DNA of 37,582 nt. Origin: Oscillospiraceae bacterium (GTDB taxonomy: Bacteria > Bacillota > Clostridia > Oscillospirales > Oscillospiraceae). Position 1 is the first letter of the stretch. Each line of letters starts with the position of its first letter. The position numbers and the translations under genes are program-made. The stretch is taken from contig JAFSAP010000049.1 in assembly GCA_017440925.1 (NCBI GenBank), positions 1 through 37,582 on the forward strand. Direction: 5' to 3'. The notes below the pieces were generated by a model. That model saw only the letters and a program-made list of their open reading frames with translations, was not told the origin of the DNA and searched no databases. Below are positions 1 to 37,582 of this stretch, piece by piece.

Positions 1-771
1 AACGCCCCGGCCCAGCTGCTTGCTCAGCTGCTTTTCGCATTCGGCCACGTAATCCACGGCGAATACGGGTGCCTCTTTTTTGGGAGCCGGTTCTTTGGCC
101 ATGTTTTTGCAGAGGGTTTCCGCAGCCCGGACAGACATTCCCAGGGCGATGATCTTCTTTGCGGCCTCCATCTGCTTCTTTTCGGATTTCAGCGTCAGAA
201 TAGCCCGGGCGTGTCCGGCGGTGAGGTCGCCCTTGCGCAGCAGTTCCAGCACCTCGGAGGACAGAGACAGCAGCCGCAGGGCATTTGCCACGGCGGGACG
301 GGATTTGCCCACCCGCTTGGCGGCATCTTCCTGGGTCAGACCGTATTCCTCCATCAGGGACTGATAGCCCAGGGCTTCTTCCACGGGATTCAAGTCCTGC
401 CGCTGGAGATTTTCGATGAGGGCCAGTTCCATGACCTTCTTATCATCGGCCTCCATGACGATGACAGGTACTTCGTTCAGGCCGGCCAGCCGTGCGGCAC
501 GCCAGCGGCGTTCGCCGGCAATGATCTGGTAATAGCCGTTTTCCATCTGCCGGACGGTCAGAGGCTGGATCACGCCGTGGATCTCAATGGAATCCGCCAG
601 AGCCTGCAGTTCTTCTTCATCAAAGTCCTGCCGTGGCTGGTCGGGATTGGGTTCGACCTTATAGATGGGAAGCAGCTGGTAGGCGCTTTTCTCAAGGGGT
701 TCTTCGTTGAAGTCGCCCAGCAGCGCGCCCAGACCCTTGCCCAGACCTTTATTTGAATTTTTTGAAGCCAT
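1..771 (-). CDS. parB: ParB/Spo0J chromosome-partitioning protein (partial, C-terminus off window)
   Basis: DNA-binding CTPase clamp that loads at parS and works with ParA in origin segregation. The 257 visible codons start at ATG 771 after an AAAGGAG site. The N-terminus reads MASKNSNKGLGKGLGALLGD, the typical ParB leader that contacts ParA. The ParB nuclease-like domain follows, with IAGERRWRAARLAG (the conserved arginine patch) and ALIENLQRQDLNPVEEA, then the helix-turn-helix with GLTQEDAAKRVGKSRPAVAN. The visible part ends in EKQLSKQLGRGV, the start of the usual C-terminal dimerisation segment, so only a few dozen residues are missing. It lies 114 bp downstream of parA on the same strand, and two canonical parS sites lie just upstream of parA. 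A two-hairpin dispersed repeat sits in the parA-parB gap. The identification is secure from motifs and context. Confidence 0.96.
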   Translation of the reverse strand, partial: MASKNSNKGLGKGLGALLGDFNEEPLEKSAYQLLPIYKVEPNPDQPRQDFDEEELQALADSIEIHGVIQPLTVRQMENGYYQIIAGERRWRAARLAGLNEVPVIVMEADDKKVMELALIENLQRQDLNPVEEALGYQSLMEEYGLTQEDAAKRVGKSRPAVANALRLLSLSSEVLELLRKGDLTAGHARAILTLKSEKKQMEAAKKIIALGMSVRAAETLCKNMAKEPAPKKEAPVFAVDYVAECEKQLSKQLGRGV

Positions 772-810
772 TTCTGCTCCTTTCTTGCAGTGAGAAGTTA
801 GAGTTGGGAG

Positions 811-869
811 TTGTTGTGTCGGCTTTGCCGACGATTAAATCATGGCCGGAGGCCATACATTCACTCCAC
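811..869. repeat. 59-bp two-hairpin dispersed repeat, copy 1 (between parA and parB)
   Basis: The core carries two perfect short hairpins: GTCGGC-TTT-GCCGAC and ATGGCC-GGA-GGCCAT. The same 59-bp core occurs in inverted orientation at 2686-2744 with only three differences, all in the hairpin loops. Looser similarity (GTGAG/AGTTAG-type short repeats) extends about 20 bp on both sides. It lies within the presumed parAB transcript. Confidence 0.85.
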
Positions 870-885
870 TCTCAACACTCCACAC

Positions 886-1644
886 TTATTTTAACTTGCT
901 TTTGATTTCCTCTGCCATGGCCAGGTAAGCCTTGCTGCCGCGGCTGCTGCGGTCATACACTGTTACGGGAATGCCGTGGCTGGGTGCTTCTGCCAGCCGG
1001 ATGTTCCGGGGCACCACTGTGGCGAAGACTTTGCCGGGGAAGTGACGGCGGACTTCCTGAGCCACCTGGGTGGAGAAATTGGTACGTCCGTCAAACATGG
1101 TCAATGCCACGCCGAAGATCTCCAGCCGGGGATTCAGCTTCCGCTTTACCATCCGTAAGGTGGACATCAGATCGGAAAGGCCCTCCAGTGCGTAGTATTC
1201 GCACTGCACCGGCACCAGAATGGAATCGGCTGCACAAAGGCCGTTCAGTGTCAGCAACTCCAGGGAGGGGGGACAGTCGATGAAAATGATATCGTAGTTT
1301 TTGCGGATATCCGTTAACGCCATATCCAGCTGACGTTCCCGGTGATCAGCGCCGATGAGTTCCACCGTAGCGCCTGCCAGGTCGGCAGATGCCGGGAGCA
1401 CATCACCGTGCTTGGTATGGACGATGGCCTTTTCGGCGGGCACGCCGTTGATGGTCACATCGTAGACGGAATGTTTGATGCTGCGTTTGTCCACGCCCAG
1501 GCCGGATGTGGCGTTTGCCTGGGGATCAAAGTCGCAGAGCAGAACCTTCAGACCCAGCTCTGTCAGCGCAGCGGTGAGGTTGACGGCTGTGGTTGTTTTT
1601 CCTACGCCGCCCTTTTGGTTGACGACGGCTATTACTTTGCCCAT
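886..1644 (-). CDS. parA: ParA/Soj chromosome-partitioning ATPase
   Basis: Deviant-Walker-A ATPase that forms nucleoid-bound gradients and is stimulated by ParB. The start is ATG 1644 (MGKVIAVVNQKGGVGKTTT, 252 residues), because AAGGAGG lies just upstream. A longer in-frame reading from 1689 would only translate a parS site (MFHVKQ) and has no good ribosome-binding site. The deviant Walker A KGGVGKTT is near residues 10-17, the switch I region includes CDFDPQANATSGLG, and Walker B is IIFIDCPPSLELLTLNG. There is no N-terminal DNA-binding extension, so this is the short chromosomal (type Ib/Soj) form. It forms an operon with parB. Two parS sites lie at its 5' end, so ParB bound there could affect its transcription (inference). 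Confidence 0.96.
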   Translation of the reverse strand: MGKVIAVVNQKGGVGKTTTAVNLTAALTELGLKVLLCDFDPQANATSGLGVDKRSIKHSVYDVTINGVPAEKAIVHTKHGDVLPASADLAGATVELIGADHRERQLDMALTDIRKNYDIIFIDCPPSLELLTLNGLCAADSILVPVQCEYYALEGLSDLMSTLRMVKRKLNPRLEIFGVALTMFDGRTNFSTQVAQEVRRHFPGKVFATVVPRNIRLAEAPSHGIPVTVYDRSSRGSKAYLAMAEEIKSKLK

Positions 1645-1672
1645 TTTTCGCCTCCTTCTTTCTTTTCGGCGC

Positions 1673-1688
1673 TGTTTCACGTGAAACA
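1673..1688. promoter_or_regulatory. parS site 1
   Basis: Perfect 16-bp palindrome TGTTTCACGTGAAACA, identical to the well-established ParB/Spo0J recognition sequence of Firmicutes. It sits 28 bp upstream of the parA start. Confidence 0.95.
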
Positions 1689-1713
1689 TTCTGGGGGCAG
1701 GGGAGCCTGCCGG

Positions 1714-1729
1714 TGTTTCACGTGAAACA
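1714..1729. promoter_or_regulatory. parS site 2
   Basis: A second perfect TGTTTCACGTGAAACA, centred 41 bp from the first (25 bp between sites, about four helical turns). It is 2 bp beyond the stop codon of the zinc-ribbon gene. Two identical sites this close could make a strong ParB-loading locus. Confidence 0.95.
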
Positions 1730-1731
1730 AT

Positions 1732-2124
1732 TTATGGTGTGGTAGGCGGAACCGTGGTTGCCGCCGGAGTGGTGGCTTCCGTGGGCTCCGTGGAAAATGT
1801 GGAGTAGTTCTGTCCGGGCAGCCGGAAAGAACGTCCAAGAAAAAACTGTAGCGCAGGATACAGGGAGGCTACCAGCAGCGCCAGCGTGGCAAACCAGAGG
1901 ATCAGCATCCGCAGCAGGTAACGCCGCATGGAGCGGAGCTTTTCTTCCGGAGTGGGCGCCTGGCGGCGCTTGATCTGGGGCTTTTTCAGGAATGTGTGTT
2001 CCTCCCGGTGGGGAAGCTGAATGGCAATGTTGGGCTTGACGGGGTATTTTTTCATATCCTCCAGGCATTCCGGGCAGAAAACCTGGTCTTCTTCAATATC
2101 CCGGCCGCATTTCAGACAGTTCAC
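1732..2124 (-). CDS. Zinc-ribbon membrane protein, function unknown
   Basis: About 130 residues from GTG 2124 (NCLKCGRDIEEDQVFCPECL), chosen because GGGAGGT lies six bases upstream and the codon directly precedes the zinc ribbon. Upstream in-frame starts would add only a few residues. The N-terminal CxxC...CxxC zinc ribbon is followed by a basic stretch and one membrane helix (about residues 75-97, LLRMLILWFATLALLVASLY), then a Thr/Pro-rich tail predicted outside the membrane. I recognise no named family beyond the zinc-ribbon domain. It precedes parA on the same strand and has its own promoter, divergent from the DUF2500 gene. A link with partitioning rests only on location. Confidence 0.75.
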   Translation of the reverse strand: MNCLKCGRDIEEDQVFCPECLEDMKKYPVKPNIAIQLPHREEHTFLKKPQIKRRQAPTPEEKLRSMRRYLLRMLILWFATLALLVASLYPALQFFLGRSFRLPGQNYSTFSTEPTEATTPAATTVPPTTP

Positions 2125-2154
2125 GCGCACACCTCCCATTTTCAGACTAGGGCT

Positions 2155-2183
2155 ATTGTACAACACTTTTTGCGGTTCGTAAA
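2155..2183 (-). promoter_or_regulatory. Promoter of the zinc-ribbon gene
   Basis: On the minus strand, TTTACG and TACAAT are separated by 17 bp, about 30 bp upstream of the coding start. The -35 element is weak. Confidence 0.5.
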
Positions 2184-2259
2184 GAGGTCAGACAAGGCTT
2201 TGTCAGGAAATACACCAAAAAATTTACAAAAAGTTAAGCACTGCATGGCAGGGAATTTA

Positions 2260-2288
2260 TTGACCCCATTTCCCGACCATGGTAAAAT
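2260..2288 (+). promoter_or_regulatory. Sigma-A promoter of the DUF2500 gene
   Basis: TTGACC (2260-2265), a 17-bp spacer, then TAAAAT (2283-2288). The predicted start site is about 20 bp before the coding start. Confidence 0.75.
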
Positions 2289-2313
2289 AGGGCAAAAGAA
2301 AGGAGGCGGGGAA

Positions 2314-2673
2314 ATGGATTTCAGATTGATCTGGCTCCAACTGATGACAGCGATCGTACCAATCATGGCCTTCACGATTCTGGGGATCGGACTTGTCCGT
2401 ACGGTGAGGGAATGGCACCGCAATGAGAACAGTCCCCGGCTGACGGTGGAGGCGAAGATCGTCTGCAAGCGGAGCGATTACCGCCGCACCATGAATACCA
2501 GAGTCCACGGACACCGGAACTCCCGCACAAATTACTTTGTGACCTTTGAGGTGGAATCCGGCGACCGGATGGAGCTGGAGCTCCAGGGCCACCAGTATGG
2601 CCTTCTGGTGGAGGGAGACAGGGGCAGACTGACCTTCCAGGGCACCCGGTTCCTGAACTTTGAACGAATGTAA
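2314..2673 (+). CDS. DUF2500 family membrane-anchored protein
   Basis: 119 residues from ATG 2314, preceded by AAAGGAGG. An in-frame reading extends to 1996 but crosses the promoter and is rejected. One N-terminal membrane helix (about residues 8-30) precedes a soluble beta domain with YFVTFEVESGDRMELEL, YGLLVEGDRGRLTFQGTRF and a C-terminal FERM-like end. These segments match the DUF2500 pattern as I know it, and the family has no established function. Its promoter is clear. No terminator separates it from hflK, which starts 115 bp downstream, although a dispersed repeat sits between them, so they may be co-transcribed. Confidence 0.8.
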   Translation: MDFRLIWLQLMTAIVPIMAFTILGIGLVRTVREWHRNENSPRLTVEAKIVCKRSDYRRTMNTRVHGHRNSRTNYFVTFEVESGDRMELELQGHQYGLLVEGDRGRLTFQGTRFLNFERM

Positions 2674-2685
2674 ATAGTGTGAAGT

Positions 2686-2744
2686 GTGGAGTGAATGTAT
2701 GGCCTTTGGCCATGATTTAATCGTCGGCGAAGCCGACACAACAA
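2686..2744. repeat. 59-bp two-hairpin dispersed repeat, copy 2 (inverted, before hflK)
   Basis: Reverse complement of the core at 811-869. It carries ATGGCC-TTT-GGCCAT and GTCGGC-GAA-GCCGAC when read on the plus strand. All three differences from copy 1 fall in the loops and leave both stems perfect. Confidence 0.85.
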
Positions 2745-2787
2745 CCCCTTACTCATCACTCCTAACTCACTCGAAAGGAGAAAAATT

Positions 2788-3792
2788 ATGGAAGAAAACG
2801 GATCCTACAGCTGGGTACCCCCCAAGCCACCCAAAAAGGAAAGGAAGAAGCCGGATTTCAAACGCTTCGGCAAGACAGCCCTGGTGATGGTGCTGTTCCT
2901 GGTGATCGTCATGGGCGTTATGACCTGCTTCTATACGGTGGATGACAAGCAGCAGGCAGTGGTGACCACCTTCGGCAAGGTGACGGATGTTACCGATGCC
3001 GGTGTCCACTTTATGATCCCCTTTGGTATCCAGCAGGTGAAGAAGGTGGATGTAAACGTCTACCAGAAAATCGAGCTGGGCTATTCCAGCGATGGAAACA
3101 ATTATAATGTCAATGAAAACGAAAGCGCCATGATCACCGGCGACTATAACATCGTCAATGTGGACTTTTTCGTGGAATACAAGATCTCTGACCCCGTGCA
3201 GTACCTGTATTCCTCCAACAAGCCGGAGCTGATCCTGCGCAATCTGATCCAGAGCCAGGTCAGAAATGTGGTGGGTTCCTCCACGGTGGATGCGGTGCTT
3301 ACCGACGGCAAGGAAAATATCCAGATGCAGGTGAAGGATCTGGTATCCCAGATCCTGGAGGAGTACGACATCGGTCTGACCCTGGTGGATGTGAAGATCC
3401 AGGATGCAGAGCCGCCCACCCAGGAGGTTATCGAAGCCTTCAAGGCGGTGGAAACAGCCAAGCAGCAGGCGGAGACCGTTATAAACGATGCCAAAGCCTA
3501 CCAGAATGCCCAGCTTCCCCTGGCAGAGGCCCAGGCCGACAAGAAGATCCAGAATGCGGAATTTTTGCGGCAGAAGCGCATCAACGAAGCCACCCAGCAG
3601 GTGGCCATGTTTGAAGCCATGTATGCCGAGTATGCCCAGAATCCCGGCATCACCCGCAGCCGTATGTACTATGAGACCATCTCCGAGATCCTGCCCGGTG
3701 TGAAGCTCTTCATCAACACCGGCGACGGCAGCAATGTCCAGAGCCTGCTGCCTTTGGAATCTCTGGTGACCACTGAGGGAGGTGCAAACTGA
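2788..3792 (+). CDS. hflK: HflK-like SPFH/prohibitin membrane protein
   Basis: Partner of HflC. In well-studied bacteria the pair forms a large membrane cage around the FtsH protease. 334 residues; the start at ATG 2788 follows AAAGGAG. A short Pro/Lys-rich cytoplasmic N-terminus (WVPPKPPKKERKK) precedes one membrane helix (about residues 32-52). The SPFH domain begins at YTVDDKQQAVVTTFGKV and includes AGVHFMIPFGIQQV. A long Ala/Gln/Glu-rich helix (AFKAVETAKQQAETVINDA) predicts the coiled coil. hflC starts one base after the stop, so the two are translationally coupled. The length is somewhat shorter than proteobacterial HflK (about 420), lacking the Gly-rich N-terminus. Confidence 0.88.
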   Translation: MEENGSYSWVPPKPPKKERKKPDFKRFGKTALVMVLFLVIVMGVMTCFYTVDDKQQAVVTTFGKVTDVTDAGVHFMIPFGIQQVKKVDVNVYQKIELGYSSDGNNYNVNENESAMITGDYNIVNVDFFVEYKISDPVQYLYSSNKPELILRNLIQSQVRNVVGSSTVDAVLTDGKENIQMQVKDLVSQILEEYDIGLTLVDVKIQDAEPPTQEVIEAFKAVETAKQQAETVINDAKAYQNAQLPLAEAQADKKIQNAEFLRQKRINEATQQVAMFEAMYAEYAQNPGITRSRMYYETISEILPGVKLFINTGDGSNVQSLLPLESLVTTEGGAN

Positions 3793-3793
3793 T

Positions 3794-4669
3794 ATGAAAA
3801 AGAGTGCTGTATTTGTGATCCTTCTGGTGCTGGTACTGCTGCTGGGCGTGAATTCCATGTTCACCGTCCGGGAAAATGAATATGCCTGCACCGTCCGGTT
3901 CAGCAAGATCATCGACACCACCGATTCTGCCGGCCTGCACTTCAAGATCCCCTTCATCGACAGTGTGAAGTATTTCACCAAGGCCACCCAGTTCTATGAC
4001 ATTCCTCCCTCTGAGGTGCTGACCTCCGATAAGCAGAACATGACCGTGGACTGCTACATCCTCTGGTCGATCTCCGATCCCAAGCTGTTCTACCAGACCC
4101 TGGGCTCCACCGGCGTGGCAGAGCAGCGTCTGGATGCGCTGACCTATAACGAACTGAAGACCGTAATGGGCACCCTGGCCCAGGCGGATATCATCAACAT
4201 GAATGACGGCGCTGAGCGGAACCGGATCTACGAAGGCATCGCCGCGGATGTGGATGCTTTGGCAAAGACCTACGGCATCCATGTGGAGGATGTGAAGATC
4301 AAGCAGTTCGACCTGCCGGAGAGCAACCTGAACGCAGTTTATAACCGTATGATCTCTGAGCGCAAGCAGATGGCGGAAAAGTACACCGCCGATGGCAACT
4401 ACGAAGCCTCCATCATCCGCAACAATGTGGATAAGCAGGTGAGTATCATCGTCTCCAATGCTGAGGCGGAGGCTGCCAAGCTGGAAGCTGAGGGCGAGGC
4501 CGAATACATGCGGATGCTGGCCGAAGCCTACGACAGCGACGACAAGAAGGACTTTTACGAATTCTCACTGGCCCTGGATGCGCTGAAAGCAAGCCTTGAC
4601 GGCAAGGAAAAGACCATCATCCTGGATGGCAATTCTGAACTGGCAAAGATCCTCATGGGAACGAATTAA
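3794..4669 (+). CDS. hflC: HflC-like SPFH/prohibitin membrane protein
   Basis: Second SPFH subunit, 291 residues, from ATG 3794 with GGAGGTG upstream inside the end of hflK. The N-terminal membrane helix (MKKSAVFVILLVLVLLLGVN) is followed directly by MFTVRENEYACTVRFSKI and AGLHFKIPFIDSV, typical of HflC. The C-terminal helix contains ISERKQMAEKYTADGNYEA and AEAEAAKLEAEGEAEYMR, the repeated Ala-Glu pattern of this family. It ends before a strong terminator at 4685. FtsH is not in the window, so the protease link is inferred from family knowledge. Confidence 0.9.
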   Translation: MKKSAVFVILLVLVLLLGVNSMFTVRENEYACTVRFSKIIDTTDSAGLHFKIPFIDSVKYFTKATQFYDIPPSEVLTSDKQNMTVDCYILWSISDPKLFYQTLGSTGVAEQRLDALTYNELKTVMGTLAQADIINMNDGAERNRIYEGIAADVDALAKTYGIHVEDVKIKQFDLPESNLNAVYNRMISERKQMAEKYTADGNYEASIIRNNVDKQVSIIVSNAEAEAAKLEAEGEAEYMRMLAEAYDSDDKKDFYEFSLALDALKASLDGKEKTIILDGNSELAKILMGTN

Positions 4670-4684
4670 AAAGAATATCATTCA

Positions 4685-4715
4685 AATAAGGGGACGGCGC
4701 TGCCGTCCCCTTATT
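4685..4715 (+). terminator. Terminator of hflKC
   Basis: A perfect 14-bp stem with a 3-base loop (AATAAGGGGACGGC / GCCGTCCCCTTATT) lies 15 bp after the hflC stop. The downstream T content is modest. Confidence 0.85.
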
Positions 4716-4773
4716 GTGTAATGCCCCGTATACTTCGAAGTAACGAATTTTGCAACCAGAAAACAACAAGCAC

Positions 4774-4807
4774 CGTCATTGCCACGGCCTTCGGCCTCGC
4801 AATGACG
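4774..4807. repeat. Solo hairpin related to the 32.9-kb MITE-like element
   Basis: A near-perfect palindrome: CGTCATTGC-CACGGCC, loop TTC, GGCC-TCGCAATGACG, with one bulge. It continues into TGGTAATCGG. The right arm of the element at 32903-33072 reads ATTGCCACGG...CCTCGCAATGACATGAGAATCGG, so both belong to one dispersed family. It lies between the hflKC and rny terminators. Confidence 0.8.
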
Positions 4808-4826
4808 TGGTAATCGGAGGATGGCA

Positions 4827-4859
4827 GAAAAAGACTCCCCATGGAAATCCATGGGGAGT
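4827..4859 (-). terminator. Terminator of rny
   Basis: Read on the minus strand, a 12-bp stem ACTCCCCATGGA / TCCATGGGGAGT is followed by CTTTTTC. It begins six bases past the rny stop. Confidence 0.88.
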
Positions 4860-4864
4860 AAGTT

Positions 4865-6412
4865 TTACTTTGCGTATTCCACTGCCTTGGTCTCGCGGAT
4901 GACGTTGACCTTGATCTGGCCGGGATATTCCAGCTCAGACTCGATCTTCTTGGCAATGTCCCGGGCCAGCAGGATCATGTTGTCCTCGGTAACCACCTCG
5001 GGCTTGACCATGATGCGGACCTCGCGGCCTGCCTGGATGGCGAAGGCCTTCTCAACACCGGGATAGGAACCGGTGAGCTCTTCCAGTTTCTGCAGGCGGC
5101 GGATATAGTTCTCCACATTCTCGCGGCGTGCGCCGGGGCGGGCTGCGGAGATGGCGTCGGCTGCCTGTACCAGAATGGCAATGACAGTCTTGGGTTCCAC
5201 GTCGCCGTGGTGTGCCTCGATGGCATTGACGATGACGGGATTTTCCTTGTACTTCTTGGCCAGGTCAGCACCCAGCTGCACGTGGCTGCCCTCCACCTCG
5301 TGGTCGATGGCCTTGCCCAGGTCATGCAGCAGACCTGCCCGCTTTGCCAGAGCCACATCCACACCCAGCTCGGCAGCCATCAGGCCGGCGATGTGGGAAA
5401 CTTCGATGGAGTGGTTCAGAACGTTCTGACCGTAGGAGGTGCGGTACTTCTGGCGGCCCAGAATCTTCACCAGTTCGGGGTTCAGATTGTGGACGCCGGT
5501 CTCGTAGCAGGCGCGCTCGCCTTCTTCCTTGATGGTGCGGTCCACTTCCTTGCGGGCCTTTTCCACCATGTCCTCGATACGGGTGGGATGGATGCGGCCA
5601 TCCACAATGAGCTTTTCCAGTGCCAGTCTTGCGATCTCCCGGCGGACGGGGTCGAAGGAGGACACGGTAATGGCTTCGGGGGTATCATCGATGATGAGGT
5701 CAACACCGGTGATGGTTTCTAAGGTGCGGATGTTCCGGCCCTCGCGGCCGATGATGCGGCCCTTCATTTCGTCATTGGGCAGTGCAACCACGGAAACGGT
5801 GACTTCTGCAGCGTGGTCAGCGGCGCAGCGCTGGATGGCGGTGGAGATGACCTCCCGTGCCTTGTCCTCGGCTTCGTCCTTCAGATGCTGCTCGATCTCC
5901 TTGATCTTCATGGCAGCTTCGTGGCGGACTTCCTCCTCCACGCTCTGCAGCAGATACTGCTTGGCCTGCTCCTGGGTCAGCGCGGAGATCCGCTCCAGGG
6001 TTTCCATCTGCTGAGCCTTGATGGCATCGGCCTGAGCCTGGGTTTCAGCGACCTTAGCCATTTTCTTGGCCAGGTCTTCTTCCTTACGCTCGAAAGCTTC
6101 GGTCTTTTTGTCCAGGGTGGCTTCTTTCTGTTCCAGGCGGCGCTCCTGCTTGCTCAGCTCGGCGCGGCGCTCTTTGACTTCTTTGTCGTGTTCTGTGCGA
6201 GATTTATGGATTTCGTCCTTGGCTTCCAGAAGCATTTCCTTCTTGCGGCTCTCACCGCTGCGGATGGCTTCGTTGATCAGGCGGGTGGCTTCCAGCTCAG
6301 CAGAACCGATCTCCTTTTCCGCAACCTTCTTGCGGTAAGTGATACCGATGCCAGTGCCGATGCCCAGGCAGATCACGCCAACGATGACAGCAACAATAAT
6401 CGTCGTAACCAT
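4865..6412 (-). CDS. rny: Ribonuclease Y
   Basis: Membrane-anchored endoribonuclease that initiates mRNA decay. 515 residues from ATG 6412. AAGGAGG lies 14 bp upstream, a long spacing, but the only other in-frame start (GTG 6427) overlaps that site. An N-terminal membrane helix ([20 protein letters not shown]) is followed by a long charged coiled coil (about residues 30-190, [18 protein letters not shown]). Then comes the KH domain with [19 protein letters not shown], and the HD domain with [16 protein letters not shown] and the metal-binding pair in [12 protein letters not shown]. It ends in [17 protein letters not shown], as usual for the family. It is monocistronic with its own promoter about 213 bp upstream and a strong terminator. 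Confidence 0.97.
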
Positions 6413-6625
6413 AAATTTGCAGCACACCTCCTTCTTATAAAAATGGGCGCAGAAGGGGTGGGCGCTTATTCCCTATTCAATTTACGCATGAAAAGAAACC
6501 GGGCATTACCCAGCTCATATCTAGCAAAACGCCATAGGGCGCAAAACGCTTTCCCCCGGCTGTAAACGCCGGTTATCAATGAAACGCTTATTCCCAGAAC
6601 ATACTGGGGCAGCGTACACCATACC
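6413..6625 (-). other. Long 5' leader of rny
   Basis: Predicted untranslated leader of about 213 nt between the rny promoter and its start. On the minus strand it holds short hairpins CCCAG-TATGTT-CTGGG and CCGGC-GTTTACA-GCCGG, and a direct repeat GCGTTTTGC present twice within about 20 bp. I recognise no riboswitch class in it and no small ORF with a good ribosome-binding site. The remaining 6661-6733 shows nothing clear. Confidence 0.4.
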
Positions 6626-6631
6626 GAATCT

Positions 6632-6660
6632 ATTTTACTAGCCGCAACTCGGAATGTCAA
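6632..6660 (-). promoter_or_regulatory. Sigma-A promoter of rny
   Basis: On the minus strand, perfect TTGACA (6655-6660), 17 bp, then TAAAAT (6632-6637). Confidence 0.85.
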
Positions 6661-6733
6661 GGGCAAATGGTGCAGTTTGACGGACTTTTTCCCGCCGGAA
6701 AGAAGACAAAACCGGGGATATCTGCGGTTTCGA

Positions 6734-6762
6734 TTGACAAGCCTCCTTTGCCGTGATAAAAT
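6734..6762 (+). promoter_or_regulatory. Sigma-A promoter of tRNA-Leu
   Basis: Perfect TTGACA (6734-6739), 17-bp spacer, TAAAAT (6757-6762). The predicted transcript starts about 60 nt before the tRNA. Confidence 0.88.
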
Positions 6763-6830
6763 ACATCCTGCGTGGATCAGGCGAAATGCCCCACCCCGGG
6801 TGCCTCCCCGTGTAAAAGAAAGAGGCATAT

Positions 6831-6913
6831 GCGGGCATGGTGGAATTGGTAGACTCGGTGGATTTAGGTTCCACTGCGAGAGCGTGCAGGTTCGAGTCCT
6901 GTTGCCCGCACCA
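6831..6913 (+). tRNA. tRNA-Leu (anticodon UAG)
   Basis: The acceptor stem GCGGGCA (6831-6837) pairs with TGCCCGC (6903-6909). The discriminator A is 6910, and CCA is encoded at 6911-6913. The D-arm contains GGTGGAATTGGTAGAC. The anticodon stem GTGGA/TCCAC encloses the loop TTTAGGT, giving anticodon UAG. A long variable arm, as expected for leucine, precedes the GTTCGAGTC T-loop. It has its own promoter and a strong terminator directly after CCA. Confidence 0.96.
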
Positions 6914-6948
6914 ATAAAAAGGGGAGGCTTTTGCCTCCCCTTTTTATT
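6913..6948 (+). terminator. Terminator of tRNA-Leu
   Basis: A perfect inverted repeat, AATAAAAAGGGGAGGC and its complement, around a TTTT loop, with the 3' arm ending in TTTTTATT. It starts at the encoded CCA. Confidence 0.9.
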
Positions 6949-7066
6949 GGTAATACGGAAACGGACTCGAACAAACGAAATGCAACTGTCCAGTGGACAG
7001 TTGCCGCCAACCAGTTCAAAAACTGGTTGGCCTCCATACTGTAATCGGGTCCTGTTGCCCGCACCA
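6949..7066. repeat. Two hairpins plus a second copy of the tRNA-Leu 3' end
   Basis: The last 22 bp of the tRNA gene (6892-6913) recur at 7045-7066 with one mismatch (TCGRGTCCTGTTGCCCGCA plus CCA). The rest of the tRNA is absent. Between the copies, besides the terminator, are two near-adjacent perfect hairpins: GCAACTGTCC-AGT-GGACAGTTGC and GCCAACCAGTT-CAAA-AACTGGTTGGC. This resembles either a decayed tRNA duplicate or a small element bounded by att-like repeats. No integrase is near. Confidence 0.75.
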
Positions 7067-7110
7067 CGTCGGAGCAAGCTTTGTATCGCTTTTTTCGTGC
7101 AGATTCCGGA

Positions 7111-7138
7111 TTGCATTTTCTGGAGATGGAATTATAAT
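7111..7138 (+). promoter_or_regulatory. Promoter of the MATE gene
   Basis: TTGCAT (7111-7116), 16-bp spacer, perfect TATAAT (7133-7138), 40 bp before the start codon. Confidence 0.75.
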
Positions 7139-7178
7139 ATAGTGAGAAAATTCAGGAGCAAACGAAGAAGGGATCCTT

Positions 7179-8531
7179 ATGCGCAAACAAAGAAGCATGC
7201 TGGAAGGGCCGCTGCTGTCCGGCATTCTTTTGTACACCATTCCCATTATCCTCACCAGTATCCTGCAGCTGCTGTTCAACGCCGCCGACCTTGTGGTGGT
7301 GGGCCGGTTCTGCGGCAGCCTGTCGGTGGCGGCGGTGGGTGCCACTACCTCCCTGACCAATCTGATGGTGAATTTCTTCATCGGCCTGTCTGTGGGTGCC
7401 GGTGTGACTGTGGCCCATGCCCTGGGCGGCAGAGAGGACGAATGGGTTCACCGGACGGTGCATACCGCCCTGCCCATGGCGCTGGTCTGCGGCGCGGCGG
7501 TCACGGCGTTGGGCATGGGCCTGTCCCGGCCGCTGCTGCAGCTGATGGGCACCCCGGAGGATATCCTTCCCCTGTCCGCCCTGTATATGCGGATCTATTT
7601 TGCGGGAATCACCTTCACCATGGTCTATAACTTCTGCGCTGCCATTCTGCGGGCAGCGGGAGATACCCGGAGCCCTCTGATTTTCCTCACCTTTGCCGGT
7701 GTGGTCAATGTGGTGCTGAATGTGGTGTTCGTGACCGTATTTGATATGAATGTGGCGGGCGTTGCCCTGGCCACCACTGTTTCCCAGGGCATTTCCGCAG
7801 TTCTGGTGGTGATGGCCCTGATGAAGCGCACCGATGCCTGCCGTCTGTATCTGAAAAAGATCCGGTTTTACGGCCTGCAGATCAAAAAGATCGTCCGGAT
7901 CGGCCTGCCGGCCGGTGTCCAAAGCGCCCTGTTCGGTATTTCCAACGTTACCATCCAGTCCTCCGTCAATTCCTTCGGCGCGGTGTTCGTCTCCGGCAAT
8001 GCCGCCGCTATGAATATTGAGGGTTTCCTCTATGCCAGCCTCAACGCTTTCCACCAGACAGCGGTAAATTTCATCGGCCAGAATGTGGGTGCCCGCCGGT
8101 ATGACCGTGTCAGCAAGATCCTGGGCATCTGTTATGCCTGCGTCACGGTGCTGGGCATCACCATGGGTGCTGCCATGTGGAGCACAGGCCCGCAGCTGCT
8201 GTCGCTGTATATCACCGATTCTGCCCAGGCCATTGACTACGGCATGATCCGCATGACCTATATGGCCCTGCCCTATTTCCTCTGCGGCCTTATGGATGTG
8301 TCCACCGGCGCCCTCCGGGGACTGGGTGTGTCCTTTGTGCCCATGCTGATCTCGGTGCTGGGTGTCTGCGGCATCCGCATTGCCTGGGTGGCAACGATCT
8401 TCCAGCTTCCCGGTTTCCATACCCCCCAGTGCCTGTACATTTCCTATATCGTCTCCTGGACGGTGACGCTGATCTGCCAGACCACAGCCTTTGTGCTGGT
8501 GTACCGCCGCCACCGGGCAAAATCCCTGTAG
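7179..8531 (+). CDS. MATE family multidrug/Na+ efflux transporter
   Basis: 450 residues with about twelve hydrophobic segments. The opening MLEGPLLSGILLYTIPIILTS and LFNAADLVVVGRF are typical of the MATE (NorM/DinF-like) fold in Clostridia. The second half repeats the pattern (IVRIGLPAGVQSALFGISN, SFGAVFVSGNAAAMNIEGF). Members exchange cations for drugs or metabolites across the membrane; the substrate cannot be told. The start at ATG 7179 follows AAGGGAT, a weak site. It is monocistronic, with its own promoter and a strong terminator at 8551. It opens the stretch between the tRNA and the surface locus but shows no clear functional tie to it. Confidence 0.92.
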   Translation: MRKQRSMLEGPLLSGILLYTIPIILTSILQLLFNAADLVVVGRFCGSLSVAAVGATTSLTNLMVNFFIGLSVGAGVTVAHALGGREDEWVHRTVHTALPMALVCGAAVTALGMGLSRPLLQLMGTPEDILPLSALYMRIYFAGITFTMVYNFCAAILRAAGDTRSPLIFLTFAGVVNVVLNVVFVTVFDMNVAGVALATTVSQGISAVLVVMALMKRTDACRLYLKKIRFYGLQIKKIVRIGLPAGVQSALFGISNVTIQSSVNSFGAVFVSGNAAAMNIEGFLYASLNAFHQTAVNFIGQNVGARRYDRVSKILGICYACVTVLGITMGAAMWSTGPQLLSLYITDSAQAIDYGMIRMTYMALPYFLCGLMDVSTGALRGLGVSFVPMLISVLGVCGIRIAWVATIFQLPGFHTPQCLYISYIVSWTVTLICQTTAFVLVYRRHRAKSL

Positions 8532-8550
8532 GAAAATCCCATCTGTCAGG

Positions 8551-8593
8551 AAATTTCTCCCCTTTTGGGGAGAAATTTTTTTATTTTATTTTT
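8551..8593 (+). terminator. Terminator of the MATE gene
   Basis: A perfect 12-bp stem AAATTTCTCCCC / GGGGAGAAATTT with TTTT loop, followed by a long T-rich tract. Confidence 0.93.
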
Positions 8594-8607
8594 GGGAAAA
8601 GCCGTTT

Positions 8608-8646
8608 TGTAACGGGTTTTGTAACGGGGGTATGGTAGTGTATAAT
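8608..8646 (+). promoter_or_regulatory. Direct-repeat promoter of the 8666 gene
   Basis: Two TGTAACG boxes at 8608-8614 and 8620-8626 (12-bp period) precede TATAAT at 8641-8646. The gap is 14 bp, unlike the 9 bp at 12703 and 19113. A weaker TAGTGT at 8636 would restore the 9-bp gap and leave a longer leader. The same box pair precedes the second surface gene and the sortase gene. Confidence 0.65.
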
Positions 8647-8665
8647 CACACAAGGAGGTGGGCTG

Positions 8666-9091
8666 ATGCTGGAAAAACTTTGGTGTCCTGAGAATAACCG
8701 GATCCTGGTCTGTGTGGATTCCTATCACGAAGGCATTCTGGCCGGACGGTTCTGCAATTTCCTCCAGGAAACGGAGGAATTCGATAGCCTGACCCAGCTG
8801 CTGATCCGGATCGAGGCAGCGCTGGATGAACAGCAGGCGCCCCAGTCCTATACCACCCACCGAACCTTTGCCTCTGTTCTGGAGCAGCTGGGAGAGGATC
8901 GGACAACGCCCCCCCGGAAAGGGGACTGCGCCACCTTTGAACTGAAGATCCTGTTCCGGCAGCATGCCAGCTGGCAGGGTGTGGTGGTCTGGAAGGAACA
9001 AAAGCGGGAGCAGAGTTTCCGCAGCGTTCTGGAACTGATCCACCTGATGGACAGCGCCCTACGGGCAGCGGAAAAGGAGGGCGCCGCATAA
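8666..9091 (+). CDS. Conserved hypothetical protein upstream of surface adhesin
   Basis: 141 residues, soluble, no membrane helix or signal peptide. The start at ATG 8666 follows AAGGAGG. I recall similar sequences as unnamed proteins in Clostridia, with the conserved-looking C-terminal stretch FRQHASWQGVVVWKEQK and FRSVLELIHLMDSAL, but I can assign no function. No terminator separates it from the riboswitch and thioester adhesin that follow, and no good promoter is seen there, so the adhesin is probably co-transcribed from this gene's direct-repeat promoter. The last 49 bp of this gene recur, degraded, at 12621-12668, showing that its 3' end was part of a later tandem duplication. Confidence 0.75.
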   Translation: MLEKLWCPENNRILVCVDSYHEGILAGRFCNFLQETEEFDSLTQLLIRIEAALDEQQAPQSYTTHRTFASVLEQLGEDRTTPPRKGDCATFELKILFRQHASWQGVVVWKEQKREQSFRSVLELIHLMDSALRAAEKEGAA

Positions 9092-9142
9092 GCTTTTAAA
9101 AATGGAAAATGGAACACGATGCAAACGGAAAGGATAAGGAAC

Positions 9143-9227
9143 ATCTGCTAATGGCAAACCGCCCGAAAGGACGGGACGCAAAGCTAAGGGGCCTAACCCG
9201 AAAGGCAGGGCAGCCCGGCCGCCAGAT
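9143..9227 (+). promoter_or_regulatory. Cyclic-di-GMP-I (GEMM-I) riboswitch, copy 1
   Basis: The aptamer shows the GEMM-I hallmarks: GGCAAACC, a P2 arm capped by a GAAA tetraloop, GGGACGCAAAGCTA, GGGGCCTAA and a second arm closing at GGCCGCC. P1 is ATCTG (9143-9147) with CAGAT (9223-9227). The base before GGCAAACC fits the G20 form that prefers cyclic-di-GMP rather than cGAMP, by recall of the Vc2 structure. The adhesin start is only 33 bp beyond P1, and no terminator is visible. Control is therefore likely translational; a small TTTCC...GGAAA pairing would cover part of the ribosome-binding site. Whether it switches on or off cannot be read. Confidence 0.92.
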
Positions 9228-9259
9228 TTTGATTTCCAGAAACGGGAAAGGAGATTAAA

Positions 9260-12200
9260 ATGATGGCCAAAAGAATGAAAAAATGGATTGCAACACTGCT
9301 GGTGCTGAGCATGTGTATCAGTGTGGTTGCGCTTCCCGCAGGAGCAGATGCCAGCGAAAGTGAAGCACCTCCCACAGTGACCGTGGACATCACAGATGCT
9401 GACGGCAACGTCATCGGCCAGAAGAGCACCACCACCACGACCACATCCAATGAAACACCGGGGACCTATACCCAGAATACGGACACCCAGAGCAGTTGGA
9501 GCACCCAGCAGACCGAGGGCAGCAGCAACGATCCTGTAGTTGCCGGTAATACCACCGTTACCGAAAACAACCAGGTGGTCACCGAGGTCACAGGTACCGA
9601 GCAAAAGACCGACAACATTTCCAGTGACAAGACCACCGGTGTCCAGACCTATTCCGGCAGCGTGAACGGAAATGAGACCACCACCATCACGGATACCACC
9701 ACCAAAACGACAACAACCACAGATGCGCTTCAGAGCGACAAAACGGTCACCTCCAACCCTTACACGGATAAGGAGGAGGAAGAGGAATGGTCCGGCCTGC
9801 AGCCCACCGGCCAGGGACAGTGGCAATCCACCGGCACCGAGGGCGACGGCTATGTGCAGGACGGAAAGAAGACCACCACCAACCACGGCCAGACCGCTGT
9901 GGATGTGGATAAGGATCCGCTGGATAAGACGGATGTTACCCTGCAGATGGATGCGCCCACCGGCGACCAGACAGTTGACAAAGACGCCAAGACGCTGTTC
10001 ATCAGCATTGAGGATGCCCTTGCCAATGACATTTCCTACAAAGATGGCGAGGTCCTGCAGGACGGCTCCGTTGTCAAGTATACCTATAACGGCAAAAACG
10101 AGGTGATCGGCTACACCATCACCAAGCACACCCCCACCGGCGGCACAAACAACAGTGATCCCGTGGCCGGTACGCCGGGCAAGGAACAGAAATCCGGCAG
10201 CGAAGTAAAGATCTACACCAAGCCTGCGGGTTATACCCCCGTCACCGATGCGCCCATCGTGGACAGCAACGGCAAGCAGATCGGCACCAAGACCATTGAG
10301 GAGATCCTGGATGCTGAGAAAAATGTGATCGGCTACACCATCACCGAGACGGTCGTCACCAATCCCGGCAATCTGCCTGTGCAGAGCACGGAAAATCTGA
10401 CGGTTCCCAAGCCCCACCGCACTCTGCCCACCAGACCCGTTGCGCCGGAACCCGTCACCCAGAACGGTCTGACCACCACCACCGTGGTGGAGGATATCCT
10501 TGATGGCACTGAGGTCATAGGCTACAAAACCACCGTCACCGTCACGGATGAGGATGGAAACGAAGTTTCCTCCGAAAGCGAGAGCATTTTCGGCACCGTC
10601 ACCAGCTACAGCTCTTCTCTGACCAAAACGCCCGAGCGGGATGAGGTCACCACGACCACCGTCACCACCGTTTACGGTACATTAACCACGCAGAACTATA
10701 CCATCACGACCCCCGGAACGGTCAACAATGTGAACACCCGGGATGTGAGCCAGGAGATCTACGAGCTGGTCAAGACTGACAACGGCCTGTACTTCCTGTT
10801 CGAAGGCAAAATGTATAAGGTTCAGGCCATCACCGGCGCAGACCAGACGTATCAGCATGGTTCCGTGGAGATGGAAACCCTGGAGCCCAACATCGACAGT
10901 CTGGAGCCTGGAACCAAGGACGGCACGGTCAGCAGTTCTACCCTGCTGAGGAACCCTGAGAATTTCAATCTGAGCGAAAGCATGGCCGGCATCGGCGCAG
11001 GCTATGAACTGGAATATGTGGGCTATGGCCTGGAAACTGCCATCATGGTAAACAAGAACTACAAGACCAACGCAGGCCATGTGCTGGCCCACCAGTTCAA
11101 GCTGAAGGACCGGGATGGCAACTACCACTATGTGCTCTGCGCTGACCTGGGAACCAATGCAGTCCGGGGCGCTGACTACAACATGACCAATGTGGGTTCG
11201 GCCAACTACTATGTCCGGGACGGCGCAGCAGAAAAGATCGAGGTCATCGCCATCAATGGTTACTGGGGCACCGACTCCGGAACCGGCAGCCTGGATCATG
11301 TAAAGAGCGTTCTGCGCAGCTGGCTGGAAGCCAATACCCAGCTGACCGAGGATCAGATCAACGCCCAGGTCAATGCGCTGAAGCCCGGCGAAGCCCTCAC
11401 TGCCACCCAGGCAGCGATCTGGTACTACGGCAACAGCGATGAAGGCAAGAACATGCCCGGTGATGCTGTTACCGGCGCGGTTTATAATAGTAACGGCAGT
11501 ACCCGCAGCGCAACCGCCGGAGAGGCACAGCGTGTCAACAACCTGTACCAGGCATTGCTGGCGCTGGATCCTTCCAAGGCTACCAACAATACCACGGAAC
11601 TGCTGAACACCACCAATTTTGCCACCGAGACCGAACTGGTCATCAAGGAAAAGGCCACCGAGAATGGCGCGGTCAAGACCGATGCCGATGGAAACGAGAA
11701 GTATATCACGGATCTGACCTTCAGCCTGGATGTCCGCAAGAGTGATCTGACAGGCAACCTGATCGTCAAGGTTACGGATGAGAACGGCAATGTGCTCCGC
11801 ACCGAGCAGATCGCCACCGACAGCAGCAATCTGGTGGGCAAACTGCTGGCAAATGGCAGCCGCAGTTCTACAGAGCATACCTACACCATCCGGGATCTGG
11901 AGCTGGCAGAGGGTGTGAAGATCAATCTGAACCTGTCCGGCACCCAGAACCTGGCGGAAGGCGCCTACCTGTACAGTGCAGCGGTATATTCCACCTCCCA
12001 GACCTTCATCGGCGTGGCCTCCGGCACGCAGGAAGTGAATCTGAATGTCCAGATGGAATTCAGCGTCACCGATCCCCAGGCCAAGGTAAAGCATACCACC
12101 GAGAAATGGAGCGAAAAGGAAGAAACAGAAGAATCTTTTGTCAAGGTCGATAACTACAAGCGGGAAAAGAAGGGCACTGTCTCCAGTCAGACCGTCTCTG

Positions 12201-12478
12201 TCAACACCAAGATCTACGGCACCAACGTCCAGGAGGATGTAACGGAGCAGAAGACCGTGAAGCACCGCAGCTGGCGCTCCAGCTATCTGTACAGCCTGCT
12301 GCTCGTCAACGATGAAGGCGGCGGTGGCGATGATGATCGAACCGAGATCGACGACGAAGAAGTCCCCCTGGCCAAGGCTCCCAAGACCGGCGATATCACC
12401 GCTGTTCTGGCAGCAGTCAGCTTGTTCTCCGCCGGCGGCCTGGTAACTCTGAACCGGAAGAAGAAGGAAGAAGAATAA
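9260..12478 (+). CDS. Thioester-domain (TQxA) cell-wall-anchored surface adhesin
   Basis: 1072 residues (start ATG 9260, or 9263 by comparison with the paralogue). A Sec signal peptide (KKWIATLLVLSMCISVVALP, cleavage near ADA-SES) precedes about 530 residues of Thr-rich beta repeats with recurring VIGYTIT/VIGYKTT units. A thioester domain follows at about 575-760: the only cysteine of the mature protein, Cys627 (YVLCADLG), and TQAAIW with Gln717 match the Cys-Gln thioester/TQxA family, whose members bind host proteins covalently. A beta module (780-920) shared with the next surface protein and a charged region lead to the sorting signal APKTGD (1040-1045), a hydrophobic helix and RKKKEEE. It is preceded by a GEMM-I riboswitch. 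The placement of the thioester domain far from the N-terminus is unusual. Host target unknown. Confidence 0.9.
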   Translation: MMAKRMKKWIATLLVLSMCISVVALPAGADASESEAPPTVTVDITDADGNVIGQKSTTTTTTSNETPGTYTQNTDTQSSWSTQQTEGSSNDPVVAGNTTVTENNQVVTEVTGTEQKTDNISSDKTTGVQTYSGSVNGNETTTITDTTTKTTTTTDALQSDKTVTSNPYTDKEEEEEWSGLQPTGQGQWQSTGTEGDGYVQDGKKTTTNHGQTAVDVDKDPLDKTDVTLQMDAPTGDQTVDKDAKTLFISIEDALANDISYKDGEVLQDGSVVKYTYNGKNEVIGYTITKHTPTGGTNNSDPVAGTPGKEQKSGSEVKIYTKPAGYTPVTDAPIVDSNGKQIGTKTIEEILDAEKNVIGYTITETVVTNPGNLPVQSTENLTVPKPHRTLPTRPVAPEPVTQNGLTTTTVVEDILDGTEVIGYKTTVTVTDEDGNEVSSESESIFGTVTSYSSSLTKTPERDEVTTTTVTTVYGTLTTQNYTITTPGTVNNVNTRDVSQEIYELVKTDNGLYFLFEGKMYKVQAITGADQTYQHGSVEMETLEPNIDSLEPGTKDGTVSSSTLLRNPENFNLSESMAGIGAGYELEYVGYGLETAIMVNKNYKTNAGHVLAHQFKLKDRDGNYHYVLCADLGTNAVRGADYNMTNVGSANYYVRDGAAEKIEVIAINGYWGTDSGTGSLDHVKSVLRSWLEANTQLTEDQINAQVNALKPGEALTATQAAIWYYGNSDEGKNMPGDAVTGAVYNSNGSTRSATAGEAQRVNNLYQALLALDPSKATNNTTELLNTTNFATETELVIKEKATENGAVKTDADGNEKYITDLTFSLDVRKSDLTGNLIVKVTDENGNVLRTEQIATDSSNLVGKLLANGSRSSTEHTYTIRDLELAEGVKINLNLSGTQNLAEGAYLYSAAVYSTSQTFIGVASGTQEVNLNVQMEFSVTDPQAKVKHTTEKWSEKEETEESFVKVDNYKREKKGTVSSQTVSVNTKIYGTNVQEDVTEQKTVKHRSWRSSYLYSLLLVNDEGGGGDDDRTEIDDEEVPLAKAPKTGDITAVLAAVSLFSAGGLVTLNRKKKEEE

Positions 12479-12531
12479 TTCCCATCCTCCCCCCAAAAAG
12501 CCATAAGCCATAATAAAATATCTCCCGCGCA

Positions 12532-12565
12532 GGCCGGGGCTCCCCAGGGAGCCCCGGTCATTTTG
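12532..12565 (+). terminator. Terminator of the first surface gene
   Basis: A 10-bp stem CCGGGGCTCC / GGAGCCCCGG with CCAG loop, followed by TCATTTTG. The surrounding ~75 bp, including CCATAAGCCATAATAAAATA, recurs after the second surface gene. Confidence 0.75.
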
Positions 12566-12620
12566 CTCCTGCATCAAGCGTTCTGCAGGGACGGCGTATT
12601 GCATGCATTCCCGACAGGGA

Positions 12621-12668
12621 TCTGATGGAAGTACCCCGCGGGCAACGGAAAAGGAAGGTGCCGCACAA
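12621..12668 (+). pseudogene. Remnant of the 3' end of the 8666 gene
   Basis: 48 bp similar to 9043-9091, the end of the 8666 gene: both contain CTGATGGA and then GGGCARCGGAAAAGGA, and end near GCCGCA. There is a one-base gap and no open frame. It abuts, at about 12618-12621, a segment (TGCATNCATTCNCGACAG) that also occurs at 15278-15295. It marks the junction of a tandem duplication. Confidence 0.75.
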
Positions 12669-12702
12669 AAAATTTTGAAAATTTTTTTCAAAAATGGAAA
12701 AA

Positions 12703-12736
12703 TGTAATGCATTTTGTAACGCACAGAATGTAGACT
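12703..12736 (+). promoter_or_regulatory. Direct-repeat promoter of the second surface gene
   Basis: Boxes TGTAATG (12703-12709) and TGTAACG (12715-12721) with 12-bp period, then 9 bp to TAGACT (12731-12736). The predicted start near 12743 lies just before the riboswitch. No -35 of its own is seen, which fits an activator-dependent promoter. The rest of the 12479-12872 gap holds the terminator, duplication remnant and riboswitch listed separately. Confidence 0.6.
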
Positions 12737-12749
12737 GAGCACATAAAAA

Positions 12750-12838
12750 ATATCTGTTAACGGCAAACCGCCCGAAAGGACGGGACGCAAAGCTAAGGGG
12801 CCTAACCCGAGAGGCAGGGCAGCCCGGCCGCCAGTATT
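12750..12838 (+). promoter_or_regulatory. Cyclic-di-GMP-I (GEMM-I) riboswitch, copy 2
   Basis: Nearly identical to copy 1 (9143-9227), with three differences before the 3' P1 strand: two in the 5' linker and GAAA changed to GAGA in the second arm. The GGCAAACC, GGGACGCAAAGC and GGCCTAA segments are unchanged. P1 has a bulged T on its 3' side. The coding start is 35 bp beyond it. An alternative hairpin TTTGAT...ATCAAA lies between aptamer and ribosome-binding site, possibly part of the expression platform. Confidence 0.92.
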
Positions 12839-12872
12839 TTGATCCCCAATCAAATCAAAGGAGATTAAAATT

Positions 12873-15086
12873 ATGGCTAAGAAGATTAGAAAGCTGATCG
12901 CATCCCTTCTGGTGCTGTGCATGTGCATCAGCGCAGCAACGATTTCCATTACCGCAGCTGAGGTTCCTGTGGATATCGAAACCACTGCCGGTACCGTAAG
13001 CGGTACCCAGACCACCACCGATACCTCCACCCCCAATGCAGACGGCAGCACCACCCAGACCCAGACCGTTGTCACCCATACCCCCGAAGGCGGTGTGACC
13101 TCCACTGCAGGCAACACTACCACCACCGTGGAATTCCAGGAGACCGAGACCACCACTACCCACACCGATGCCGAGGGCAATCTCATTTCGAAGAGCGGCA
13201 ATGTTGTCGGTGAGGAAACCGTCACCCAGACCACCACCACCGTTAACTCCCCCGTGGAGGAAGAGATCTACACCGGCTCCGTGGAGATCACCTTCGATGA
13301 GGACGGCAACGGCACCAGCAAGGTGGAAAGCAAGCTGCCCGAAGCACCTGCTGACGCAGAAAATGTCCAGACCGGCGAAGACAGCATCGGTTGGGAAACC
13401 ACCGAAAATGAGCCTGCCGTTCCCGGTGCAGGCAACGGCACCGATGTAAATGGTGACGACCTCGTTGACACCATCACCACCCAGACCACCACCGTCACCA
13501 CCACCACCGTTACTATCACCGACCGCACCGTGGAAGCCGACCTGGTTCCGGATTACACACTGCCTCCCGATGAGTACCATGATGTGGAGGACAGTGAAGT
13601 CCAGGGCATCGGCGATGCCGAGCTCCCCGCAGGCGAAACCTGGACAGAAGTGTCCGGCTACAAGCAGGCCCAGATCGAGAAGATCCAGGATCAGCTTTAC
13701 TTCGGCACCGAGGATGCAGCCAAGGCAGCAGCCACCCAGCTGGCACTGGACGCCATCCTCAATGGCAAGGAGATCCCTGCAGATACCGAAGCAGCCATCA
13801 AGACCGCTGCAGAGGCGCTGATCAATGCATCCATGGCAGAAGATGTGCCCACCACCTCCGAAGAGACCAAAGACCCCGAGATCACCATTTCCAATGTTTC
13901 TCTGACTGTCAACGACAAGGCAGCAGGCTATGAAAACAACACCGACTTGGATGCCACCAATGATGTCTACAACGCCTCCGTGAAGTTTGACGTGATCGTT
14001 ACCGAAGATGTCAACGGCGAACTGACCGTTGTGATCCGGCAGAATGGCGAGGAAGTTGCTTCCCAGACCCTGACTGCACTGGACAAGAACGATGACGGCT
14101 CCTACTCCGTCAACATCCGGGATATGCAGCTGCAGGAAGGCGACGAAGAAATGGCCATCGATCTGGATATCCGTCTGGACGGCGTTCAGCAGATGGCTGC
14201 CAAGCAGGTCTATTCCCACACCACTACCACAAAGGTTCCCGCTCAGAAGCCCGATGACCAGACTCTGGCTGGCTATACCTCCCATTCCGGCAACGAAAAG
14301 CAGAATGAGAACGGCAACATGATCGCTGACACCAATAGCTGGAACACCGGCTCCCACAACCAGAGCTTCACCGTGGAAGGCTCCGGCGCAAAGGTCAACA
14401 TCCAGGCAGCCGACCAGAATACCGCAGACGGCCGCGAGGTTGTGAACGTCACCACCGATAAGACCATCGAAGCAGACTACATCATCATCAAGGCAGCCAA
14501 TGGCTATATCAAGTATGCAGTTCCCGGCGGCATCCTGCATGCAGGCGTTATCTACAGTGTTGAGAATGACTACAACTCCGAAATCGGCATGACCGGCGGC
14601 ATCAGCCATGTCACCATATGGGGCAGCGGCGAAGCAGTTGACATTCCCGAGGAAGAGATCAACCGGATCATCCTGGGCGAAGCAGGCCAGCACCGTGAGG
14701 TCGTGCTGAATGCTGGTGTGAATTTAAACTTCGAAGTGGATGAAGCCATCAAGACCACCAACAGCAGTGAGGAAAAGACCACTACCACCACCCGTACCTG
14801 GGGAGATTCCTACAGCAATTCCTATGAACCCAGCGGCGGAACTCCCGATCCCGATCCTAACAACCCCGGTCCCAACAACCCTGACCCCACTCCCAACAAT
14901 CCTCCCGCACCCCAGTCCCGCATCGTAGTTCGCAATGTGGACAACGATCTGACCGAGATCGACGACGAAGAAGTCCCCCTGGCCAAAGCCCCCAAGACCG
15001 GCGATGTCACCACCGTTCTGGCAGCAGTCAGCCTGTTCTCTGCCGGCGGCCTGGTAACCCTGAACCGGAAGAAGAAGGAAGAATAA
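12873..15086 (+). CDS. Cell-wall-anchored surface protein, paralogue without thioester domain
   Basis: 737 residues from ATG 12873 after AAGGAG. A signal peptide (KLIASLLVLCMCISAATISI) precedes a Thr-rich region (about 30-230), an Ala-rich helical segment (about 265-325) and a beta module (about 335-450, VYNASVKFDVIVTEDVNGEL) that resembles the one in the preceding protein. A second beta region, a Pro/Asn linker (about 650-690, PDPDPNNPGPNNPDP) and the sorting signal APKTGD (706-711) with hydrophobic helix and RKKKEE follow. The mature part has no cysteine, so no thioester can form. The last ~35 residues nearly match those of the first protein. Riboswitch, gene and terminator are one duplicated unit. 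Function beyond a probable adhesin or stalk is unknown. Confidence 0.85.
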   Translation: MAKKIRKLIASLLVLCMCISAATISITAAEVPVDIETTAGTVSGTQTTTDTSTPNADGSTTQTQTVVTHTPEGGVTSTAGNTTTTVEFQETETTTTHTDAEGNLISKSGNVVGEETVTQTTTTVNSPVEEEIYTGSVEITFDEDGNGTSKVESKLPEAPADAENVQTGEDSIGWETTENEPAVPGAGNGTDVNGDDLVDTITTQTTTVTTTTVTITDRTVEADLVPDYTLPPDEYHDVEDSEVQGIGDAELPAGETWTEVSGYKQAQIEKIQDQLYFGTEDAAKAAATQLALDAILNGKEIPADTEAAIKTAAEALINASMAEDVPTTSEETKDPEITISNVSLTVNDKAAGYENNTDLDATNDVYNASVKFDVIVTEDVNGELTVVIRQNGEEVASQTLTALDKNDDGSYSVNIRDMQLQEGDEEMAIDLDIRLDGVQQMAAKQVYSHTTTTKVPAQKPDDQTLAGYTSHSGNEKQNENGNMIADTNSWNTGSHNQSFTVEGSGAKVNIQAADQNTADGREVVNVTTDKTIEADYIIIKAANGYIKYAVPGGILHAGVIYSVENDYNSEIGMTGGISHVTIWGSGEAVDIPEEEINRIILGEAGQHREVVLNAGVNLNFEVDEAIKTTNSSEEKTTTTTRTWGDSYSNSYEPSGGTPDPDPNNPGPNNPDPTPNNPPAPQSRIVVRNVDNDLTEIDDEEVPLAKAPKTGDVTTVLAAVSLFSAGGLVTLNRKKKEE

Positions 15087-15138
15087 TGCCCATCCTCTCC
15101 CCAAAGCCATAAGCCATAATAAAATATCTCCCGCGCAG

Positions 15139-15164
15139 GCCGGGGCTCCCCAGGGAGCCCCGGC
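15139..15164 (+). terminator. Terminator of the second surface gene
   Basis: An 11-bp stem GCCGGGGCTCC / GGAGCCCCGGC with CCAG loop. It is a duplicate of the terminator at 12532-12565 within a conserved ~75-bp 3' flank. Confidence 0.75.
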
Positions 15165-15287
15165 AGTCTTTCTGCCACAGAACCAGGAATAGGGGCAGGA
15201 GTGGCTATCACTGCGTTCGCCCGCAATCCTGTATGGATGGGTACTTCACAGCGTGCAGTTTGCCTCTGCAATTTCCTGCATTCATTC

Positions 15288-15317
15288 TCGACAGAAACCC
15301 TCCGGATATGCTACAAT
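15288..15317 (+). promoter_or_regulatory. Promoter of the GGDEF/HD-GYP gene
   Basis: TCGACA (15288-15293), 18-bp spacer, TACAAT (15312-15317), about 40 bp before the chosen start. The -35 lies in the segment shared with the duplication junction at 12601-12617. Confidence 0.6.
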
Positions 15318-15357
15318 ATATGATAATAAAACCGATCCGCCAACGGGAGGAACCACT

Positions 15358-18300
15358 ATGGACAGACATGATACTTTGCTGATCGCCTGCGGTACCAGAG
15401 AAAGCCGGGAGCAGCTGCGGAGCATCCTGGGAGAAAGCTACAATCTGCTGGAGGCGGGTAATATCCGCCAGGGAAAGCTGCTTCTGGAGCAGAACCGCAG
15501 CTGCATCGCCGCCATGATCCTGGATATTACCGCCGGTGTGGAAGTGGAGGAGGATCTTTTCCGGCAGCGTACTGACGGCCAGCATGTTGTTCCGGTCATC
15601 GTCATTACCAGAGATGACGATATTCCCACCCTGGACCGCTGCTTCTCCCTGGGCGCAGCCGATGTGATCCCTCTGGATTATGACCCCTATGCCATGCTGC
15701 ACCGCATCGAAAATATCGTGCAGCTGCATCTGCACAAGGAAAATCTGGAAGAGCTGGTGAAGGAGCAGGCGGAAATTCTTCGCCATTCCAATGAGACAAT
15801 GGTGGATGCCCTGTCCTCCATCATCGAATACCGCAGCGTGGAATCCGGCCAGCACATCCTGCGCATCCGCCACTTTACCCGGGTGCTGATGGAACAGGTG
15901 GCCGCCAACTGTCCGGAATTCGGGCTGACAGAGGAGGCCATCTCCATCATTTCCAGCGCAGCAGCGCTGCATGATGTGGGCAAGATCGGCATTCCCGATG
16001 CCATCCTCACCAAGCCCGGAAAGCTGACCGCTGAGGAATGGGAGGCCATGAAGACCCATACCCACATCGGCTGCCAGATCCTGGAGAGTTTGGGATCCAT
16101 GGGCAACGAGGAATACCTGCGGTATGCCCACAACATCTGCCATTACCACCATGAACGCTGGGATGGCGGCGGCTATCCCGAGGGATTGAAGGGAAATGAT
16201 ATCCCCATCTGTGCCCAGGTGGTGGGACTTGCGGATGTTTATGATGCACTGACCACCAAGCGGGTCTATAAGGATGCCCATGACCTGCAGACAGCCGCCA
16301 ATATGATCCTCAACGGCGAATGCGGCACTTTTTCGCCCCGGCTGCTGGAATGCTTCATACAGGTGCTTCCCAAATTTGAAGAGCTGTGCCTGGCCTATGC
16401 CGACGGCCTGTCTCCCAAAACGGAAACCTTTGATGTGACCCTGCCAAAACCCGCTGCCCTGGAGGACGGCTTTGCCCTGCAAATCATCCATGGCAAGTAC
16501 CAGTGTCTGCTGCACTATATCAATGCATTTGTGCTGGAACTTTCCGTGGATCAGGGCTACTATTTCCTGCGCTATAATCCCTATCCCGAGCTGGGCATTG
16601 TCAACCGTGCCAGCAATTATGAAGAGCTGGTGCAGATCGTTCTCGATGAGATCGTTGCGCCGGAGGACCGGCAGCGGATGCAGACGCTGATCGATACCGG
16701 TATTGAGGAATATCTCCAGGCCGGCCTGCGCCGTCAGGCGTTCCGGTTCCGGTTCCGGAAAAAGGGCGGCGGTGTGCAGCCTTATGATGTGACTCTGCTC
16801 CGGGCCAATGTGAACCAGACAGAGCGCCGCTCTCTGGCAGTGCTGTGCCGGAAAGTGAGCGATACCCTCCCCGCCAGCCAGGACGACAGGCAGATACAAC
16901 AGCCCTACAATACCAAGGAAAGTACCTACTGCTGCCGAAATGACCGGGACTTCACCCTGGTGCAGGTGGGCGACGGTGTCCATGATCTGGCAGGCTACAG
17001 CCCGGAGGATGTTTTTGGTGCTATGGGCGGACGGCTCATCGAGATCGTCCATCCCGATGACCGGGAGCTGGTGCGCACCACCTTCCGGGAGCAGCTGAAC
17101 CGGGGCACCAATGTGCAGATGGAATTCCGGGTGATCCGGAAAAATGGCCAGGTGGAATGGGTGCTGAACAAGAGCCGCCTGGTGATGGGAGAGGACGGAG
17201 AAGAATATCTTTACAGCCATCTGACGGATATCTCCTCTTCCAAGCAGGCCTATGACCTGCTGGCAAAGCGGCTGGAGCGGTATGAGATCATTCTGGCCCA
17301 GACGGAAAACGTACTTTTCGACTGGAACCTGCAGGAGGATGCCATTGCTTTCTCCGATACCTGGGAGAAGATCTTCGGCTTTATTCCCAGTGACGGCAGC
17401 GTGTGGAGAATGCTGGAAGGCGCCTCTTTCCTCCATCCCGATGACGTGCCGCTGCTGTATGACCGGATCCGGACCCTGCAGAACGGCTCGGACTTCGAAA
17501 TGCTGGAAGTGCGGATCGCCACTGCCAAGGGCCGGTATCTGTGGTGCCGTTTCCGTGCCTCTGCCATCCGGGATGAAGCGGATACGCTGATCCGGATCGT
17601 GGGTATTATCATCAATATCGATGCTGAAAAACAGGCGGCCCAGGTCCTGCAGGAACGGGCGGAACGGGATGCGCTGACCAAGCTGCTGAACAAGGATGCC
17701 GGCCGTAGGCAGGTGGAGGAATACCTGGCCCAGTTCCCCCAGGGTGTCCAGTGCGCCCTGCTGATCATCGACCTGGATAATTTTAAGCAGGTCAACGACC
17801 AGTACGGCCACCTCTTCGGAGATACGGTGCTGACCAAGGCTGCCAAGGAGATCAAAAAACTGTTCCGGGCCCAGGATATTCTGGCCCGTATCGGTGGCGA
17901 TGAATTTATGATCCTGCTGCGGGGCGTGTCCGACCGGGGACTGGTAGAATCCCGCTGCGAGCGGCTGCTGTCGGTTTTTCGCAATGCCTTCCGCAATGGC
18001 CGGGAAAAGCTGCCCATCAGCTGTTCCGTGGGCATTGCCCTGTCGCCGGAGCATGGCAGCACCTATGTGGAGCTGTTCCGCCGGGCAGACCAGGCCCTTT
18101 ACCAGGCCAAGGCCCAGGGCAAGGACAGCTATACCTTTTACAGCGACCAGGAAGCTGTCTACCTCGCCTGGAATACCCGCCTCACGGCGGTCAGCAACCG
18201 GATCGATTCGGACGACCAGCCCGGCCTGGCGGACAGCAGCCTGGTGCAGTATGCCTTCCAGAAGCTGTATGCCTCCCGGGATGTGGATGCCTCCATCAAT

Positions 18301-19077
18301 GAACTGCTGGCGCTGATCGGACGGCAGACCAATGTGAGCCGGGTCTATGTGTTTGAAAACAGCCTGGATAACAAGTATTGCTCCAATACCTATGAATGGT
18401 GCAACACCGGCATTGCCCCGGAGATCGGCAACCTGCAGGATGTGAGTTACGAAACAGATATCCCGGATTATGAGCAGAATTTCGATGAGCACGGCATTTT
18501 CTGCTGCACGGACATCGAAACCCTGCCCCGGAATCTGTATGATATTCTGGCCCCCCAGAATATCCGCTCCCTGCTGCACTGCGCCATCCGGGATAATGGT
18601 GTGTTCCGGGGCTACGTCGGCTTTGACGAATGCGTCAACAACCGGATCTGGACAATGGAGCAGATCAACCTGCTGACCTACTTCTCGGAGATGCTGTCCG
18701 TGTTTCTGCTGAAAATGCGGGCCCAGGAAAGAACGACCCGCCATGCCCAGGATCTGCATGATGTTCTGGACAGGCAGAATGCCTGGATCTATATTGTGGA
18801 TCCCGATACCCAGAAGCTGCTGTACCTCAACGACCGGATCCGGCAGTACTGTCCCAATGCCAATGTAGGCATGAACTGCCATGAGGCCCTGGGCCAGTGC
18901 GGTCATATCTGCTCTGACTGCCCCATGAAAAACCTGGTGGCAAACCAGGGCAAAAGCGTTCTGCTGACCAATCCCCGCTACGGCGGCCCGGTGCTGGCAG
19001 AATCAGCCATGATCCGATGGGAAGGAAAACCGGCCTGCATGCTTACCTACCGGAAGCTGCCGGAACTGCAGGCGTAA
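15358..19077 (+). CDS. Multidomain cyclic-di-GMP enzyme: REC-like, HD-GYP, PAS, GGDEF, GAF, PAS
   Basis: 1239 residues from ATG 15358 (GGGAGGA upstream; an in-frame extension to 15253 crosses the promoter). Residues 1-120 resemble a receiver with Asp56 but lack the usual acidic pair and conserved Lys, so it is probably a pseudo-receiver. The HD-GYP phosphodiesterase domain (about 135-340) is complete: HDVGKIGIPD at 205 and HHERWDGGGYP at 264. Two or three PAS-like domains (about 385-765) precede a GGDEF cyclase domain (768-930) with intact GGDEF (846-850) and inhibitory I-site RAQD (837-840) at the correct spacing. A GAF-like domain (950-1120) and a C-terminal PAS with a four-Cys cluster (1174, 1181, 1185, 1188) follow. 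It can potentially make and degrade cyclic-di-GMP. It stands between the riboswitch-controlled adhesins and the sortase. No membrane helix is seen. Confidence 0.92.
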   Translation: MDRHDTLLIACGTRESREQLRSILGESYNLLEAGNIRQGKLLLEQNRSCIAAMILDITAGVEVEEDLFRQRTDGQHVVPVIVITRDDDIPTLDRCFSLGAADVIPLDYDPYAMLHRIENIVQLHLHKENLEELVKEQAEILRHSNETMVDALSSIIEYRSVESGQHILRIRHFTRVLMEQVAANCPEFGLTEEAISIISSAAALHDVGKIGIPDAILTKPGKLTAEEWEAMKTHTHIGCQILESLGSMGNEEYLRYAHNICHYHHERWDGGGYPEGLKGNDIPICAQVVGLADVYDALTTKRVYKDAHDLQTAANMILNGECGTFSPRLLECFIQVLPKFEELCLAYADGLSPKTETFDVTLPKPAALEDGFALQIIHGKYQCLLHYINAFVLELSVDQGYYFLRYNPYPELGIVNRASNYEELVQIVLDEIVAPEDRQRMQTLIDTGIEEYLQAGLRRQAFRFRFRKKGGGVQPYDVTLLRANVNQTERRSLAVLCRKVSDTLPASQDDRQIQQPYNTKESTYCCRNDRDFTLVQVGDGVHDLAGYSPEDVFGAMGGRLIEIVHPDDRELVRTTFREQLNRGTNVQMEFRVIRKNGQVEWVLNKSRLVMGEDGEEYLYSHLTDISSSKQAYDLLAKRLERYEIILAQTENVLFDWNLQEDAIAFSDTWEKIFGFIPSDGSVWRMLEGASFLHPDDVPLLYDRIRTLQNGSDFEMLEVRIATAKGRYLWCRFRASAIRDEADTLIRIVGIIINIDAEKQAAQVLQERAERDALTKLLNKDAGRRQVEEYLAQFPQGVQCALLIIDLDNFKQVNDQYGHLFGDTVLTKAAKEIKKLFRAQDILARIGGDEFMILLRGVSDRGLVESRCERLLSVFRNAFRNGREKLPISCSVGIALSPEHGSTYVELFRRADQALYQAKAQGKDSYTFYSDQEAVYLAWNTRLTAVSNRIDSDDQPGLADSSLVQYAFQKLYASRDVDASINELLALIGRQTNVSRVYVFENSLDNKYCSNTYEWCNTGIAPEIGNLQDVSYETDIPDYEQNFDEHGIFCCTDIETLPRNLYDILAPQNIRSLLHCAIRDNGVFRGYVGFDECVNNRIWTMEQINLLTYFSEMLSVFLLKMRAQERTTRHAQDLHDVLDRQNAWIYIVDPDTQKLLYLNDRIRQYCPNANVGMNCHEALGQCGHICSDCPMKNLVANQGKSVLLTNPRYGGPVLAESAMIRWEGKPACMLTYRKLPELQA

Positions 19078-19112
19078 AAAATTCATAAAAAATAATTTCG
19101 GATTTGAAAAAA

Positions 19113-19146
19113 TGTAACGGGATCTGTAACGGCGGCGGTGTATACT
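19113..19146 (+). promoter_or_regulatory. Direct-repeat promoter of the sortase gene
   Basis: TGTAACG boxes at 19113-19119 and 19125-19131 (12-bp period), then 9 bp and TATACT (19141-19146). Box spacing and gap equal those before the second surface gene. Direct heptamer repeats shortly upstream of the -10 are the known layout of SARP-activated promoters. Confidence 0.68.
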
Positions 19147-19174
19147 GGAAAAAACACAGAAAAGGAGGAAAACC

Positions 19175-20017
19175 ATGGAACCAAAGGTGAAAAAATGCAT
19201 ATCTTTTGTACTGCTGGTGGTTTTCCTGGTCAGTACTGCACTTCTGCTGCGGAACGTTTTGGGCTATGGCGGCGGCAATGCCGATTATTCCGATGCGGCG
19301 GAGCTGGCCCGGCCGGGGGTTTCCCAGGAAACAGAGCCAACCCGGGAAACCGTGGCGGTAACGGTGCCCACGGAAGCGCCGGAGGAACCGGTGCTGGTGT
19401 GGGTTCCCGCGCCGCTGGAAACGGAAGATCCCAAAATGGAAAAGCTGAAGGAAACGGACTTAGATGCCCTGCGGAAGGTCAACGAAGACATTCTGGGCTG
19501 GATCCATATTCCCAGCTCCAAGATCGACTATCCCCTGCTCCAGGGCGAGGACAATGAGTATTATCTGAAGCGCACCTGGAAGGGCCACCGGAATCCTGTG
19601 GGTTCCATCTTCCTGGAGTGCAGGAACAACCCGGATTTCACCGACTGGCATACCATTATCTACGGCCACAATATGTCCGACGGCTCCATGTTTGCCACAT
19701 TGCACCGGTACAAAAAGCAGGATTACTGGGAAAAGCATCCCTATATCTACATCGTGACCGATGCCGGTGTGCTGCGCTATGAGGTGTTCTCCACCTACAC
19801 AGCCAAGGTGGACAGCAAGACCTACGGCCTCAGTTTCCGCCAGATGGAGACCCGGGAGGAATTCCTGGCCATGACGCTGGAGAAATCCCAGATCGATACC
19901 GGCATCGTTCCGGCAGTGACGGATCAGATCCTGACCCTGTCCACCTGCGGCGGCGGTGACGAAAGCCGCCGGGTGGTGCACGCCCGGATGCCTATGGTTC
20001 AGGTGGAGCTGCAATAA
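19175..20017 (+). CDS. Class B sortase
   Basis: Membrane-bound cysteine transpeptidase that cleaves a sorting motif and links proteins to the cell wall. 280 residues from ATG 19175 after AAAGGAGG. An N-terminal membrane helix (about 8-27) and an acidic Thr/Pro linker precede the catalytic domain. ILGWIHIPSSKIDYPLLQG is a class B signature. His165 (IIYGHNM), Cys258 (LTLSTCGGG) and Arg265/266 (ESRRVVHARM) form the catalytic set. The two surface proteins here end in APKTG, close to the (S/P)PxTG motif used by the Clostridioides difficile class B sortase, so they are the likely substrates (inference). Its direct-repeat promoter is shared with the surface genes. Confidence 0.93.
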   Translation: MEPKVKKCISFVLLVVFLVSTALLLRNVLGYGGGNADYSDAAELARPGVSQETEPTRETVAVTVPTEAPEEPVLVWVPAPLETEDPKMEKLKETDLDALRKVNEDILGWIHIPSSKIDYPLLQGEDNEYYLKRTWKGHRNPVGSIFLECRNNPDFTDWHTIIYGHNMSDGSMFATLHRYKKQDYWEKHPYIYIVTDAGVLRYEVFSTYTAKVDSKTYGLSFRQMETREEFLAMTLEKSQIDTGIVPAVTDQILTLSTCGGGDESRRVVHARMPMVQVELQ

Positions 20018-20047
20018 AAAAACCACCCCGGAGGAACCTCCGGGGTG
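20016..20047 (-). terminator. Terminator of the BTAD regulator gene
   Basis: A 10-bp stem CACCCCGGAG / CTCCGGGGTG with a 4-base loop. On the minus strand it is followed by seven T. It may also end the sortase transcript, though the plus-strand tail is poor in T. Confidence 0.85.
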
Positions 20048-20063
20048 ATTCGGAATAAACAGT

Positions 20064-21260
20064 TTACGGCACACAGATGCTGGGGGTCAAAGGCTGAACC
20101 ATGTAATGGATCTTTGCGGTCACATGGGGATGCTTCCGGTTGAAAGCGCCCAGAATCCGGCGGCAGACCATGCAGCTGTTTTCGTAGTTGGCATGGGGAA
20201 GCATGATGATGTACTGGGATACGCTGCACTGGGAGAAGGTATCGCCCCGGCGCAGGTTGGTGCGGATCTGTTCGCCCAGCTGCCCCATGATCCGGTGCAT
20301 GCTCCGCTTGGTCAGGGGCTTGTCCGGTGTGCCGGAAAGGGAAAGCAGCACGATGTGGGTGGCATTTCCGTTTCTCTCCATGGCCCGGCTTTCCGCAAAG
20401 CACAGAACCTTGAAATAATCGTAGTCGCAGCGCATGGCGCCGGAAATGGCCTCCGGCTCCTGAAGCTGCTCCAGAACCAGATCCATGGGCAGGGTCTTGT
20501 CGCTGAGGGTATGTACCGCATTGCGGTAGACCTTGCGGGTCTGCTCGCTGGGACGGATGCCGAAATCGTCAAACAGCCGGTGGGACAGTTCATCATACAC
20601 GGCGGCGGCAGCATCCGGATCTCCCTGGGCGGCCAGTTCCTGCATCAGCATCTGGTGCAGCGGCTCATGGTAGGGTTCCCCAGCAACAGCGCGGCGGCAC
20701 AGGCCAACGGCCTCCTGGTGGCGGCCCCGGGCGGAGAGCATAGTCGTGGTGGCCATGACGGTGGAGACATACAGGTTGTGGAAATGGGTGCTGATGGGAA
20801 TGACCCAGGGATCCGAGGACTGCTTTTCCAGAAAATCCCCGCCATACAGGGAAAGGGCTTCCAGATAGGCCTTCAGCCGGTCCTCCTCCCGGTCATATTC
20901 TGCGGTGCACAGGGAATCGAAGGTTTCGGAGTCGATGACCAGAGGAATATCGGGATTCCAAAGATAGCCCCCCTCCTTGCGGAGGATCAGGTCGTGGCCT
21001 GCCGTGGGCCAGAGCTGGTTCAGCGCAGACCGTACCCGGTGGAAAGAGATCCGCAGGGCGTTTTCCGGATTGCTGCTGGCGGGCTCCTCGCCCCAGAGCA
21101 GTTCGATCAGTTTTTTCTGGGACACGATGCGGCCCCGGTGGCACAGCAGGTAGGCAAGCAGCGCCCAGACCTTTCGGGTGCGGTTGTCGGAATCGGATAT
21201 TTTTACATCTCCCGCAGTCAGGGAGAAGCTGCCAAGCATTTGCACGTAGATAGGTTCCAT
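20064..21260 (-). CDS. BTAD (SARP-like) transcriptional regulator with degenerate GGDEF domain
   Basis: 398 residues from ATG 21260; ATG 21266 is too close to the AAGAGG site. Residues 1-95 form an OmpR-type winged helix (TRKVWALLAYLLCHRGRIV, LIELLWGEEPASSNPENALR). Residues 100-245 form the bacterial transcriptional activation domain (LSLYGGDFLEKQSSDPWV, LCRRAVAGEPYHEPLHQML). The last ~130 residues look like a GGDEF domain in which the signature is replaced by SVSQY (346-350). The preceding RRGD (337-340) keeps the exact RxxD-x5 spacing of the cyclic-di-GMP I-site. It should lack cyclase activity but might bind the nucleotide. It is convergent with the sortase gene. The direct repeats upstream of three locus genes are its candidate targets. 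Ligand binding and targets are inference. Confidence 0.85.
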   Translation of the reverse strand: MEPIYVQMLGSFSLTAGDVKISDSDNRTRKVWALLAYLLCHRGRIVSQKKLIELLWGEEPASSNPENALRISFHRVRSALNQLWPTAGHDLILRKEGGYLWNPDIPLVIDSETFDSLCTAEYDREEDRLKAYLEALSLYGGDFLEKQSSDPWVIPISTHFHNLYVSTVMATTTMLSARGRHQEAVGLCRRAVAGEPYHEPLHQMLMQELAAQGDPDAAAAVYDELSHRLFDDFGIRPSEQTRKVYRNAVHTLSDKTLPMDLVLEQLQEPEAISGAMRCDYDYFKVLCFAESRAMERNGNATHIVLLSLSGTPDKPLTKRSMHRIMGQLGEQIRTNLRRGDTFSQCSVSQYIIMLPHANYENSCMVCRRILGAFNRKHPHVTAKIHYMVQPLTPSICVP

Positions 21261-21309
21261 CCTCATACCTCTTTTCCAAAAGAGCTGTTCTTAAAACGGT
21301 AGTATGATT

Positions 21310-21337
21310 ATTATAGCATAATCCGCAAGGGGTGCAA
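21310..21337 (-). promoter_or_regulatory. Promoter of the BTAD regulator gene
   Basis: On the minus strand, TTGCAC (21332-21337), 16-bp spacer, TATAAT (21310-21315). It has no TGTAACG boxes, so self-regulation through them is not suggested. Confidence 0.75.
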
Positions 21338-21385
21338 ACAAATTTCTGTTAATTTTTTGAAGGGTTCCAGCAGGGAGGGGCTGCC

Positions 21386-22399
21386 ATGGTAAAACACAAA
21401 ACGCTTTTGGCGCTGCTGCTGACGGCAGCGGTGCTTTCCGGCTGTACAGCCCAGGCAGCGCAGGAAGAAGTCCGGCAGGAAACGGCAGTTCCGGTTCAGA
21501 CCGAAGAAACACTGCCCCCCGAAACCCTGCCGCCGGAGACCCTTCCCGTGGCCCAGGAGGCCCAGGCCATGGCAGAGGAGCCCCCACCCCCGGCGGTGCC
21601 GGTGGTGCTGGAACCGGTGGCCTCCGGGGAAAAGACCGACCGCTGTGAAACTGCCGAGGTGGATTATTCCCATACCGGAGACGGCTATGTGATGGTGCGC
21701 TTCACCGGAGATACGGAAAAACGCCTGAAAGTACTGCTGAAGGGCCCCACTACTACCTATAATTATAATCTTCCCAAGGGAGAATGGACGGTGTTCCCCC
21801 TGTCCGACGGCAGCGGCGCCTATCAGCTGGGGATTTACCAGAATGTGTCCGGCAAGCAGTATGCTACTGTGATGGTAACAGAGTTTTCGGCAGAGCTGAC
21901 GGATGAATTTGCCCCCTTCCTGCGGCCTAACCAGTATGTAAACTTCTCGGAAGCCACCAGGGCCGTGGCCAAGGGCCTGGAGGTGACGGAGGGCCGGGAG
22001 CAGCCTCTGGAAAAGGTAGAGGCAGTCTATGATTTCGTAGTGGCCGCCCTCAGCTATGACGATGAGAAGGCATCCACTGTCAAAAGCGGCTATCTTCCGG
22101 TGCTGGATGAGGTGCTGGAAAGCGGCAAGGGCATCTGCTTCGACTATGCCGCACTGATGACCGCCATGCTGCGCAGCCAGGAGATCCCCTGCAAGCTGGT
22201 GGTGGGCTATGCTGGTTCTACTTACCATGCCTGGATCAGCGTCTGGACAGAGGAAAGCGGCTGGGTGGACGGTGCTATTTTCTTCGACGGCCACCAGTGG
22301 AAACGGATGGATCCCACCTTTGCATCCTCCTCCGGCGGCGATGAAAAGATCCTGGACTTTATTCAGAACGGAAAATACAAGGTCAAGTACCTCTATTAA
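21386..22399 (+). CDS. Lipoprotein with transglutaminase-like domain
   Basis: 337 residues. A lipoprotein signal peptide ends in the lipobox LSGC (Cys20). A Pro/Glu-rich spacer follows (about 21-85), then a beta domain, and a C-terminal transglutaminase-like/protease fold. The catalytic triad is visible: Cys251 in GKGICFDYAALM, His281 in STYHAWISV and Asp309 in RMDPTFA. Such domains cleave or cross-link proteins or peptides outside the cell; the substrate is not known. It is the first gene of the pilus-like operon: pilC starts 36 bp after its stop without a terminator. The start (ATG 21386) follows GGGAGGGG. Its promoter overlaps the divergent BTAD promoter region but is not clear. Confidence 0.87.
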   Translation: MVKHKTLLALLLTAAVLSGCTAQAAQEEVRQETAVPVQTEETLPPETLPPETLPVAQEAQAMAEEPPPPAVPVVLEPVASGEKTDRCETAEVDYSHTGDGYVMVRFTGDTEKRLKVLLKGPTTTYNYNLPKGEWTVFPLSDGSGAYQLGIYQNVSGKQYATVMVTEFSAELTDEFAPFLRPNQYVNFSEATRAVAKGLEVTEGREQPLEKVEAVYDFVVAALSYDDEKASTVKSGYLPVLDEVLESGKGICFDYAALMTAMLRSQEIPCKLVVGYAGSTYHAWISVWTEESGWVDGAIFFDGHQWKRMDPTFASSSGGDEKILDFIQNGKYKVKYLY

Positions 22400-22435
22400 A
22401 TACATCCTTCCCAGGAAAGACAGGGAGCGGTTTAC

Positions 22436-23479
22436 ATGAAAAGAAAACAACTGACCCAGGCCCAGACGGCTGAGTTCTGCAGCGGCTTTGCGCTGCTGCT
22501 CCACAGCGGCCTTGGCCTGGGGGACAGCGCCTGGCTTCTGGAGCAGGAGGCGGCGGGCAGTCAGAAAGAAATACTGGGCCGGATGGGCCGCGCTCTGGAC
22601 GCAGGCACCACCCTGTCTGATGCCATGGAAGAAACCGGCTGTTTTCCCGGCTATGTACCTGCCATGACCCGGATCGGTGAACAGACCGGCCGTCTGGAGC
22701 AGACGCTTCAGGCTTTGGCGGATTATTATACGGAAAATGACCGGACGGTGCGGCAGCTGAAAAACACCCTTGCCTATCCTTCCGTGATCCTGCTGCTGAT
22801 GCTCCTTGTCATCGGTGTGCTGCTGGTGAAGGTGCTGCCGGTGTTCGACAGCGTCTATGCCTCCATGGGCAGCCGCCTTACGGGGCTTTCTGCGGGATTG
22901 CTGTACCTGGGCCAGCTGCTGAAAGGTGCGCTTCCGGTGCTGCTGGCAGTGCTGGTTCTGGGTTTTGCCGGGGTGCTGGCGGTGAGCCTCTGTGGGCCCC
23001 TGCGGGAAAAAGCAGCCGGTGTCTGGCAGCGCTGGTTTGCAGACCGGGGCATTGCCCGGAAATTCAGCAATGCCCGGTTTGCCCAGGGCCTTGCCATGGG
23101 CCTTTCCAGCGGCCTGCCCCTGTCGCAGGCGGCAGAACTGGCCCAGATGCTGCTGCAGGAAAATCCCGGCGCCGCCAGGAGGGCGGCAGCCTGCCGGGAA
23201 GCGCTGGAGCAGGAGCGTCCCCTTTCCGATGCGCTGCAGGCAGGGGATTTGCTGCCTGGCTGGGCATCCCGGATGGTTTCCGCCGGTATTCGGGGCGGCA
23301 GCGGCGACCGGGTGCTGGAGGAAGTGGCCCGGCGGATGATGGAGGAGGCAAGAGCCTCCCTGGAAGAAACGGCGGCGAAGGTGGAGCCTGCCATGGTGCT
23401 GGTCTGCTCCGTGCTGGTGGGCATCATTCTGCTGTCCACCATGCTGCCGCTGATGAACATTATGGCGGCCATTGGGTGA
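22436..23479 (+). CDS. Type II secretion/type IV pilus assembly protein GspF/PilC
   Basis: Inner-membrane platform protein of type IV pilus and type II secretion machines. 347 residues with the two-fold GspF repeat: the first half has FALLLHSGLGLGDS, FPGYVPAMTRIGEQTGRLEQ and ALADYYTEND, followed by membrane helices (about 115-140). The second half has FAQGLAMGLSSGLPLSQAAE and LPGWASRMVSAGIRGGSGD, with a final helix near the C-terminus (VLVCSVLVGIILLSTMLPL). Slightly short against about 400 residues for classical PilC. The start ATG 22436 follows GGGAGCGG. It is embedded in a compact operon that ends with PilT. Confidence 0.92.
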   Translation: MKRKQLTQAQTAEFCSGFALLLHSGLGLGDSAWLLEQEAAGSQKEILGRMGRALDAGTTLSDAMEETGCFPGYVPAMTRIGEQTGRLEQTLQALADYYTENDRTVRQLKNTLAYPSVILLLMLLVIGVLLVKVLPVFDSVYASMGSRLTGLSAGLLYLGQLLKGALPVLLAVLVLGFAGVLAVSLCGPLREKAAGVWQRWFADRGIARKFSNARFAQGLAMGLSSGLPLSQAAELAQMLLQENPGAARRAAACREALEQERPLSDALQAGDLLPGWASRMVSAGIRGGSGDRVLEEVARRMMEEARASLEETAAKVEPAMVLVCSVLVGIILLSTMLPLMNIMAAIG

Positions 23480-23483
23480 GCGT

Positions 23484-23768
23484 ATGAAACAGTTTGGAAA
23501 ATGGTTGGCGGTGGTGCTGATCCTGCTTGTCTTTCTGCTGGGACTGTCCCGGTTGGAGCAGGGACGGCAGGCCCAGGGTCTGCAGCAGCTGGAAAATGCA
23601 CTGCGCCGGGCGGCCGTAGCCTGCTATGCGGTGGAGGGGTTTTATCCGGCAGATGTGGACTACCTCTGCGAAAATTACGGCGTGACCTACGAAAAAGACC
23701 GGTATCTGGTGCATTACGACTGCTTTGCCTCCAATCTGATGCCGGATATCACCGTGGTGGAAAAATGA
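23484..23768 (+). CDS. Small membrane-anchored pilus-operon protein
   Basis: 94 residues, starting 4 bp after the pilC stop. A TTG twelve bases upstream is a less likely start. There is one N-terminal membrane helix (WLAVVLILLVFLLGLSRL), then a soluble part with AVACYAVEGFYPADVDYL and YLVHYDCFASNLMPDITVV. The helix followed by a YPxxxxYL...Y pattern resembles small pseudopilin-like proteins, but no prepilin peptidase site is evident. I know no named family. Its position between PilC and further pilin-like genes suggests a minor subunit or assembly factor. Confidence 0.75.
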   Translation: MKQFGKWLAVVLILLVFLLGLSRLEQGRQAQGLQQLENALRRAAVACYAVEGFYPADVDYLCENYGVTYEKDRYLVHYDCFASNLMPDITVVEK

Positions 23769-23769
23769 T

Positions 23770-24252
23770 ATGAAACAGACCGAATCAAAAATAACGGGAC
23801 TTCTGACCCTGGTGCTGCTGACGGTGTTTGCCCTGTGCATCCTGGTGGTGCTTCTGATGGGAGCCAGGGGCTATGAAGCCCTGGTGCACCGGGATGGGCA
23901 GACCTATGCCCGCCGGACAGCGGCCCAGTATCTTGCCACCCGTGTGCGGCAGGGGGATACCCTGGAAGGCATGGCTGTGGCAGACTTCGGCGGCCACAGC
24001 ACCCTGGTGCTCCGGCAGGAGATCGAAGGGGACACCTATCTGACCCGGATCTACTGCCATGAAGGCTTTCTGCGGGAGCTGTTTACGGCGGAAGGGGGCA
24101 GCTTTTCCCCGGAGGACGGAGAAAAACTGCTGGAACTGGGGGAGCTTTCCTTTGCTATGCAGGAGGATCTTCTGACAGCCTGTGTGACCATGACAGACGG
24201 ACAGGTACAGACCCTGTGCTGGCATCTGCGTGCCGGGGAGGTGCTGCCATGA
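23770..24252 (+). CDS. DUF4860-like membrane protein of the pilus operon
   Basis: 160 residues, one base after the preceding stop. One N-terminal membrane helix (about 10-32, LLTLVLLTVFALCILVVLLM) precedes an extracytoplasmic-type domain with ARRTAAQYLATRVRQGD and YLTRIYCHEGFLRELF. From memory this fits the DUF4860 family, which occurs next to GspF/PilC genes in gut Firmicutes and has no known function. It overlaps the next gene by four bases (ATGA), so translation is coupled. Confidence 0.75.
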   Translation: MKQTESKITGLLTLVLLTVFALCILVVLLMGARGYEALVHRDGQTYARRTAAQYLATRVRQGDTLEGMAVADFGGHSTLVLRQEIEGDTYLTRIYCHEGFLRELFTAEGGSFSPEDGEKLLELGELSFAMQEDLLTACVTMTDGQVQTLCWHLRAGEVLP

Positions 24253-24638
24253 AAAACAAAGCATCTCTGACGCTTTTGGAACAACTGGTGATGATCCTGG
24301 TGTTTTCCTTGGCGGCAGCGGCCTGCCTGCGGCTCTTTGCCTGGTCAGACCGGACTTCCCGGGAAATGCAGCAGCACAGTGAGGGATTGGTTCTCTGCCA
24401 GAATGCAGCGGAGACCGTAAAAGCGGCGGCGGATCTGGAAAAAGGTGCTTTGTCCTTAGGTGCAGTCCGGCAGGGAACGCGCTGGGAAGCGCAGTATGCT
24501 GGAAAGTTCCGTCTGGAGCTGGAAGAGATACAGCAGAGGATTCCCGGTATGGGACAGGCCATTGTCAGGACCGTTTCCATGGAGACGGAGGAAACAATAT
24601 TCTCATTGCTTGTAGGATGGCAGGAGGTGACCCCATGA
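24249..24638 (+). CDS. Prepilin-like small protein
   Basis: 129 residues from ATG 24249, overlapping the preceding stop by four bases. The N-terminus KNKASLTLLEQLVMILVF has the type IV prepilin layout: a short basic leader, then a helix with Glu at position 5 if cleavage is after Ser (S/LTLLE), instead of the usual Gly. The remainder (ALRLFAWSDRTSREMQQ, AAETVKAAADLE) is compatible with a minor pilin long helix and small globular part. Cleavage by a prepilin peptidase is inferred; none is encoded in the window. Confidence 0.72.
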   Translation: MKNKASLTLLEQLVMILVFSLAAAACLRLFAWSDRTSREMQQHSEGLVLCQNAAETVKAAADLEKGALSLGAVRQGTRWEAQYAGKFRLELEEIQQRIPGMGQAIVRTVSMETEETIFSLLVGWQEVTP

Positions 24639-25054
24639 AACAGAAAAACGGAATATCCATTCCTGCGGTGGGAGCAGGTTCGCTGCTGACGACCTTTGCG
24701 GTGCTGTGCATGACCGTATTTGCGCTGCTGTGCATTGCCACCGTCCAGGAAGAAAAAAGACAGGAAAAGGCTACCGATGAAGCGGTTGCGGCGTATTATG
24801 CTGCGGATTTCCAGGCGGAGCAGATTTTTGCCCGGCTTCGCAGGGGAGAACAGGTAGAAGATGTGGTGCAGCAGGATAACATATTTATTTACCAATGTCC
24901 CATCTCAGAGCAGCAGGAGCTTCTGGTGATATTGGAGCAGACGGATTCGGAATGGAAGGTTCTGCGTTGGCAGGCGGTGGCACGGGAGGATACCGGGGAG
25001 GATGTGACACTGCCGGTATGGAACGGGGAAGGCAGTTTGGAGGAAAAGCCATGA
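24635..25054 (+). CDS. Membrane-anchored pilus-operon protein, function unknown
   Basis: 139 residues from ATG 24635, again with a four-base ATGA overlap with the previous gene and with the next. One N-terminal membrane helix (about 15-40, SLLTTFAVLCMTVFALLCIA) is followed by ATDEAVAAYYAADFQAEQIF and a small acidic domain. It has the size and layout of a pseudopilin-like subunit but no clear cleavage site. No family recognised. Confidence 0.72.
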   Translation: MKQKNGISIPAVGAGSLLTTFAVLCMTVFALLCIATVQEEKRQEKATDEAVAAYYAADFQAEQIFARLRRGEQVEDVVQQDNIFIYQCPISEQQELLVILEQTDSEWKVLRWQAVAREDTGEDVTLPVWNGEGSLEEKP

Positions 25055-26115
25055 TTGACTGGATGGAATATCTGAAACAGGCCGTGTCGGAACAGGCCAG
25101 CGATGTGTTTTTTGTGGCTGGCGGCCCGGTTTGGGAAAAGCTGGAGGGCCGTATCCGCACCCTGGGCCAGCAGCGTCTGCTGCCGGAGGATACAAAACAG
25201 GTGGTGACGGAGATCTATGCCGCCGCAGGCCGGGAGATAGAGGGCTTCCTTGCCCGGGGGGATGATGATTTCTCCTTTGCCATCCCCGGAGTGGCCCGGT
25301 TCCGGGTCAATGCCTACCGGCAGCGGGGCTCCATGGCAGCGGTGATCCGCATTGTCTCCTTTGATATCCCCGATTGGCAGGCCATTGGTATCCCGGAGTC
25401 GGTCATGGGGCTTTCGGAACTGACGGAGGGCATGGTTTTGGTCACCGGTACCGCCGGCAGCGGCAAGTCCACCACCCTGGCCTGCATTATCGACCGGATC
25501 AACCATACCCGGCAGTGCCATATCGTCACGCTGGAGGATCCCATTGAATTTCTCCACCGGCACGACCAGAGCATCGTCAGCCAGCGGGAGATCGCCATTG
25601 ATACAAAGGATTATCTTTCCGCCCTCCGGGCCTGTGTCCGGCAGGCGCCGGATGTGATCTTGTTGGGAGAAATGCGGGATCCGGAGACCATCCATACCGC
25701 CATTTCCGCAGCGGAAACCGGCCATCTGGTGATCGCCACCCTCCATACCCGGGGCGCGGTGAATGCCATCGACCGGATCATTGATGCTTTCCCCAGCGGC
25801 CAGCAGGCCCAGATCCGGGTGCAGCTGGCCAGCGTCCTGCGCACGGTAGTATCCCAGCAGCTTCTGCCGGATACCCTGGGGGGACAGGTTCCGGCCTGTG
25901 AACTTCTTCAGGTTACTCCGGCTGTGCGCAGCATGATCCGGGACAACAAAAACCATCAGATCGATAACGCCATTGCCTCCGGCAGCAAAGAAGGCATGAT
26001 CTCCATGGACCAGTCCATCGGCAGCCTTCTCCGGGCGGGGAAGATCACCCGGGAAACGGCCCTGCACTATGCAGATCATCCCGACCAGCTGGCAAGAACC
26101 CTGTCTGCCCGGTAA
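25051..26115 (+). CDS. pilT: PilT-type pilus ATPase
   Basis: Hexameric ATPase that in known systems powers pilus retraction. 354 residues from ATG 25051, four-base overlap with the preceding gene; longer in-frame readings enter that gene and are rejected. The N-terminal domain starts EYLKQAVSEQASDVFFVAGG. Walker A is GTAGSGKST (Lys139), the Asp box region is TLEDPIEFLH, and Walker B is VILLGEMRDPET (Glu207). The His box lies in TGHLVIATLHT. AVRSMIRDNKNHQI corresponds to the PilT AIRxxIR region needed for retraction, which separates it from PilB. No PilB partner lies in the operon. This is the last gene; a separate promoter starts the next one. Confidence 0.93.
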   Translation: MIDWMEYLKQAVSEQASDVFFVAGGPVWEKLEGRIRTLGQQRLLPEDTKQVVTEIYAAAGREIEGFLARGDDDFSFAIPGVARFRVNAYRQRGSMAAVIRIVSFDIPDWQAIGIPESVMGLSELTEGMVLVTGTAGSGKSTTLACIIDRINHTRQCHIVTLEDPIEFLHRHDQSIVSQREIAIDTKDYLSALRACVRQAPDVILLGEMRDPETIHTAISAAETGHLVIATLHTRGAVNAIDRIIDAFPSGQQAQIRVQLASVLRTVVSQQLLPDTLGGQVPACELLQVTPAVRSMIRDNKNHQIDNAIASGSKEGMISMDQSIGSLLRAGKITRETALHYADHPDQLARTLSAR

Positions 26116-26159
26116 TGGGCGGGCAGCCGGCGGGAATCCACAAAAAAACCAAATAAGAA

Positions 26160-26188
26160 TTGATAAGCGATTATCGATATGCTATAAT
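26160..26188 (+). promoter_or_regulatory. Promoter and LacI-type operator of the fucO-like gene
   Basis: TTGATA (26160-26165), 17-bp spacer, TATAAT (26183-26188). Between them GATAAG-CG-ATTATC (26162-26175) is an inverted repeat centred on CG with one mismatch, the usual shape of LacI-family operators. A LacI-family gene lies just downstream, convergent. The leader also holds CGGCAGCC-CC-GGCTGCCG (26202-26219). Confidence 0.65.
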
Positions 26189-26251
26189 GGTCAGCAGAAA
26201 CCGGCAGCCCCGGCTGCCGCAAACAGGAATCTGATTTGGAGGTAATTTATT

Positions 26252-27394
26252 ATGGCAAACCGTTTCGTATCCAATGCAATTTCCTACCATGGCAAGGGCG
26301 CTATTCAGGAGATTCCCGGTCTGGTGGCCGCAAAGGGCCTGAAGAAGGCTTTCATCTGCACCGATCCCGATCTGGTAAAGTTCGGCGTTACCAAGAAGGT
26401 CACCGACATTCTGGATGCCCACGGCATGGCATACGAGGTCTACTCTGATGTCAAGCCCAATCCCACCATCGAAAACGTTCAGTCCGGCGTGGCTGCCTAT
26501 AAGGCATCCGGTGCTGACTACATGATTTCCGTCGGCGGCGGTTCCGCAATGGACACCGGCAAGGCCATCGGCATCATCATCACCAACCCTGAGTATGCGG
26601 ATGTTCGCAGCCTGGAAGGTGTTGCTCCCACCAAGAACCGCGTACCTTACACCATCGCTGTTGCCACCACCGCAGGTACCGCAGCAGAAGCTACCATCAA
26701 TTACGTTATCACCGACGTTGAGCGCAAGCGTAAGTTCGTCTGTGTTGATATCAATGACATCCCCGACATCGCCATTGTCGATCCCGATATGATGTCCACC
26801 ATGCCCAAGGGCCTCACCGCTTCCACCGGTATGGACGCTCTGACCCACGCCATTGAAGGCTACACCACCAAGGGCGCCTGGGCTCTGCCCGACTGCCTGA
26901 ACCTGGAGGCCATCCGCCTCATCGCCAAGAGCCTGCGCGGCGCTGTTGAGAACGATCCCGAGGGCCGTGAAGGCATGGCTCTGGGCCAGTTTGTCACCGG
27001 TATGGCATTCTCCAATGTTGGTCTGGGCATCGCCCACTCCATCGCCCACACCCTGGGTGCCACCTACGACACGCCTCATGGTGTTGCCTGTGCCATGATG
27101 CTGCCCATCGTCATGGAGTTCAACGCAGAAGTCACCGGCGAGAAGTTCAAGGCTATCGCCGAGGCTATGGGTGTTGACACCACCGGCATGGACCAGGCTG
27201 CTTACCGCAAGGCTGCCATTGACGCTGTCCGCCAGCTGAGCGTTGATGTGGGCATTCCCACCAAGCTGCCCGCCATCAAGGAAGAGGATCTGCAGTTCCT
27301 GGCTGAATCCGCTTACGCAGACGCCTGCGCACCCGGCAACCCCAGAGAAGCTTCTGTTGAAGACATGAAGGCTCTGATCCGTCAGCTGATGTAA
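26252..27394 (+). CDS. fucO: Iron-containing alcohol dehydrogenase, lactaldehyde reductase (FucO) type
   Basis: 380 residues from ATG 26252 after GGAGG. NAD(P)H-dependent reduction of lactaldehyde to 1,2-propanediol, or a related aldehyde/alcohol pair. The sequence follows FucO closely as I recall it: SGADYMISVGGGSAMDTGKA (dinucleotide binding), TTAGTAAEATINYVITD, STGMDALTHAIEGY, NVGLGIAHSIAHTLGA and DTPHGVA. The Asp and three His that bind iron are present in these last three segments. Propanediol formation would suggest growth on fucose or rhamnose, but no such genes are near. Codon usage is notably biased (few rare codons), suggesting high expression. A LacI operator overlaps its promoter. 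Confidence 0.87.
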   Translation: MANRFVSNAISYHGKGAIQEIPGLVAAKGLKKAFICTDPDLVKFGVTKKVTDILDAHGMAYEVYSDVKPNPTIENVQSGVAAYKASGADYMISVGGGSAMDTGKAIGIIITNPEYADVRSLEGVAPTKNRVPYTIAVATTAGTAAEATINYVITDVERKRKFVCVDINDIPDIAIVDPDMMSTMPKGLTASTGMDALTHAIEGYTTKGAWALPDCLNLEAIRLIAKSLRGAVENDPEGREGMALGQFVTGMAFSNVGLGIAHSIAHTLGATYDTPHGVACAMMLPIVMEFNAEVTGEKFKAIAEAMGVDTTGMDQAAYRKAAIDAVRQLSVDVGIPTKLPAIKEEDLQFLAESAYADACAPGNPREASVEDMKALIRQLM

Positions 27395-27410
27395 TCGCCA
27401 AAATCAATTT

Positions 27411-27436
27411 GCCCCTGTGCCGTGAGGCACAGGGGC
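27411..27436. terminator. Shared terminator of fucO-like and LacI genes
   Basis: A perfect 11-bp stem GCCCCTGTGCC / GGCACAGGGGC with GTGA loop, followed by TTCTTTG on the plus strand. It lies between convergent genes. Confidence 0.88.
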
Positions 27437-27443
27437 TTCTTTG

Positions 27444-28469
27444 TTATTCTGTAAAGTCCTCCACGGAGATCCCTTCCAGCAGCTGGCCGGAGATCAGGAT
27501 CCGTTCCGGCTGGGCATCTGCGGGATGCTCGATGGCGTGGATCAGCCGGTCTGCGGCCATCCGTCCGATCTCCATGGCATTCTGGGTGTAGGTGGTCAGG
27601 TGCATCATCCGGGCCAGATTGATGCCATCATACCCCAGACAGGAGATGAATTTGCTCGTGCCTGTAAGATAGGGAATGGTATAACCCTTTTCCAGCATGG
27701 CATTGTGGCCGCCGATGAAGGAGAAGTCGTCGGGGAACAGGATGCAGGTGGGAGGATCCGGCAGCTGCAGCAGTTTCCGGGTGGCTTCTTCGCAGAGATA
27801 GGGCTCATGGTAAACGCAGGGAATGATGTATTCCTCCGGGATCTCCAGCCCCAGCTCGGCGCAGGCCTGATGGAAGCCTGTCAGACGGCCCCGGGTCACG
27901 GCACTGTCCTCGCCGTGGAGATAGGCGATCTTCCGATGGCCCTTCCGGTAGGCGTAGCGCACCAGGGTATCCACACCATTGATGTTGTCGGAAAGGATGG
28001 CAGTGCGTCCCTCAAAAACATGGTCAATGGTCACCAGTGGGATATTGCTCTCCACCAGCGCAAGGATTCGGGGATCGGTAAAGTTGACGCAGGCAATCAC
28101 GATGCCGTCCAGACCCCGTTTCCGGCAGTGGGATACATAGGAGGTGGGCTGCTCGCCCACATGGCTGTTGATGAAGGTGATGTCATAGCCGTGGGATTCG
28201 GCTTCCGCCTTGAAGCCCTCCAGAATGGTGGAGAAGTATTCGTGACCCAGGCCGCTGCGCCGTTCGTCCACAAACAGCATTCCCAGGTTATAAGTGCGGT
28301 TGGTTTTCAGAGCCCTGGCTACGGAATTGGCCATATAGCCCATTTCATCGGCCATAGCGCAGATGCGCCTGCGGGTCTCTTCTCCGATGTCCTTGTGCCC
28401 GTTCAGCGCTTTGCTGACAGTGGCGACGGAAACGCTGCAGGCTTTGGCAATGTCTTTCAGGGATGGCAT
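27444..28469 (-). CDS. LacI family transcriptional regulator
   Basis: 341 residues from ATG 28469 (MPSLKDIAKACSVSVATVSK); AGAGG lies upstream and the LacI helix-turn-helix starts directly. The hinge ARALKTNRTYNLGML links to a periplasmic-binding-protein-like sensor domain with GLGHEYFSTILEGFKAEAE, RGLDGIVIACVN, GVDTLVRYAYRKGHRKIAYL and FISCLGYDGINLARMMHLTT. The effector is probably a sugar or sugar-derived metabolite, not identifiable here. It is convergent with the fucO-like gene, whose promoter carries a LacI-shaped operator, making that gene the obvious candidate target. Confidence 0.92.
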   Translation of the reverse strand: MPSLKDIAKACSVSVATVSKALNGHKDIGEETRRRICAMADEMGYMANSVARALKTNRTYNLGMLFVDERRSGLGHEYFSTILEGFKAEAESHGYDITFINSHVGEQPTSYVSHCRKRGLDGIVIACVNFTDPRILALVESNIPLVTIDHVFEGRTAILSDNINGVDTLVRYAYRKGHRKIAYLHGEDSAVTRGRLTGFHQACAELGLEIPEEYIIPCVYHEPYLCEEATRKLLQLPDPPTCILFPDDFSFIGGHNAMLEKGYTIPYLTGTSKFISCLGYDGINLARMMHLTTYTQNAMEIGRMAADRLIHAIEHPADAQPERILISGQLLEGISVEDFTE

Positions 28470-28675
28470 AGAAAAACCTCTCTTTTTATGTATCAAAGGG
28501 AAACACTTCGAATTATATCATTTTTATCATAGCGGGATTTGCGGGAAAATGCAAGGGAGCGGTTGAAAAAATGGAAGGATATGGGAAGATTCGGCGGTTT
28601 TAACAGGAGGGAAAATTGTATTTTGTGGATTCTGCATGGATGTCAGGCAATGGCGGAAATGTATGCAAATTTTGC

Positions 28676-28704
28676 TTGTTCTATGGGCGAAAATGGATTA
28701 TAAT
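28676..28704 (+). promoter_or_regulatory. Promoter of fbp
   Basis: TTGTTC (28676-28681), 17-bp spacer, perfect TATAAT (28699-28704), about 25 bp before the start codon. Confidence 0.65.
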
Positions 28705-28729
28705 TATTTCAACGACAAAAAGAGGTGTT

Positions 28730-30727
28730 ATGTCTATGGAAGTAAAACAAGCCTTTACTGCAGAACAGCTCCATTATCTGAAGCTGCTGAGCAAGCAGTA
28801 TCCCACGGTCCAGGCCGCAGGCTCTGAGATTATCAAGCTGCGCACGGTGCTGAACCTGCCCAAGGGCACGGAGCATTTTATGTCCGATATCCACGGTGAA
28901 TACGAGGCATTCCTGCATATCCTCAATTCCGGCTCCGGTGAAATCCGCGAAAAGCTGATGGAACTGTTTTCCGGAACCATGCCCCAGCAGGAGATCAATG
29001 ATCTGGCAACACTGATCTATTATCCCAAGGCAAAGCTGGCGCTGGAATATGACAAGCGGGAAAATATGGAGGAATGGTACTACATCACCCTGCAGCGGCT
29101 GGTGCAGTTCTGCCGCTATGCCTCCCATAAGCATACCCGCAGCAAAGTCCGCTCCTATATCCCTGTGGGATTTGAAGATGTGATCGATGAGCTGCTTCAT
29201 CTGAAAGATGAGGTGGGTACCCGCCATACCCAGTTCCAGAGCATTCTGGATACCATCGTCCGCATCGGCCAGGCGGGAGAGGTGATCCAGGCCATCTGCA
29301 TCGTCATCAAACGGCTGGTGATGGATCAGCTGCATATCGTGGGCGATATTTTCGACCGGGGCCCCCGGGCAGATATCGTCATGGATTCCCTGATGGCAAG
29401 CGGCGGTACGGTGGATGTCCAGTGGGGCAACCATGATGTGCTTTGGATGGGCGCTGCTGCCGGTTCCCGAACGCTGGTGGCCACGGTGCTGAGCAACTCC
29501 ATCCGGTATAACAATCTGGATGTGATCGAGACTGGCTACGGCATTTCCCTGCGTCCGCTGTCCATCTTTGCCAATGAAGTCTATAAGAACCATGATGTGA
29601 GCCGGTTCCAGGTGAAGCTGGTGGGCGAAGATGCAGAAACCTATTCCGAAAAGGATAAGCTGCTCTCGGCCCGGATGTACAAGGCCATCACCATCATCCT
29701 CTTCAAGCTGGAAGGCCAGAAGCTGATCCGCCGTCCGGAGTTCGGCATGGCAGACCGGCTGCTGCTGGAACGGATCGATTATGACAAGGCGACCATCAAT
29801 ATCGGCGGAAAGAGCTACCCCATGCTGGACTGCGACTTCCCCACGGTGGATCCCCAGGATCCCTACCGGCTGACGGAGGAGGAAAGCCATGTCATCGACC
29901 AGCTGACGGATTCCTTCCGGCACAGCGAAAAACTCCAGAAGCATATCCGCTTCCTGTATACCCAGGGCGGACTGTATAAGGTGGTCAACGGCAACCTGCT
30001 GTTCCATGGCTGTATCCCCATGACCGGCGACGGAAAGCTGATGGAATTTACCATCGGCGGCAAGGTACGCAGCGGTCGGGAATTCCTGGACTACGCGGAA
30101 AAAACCGCCCGGAAAGCCTTCTATGATCCCTGGGGCAGCGAGCAGCGGCAGTTTGGCATGGACTTCCTCTGGTGGCTCTGGGCAGGCCGGAACAGTCCCA
30201 TCTTTGGCCGTGACCGGATGACCACCCTGGAACGCCGGTTCATTGCGGACGAAAGCACCTGGACAGAGCCGAAAAATCCCTACTATACCTTCTATCAGGA
30301 CAGCAAGGTCTGCGATATGCTGCTGAAGGAATTCGGTCTGGAGGGAGAGCACTGCCATATCATCAACGGCCATGTGCCGGTGAAGGTGCGTAAGGGCGAG
30401 AGTCCCATTAAGGGCGGCGGCAAGCTGCTGGTCATTGACGGCGGCTTCAGCAAAGCCTACCAGCCCACCTCCGGCATTGCGGGCTATACCCTGATCTATA
30501 ACTCCCGCCATTACCGCATGGTGTCCCACCAGCCCTTCGCCGGAAAGCGCCGTGCCCTGGAGGAGAACAACGATATCGTCAACGACAGCGTGATCTTTGA
30601 GACGCTGGGCAGCCGGATGCTGGTGGCGGATACGGACGAGGGCCAGGAACTCCAGACCCGTGTGGACGATCTGCTGCTTCTGCTGCAGGCATACCGCAGC
30701 GGTGCCGTCCGGGAAGGAAAGGCATAA
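28730..30727 (+). CDS. fbp: Class III fructose-1,6-bisphosphatase
   Basis: Gluconeogenic enzyme, fructose-1,6-bisphosphate to fructose-6-phosphate. 665 residues from ATG 28730 (MSMEVKQ); ATG 28736 is equally possible with the AGAGG site. A TTG at 28616 with a GGAGG site is in frame but would place the promoter inside the gene. It matches Bacillus Fbp throughout: INLKAILNLPKGTEHF-like start, and metallophosphatase motifs SDIHGEYEAF, GDIFDRGPRAD and WGNHDVLW. Further matches are YTRSK-like THTRSKVRSY and C-terminal INGHVPVKVRKGESP and IDGGFSKAYQPTSGIAGYT. It has its own promoter and terminator, and is divergent from the LacI gene. Confidence 0.96.
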   Translation: MSMEVKQAFTAEQLHYLKLLSKQYPTVQAAGSEIIKLRTVLNLPKGTEHFMSDIHGEYEAFLHILNSGSGEIREKLMELFSGTMPQQEINDLATLIYYPKAKLALEYDKRENMEEWYYITLQRLVQFCRYASHKHTRSKVRSYIPVGFEDVIDELLHLKDEVGTRHTQFQSILDTIVRIGQAGEVIQAICIVIKRLVMDQLHIVGDIFDRGPRADIVMDSLMASGGTVDVQWGNHDVLWMGAAAGSRTLVATVLSNSIRYNNLDVIETGYGISLRPLSIFANEVYKNHDVSRFQVKLVGEDAETYSEKDKLLSARMYKAITIILFKLEGQKLIRRPEFGMADRLLLERIDYDKATINIGGKSYPMLDCDFPTVDPQDPYRLTEEESHVIDQLTDSFRHSEKLQKHIRFLYTQGGLYKVVNGNLLFHGCIPMTGDGKLMEFTIGGKVRSGREFLDYAEKTARKAFYDPWGSEQRQFGMDFLWWLWAGRNSPIFGRDRMTTLERRFIADESTWTEPKNPYYTFYQDSKVCDMLLKEFGLEGEHCHIINGHVPVKVRKGESPIKGGGKLLVIDGGFSKAYQPTSGIAGYTLIYNSRHYRMVSHQPFAGKRRALEENNDIVNDSVIFETLGSRMLVADTDEGQELQTRVDDLLLLLQAYRSGAVREGKA

Positions 30728-30735
30728 CGGAACAC

Positions 30736-30766
30736 AAAAAGAACCTCCACCGGAGGTGCTTTTTTG
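30736..30766 (+). terminator. Terminator of fbp
   Basis: A stem ACCTCC/GGAGGT with ACC loop, extended by AAAAAG/CTTTTT beyond one mismatch, ending in six T. Confidence 0.82.
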
Positions 30767-30805
30767 CGGAGAATGGGATGGTTTCTGCCTGGAAAAAAGT
30801 TTTCA

Positions 30806-30834
30806 TTGACATTTTGTGCCGGTTCCTGTATGAT
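30806..30834 (+). promoter_or_regulatory. Sigma-A promoter of degV
   Basis: Perfect TTGACA (30806-30811), 17-bp spacer, TATGAT (30829-30834). Confidence 0.82.
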
Positions 30835-30887
30835 AATCTGGAAAACCTGTCACGAGATATTAAAAAACTCATTGGAGGATATTATTT

Positions 30888-31724
30888 ATGGTTCGCATCG
30901 TTGCCGATACATCCACCCTCTATTCCACAGGTCAGGCCCGGGAAGCCGGTTTTGCGGTTTCTCCCCTGTCTGTCACCATTGCGGGCAACAGCTACCGGGA
31001 GTTTGACGAGATCAATGCCGAGGAATTCGTTGCCATCATCCGTCAGGGCCATATGCCCACCAGCTCCCAGCCTGCACTGGGTGAGGTGGAAGCGCTGTAC
31101 AACGAGTTTGCCGGTGACGACATCCTGAACATTGCCATGGCCCACGGCCTCTCCGGCACCTATACCAGCGCCATTGCTGCCGCAGAGCTCTGCGACCACC
31201 GGGACCGGATCCATGTTATCAACACCCGTACCCTCTGCGGCCCCCACCGGTATCTGGTGGAACAGGCTGTCCAGTGGGCAAAGGCGGGAGAAACCGTGGA
31301 AACCATCAAGGAAAAGCTGAACACCATGATCGACACTGTCAAAAGTTACCTGGTGCCTGCAGATTTTGACTATCTGCGCCGGGGCGGACGGCTGTCCCCT
31401 CTGGTCAGCTATGTGGGTAAGGCTGCCGGTCTGACCCCCATCATGACCCAGACCGAAAACGGTGAACGCCTTACCGCAGCTGGTATCCGCCGGGGCTTTC
31501 CCCATGCCGTGAAGTTCATCGGCAAGGAACTGGAGAAGGCCGGCGTGGGTAAGGGCTGGCGTGTGTTCATTTCCCATGCAGGCATCCAGGAAAAGGCAGA
31601 AACCGTAAAGCAGATGCTGTCTGAGATGCTGCCGGAAGCGGTCTTTGAGATCTATCCCTTAAGCCCTGCCTTCATCACCCAGGGCGGCCCCGGCTGTTTT
31701 GCTGTGCAGTATATTCAGGAATAA
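30888..31724 (+). CDS. DegV family fatty-acid-binding protein (FakB-like)
   Basis: 278 residues from ATG 30888 after TTGGAGG. DegV/FakB proteins hold a fatty acid for phosphorylation by FakA. The family marks are the N-terminal VRIVADTSTLY, MPTSSQPALGEV, HGLSGTYTSA (the Ser/Thr contacts to the carboxylate), and DYLRRGGRLSPLVSYVGKAAGLTPIM. The C-terminus (HAGIQEKAETVKQML, YPLSPAFITQGGPGCFAV) completes the fold. FakA is not in the window. It is monocistronic and ends at a shared terminator. Confidence 0.93.
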   Translation: MVRIVADTSTLYSTGQAREAGFAVSPLSVTIAGNSYREFDEINAEEFVAIIRQGHMPTSSQPALGEVEALYNEFAGDDILNIAMAHGLSGTYTSAIAAAELCDHRDRIHVINTRTLCGPHRYLVEQAVQWAKAGETVETIKEKLNTMIDTVKSYLVPADFDYLRRGGRLSPLVSYVGKAAGLTPIMTQTENGERLTAAGIRRGFPHAVKFIGKELEKAGVGKGWRVFISHAGIQEKAETVKQMLSEMLPEAVFEIYPLSPAFITQGGPGCFAVQYIQE

Positions 31725-31733
31725 AAGAAGAAA

Positions 31734-31757
31734 ACCGGGATGCATCTGCATCCCGGT
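31734..31757. terminator. Shared terminator of degV and the SdpI-like gene
   Basis: A perfect 10-bp stem ACCGGGATGC / GCATCCCGGT with ATCT loop between convergent genes. The minus-strand tail is TTTTCTTCTTTT. Confidence 0.82.
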
Positions 31758-31763
31758 AATTTG

Positions 31764-32294
31764 TTATTTGGATGTTTTCTTTTTGTTCCGGTAATTGCCC
31801 TTGGCATCGAACCGGAAGAAGGTGACAGCCCAGATGGCAGCATTGGCGATCAGGGCCAGTACAGCCTGCCAGACCAGACACCAGAAGGCTTCCCAAACCA
31901 TATCCATGGCGTTCATGGAGGCAAAGCCGCCGGAAATAACCAGCATGACGCCGGTGAGGATCAGTCCGGTGATCCCCAGAATGCAGCCGGCCAGCCGCTG
32001 GGTAAACCGCCAGGCTTCGATGCTTCCCATGCCGTAATAGCAGCGGTAGCCGAAGTAGTAGTTGGCTTCCCGGGGGGCAAACAGCAGATAGGCAAGGCCC
32101 AGAACCAGCAGGATAATGGGGCCCACCAGCACGGCGATGCGGCAGATGGCGGTGACGACATCAAAAATGGAATTCAGCTCCGGCAGCAGAGAAGCCGGAT
32201 CAAAGGCATCCATCAGTTCCTTGATGGATTCAATATCCAGCACCGGCTCTGTGGCAGCGGTGGGATCCAGAATGGCAGTAGGCTCGGTGGTCAT
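31764..32294 (-). CDS. SdpI-like membrane protein
   Basis: 176 residues with about three membrane helices. A Thr/Pro/Glu-rich N-terminus comes first, then a helix (about 50-72, ICRIAVLVGPIILLVLGLAY). The segment FGYRCYYGMGSIEAWRFTQRLAG resembles the GYRT...W..aNr..G signature of the SdpI/YhfL family, and two further helices follow. SdpI gives immunity to a killing peptide in Bacillus, but most relatives are uncharacterised. Its ATG overlaps the nrdR stop by one base (TAATG), so it is translationally coupled to nrdR. Family call is moderate. Confidence 0.68.
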   Translation of the reverse strand: MTTEPTAILDPTAATEPVLDIESIKELMDAFDPASLLPELNSIFDVVTAICRIAVLVGPIILLVLGLAYLLFAPREANYYFGYRCYYGMGSIEAWRFTQRLAGCILGITGLILTGVMLVISGGFASMNAMDMVWEAFWCLVWQAVLALIANAAIWAVTFFRFDAKGNYRNKKKTSK

Positions 32295-32749
32295 TATTTT
32301 TCCTCCAGGAATTTGCTGATCTCACGCATGAAGCTGCCTGCATCCTGGTAACGGTGGTAGATGGAAGCGAAGCGGATATAGGCCACTTCGTCGATGGGCT
32401 TCAGGCGCGCCATCACCATTTCACCCAGCTTGTCGGTGGAGATCTCCCGCTCCAGGGTGTTTTGGATGGTCTGTTCGATCTCGGTGGTGATGCGGTCCAG
32501 CACGGTCACATCTACCCGGCGCTTGTCAAAGGCACGGATCATGGAATTGAGGATCTTGTTGCGGTCGAAGTTCTGGCGGGAGCCATCCCGCTTCACCACG
32601 ATAATGGGCAGACTTTCCACGATCTCATAGGTGGTGAATCTGCGCTGACAGCCCATGCACTCCCGGCGGCGGCGGATGCTGATACCGTCTTCGCTGTGGC
32701 GGGAGTCCACGACCTTGCTGTCCTGGTCGCCGCAAAATGGACATTTCAT
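32294..32749 (-). CDS. nrdR: Transcriptional repressor NrdR
   Basis: Represses ribonucleotide reductase genes in response to dATP/ATP. 151 residues, the usual length. An N-terminal zinc ribbon (CPFCG...CMGCQRRF) with the invariant SRHSEDGISIRRRREC is followed by an ATP-cone (PIIVVKRDGSRQNFDRNKIL, VAYIRFASIYHRYQD). Expressed from a strong promoter at 32785. It forms an operon with the SdpI-like gene. No ribonucleotide reductase gene is in the window. Confidence 0.97.
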   Translation of the reverse strand: MKCPFCGDQDSKVVDSRHSEDGISIRRRRECMGCQRRFTTYEIVESLPIIVVKRDGSRQNFDRNKILNSMIRAFDKRRVDVTVLDRITTEIEQTIQNTLEREISTDKLGEMVMARLKPIDEVAYIRFASIYHRYQDAGSFMREISKFLEEK

Positions 32750-32784
32750 GGGAAATCCACTCCCTTTCCATAAATTATTTACAT

Positions 32785-32813
32785 ATTATAACAGATTATG
32801 CCTCCACTGTCCA
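32785..32813 (-). promoter_or_regulatory. Sigma-A promoter of nrdR
   Basis: On the minus strand, TGGACA (32808-32813), 17-bp spacer, perfect TATAAT (32785-32790). Confidence 0.82.
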
Positions 32814-32852
32814 GCATTTTTTGGAAATGCCTGTCTTCGACCCGTTGCACCC

Positions 32853-32881
32853 TTGCGCAAATGCTGCAGATAGGGTACAAT
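32853..32881 (+). promoter_or_regulatory. Promoter facing the 33147 gene
   Basis: TTGCGC (32853-32858), 17-bp spacer, TACAAT (32876-32881). A transcript from it would run through the whole inverted-repeat element at 32903-33072 before reaching the gene, giving a leader of about 260 nt. Confidence 0.55.
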
Positions 32882-32902
32882 ACGGACAACGATTGATTAC
32901 TG

Positions 32903-33072
32903 TGTCATTGCGAGGAGGCCAGAAGGGCCGACGTGGCAATCTCCCGGTGGATTCGGTCGAATTTTGCTGGCCTTCAATGAAGGGCATATCTGGTGCATTC
33001 TTCTGTTATGCCTGTGTCTGTTCGATTCATTGTGCCGGGAGATTGCCACGGGCTAACGCCCTCGCAATGACA
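32903..33072. mobile_element. MITE-like inverted-repeat element (170 bp)
   Basis: The outer ends are perfect inverted repeats: TGTCATTGCGAGG at 32903-32915 and its complement at 33060-33072. The inner ends GTGGCAATCTCCCGG (32933-32947) and its complement (33035-33049) also match perfectly. Each arm carries its own different small hairpin between these blocks (GGCC-AGAA-GGGCC on the left; GGGC-TAAC-GCCC on the right). About 87 bp of unrelated sequence lies inside, without a coding region. I see no clear target-site duplication. A related single hairpin is at 4774-4807. No transposase is nearby. Confidence 0.8.
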
Positions 33073-33146
33073 TGAGAATCGGAACCCGGCTGCGAAGCCA
33101 TAGCATCTGAAAGAAAGCCTCATTTTCATAAGGAAAGGTAATGACC

Positions 33147-33539
33147 ATGAATAAGAAACTTCTCTTTATCCTCTGGGGTGTATTGTTTGTCCTCTGTGCC
33201 GGACTGGGCTTTCTGCCGGAAACCTCCGGCTGGATGACTGCGGTTTCGGTGCTGTTTTTCCTGCCTCCGGCATTGCTGCTGTACCAGGCGGACAGGAAGA
33301 AAGACCGGCATACCCTGCTGCTGGTGCGGAACCTTTCGGCTCTTTCTCTGGCGGTTACACTGGTGACGCTGGTCCTCAATTTTGTATTGGCAGTCAGTTC
33401 GGAGACTCTGGGCAATGTGCTGCACTATGTGCTGACCATTGTGTCTGCGCCCATGATCTGCAGCGGCTACTGGGTGCTGAGCCTCTTCCTCTGGGCCTGC
33501 CTGCTGATGGCAAGTTTCAGACTGCTTCGAAAAAAGTAA
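33147..33539 (+). CDS. Small four-helix membrane protein, unknown function
   Basis: 130 residues from ATG 33147, eight bases after AAGGAAAGG; ATG 33141 is too close to that site. About four hydrophobic segments: LLFILWGVLFVLCAGLGFL, MTAVSVLFFLPPALLLY, LSLAVTLVTLVLNFVLAV and the last third (WVLSLFLWACLLMASF). The basic loop YQADRKKDRHTLLLVRN follows the second. I recognise no family. The promoter at 32853 and the MITE-like element lie upstream, and a strong shared terminator follows two bases after the stop. Confidence 0.72.
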   Translation: MNKKLLFILWGVLFVLCAGLGFLPETSGWMTAVSVLFFLPPALLLYQADRKKDRHTLLLVRNLSALSLAVTLVTLVLNFVLAVSSETLGNVLHYVLTIVSAPMICSGYWVLSLFLWACLLMASFRLLRKK

Positions 33540-33540
33540 G

Positions 33541-33573
33541 AAAAACCGTGTGACTGTGGTCACACGGTTTTTT
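33541..33573. terminator. Shared bidirectional terminator
   Basis: A perfect 14-bp stem AAAAACCGTGTGAC / GTCACACGGTTTTT with TGTG loop between convergent genes. It has T runs in both directions. Confidence 0.93.
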
Positions 33574-33576
33574 CAG

Positions 33577-34332
33577 TCAGTCAATGTAAACCAGGGGGCA
33601 GGCGCTGAGACATTTGCCGCAGATGTCGGCAATAAACTTTGCATTCTTTTTCTGCAGCCGCTCCGGATTTTTGTTCAGCTCTGCCTGGCAGGCGGCTTTG
33701 TTGGTAATGCCGCCGTTCAGTGCCCCGGCGGGACAGGCTTTGATACACAGGCCGCAGGCGCCGTTTTCAAAATAGGGACACCGGTGACGGGGCACTTCCC
33801 GGCTGGGTTCCAGCCTGGCGGAGGTGATGAGGCTGCAGAACCGTCCGCCGCTGCCCTTGTCGGTGATGGCCAGGTTGTTGGCGCCGAAGCTGGCAAGCCC
33901 AGCGATGACAGCGGTGGAGCGGTGGGACCAGGGGGCCTGGAAGGTTTCCTTGTCGTAGGCCTTGGCGGGACGGATCTGGGCAGCAGAGTAGCCCTGGCTT
34001 TCCAGATAGTCCTGGAGGGCCTGGTTTACCACGTGGAAATAATTGTTGATGGTGATATAGGCCTCCGACCAGATGGGGCTGCCGTCCGGCTCGTTTTTGG
34101 GAGCCAGCGCCACTTCCTTTGTGAAGGGAATGAAGTAGCTGATGACGCTTTCCGCTTCCGGAAGGAAATCCGTGGGCAGGCAGTGCCAGGGGCCGATGAT
34201 GGTTTTCAGTTCCTGGTATTTGGGATCATGGGCGGAGGCAAAGGCCACCAGAGGGGTGCGGATCAGATCGGGCCGGTCAAGTGCGGCAAATTTTTCTTCG
34301 ATAATGGTTCTGATTTCGGATTCCAGAGACAT
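33577..34332 (-). CDS. 4Fe-4S double-cluster protein, QueG-like
   Basis: 251 residues from ATG 34332 after AAAGGAG. The C-terminal half has two [4Fe-4S] cluster motifs: CGLCIKACPAGAL with an upstream RCPYFENGAC, and CGKCLSACP near the end. The N-terminal half (ESVISYFIPFTKEV, STAVIAGLASFGANNLAIT) resembles the cobalamin-binding part of epoxyqueuosine reductase relatives, in which FGAxN is typical. True QueG is longer (about 350-390 residues), so this is a shorter member of the reductase-like group and its substrate is unknown. It is monocistronic between two hairpins. Confidence 0.8.
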   Translation of the reverse strand: MSLESEIRTIIEEKFAALDRPDLIRTPLVAFASAHDPKYQELKTIIGPWHCLPTDFLPEAESVISYFIPFTKEVALAPKNEPDGSPIWSEAYITINNYFHVVNQALQDYLESQGYSAAQIRPAKAYDKETFQAPWSHRSTAVIAGLASFGANNLAITDKGSGGRFCSLITSARLEPSREVPRHRCPYFENGACGLCIKACPAGALNGGITNKAACQAELNKNPERLQKKNAKFIADICGKCLSACPLVYID

Positions 34333-34358
34333 AAGCTTACTCCTTTCTGCTATGGGAG

Positions 34359-34386
34359 AAACGCCCGGAGAGGGCTCCGGGCGTTT
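34359..34386 (-). terminator. Terminator of the PsiE-like gene
   Basis: A perfect 12-bp stem AAACGCCCGGAG / CTCCGGGCGTTT with AGGG loop, 16 bp after the stop of the minus-strand gene. The T tract is short. Confidence 0.72.
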
Positions 34387-34401
34387 TGATGTACAAGGAA
34401 T

Positions 34402-34860
34402 TTATTCCCATTCCACCAGCTCTTCCTTCAGTTCGCTGCGGCGGATCAGGAAGCGGCGGATGGCGAACAGGCCGGCAATGCAGGCGATACAGGCCAGGTT
34501 GCTCCAGGGATCATCGTGGGTCAAAACAACATGGCGGGTGATAGCCACGGTAAGCACCTCCAGAATATTGGAGGGGGTGGTGTCGATGAGCATACGGACG
34601 AACTCCAGGCCAACAACGATCAGCAGCAGGTGGTGCAGCATGCTGTTCACATCGGAGAAATAGCCCAGGCCGCTGGTAAACATACGGAACACCTCAAACC
34701 CCAGGGCGCCCACCAGGGCGATGATGGTAATGGTGGCGATCAGACGCTCCAGAATGTGCAGCACACGGCGGAACAGGTGCTCGGAACGGTGGTCCCGGAT
34801 GGCGGCTTTTTTCAGATAGGCCTCCAGCTTGGGATCGTTGGTTTGCGGGTTTTGACTCAC
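34402..34860 (-). CDS. PsiE-like membrane protein
   Basis: 152 residues from GTG 34860, eight bases after AGGAGG. A soluble N-terminus (KLEAYLKKAAIRDHRSEHLF) is followed by about four membrane helices (LIATITIIALVGALGFEVF, HHLLLIVVGLEFVRML, then a third and fourth). The segment EFVRMLIDTTPSNILEVLTVAITRHVVL is what points to the phosphate-starvation-inducible PsiE family. Its biochemical role is unknown even in Escherichia coli. A TATAAT lies about 33 bp upstream of the start but without a good -35. Confidence 0.68.
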   Translation of the reverse strand: MSQNPQTNDPKLEAYLKKAAIRDHRSEHLFRRVLHILERLIATITIIALVGALGFEVFRMFTSGLGYFSDVNSMLHHLLLIVVGLEFVRMLIDTTPSNILEVLTVAITRHVVLTHDDPWSNLACIACIAGLFAIRRFLIRRSELKEELVEWE

Positions 34861-34956
34861 GGGGAATTCCTCCTATCGATTGATTAGGAATATTATACAG
34901 CAGTTCCAACCAAAAGGGAAGAGGAAATTGTTACGAAATTGGTAATATTCTATATA

Positions 34957-37497
34957 CTATTTCTGAAAATGCCGTCCCATTTCTTTCCGGGCGGTTTCCA
35001 TCTCTTCCATCAGCTCCCGGGCGGACATGCGCAGAACGCCGCTGCGGAAGGAACTGATCTGCACCAGGGAGTCGGAGCTTGCCACTCTTACGGCATAATT
35101 GTTGCCGATCTCAGCTGCCAGAGCCTCAATGTAGGCATCGGCTGTCTCCCCTTCCTTGGTATAGACCACCTGGATGTTATGGAATTGACTTTTTTCGCCG
35201 GGATTGCCCTTCTGCTTCCAGCCGTCAAAGACCACCACCAGGCGGCATTTGGTGAAGCCTGCAAAGCTTGACAGCTCATCGCAGAGCTTCCGCCGGGCGG
35301 CATCGATGTCGCCTCTCGCCAGCTCCGCCAGGTCAGACCAGGAGAAGATGATGTTGTAGCCATCCACGATGATGTATTTCTGCTTCATCTGCCGGATGGT
35401 GATCTCCTCGGTTGCGGGCCGGTTCTCGGATTTGGTCTGGTACAGGGGACGCTTGATGGAGCCGAATTCCCGCTCCATGATCTTTTCCAGCTCCCGTTCA
35501 TCGGCCCGGCTGATGTTGCGGGTGATGATCTGGGGGGCTTTTTCCTCTTTCAGACCGCTTTCCAGATGCATGTAGTCCTTGACTTCGTTCCACTTGACGT
35601 TGAACCCGGCACCGTGGGCGCAGAATACGGAATCCGGGGTATTTTCAATGTCGGCTTCCGGGTCATAGCCCAGGGAAGCCACCACTTCCTCCTGGTTGTG
35701 GCAGGGAGCGTATCCCCGCAGGCTGAGCTGCAGCCGTCCCCGTCCCTGGGTGTAGGCGGCCAGGGTTTCAGCGTAATCCTTTACCTCCGCTGCCGGGACG
35801 CTGCCCTGGAGGGTGGAGATGCTTCCGTTTGCTTCCGGCGCTTCGAATTCGCCGCCCATGGCCCGGATGTCTGTAATGGCCCGGCCGATCTGGTCTGTGG
35901 GGCAGGTGAGGATGAAATCATACCAGGGCTCCAGCAGAACGGATTTTGCCTGCATCAATCCCTGCCGGACGGCCCGGTAGGTGGCCTGCCGGAAGTCGCC
36001 GCCCTCGGTGTGCTTCAGGTGGGCCTTGCCTACCAGGAGGGTGATCTTCATATCGGTGATGGGCGCGCCGGTGAGAACGCCCCGGTGTACTTTTTCTGAC
36101 AGGTGGGAGATGATCAGCTTCTGGTACTGCAGATCCAGCACATCCGTGGAGCATACAGAGTCAAATACCAATCCGCTGCCCTGGGGCAGGGGCTCCAGCA
36201 GCAGGTGGCATTCGGCATAATGCCGCAGGGGTTCAAAGTGGCCTACGCCCTCCACGGTGTTGGCGATGGTCTCCTTGTAGAAGATCCGCTGGTCTTCCAG
36301 CGTGATGTCCAGATCAAACCGCTGCTGTACCAGAGCGCGGAATATTTCCAGCTGTACCTTGCCCATGATCTGCACATGGATCTGGCCTGCCGCCTGGATC
36401 AGGTGGAGCTGGGGATCTTCTTCCTCCAGCAGCTGCAGCTTGGGCCATACCACCGCCGGGTCTGCCCCCTTGGGCAGGGCTACCCGGTAGGTCATCACCG
36501 GCTCCAGGGATGGGGCCTGGGTATTTTCTTCCGCACCCAGGCCCTGGCCAATCCAGGTCTGGGAAAGTCCGGTGACGGCGATCAGCGCACCGGCCCCCAC
36601 GGTTTCGGGGGAAGTGTATTTTTCGCCGGAGTACCGCCGGAGCTGTACCAGCTTTTCCTCCTGCAGCTCGCCCTTTTTGCCGGTATAGGACAGGAGGGAA
36701 CGGACCTTTAGGGTTCCGCCGGTGACTTTCAGCCAGGTCAGCCGGTTGCCCAGAGGATCCCGGGAGATTTTATATACCTTTGCCGCAAATTCTTCCGGGT
36801 AGTCTTTCTCTGGCCCATAGGCATCCAGGATATCCAGCAATTCCTCCACGCCCTGCAGTTTCAGCGCCGAGCCGAAGCAGCAGGGAAAGAGCTTTCGCTT
36901 TGCAATCAGCCCCCGAAGATTTCCCTGGGTCACTTCTCCGGTTTCCAGATAGTTTTCCAGCAGCGCTTCATCGCACATGGCGGCGGCCTCCGCGATCTCT
37001 TCGGCGGGCAGGCTGAAATCCACACATCCGGCGGAAAGCTGCTGGGTAAGCTGGGTCATCAGTGCTTCTTTTTCCGGGCCGGGAAGATCCATTTTGTTGA
37101 TGAACAGGAAGGCAGGCACCTGGTAGCGTTCCAGCAGCCGCCAGAGGGTCAGGGTATGGGCCTGGATGCCGTCGGTGCCGCTGATCACCAGCACGGCGCA
37201 GTCCAGGATCGACAGCACCCGTTCCGCCTCCGCGGAAAAATCCACGTGGCCCGGCGTATCCACCAATGTCACATCCCGGTGGGCCGTTTCCAGGGTGGCT
37301 TGCTTGGAGAAAATGGTGATGCCCCGGGCCCGTTCCAGATTGTGGGTGTCCAGGTAGGCATCCCGGTGATCCACCCGGCCCAATGTCCGCCGGGCGCCGG
37401 ATACATACAGCAGCGCTTCGGAAAGGGTGGTCTTGCCGGCATCCACATGGGCTAGTAGAGCCGTACAACATGGGGTCTTTTTCGGCTTATTCTCCAT
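34957..37497 (-). CDS. Tet(M)/EF-G-like translational GTPase fused to a YacP/Rae1-like NYN nuclease
   Basis: 846 residues from ATG 37497, eight bases after AAGGAGG. Residues 1-690 follow the Tet(M)/Tet(O) ribosomal-protection layout. G1 is AHVDAGKTT (Lys22), switch I includes LERARGITI, G3 is DTPGHVDF with His84, G4 is NKMD (134-137), followed by EF-G-like domains ending in TPDSVFCAHGAGFNVKWNEV. Residues 706-846 are a separate NYN/PIN-type domain very like Bacillus YacP (Rae1): KYIIVDGYNIIFSW, VVFDGWKQKGN, ETADAYIEALA and ASSDSLVQ, with the four expected Asp at 712, 758, 787 and 809. Rae1 cleaves mRNA in the ribosomal A site. The fusion suggests a factor that enters the A site and cuts or rescues, but this is inference; resistance to tetracycline should not be assumed. 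Confidence 0.9.
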   Translation of the reverse strand: MENKPKKTPCCTALLAHVDAGKTTLSEALLYVSGARRTLGRVDHRDAYLDTHNLERARGITIFSKQATLETAHRDVTLVDTPGHVDFSAEAERVLSILDCAVLVISGTDGIQAHTLTLWRLLERYQVPAFLFINKMDLPGPEKEALMTQLTQQLSAGCVDFSLPAEEIAEAAAMCDEALLENYLETGEVTQGNLRGLIAKRKLFPCCFGSALKLQGVEELLDILDAYGPEKDYPEEFAAKVYKISRDPLGNRLTWLKVTGGTLKVRSLLSYTGKKGELQEEKLVQLRRYSGEKYTSPETVGAGALIAVTGLSQTWIGQGLGAEENTQAPSLEPVMTYRVALPKGADPAVVWPKLQLLEEEDPQLHLIQAAGQIHVQIMGKVQLEIFRALVQQRFDLDITLEDQRIFYKETIANTVEGVGHFEPLRHYAECHLLLEPLPQGSGLVFDSVCSTDVLDLQYQKLIISHLSEKVHRGVLTGAPITDMKITLLVGKAHLKHTEGGDFRQATYRAVRQGLMQAKSVLLEPWYDFILTCPTDQIGRAITDIRAMGGEFEAPEANGSISTLQGSVPAAEVKDYAETLAAYTQGRGRLQLSLRGYAPCHNQEEVVASLGYDPEADIENTPDSVFCAHGAGFNVKWNEVKDYMHLESGLKEEKAPQIITRNISRADERELEKIMEREFGSIKRPLYQTKSENRPATEEITIRQMKQKYIIVDGYNIIFSWSDLAELARGDIDAARRKLCDELSSFAGFTKCRLVVVFDGWKQKGNPGEKSQFHNIQVVYTKEGETADAYIEALAAEIGNNYAVRVASSDSLVQISSFRSGVLRMSARELMEEMETARKEMGRHFQK

Positions 37498-37530
37498 TGA
37501 AAAAGCCTCCTTCTTTGCAATCGTAATGAG

Positions 37531-37559
37531 ATTATAGCACACAAATACGCTTTCGTCGA
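37531..37559 (-). promoter_or_regulatory. Promoter of the GTPase-nuclease gene
   Basis: On the minus strand, TCGACG (37554-37559), 17-bp spacer, perfect TATAAT (37531-37536). Confidence 0.7.
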
Positions 37560-37582
37560 TAAATTGAAGCGGTTTTTCTCGA

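Follow-up and report, generated by a model that had tools for sequence, protein, structure and literature searches.

Organisation of the locus

The window, that is, the whole stretch of DNA analysed here (37,582 nucleotides), comes from a contig of an Oscillospiraceae bacterium. The module described below spans positions 8608-21266 and is adjoined by a type IV pilus-like cluster extending to position 26115 (Table 1). An initial annotation had reported two GEMM-I aptamers, each located 5' of an anchored surface protein, together with an HD-GYP/GGDEF protein with intact motifs, a sortase of class B and a BTAD regulator carrying a pseudo-GGDEF domain. All these parts were confirmed by the matches and motifs given in Table 1 and in the following sections, but the list lacked the leader ORF, the promoter signature, the thioester domain and the pilus-like cluster. 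No description of such a module was found in the open-access literature searched. Genome-wide counts refer to the assembled genome, whose completeness is 68%.

Table 1. Features of the locus, with their positions in the window
Feature	Position	Strand	Basis or remark
Promoter signature 1	8608-8641	+	TGTAAC repeats 12 bp apart (8608, 8620), -10-like TAGTGT at 8636
Leader ORF	8666-9091	+	141 aa; conserved family of uncharacterised function, between promoter signature 1 and riboswitch 1
c-di-GMP-I (GEMM-I) aptamer 1	9143-9226	+	RF01051, 64.1 bits, cut-off 35
Predicted expression platform 1	9226-9261	+	12-bp helix 9226-9237 / 9250-9261, covers Shine-Dalgarno (SD)
Thioester-domain adhesin, predicted APKTG anchor	9260-12478	+	Start possibly 9263
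Promoter signature 2	12703-12736	+	TGTAAT/TGTAAC repeats, -10-like TAGACT
c-di-GMP-I (GEMM-I) aptamer 2	12752-12835	+	RF01051, 62.1 bits, cut-off 35
Predicted expression platform 2	12836-12871	+	Helix 12836-12847 / 12860-12871, one mismatch; minimum-energy fold
Second surface protein, predicted APKTG anchor	12873-15086	+	C-terminal anchor motif
Multidomain protein: REC-like, HD-GYP, PAS, PAS, GGDEF	15253-19077	+	Motifs, Pfam
Promoter signature 3	19113-19146	+	Before sortase, -10 TATACT
Class B sortase	19175-20017	+	TIGR03064, 193.9 bits, cut-off 153.75
SARP-like regulator: winged helix, BTAD, degenerate GGDEF (SVSQY)	20064-21266	-	Pfam, profile search
Transglutaminase-like predicted lipoprotein	21386-22399	+	First gene of the pilus-like cluster; lipoprotein signal by our own reading
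Type IV pilus-like cluster	22436-26115	+	Pfam; synteny with BTAD in relatives
T2SSF	22436-23479	+	Pilus-like cluster
DUF4860 ORF, among small ORFs	23770-24252	+	Pilus-like cluster
T2SSE/PilT-like ATPase	24895-26115	+	Pilus-like cluster; start probably later

The first surface protein contains a Pfam thioester domain (PF08341, 29.3 bits, cut-off 22) in which the thioester residues are present (Cys627 and a TQAAIW motif at 716); the model TIGR03934 remained below its cut-off (22.4 vs 30.4). No Pfam domain above the cut-off was found in the second surface protein, the ends of which look duplicated from the first unit. Both proteins terminate in EEVPLAKAPKTGD followed by a hydrophobic stretch and KKKEE, and the NCBIfam anchor models scored below the cut-off on both of them (38.1 and 40.3 vs 48). 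LPXTG as such was rejected, since the sorting motif reads APKTG (APKTGD), and the corresponding motifs in relatives are VPKTG, LPKTG and NPKTG. The GHN, LSTC and RRV motifs of the sortase are all present.

In the multidomain protein the HDVGK, HHERWDGGGYP and GGDEF motifs are intact, and RAQD was found at I-site spacing. The receiver-like start of this protein is below the Pfam cut-off (20.5 vs 30.2), and translation probably begins at the ATG at 15358. The earlier proposal that the locus would make, degrade and read the signal is compatible with these intact motifs. The leader ORF defines a conserved, uncharacterised protein family: no Pfam family matched more than one of its 80 members at E<=0.1, and the best match among solved structures reached only E 0.061.

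GEMM-I riboswitches and their predicted expression platforms

The two aptamers are the only RF01051 matches in the assembled genome, although GEMM-I as such is common, being above the cut-off in 42 of the 150 genomes sampled from the family. Both contain the G before CAAA, a position linked to selectivity for c-di-GMP over cGAMP. The helix that follows each aptamer shares bases with the 3' strand of P1, namely 9226-9230 in switch 1 (where P1 pairs 9140-9147 with 9223-9230) and 12836-12840 in switch 2. In the latter, the helix scan ranked another helix best, and the one listed in Table 1 is that of the minimum-energy fold.

The SD-hiding helix was found after most aptamers, and both this helix and P1 covary. 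Own arms exceeded permuted arms for the SD-hiding helix (46 of 47 sequences, L189 being dropped for having no SD by the rule used) and for P1 (47 sequences), and in neither test was the observed value attained by any of 5000 permutations; these tests ignore relatedness, include near-duplicate rows (L161/L162 and L163/L201) and leave out two minus-strand aptamers of L159. The effect was modest for the SD-hiding helix (18.84 with own arms vs 16.15 with permuted arms), because arms of different sequences also pair, and P1 is weak in some sequences (L213 and L182).

Since the SD-hiding helix overlaps P1, the GEMM-I switches of this locus are predicted to exert translational ON control, to which folding gives partial support. 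Without ligand, the folding model assigns the P1 state a cost of about 11 kcal/mol in switch 1 and about 9 kcal/mol in switch 2, and when P1 was forced, the SD and the start were open only partly in switch 1 and were mostly closed in switch 2. A transcription-terminator platform was rejected, because no plus-strand terminator was found between either aptamer and the start, and the helix covers the ribosome site instead.

The BTAD protein

Two Pfam families match the BTAD protein above their cut-offs (PF03704 with 74.5 bits and PF00486 with 35 bits). Using a profile built from 42 sequences, residues 32-251 matched AfsR (8hvr, 9.6e-16) and residues 289-392 matched a diguanylate cyclase (3ign, 1.2e-5). 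An I-site-like RRGD is located at residues 339-342, five residues before the degenerate motif (RRGD-TFSQC-SVSQY), and RxGD was present in 42 of the 42 aligned BTAD proteins, R339, G341 and D342 being invariant. A retained I-site underlies the role of degenerate GGDEF domains as c-di-GMP receptors. Since RxGD is kept in all the aligned BTAD proteins, c-di-GMP may act on the promoter as well as on the RNA. We put forward, tentatively, that the BTAD protein might represent a transcription factor of a new, c-di-GMP-responsive kind, namely a SARP-type activator sensing the messenger via the retained I-site of its degenerate GGDEF domain. Together with the riboswitches it might form a feed-forward gate of the coherent type: a single messenger would be required first at the promoter and afterwards on the mRNA made from it before covalent adhesins could be produced, and the small leader protein might be an additional regulator.

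Promoter signature

Three sites matching TGTAAC-N6-TGTAAC-N10-TAnnnT with up to one mismatch were found in the assembled genome, all of them at the locus, and the same result was obtained with TGTAACG-N5-TGTAACG (up to one mismatch). In promoter signature 1, TATAAT at 8641 is an alternative -10. Across the leader-ORF loci (1.21 Mb), TGTAAC-N6-TGTAAC with up to one mismatch occurred at 70 sites, against 9 for the reversed pattern; 51 of the 70 lie 5' of the leader ORF (at 50 of the 80 loci), 3 lie 5' of a sortase and 3 lie 5' of a GEMM-I, and the other 13 have no labelled feature after them. In a survey of 17 genomes, picked for carrying the leader ORF or BTAD, 25 sites were found. Twenty-four were examined, the one left out being promoter signature 2 of the window, which the text pattern used did not pick up; a leader ORF or GEMM motif lay within 1.5 kb downstream of 22, and the remaining two were located 5' of the sortase of the window and 5' of a GGDEF gene.

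Throughout the genus, the exact 12-position repeat taken by itself is no guide to BTAD: it occurred in 15 of 136 genomes, namely 3 of the 11 with a close BTAD and 12 of the 125 others, and the reversed control pattern matched more often. The exact form TGWAAC plus -10, which was chosen after the relatives were inspected, was detected in 7/11 close-BTAD genomes vs 2/125 others (p 7.7e-8). With up to one mismatch the figures were 8/11 and 16/125, the reversed control also matching many genomes; only the exact form set the two groups apart. The two exceptions with the exact site (G191 and G256) have no BTAD match at E<=1e-20, and G272 has BTAD without a close leader ORF and without the site.

The direct repeats of SARP sites have their 3' copy 8 bp from the -10 (PMC10936776, in excerpt), and this gap is also 8 bp here, provided that the repeat is counted as TGTAACCG. 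The period of the repeats is 12 bp, against the 11 or 22 bp described for SARPs, and binding by the BTAD protein is putative; hence, the regulator is named SARP-like and not SARP. The idea of a SARP-like regulator, already present in the initial annotation, is strengthened by the promoter signature, which suggests the repeats as a candidate binding site of the BTAD protein.

Conservation in relatives

Lack of conservation of the gene set in relatives had been named beforehand as one finding that would speak against the module. The gene set is conserved: GEMM-I, BTAD, sortase and HD-GYP/GGDEF occurred together at 7 of 80 leader-ORF loci, and at least 8 of the 80 come from members of the genus to which the window belongs. 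Taken singly, a GEMM-I of the same strand follows the leader ORF at a distance of up to 400 bp at 42 of these loci, and BTAD was found at 43, PilT-like at 27, the sortase at 19 and HD-GYP/GGDEF (above 400 bits) at 18; the sortase is missing from most of the 80 flanks, and many loci are cut by contig ends. Of the 136 genomes of the genus, 11 have a close BTAD (E<1e-100) and 10 a close leader ORF (E<1e-50), and the latter 10 are all included in the former 11. Outside the genus, 8/8 checked genomes have BTAD (42-54% identity), five of them being already known to carry it.

The arrangement varies among the relatives of the same genus. In G225 and G255, BTAD and the pilus genes are on a different contig from HD-GYP, leader ORF, riboswitch and adhesin; the stretches examined yielded no sortase. 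In G177, G198, G269 and G278, leader ORF and BTAD lie side by side, and no RF01051 match was obtained. The earlier term "self-contained" is too strong, since some relatives disperse or miss parts.

Alternative explanations

One rival reading is that c-di-GMP and surface genes gathered here by chance, without joint regulation, as the frequency of GEMM-I in the family and the varying gene order and content among relatives would allow. This is very improbable, and chance assembly was rejected on the basis of the synteny recurring across many genomes, the placement of the promoter signature and the position of the riboswitch just after the leader ORF. It also seems somewhat unlikely that the promoter repeats serve another regulator, with BTAD acting only on the neighbouring pilus cluster. 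BTAD adjoins that cluster in many relatives, and G256 and G191 have the exact site without a BTAD match; however, every genus genome with a close leader ORF has a close BTAD, BTAD is likewise present in all those checked outside the genus, and in four genomes of the same genus it directly adjoins the unit formed by site and leader ORF. The SARP-like geometry of the site points in the same direction, as does a search of the assembled genome, in which no second BTAD-like protein was found at E<=0.001.

The polarity of the switches was also considered in the opposite sense, c-di-GMP favouring the fold in which the ribosome-binding site is hidden and thereby repressing the adhesins, as with class I switches of C. 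difficile, which the excerpt of PMC6200980 describes as uniformly OFF. The forced-P1 fold is in line with such behaviour, since some of the SD remains paired in switch 1 and the greater part in switch 2. Nevertheless, in both switches of the window the 3' strand of P1 and the SD-hiding strand share 5 bases and both helices covary, so that P1 and the SD helix should partly exclude each other, and an adhesin with a sortase suits high c-di-GMP. Moreover, the class I switch Bc2 of B. thuringiensis is an ON switch of a collagen adhesin (PMC4933901, in excerpt). OFF switches are thus unlikely at this locus, and translational ON control is the polarity adopted below.

Proposed mechanism

The locus probably serves surface adhesion in Oscillospiraceae and their relatives, as a conserved module in which two controls are stacked, SARP-like promoter activation and a riboswitch, and the interpretation in the initial annotation is, overall, partly supported. 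The two TGTAAC direct repeats upstream of the -10 would be bound by a SARP-like activator, for which the BTAD protein of the locus is the likeliest candidate, and the genes for adhesin 1 (together with the leader ORF), adhesin 2 and the sortase would thereby be turned on. The transcript would be silent until c-di-GMP binds, because the helix after each GEMM-I aptamer would hide the ribosome-binding site; c-di-GMP would stabilise P1, which would take bases from the SD-hiding helix, and translation would start. The sortase would then anchor the adhesins; the thioester motif of one of them is intact and would suit covalent attachment. The HD-GYP/GGDEF protein would set c-di-GMP locally by its predicted enzyme activities, and the pilus-like cluster may be a partner of the module. 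So conceived, the module is a testable circuit for an attachment decision in a group of gut Clostridia, in which the promoter code, the polarity of the switch and the candidate sensor are all specified.

Comparison with known systems

In C. difficile, SrtB is the partner sortase of the surface proteins under c-di-GMP riboswitches. The comparison with this species, made in the initial annotation, was right in outline: there, too, c-di-GMP riboswitches lie 5' of sortase-dependent adhesins (CD630_28310 and CD630_32460), and the protease ZmpI and type IV pili are likewise under riboswitch control by c-di-GMP, a pilus-like cluster adjoining the module here (PMC6200980, in excerpt). Riboswitch classes and predicted polarity differ, however. 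In C. difficile, adhesins are switched on through class II, the class I switches being of the OFF type (PMC6200980, in excerpt), and the switches are described as transcriptional in the excerpts of PMC6200980 and PMC11477304. Here, by contrast, it is class I aptamers that lie 5' of the adhesins; a helix is predicted at the ribosome site, the promoter signature is SARP-like and shared, and the parts form a cluster. Bc2 of B. thuringiensis, the class I ON switch for the LPXTG collagen adhesin cap, works via a terminator/antiterminator, unlike the helix predicted in the module, and in PMC4933901 the LPXTG motif is linked to sortase A, as against the class B sortase found here; the shared direct-repeat promoter and the BTAD gene are features of the module that go unmentioned for Bc2 in the excerpt of PMC4933901.

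As in SARP activators such as AfsR, a winged helix and a BTAD domain are combined with direct repeats upstream of the -10 (PMC10936776, in excerpt). The same excerpt describes SARP-type activators as activators of antibiotic biosynthesis; the module differs in the period of its repeats, in the C-terminal degenerate GGDEF that replaces NOD/TPR, in its clostridial host and in its association with surface genes rather than antibiotic genes. With degenerate GGDEF receptors of c-di-GMP the BTAD protein shares the loss of the catalytic motif and the retention of RxGD, but here the domain is fused to a SARP-type DNA-binding half and its binding of c-di-GMP is putative. If it does bind the messenger, SARP-type activators would gain a second-messenger branch outside actinomycetes.

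Organization of the riboswitch-adhesin locus

Two c-di-GMP-I aptamers were found with Rfam (see table), and no others were found in the assembled genome (68% complete). Directly 3' of each aptamer a predicted secreted protein is encoded, the C-terminus of which consists of EEVPLAKAPKTGD followed by a hydrophobic segment and a tail of basic residues. In adhesin 1, a thioester domain scored above the Pfam cut-off, with its cysteine and the TQAAIW motif present. The second unit was 85% identical to the first over 117 nt around the aptamer, 92% over 142 nt at the 3' end and 100% over 61 nt in the terminator region, and at its ends it looks duplicated from the first. The 3' ends of the adhesin genes with their terminators (12335-12557 and 14946-15163) are near identical (92-100%), pointing to a recent duplication or conversion.

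Riboswitch elements of the window
Feature	Position	Evidence
c-di-GMP-I aptamer 1	9143-9226	64.1 bits, Rfam (cut-off 35)
c-di-GMP-I aptamer 2	12752-12835	62.1 bits, Rfam (cut-off 35)
SD-hiding helix, switch 1	9226-9237 / 9250-9261	minimum-energy fold
SD-hiding helix, switch 2	12836-12847 / 12860-12871	minimum-energy fold

The adhesin units are followed by a gene for an HD-GYP/PAS/PAS/GGDEF protein whose motifs are intact and whose receiver-like N-terminal region scored below the cut-off, then by a class B sortase and, on the minus strand, by the BTAD protein, a SARP-like regulator. Beyond it lie a transglutaminase-like protein, a T2SSF protein and a T2SSE/PilT-like ATPase. The components listed in the initial annotation were confirmed, namely two GEMM-I riboswitches, surface proteins, HD-GYP/GGDEF protein, sortase and BTAD regulator. 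That annotation did not include a 141-aa leader ORF (8666-9091) located between the promoter and aptamer 1. When 80 members of its family were compared with Pfam, no family had more than one matching member at E<=0.1, the lowest E being 0.0071; among solved structures, the top match reached E 0.061. Members of this family, of about 140 aa and without a Pfam family, carry the signatures LFRQ[HN]ASWQG and FRSVLEL and often lie just 5' of GEMM-I riboswitches.

Predicted riboswitch platform and polarity

In the predicted folds, a U-rich strand downstream of each aptamer pairs with the ribosome-binding site and with nucleotides preceding the start codon. By our reading, most relatives appear to have similar helices hiding the Shine-Dalgarno sequence (SD), with letters changed yet still pairing. 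In a permutation test of 46 of 47 sequences (L189 was dropped, its SD not being found by the rule), the SD helix scored 18.84 with its own arms, compared with a mean of 16.15 (sd 0.43) for permuted arms, and none of 5000 permutations reached the observed value. The closing helix of the aptamer (P1) scored 14.10 against 12.62 (sd 0.31), likewise reached in 0/5000. In both window switches the 3' strand of P1 and the SD-hiding strand share five bases. The folding model predicted that in free RNA the SD is buried in switch 1 (unpaired probability <=0.01) and mostly buried in switch 2, with one of four bases open, and that forcing P1 without ligand costs about 11 and 9 kcal/mol, respectively. With P1 forced, switch 1 opened partly and switch 2 stayed mostly closed, and the polarity is therefore something that we infer; the window switches are most likely ON switches. 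In C. difficile, class I c-di-GMP switches are OFF and class II ON (PMC6200980), while Bc2 of B. thuringiensis belongs to class I yet is an ON switch, acting by antitermination (PMC4933901).

The BTAD regulator and the promoter signature

In a profile of 42 BTAD sequences, residues 32-251 matched AfsR and residues 289-392 diguanylate cyclase. The GGDEF motif is degenerate (SVSQY), and catalysis by this domain is therefore unlikely. R339, G341 and D342 are among the 17 invariant columns of the 42 aligned sequences, and their distance from the lost motif is that of an I-site. I-sites bind c-di-GMP, and in GGDEF folds the D of RxGD may serve a structural purpose as well. Control of the BTAD protein by c-di-GMP is therefore put forward as a hypothesis.

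Three window promoters, before the leader ORF, aptamer 2 and the sortase, carry TGTAAC-like repeats 12 bp apart, with a -10-like hexamer 10 bp further on; this signature, too, was absent from the initial annotation. Published SARP sites are direct repeats with an 11- or 22-bp period and the 3' repeat 8 bp from the -10 (PMC10936776); the window repeats share this placement but differ in their 12-bp period. We infer that the BTAD protein would be the activator at the TGTAAC-repeat promoters.

Searched with TGTAACG-N5-TGTAACG, up to one mismatch being allowed, the assembled genome gave only the three window sites. Allowing TGWAAC gave a fourth, weaker site elsewhere in the genome (contig C15:2893-2926, L285) before a 365-aa ORF, a possible fourth target; this ORF has a signal-peptide-like start. 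Across the 80 leader-ORF loci of relatives (1.21 Mb), 70 sites fit TGTAAC-N6-TGTAAC when up to one mismatch was allowed, against 9 for the reversed pattern. Fifty-one precede the leader ORF (50/80 loci), most of them sharing an extended TGnTAtaaT at fixed distance, three precede a sortase (L140, L142, L146) and three a GEMM-I. Thirteen precede no labelled feature, including three (L150, L164, L167) just 5' of the segment that matched the profile within a leader ORF called too long. A longer promoter pattern gave 25 sites in 17 genomes chosen for carrying the leader ORF or BTAD; a leader ORF or GEMM motif lay within 1.5 kb downstream in 22 of the 24 examined, the other two preceding the window's sortase and a GGDEF gene.

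The promoter-BTAD association is weaker over the whole genus than in the chosen genomes. Exact matches to TGWAAC plus -10, a form chosen after the relatives had been inspected, occurred in 7/11 close-BTAD genomes versus 2/125 others (p 7.7e-8). With one mismatch the counts were 8/11 and 16/125, the reversed control also matching often, and the short repeat alone showed no excess in close-BTAD genomes across the genus. One genome (G256) has an exact signature (L275, C40:2550-2583) before a secreted-looking protein and no BTAD match at E<=1e-20, which is either a counter-example or an assembly gap.

A SARP-like promoter layer combined with a translational ON riboswitch over putatively wall-anchored adhesins is the explanation that we moderately favour, the genus-wide one-mismatch counts and the forced-P1 folds telling against it. 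In its mode of action such a module would resemble the riboswitch-adhesin systems of C. difficile and B. thuringiensis. It would differ from them in the class or the platform of the switch and in the SARP-like promoter layer.

Conservation of the gene set

Searching the species-genome collection with an alignment of the leader ORF yielded 176 relatives in one scan. Synteny was examined in the 80 best, with flanks of up to 10 kb that contig ends often cut. Judged by their titles, most come from gut metagenomes of Oscillospiraceae, and some are from Lachnospiraceae or other Clostridia; at least 8 are contigs of same-genus genomes. In 42/80 loci the leader ORF was followed, on its own strand, by GEMM-I at a distance of no more than 400 bp; this count leaves out the L164 riboswitch, missed by the distance rule owing to an over-long ORF call. 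The flanks contained BTAD in 43/80 loci, sortase in 19, HD-GYP/GGDEF (>400 bits) in 18, PilT-like in 27, PilC-like in 31 and lipoprotein in 32. GEMM-I, BTAD, sortase and HD-GYP occurred together in 7/80 (L139, L140, L142, L144, L146, L160, L204). The gene set is thus conserved in relatives, and the initial proposal of a c-di-GMP adhesion module, for which lack of such conservation was named as refuting, is not refuted on this point; its description as self-contained was overstated.

Among 136 genomes of the genus, BTAD was found in 17 at E<=1e-25 (11 close, E<1e-100), the leader ORF in 14 at E<=1e-5 (10 close) and RF01051 in 11. All ten genomes with a close leader ORF fall within the close-BTAD set (hypergeometric p 2.6e-14, relatedness ignored). 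Outside the genus, BTAD was present in 8/8 checked genomes, five of which had shown it in the earlier locus scan.

The transglutaminase-like protein (21386-22399) heads a type IV pilus-like cluster (22436-26115), which is divergent from BTAD in several relatives, both same-genus and others. Promoter signatures outside the window (L256, L258) were also observed before LPXTG-ended proteins or a GEMM motif in Pseudoflavonifractor phocaeensis An901 and Flavonifractor sp. An100.
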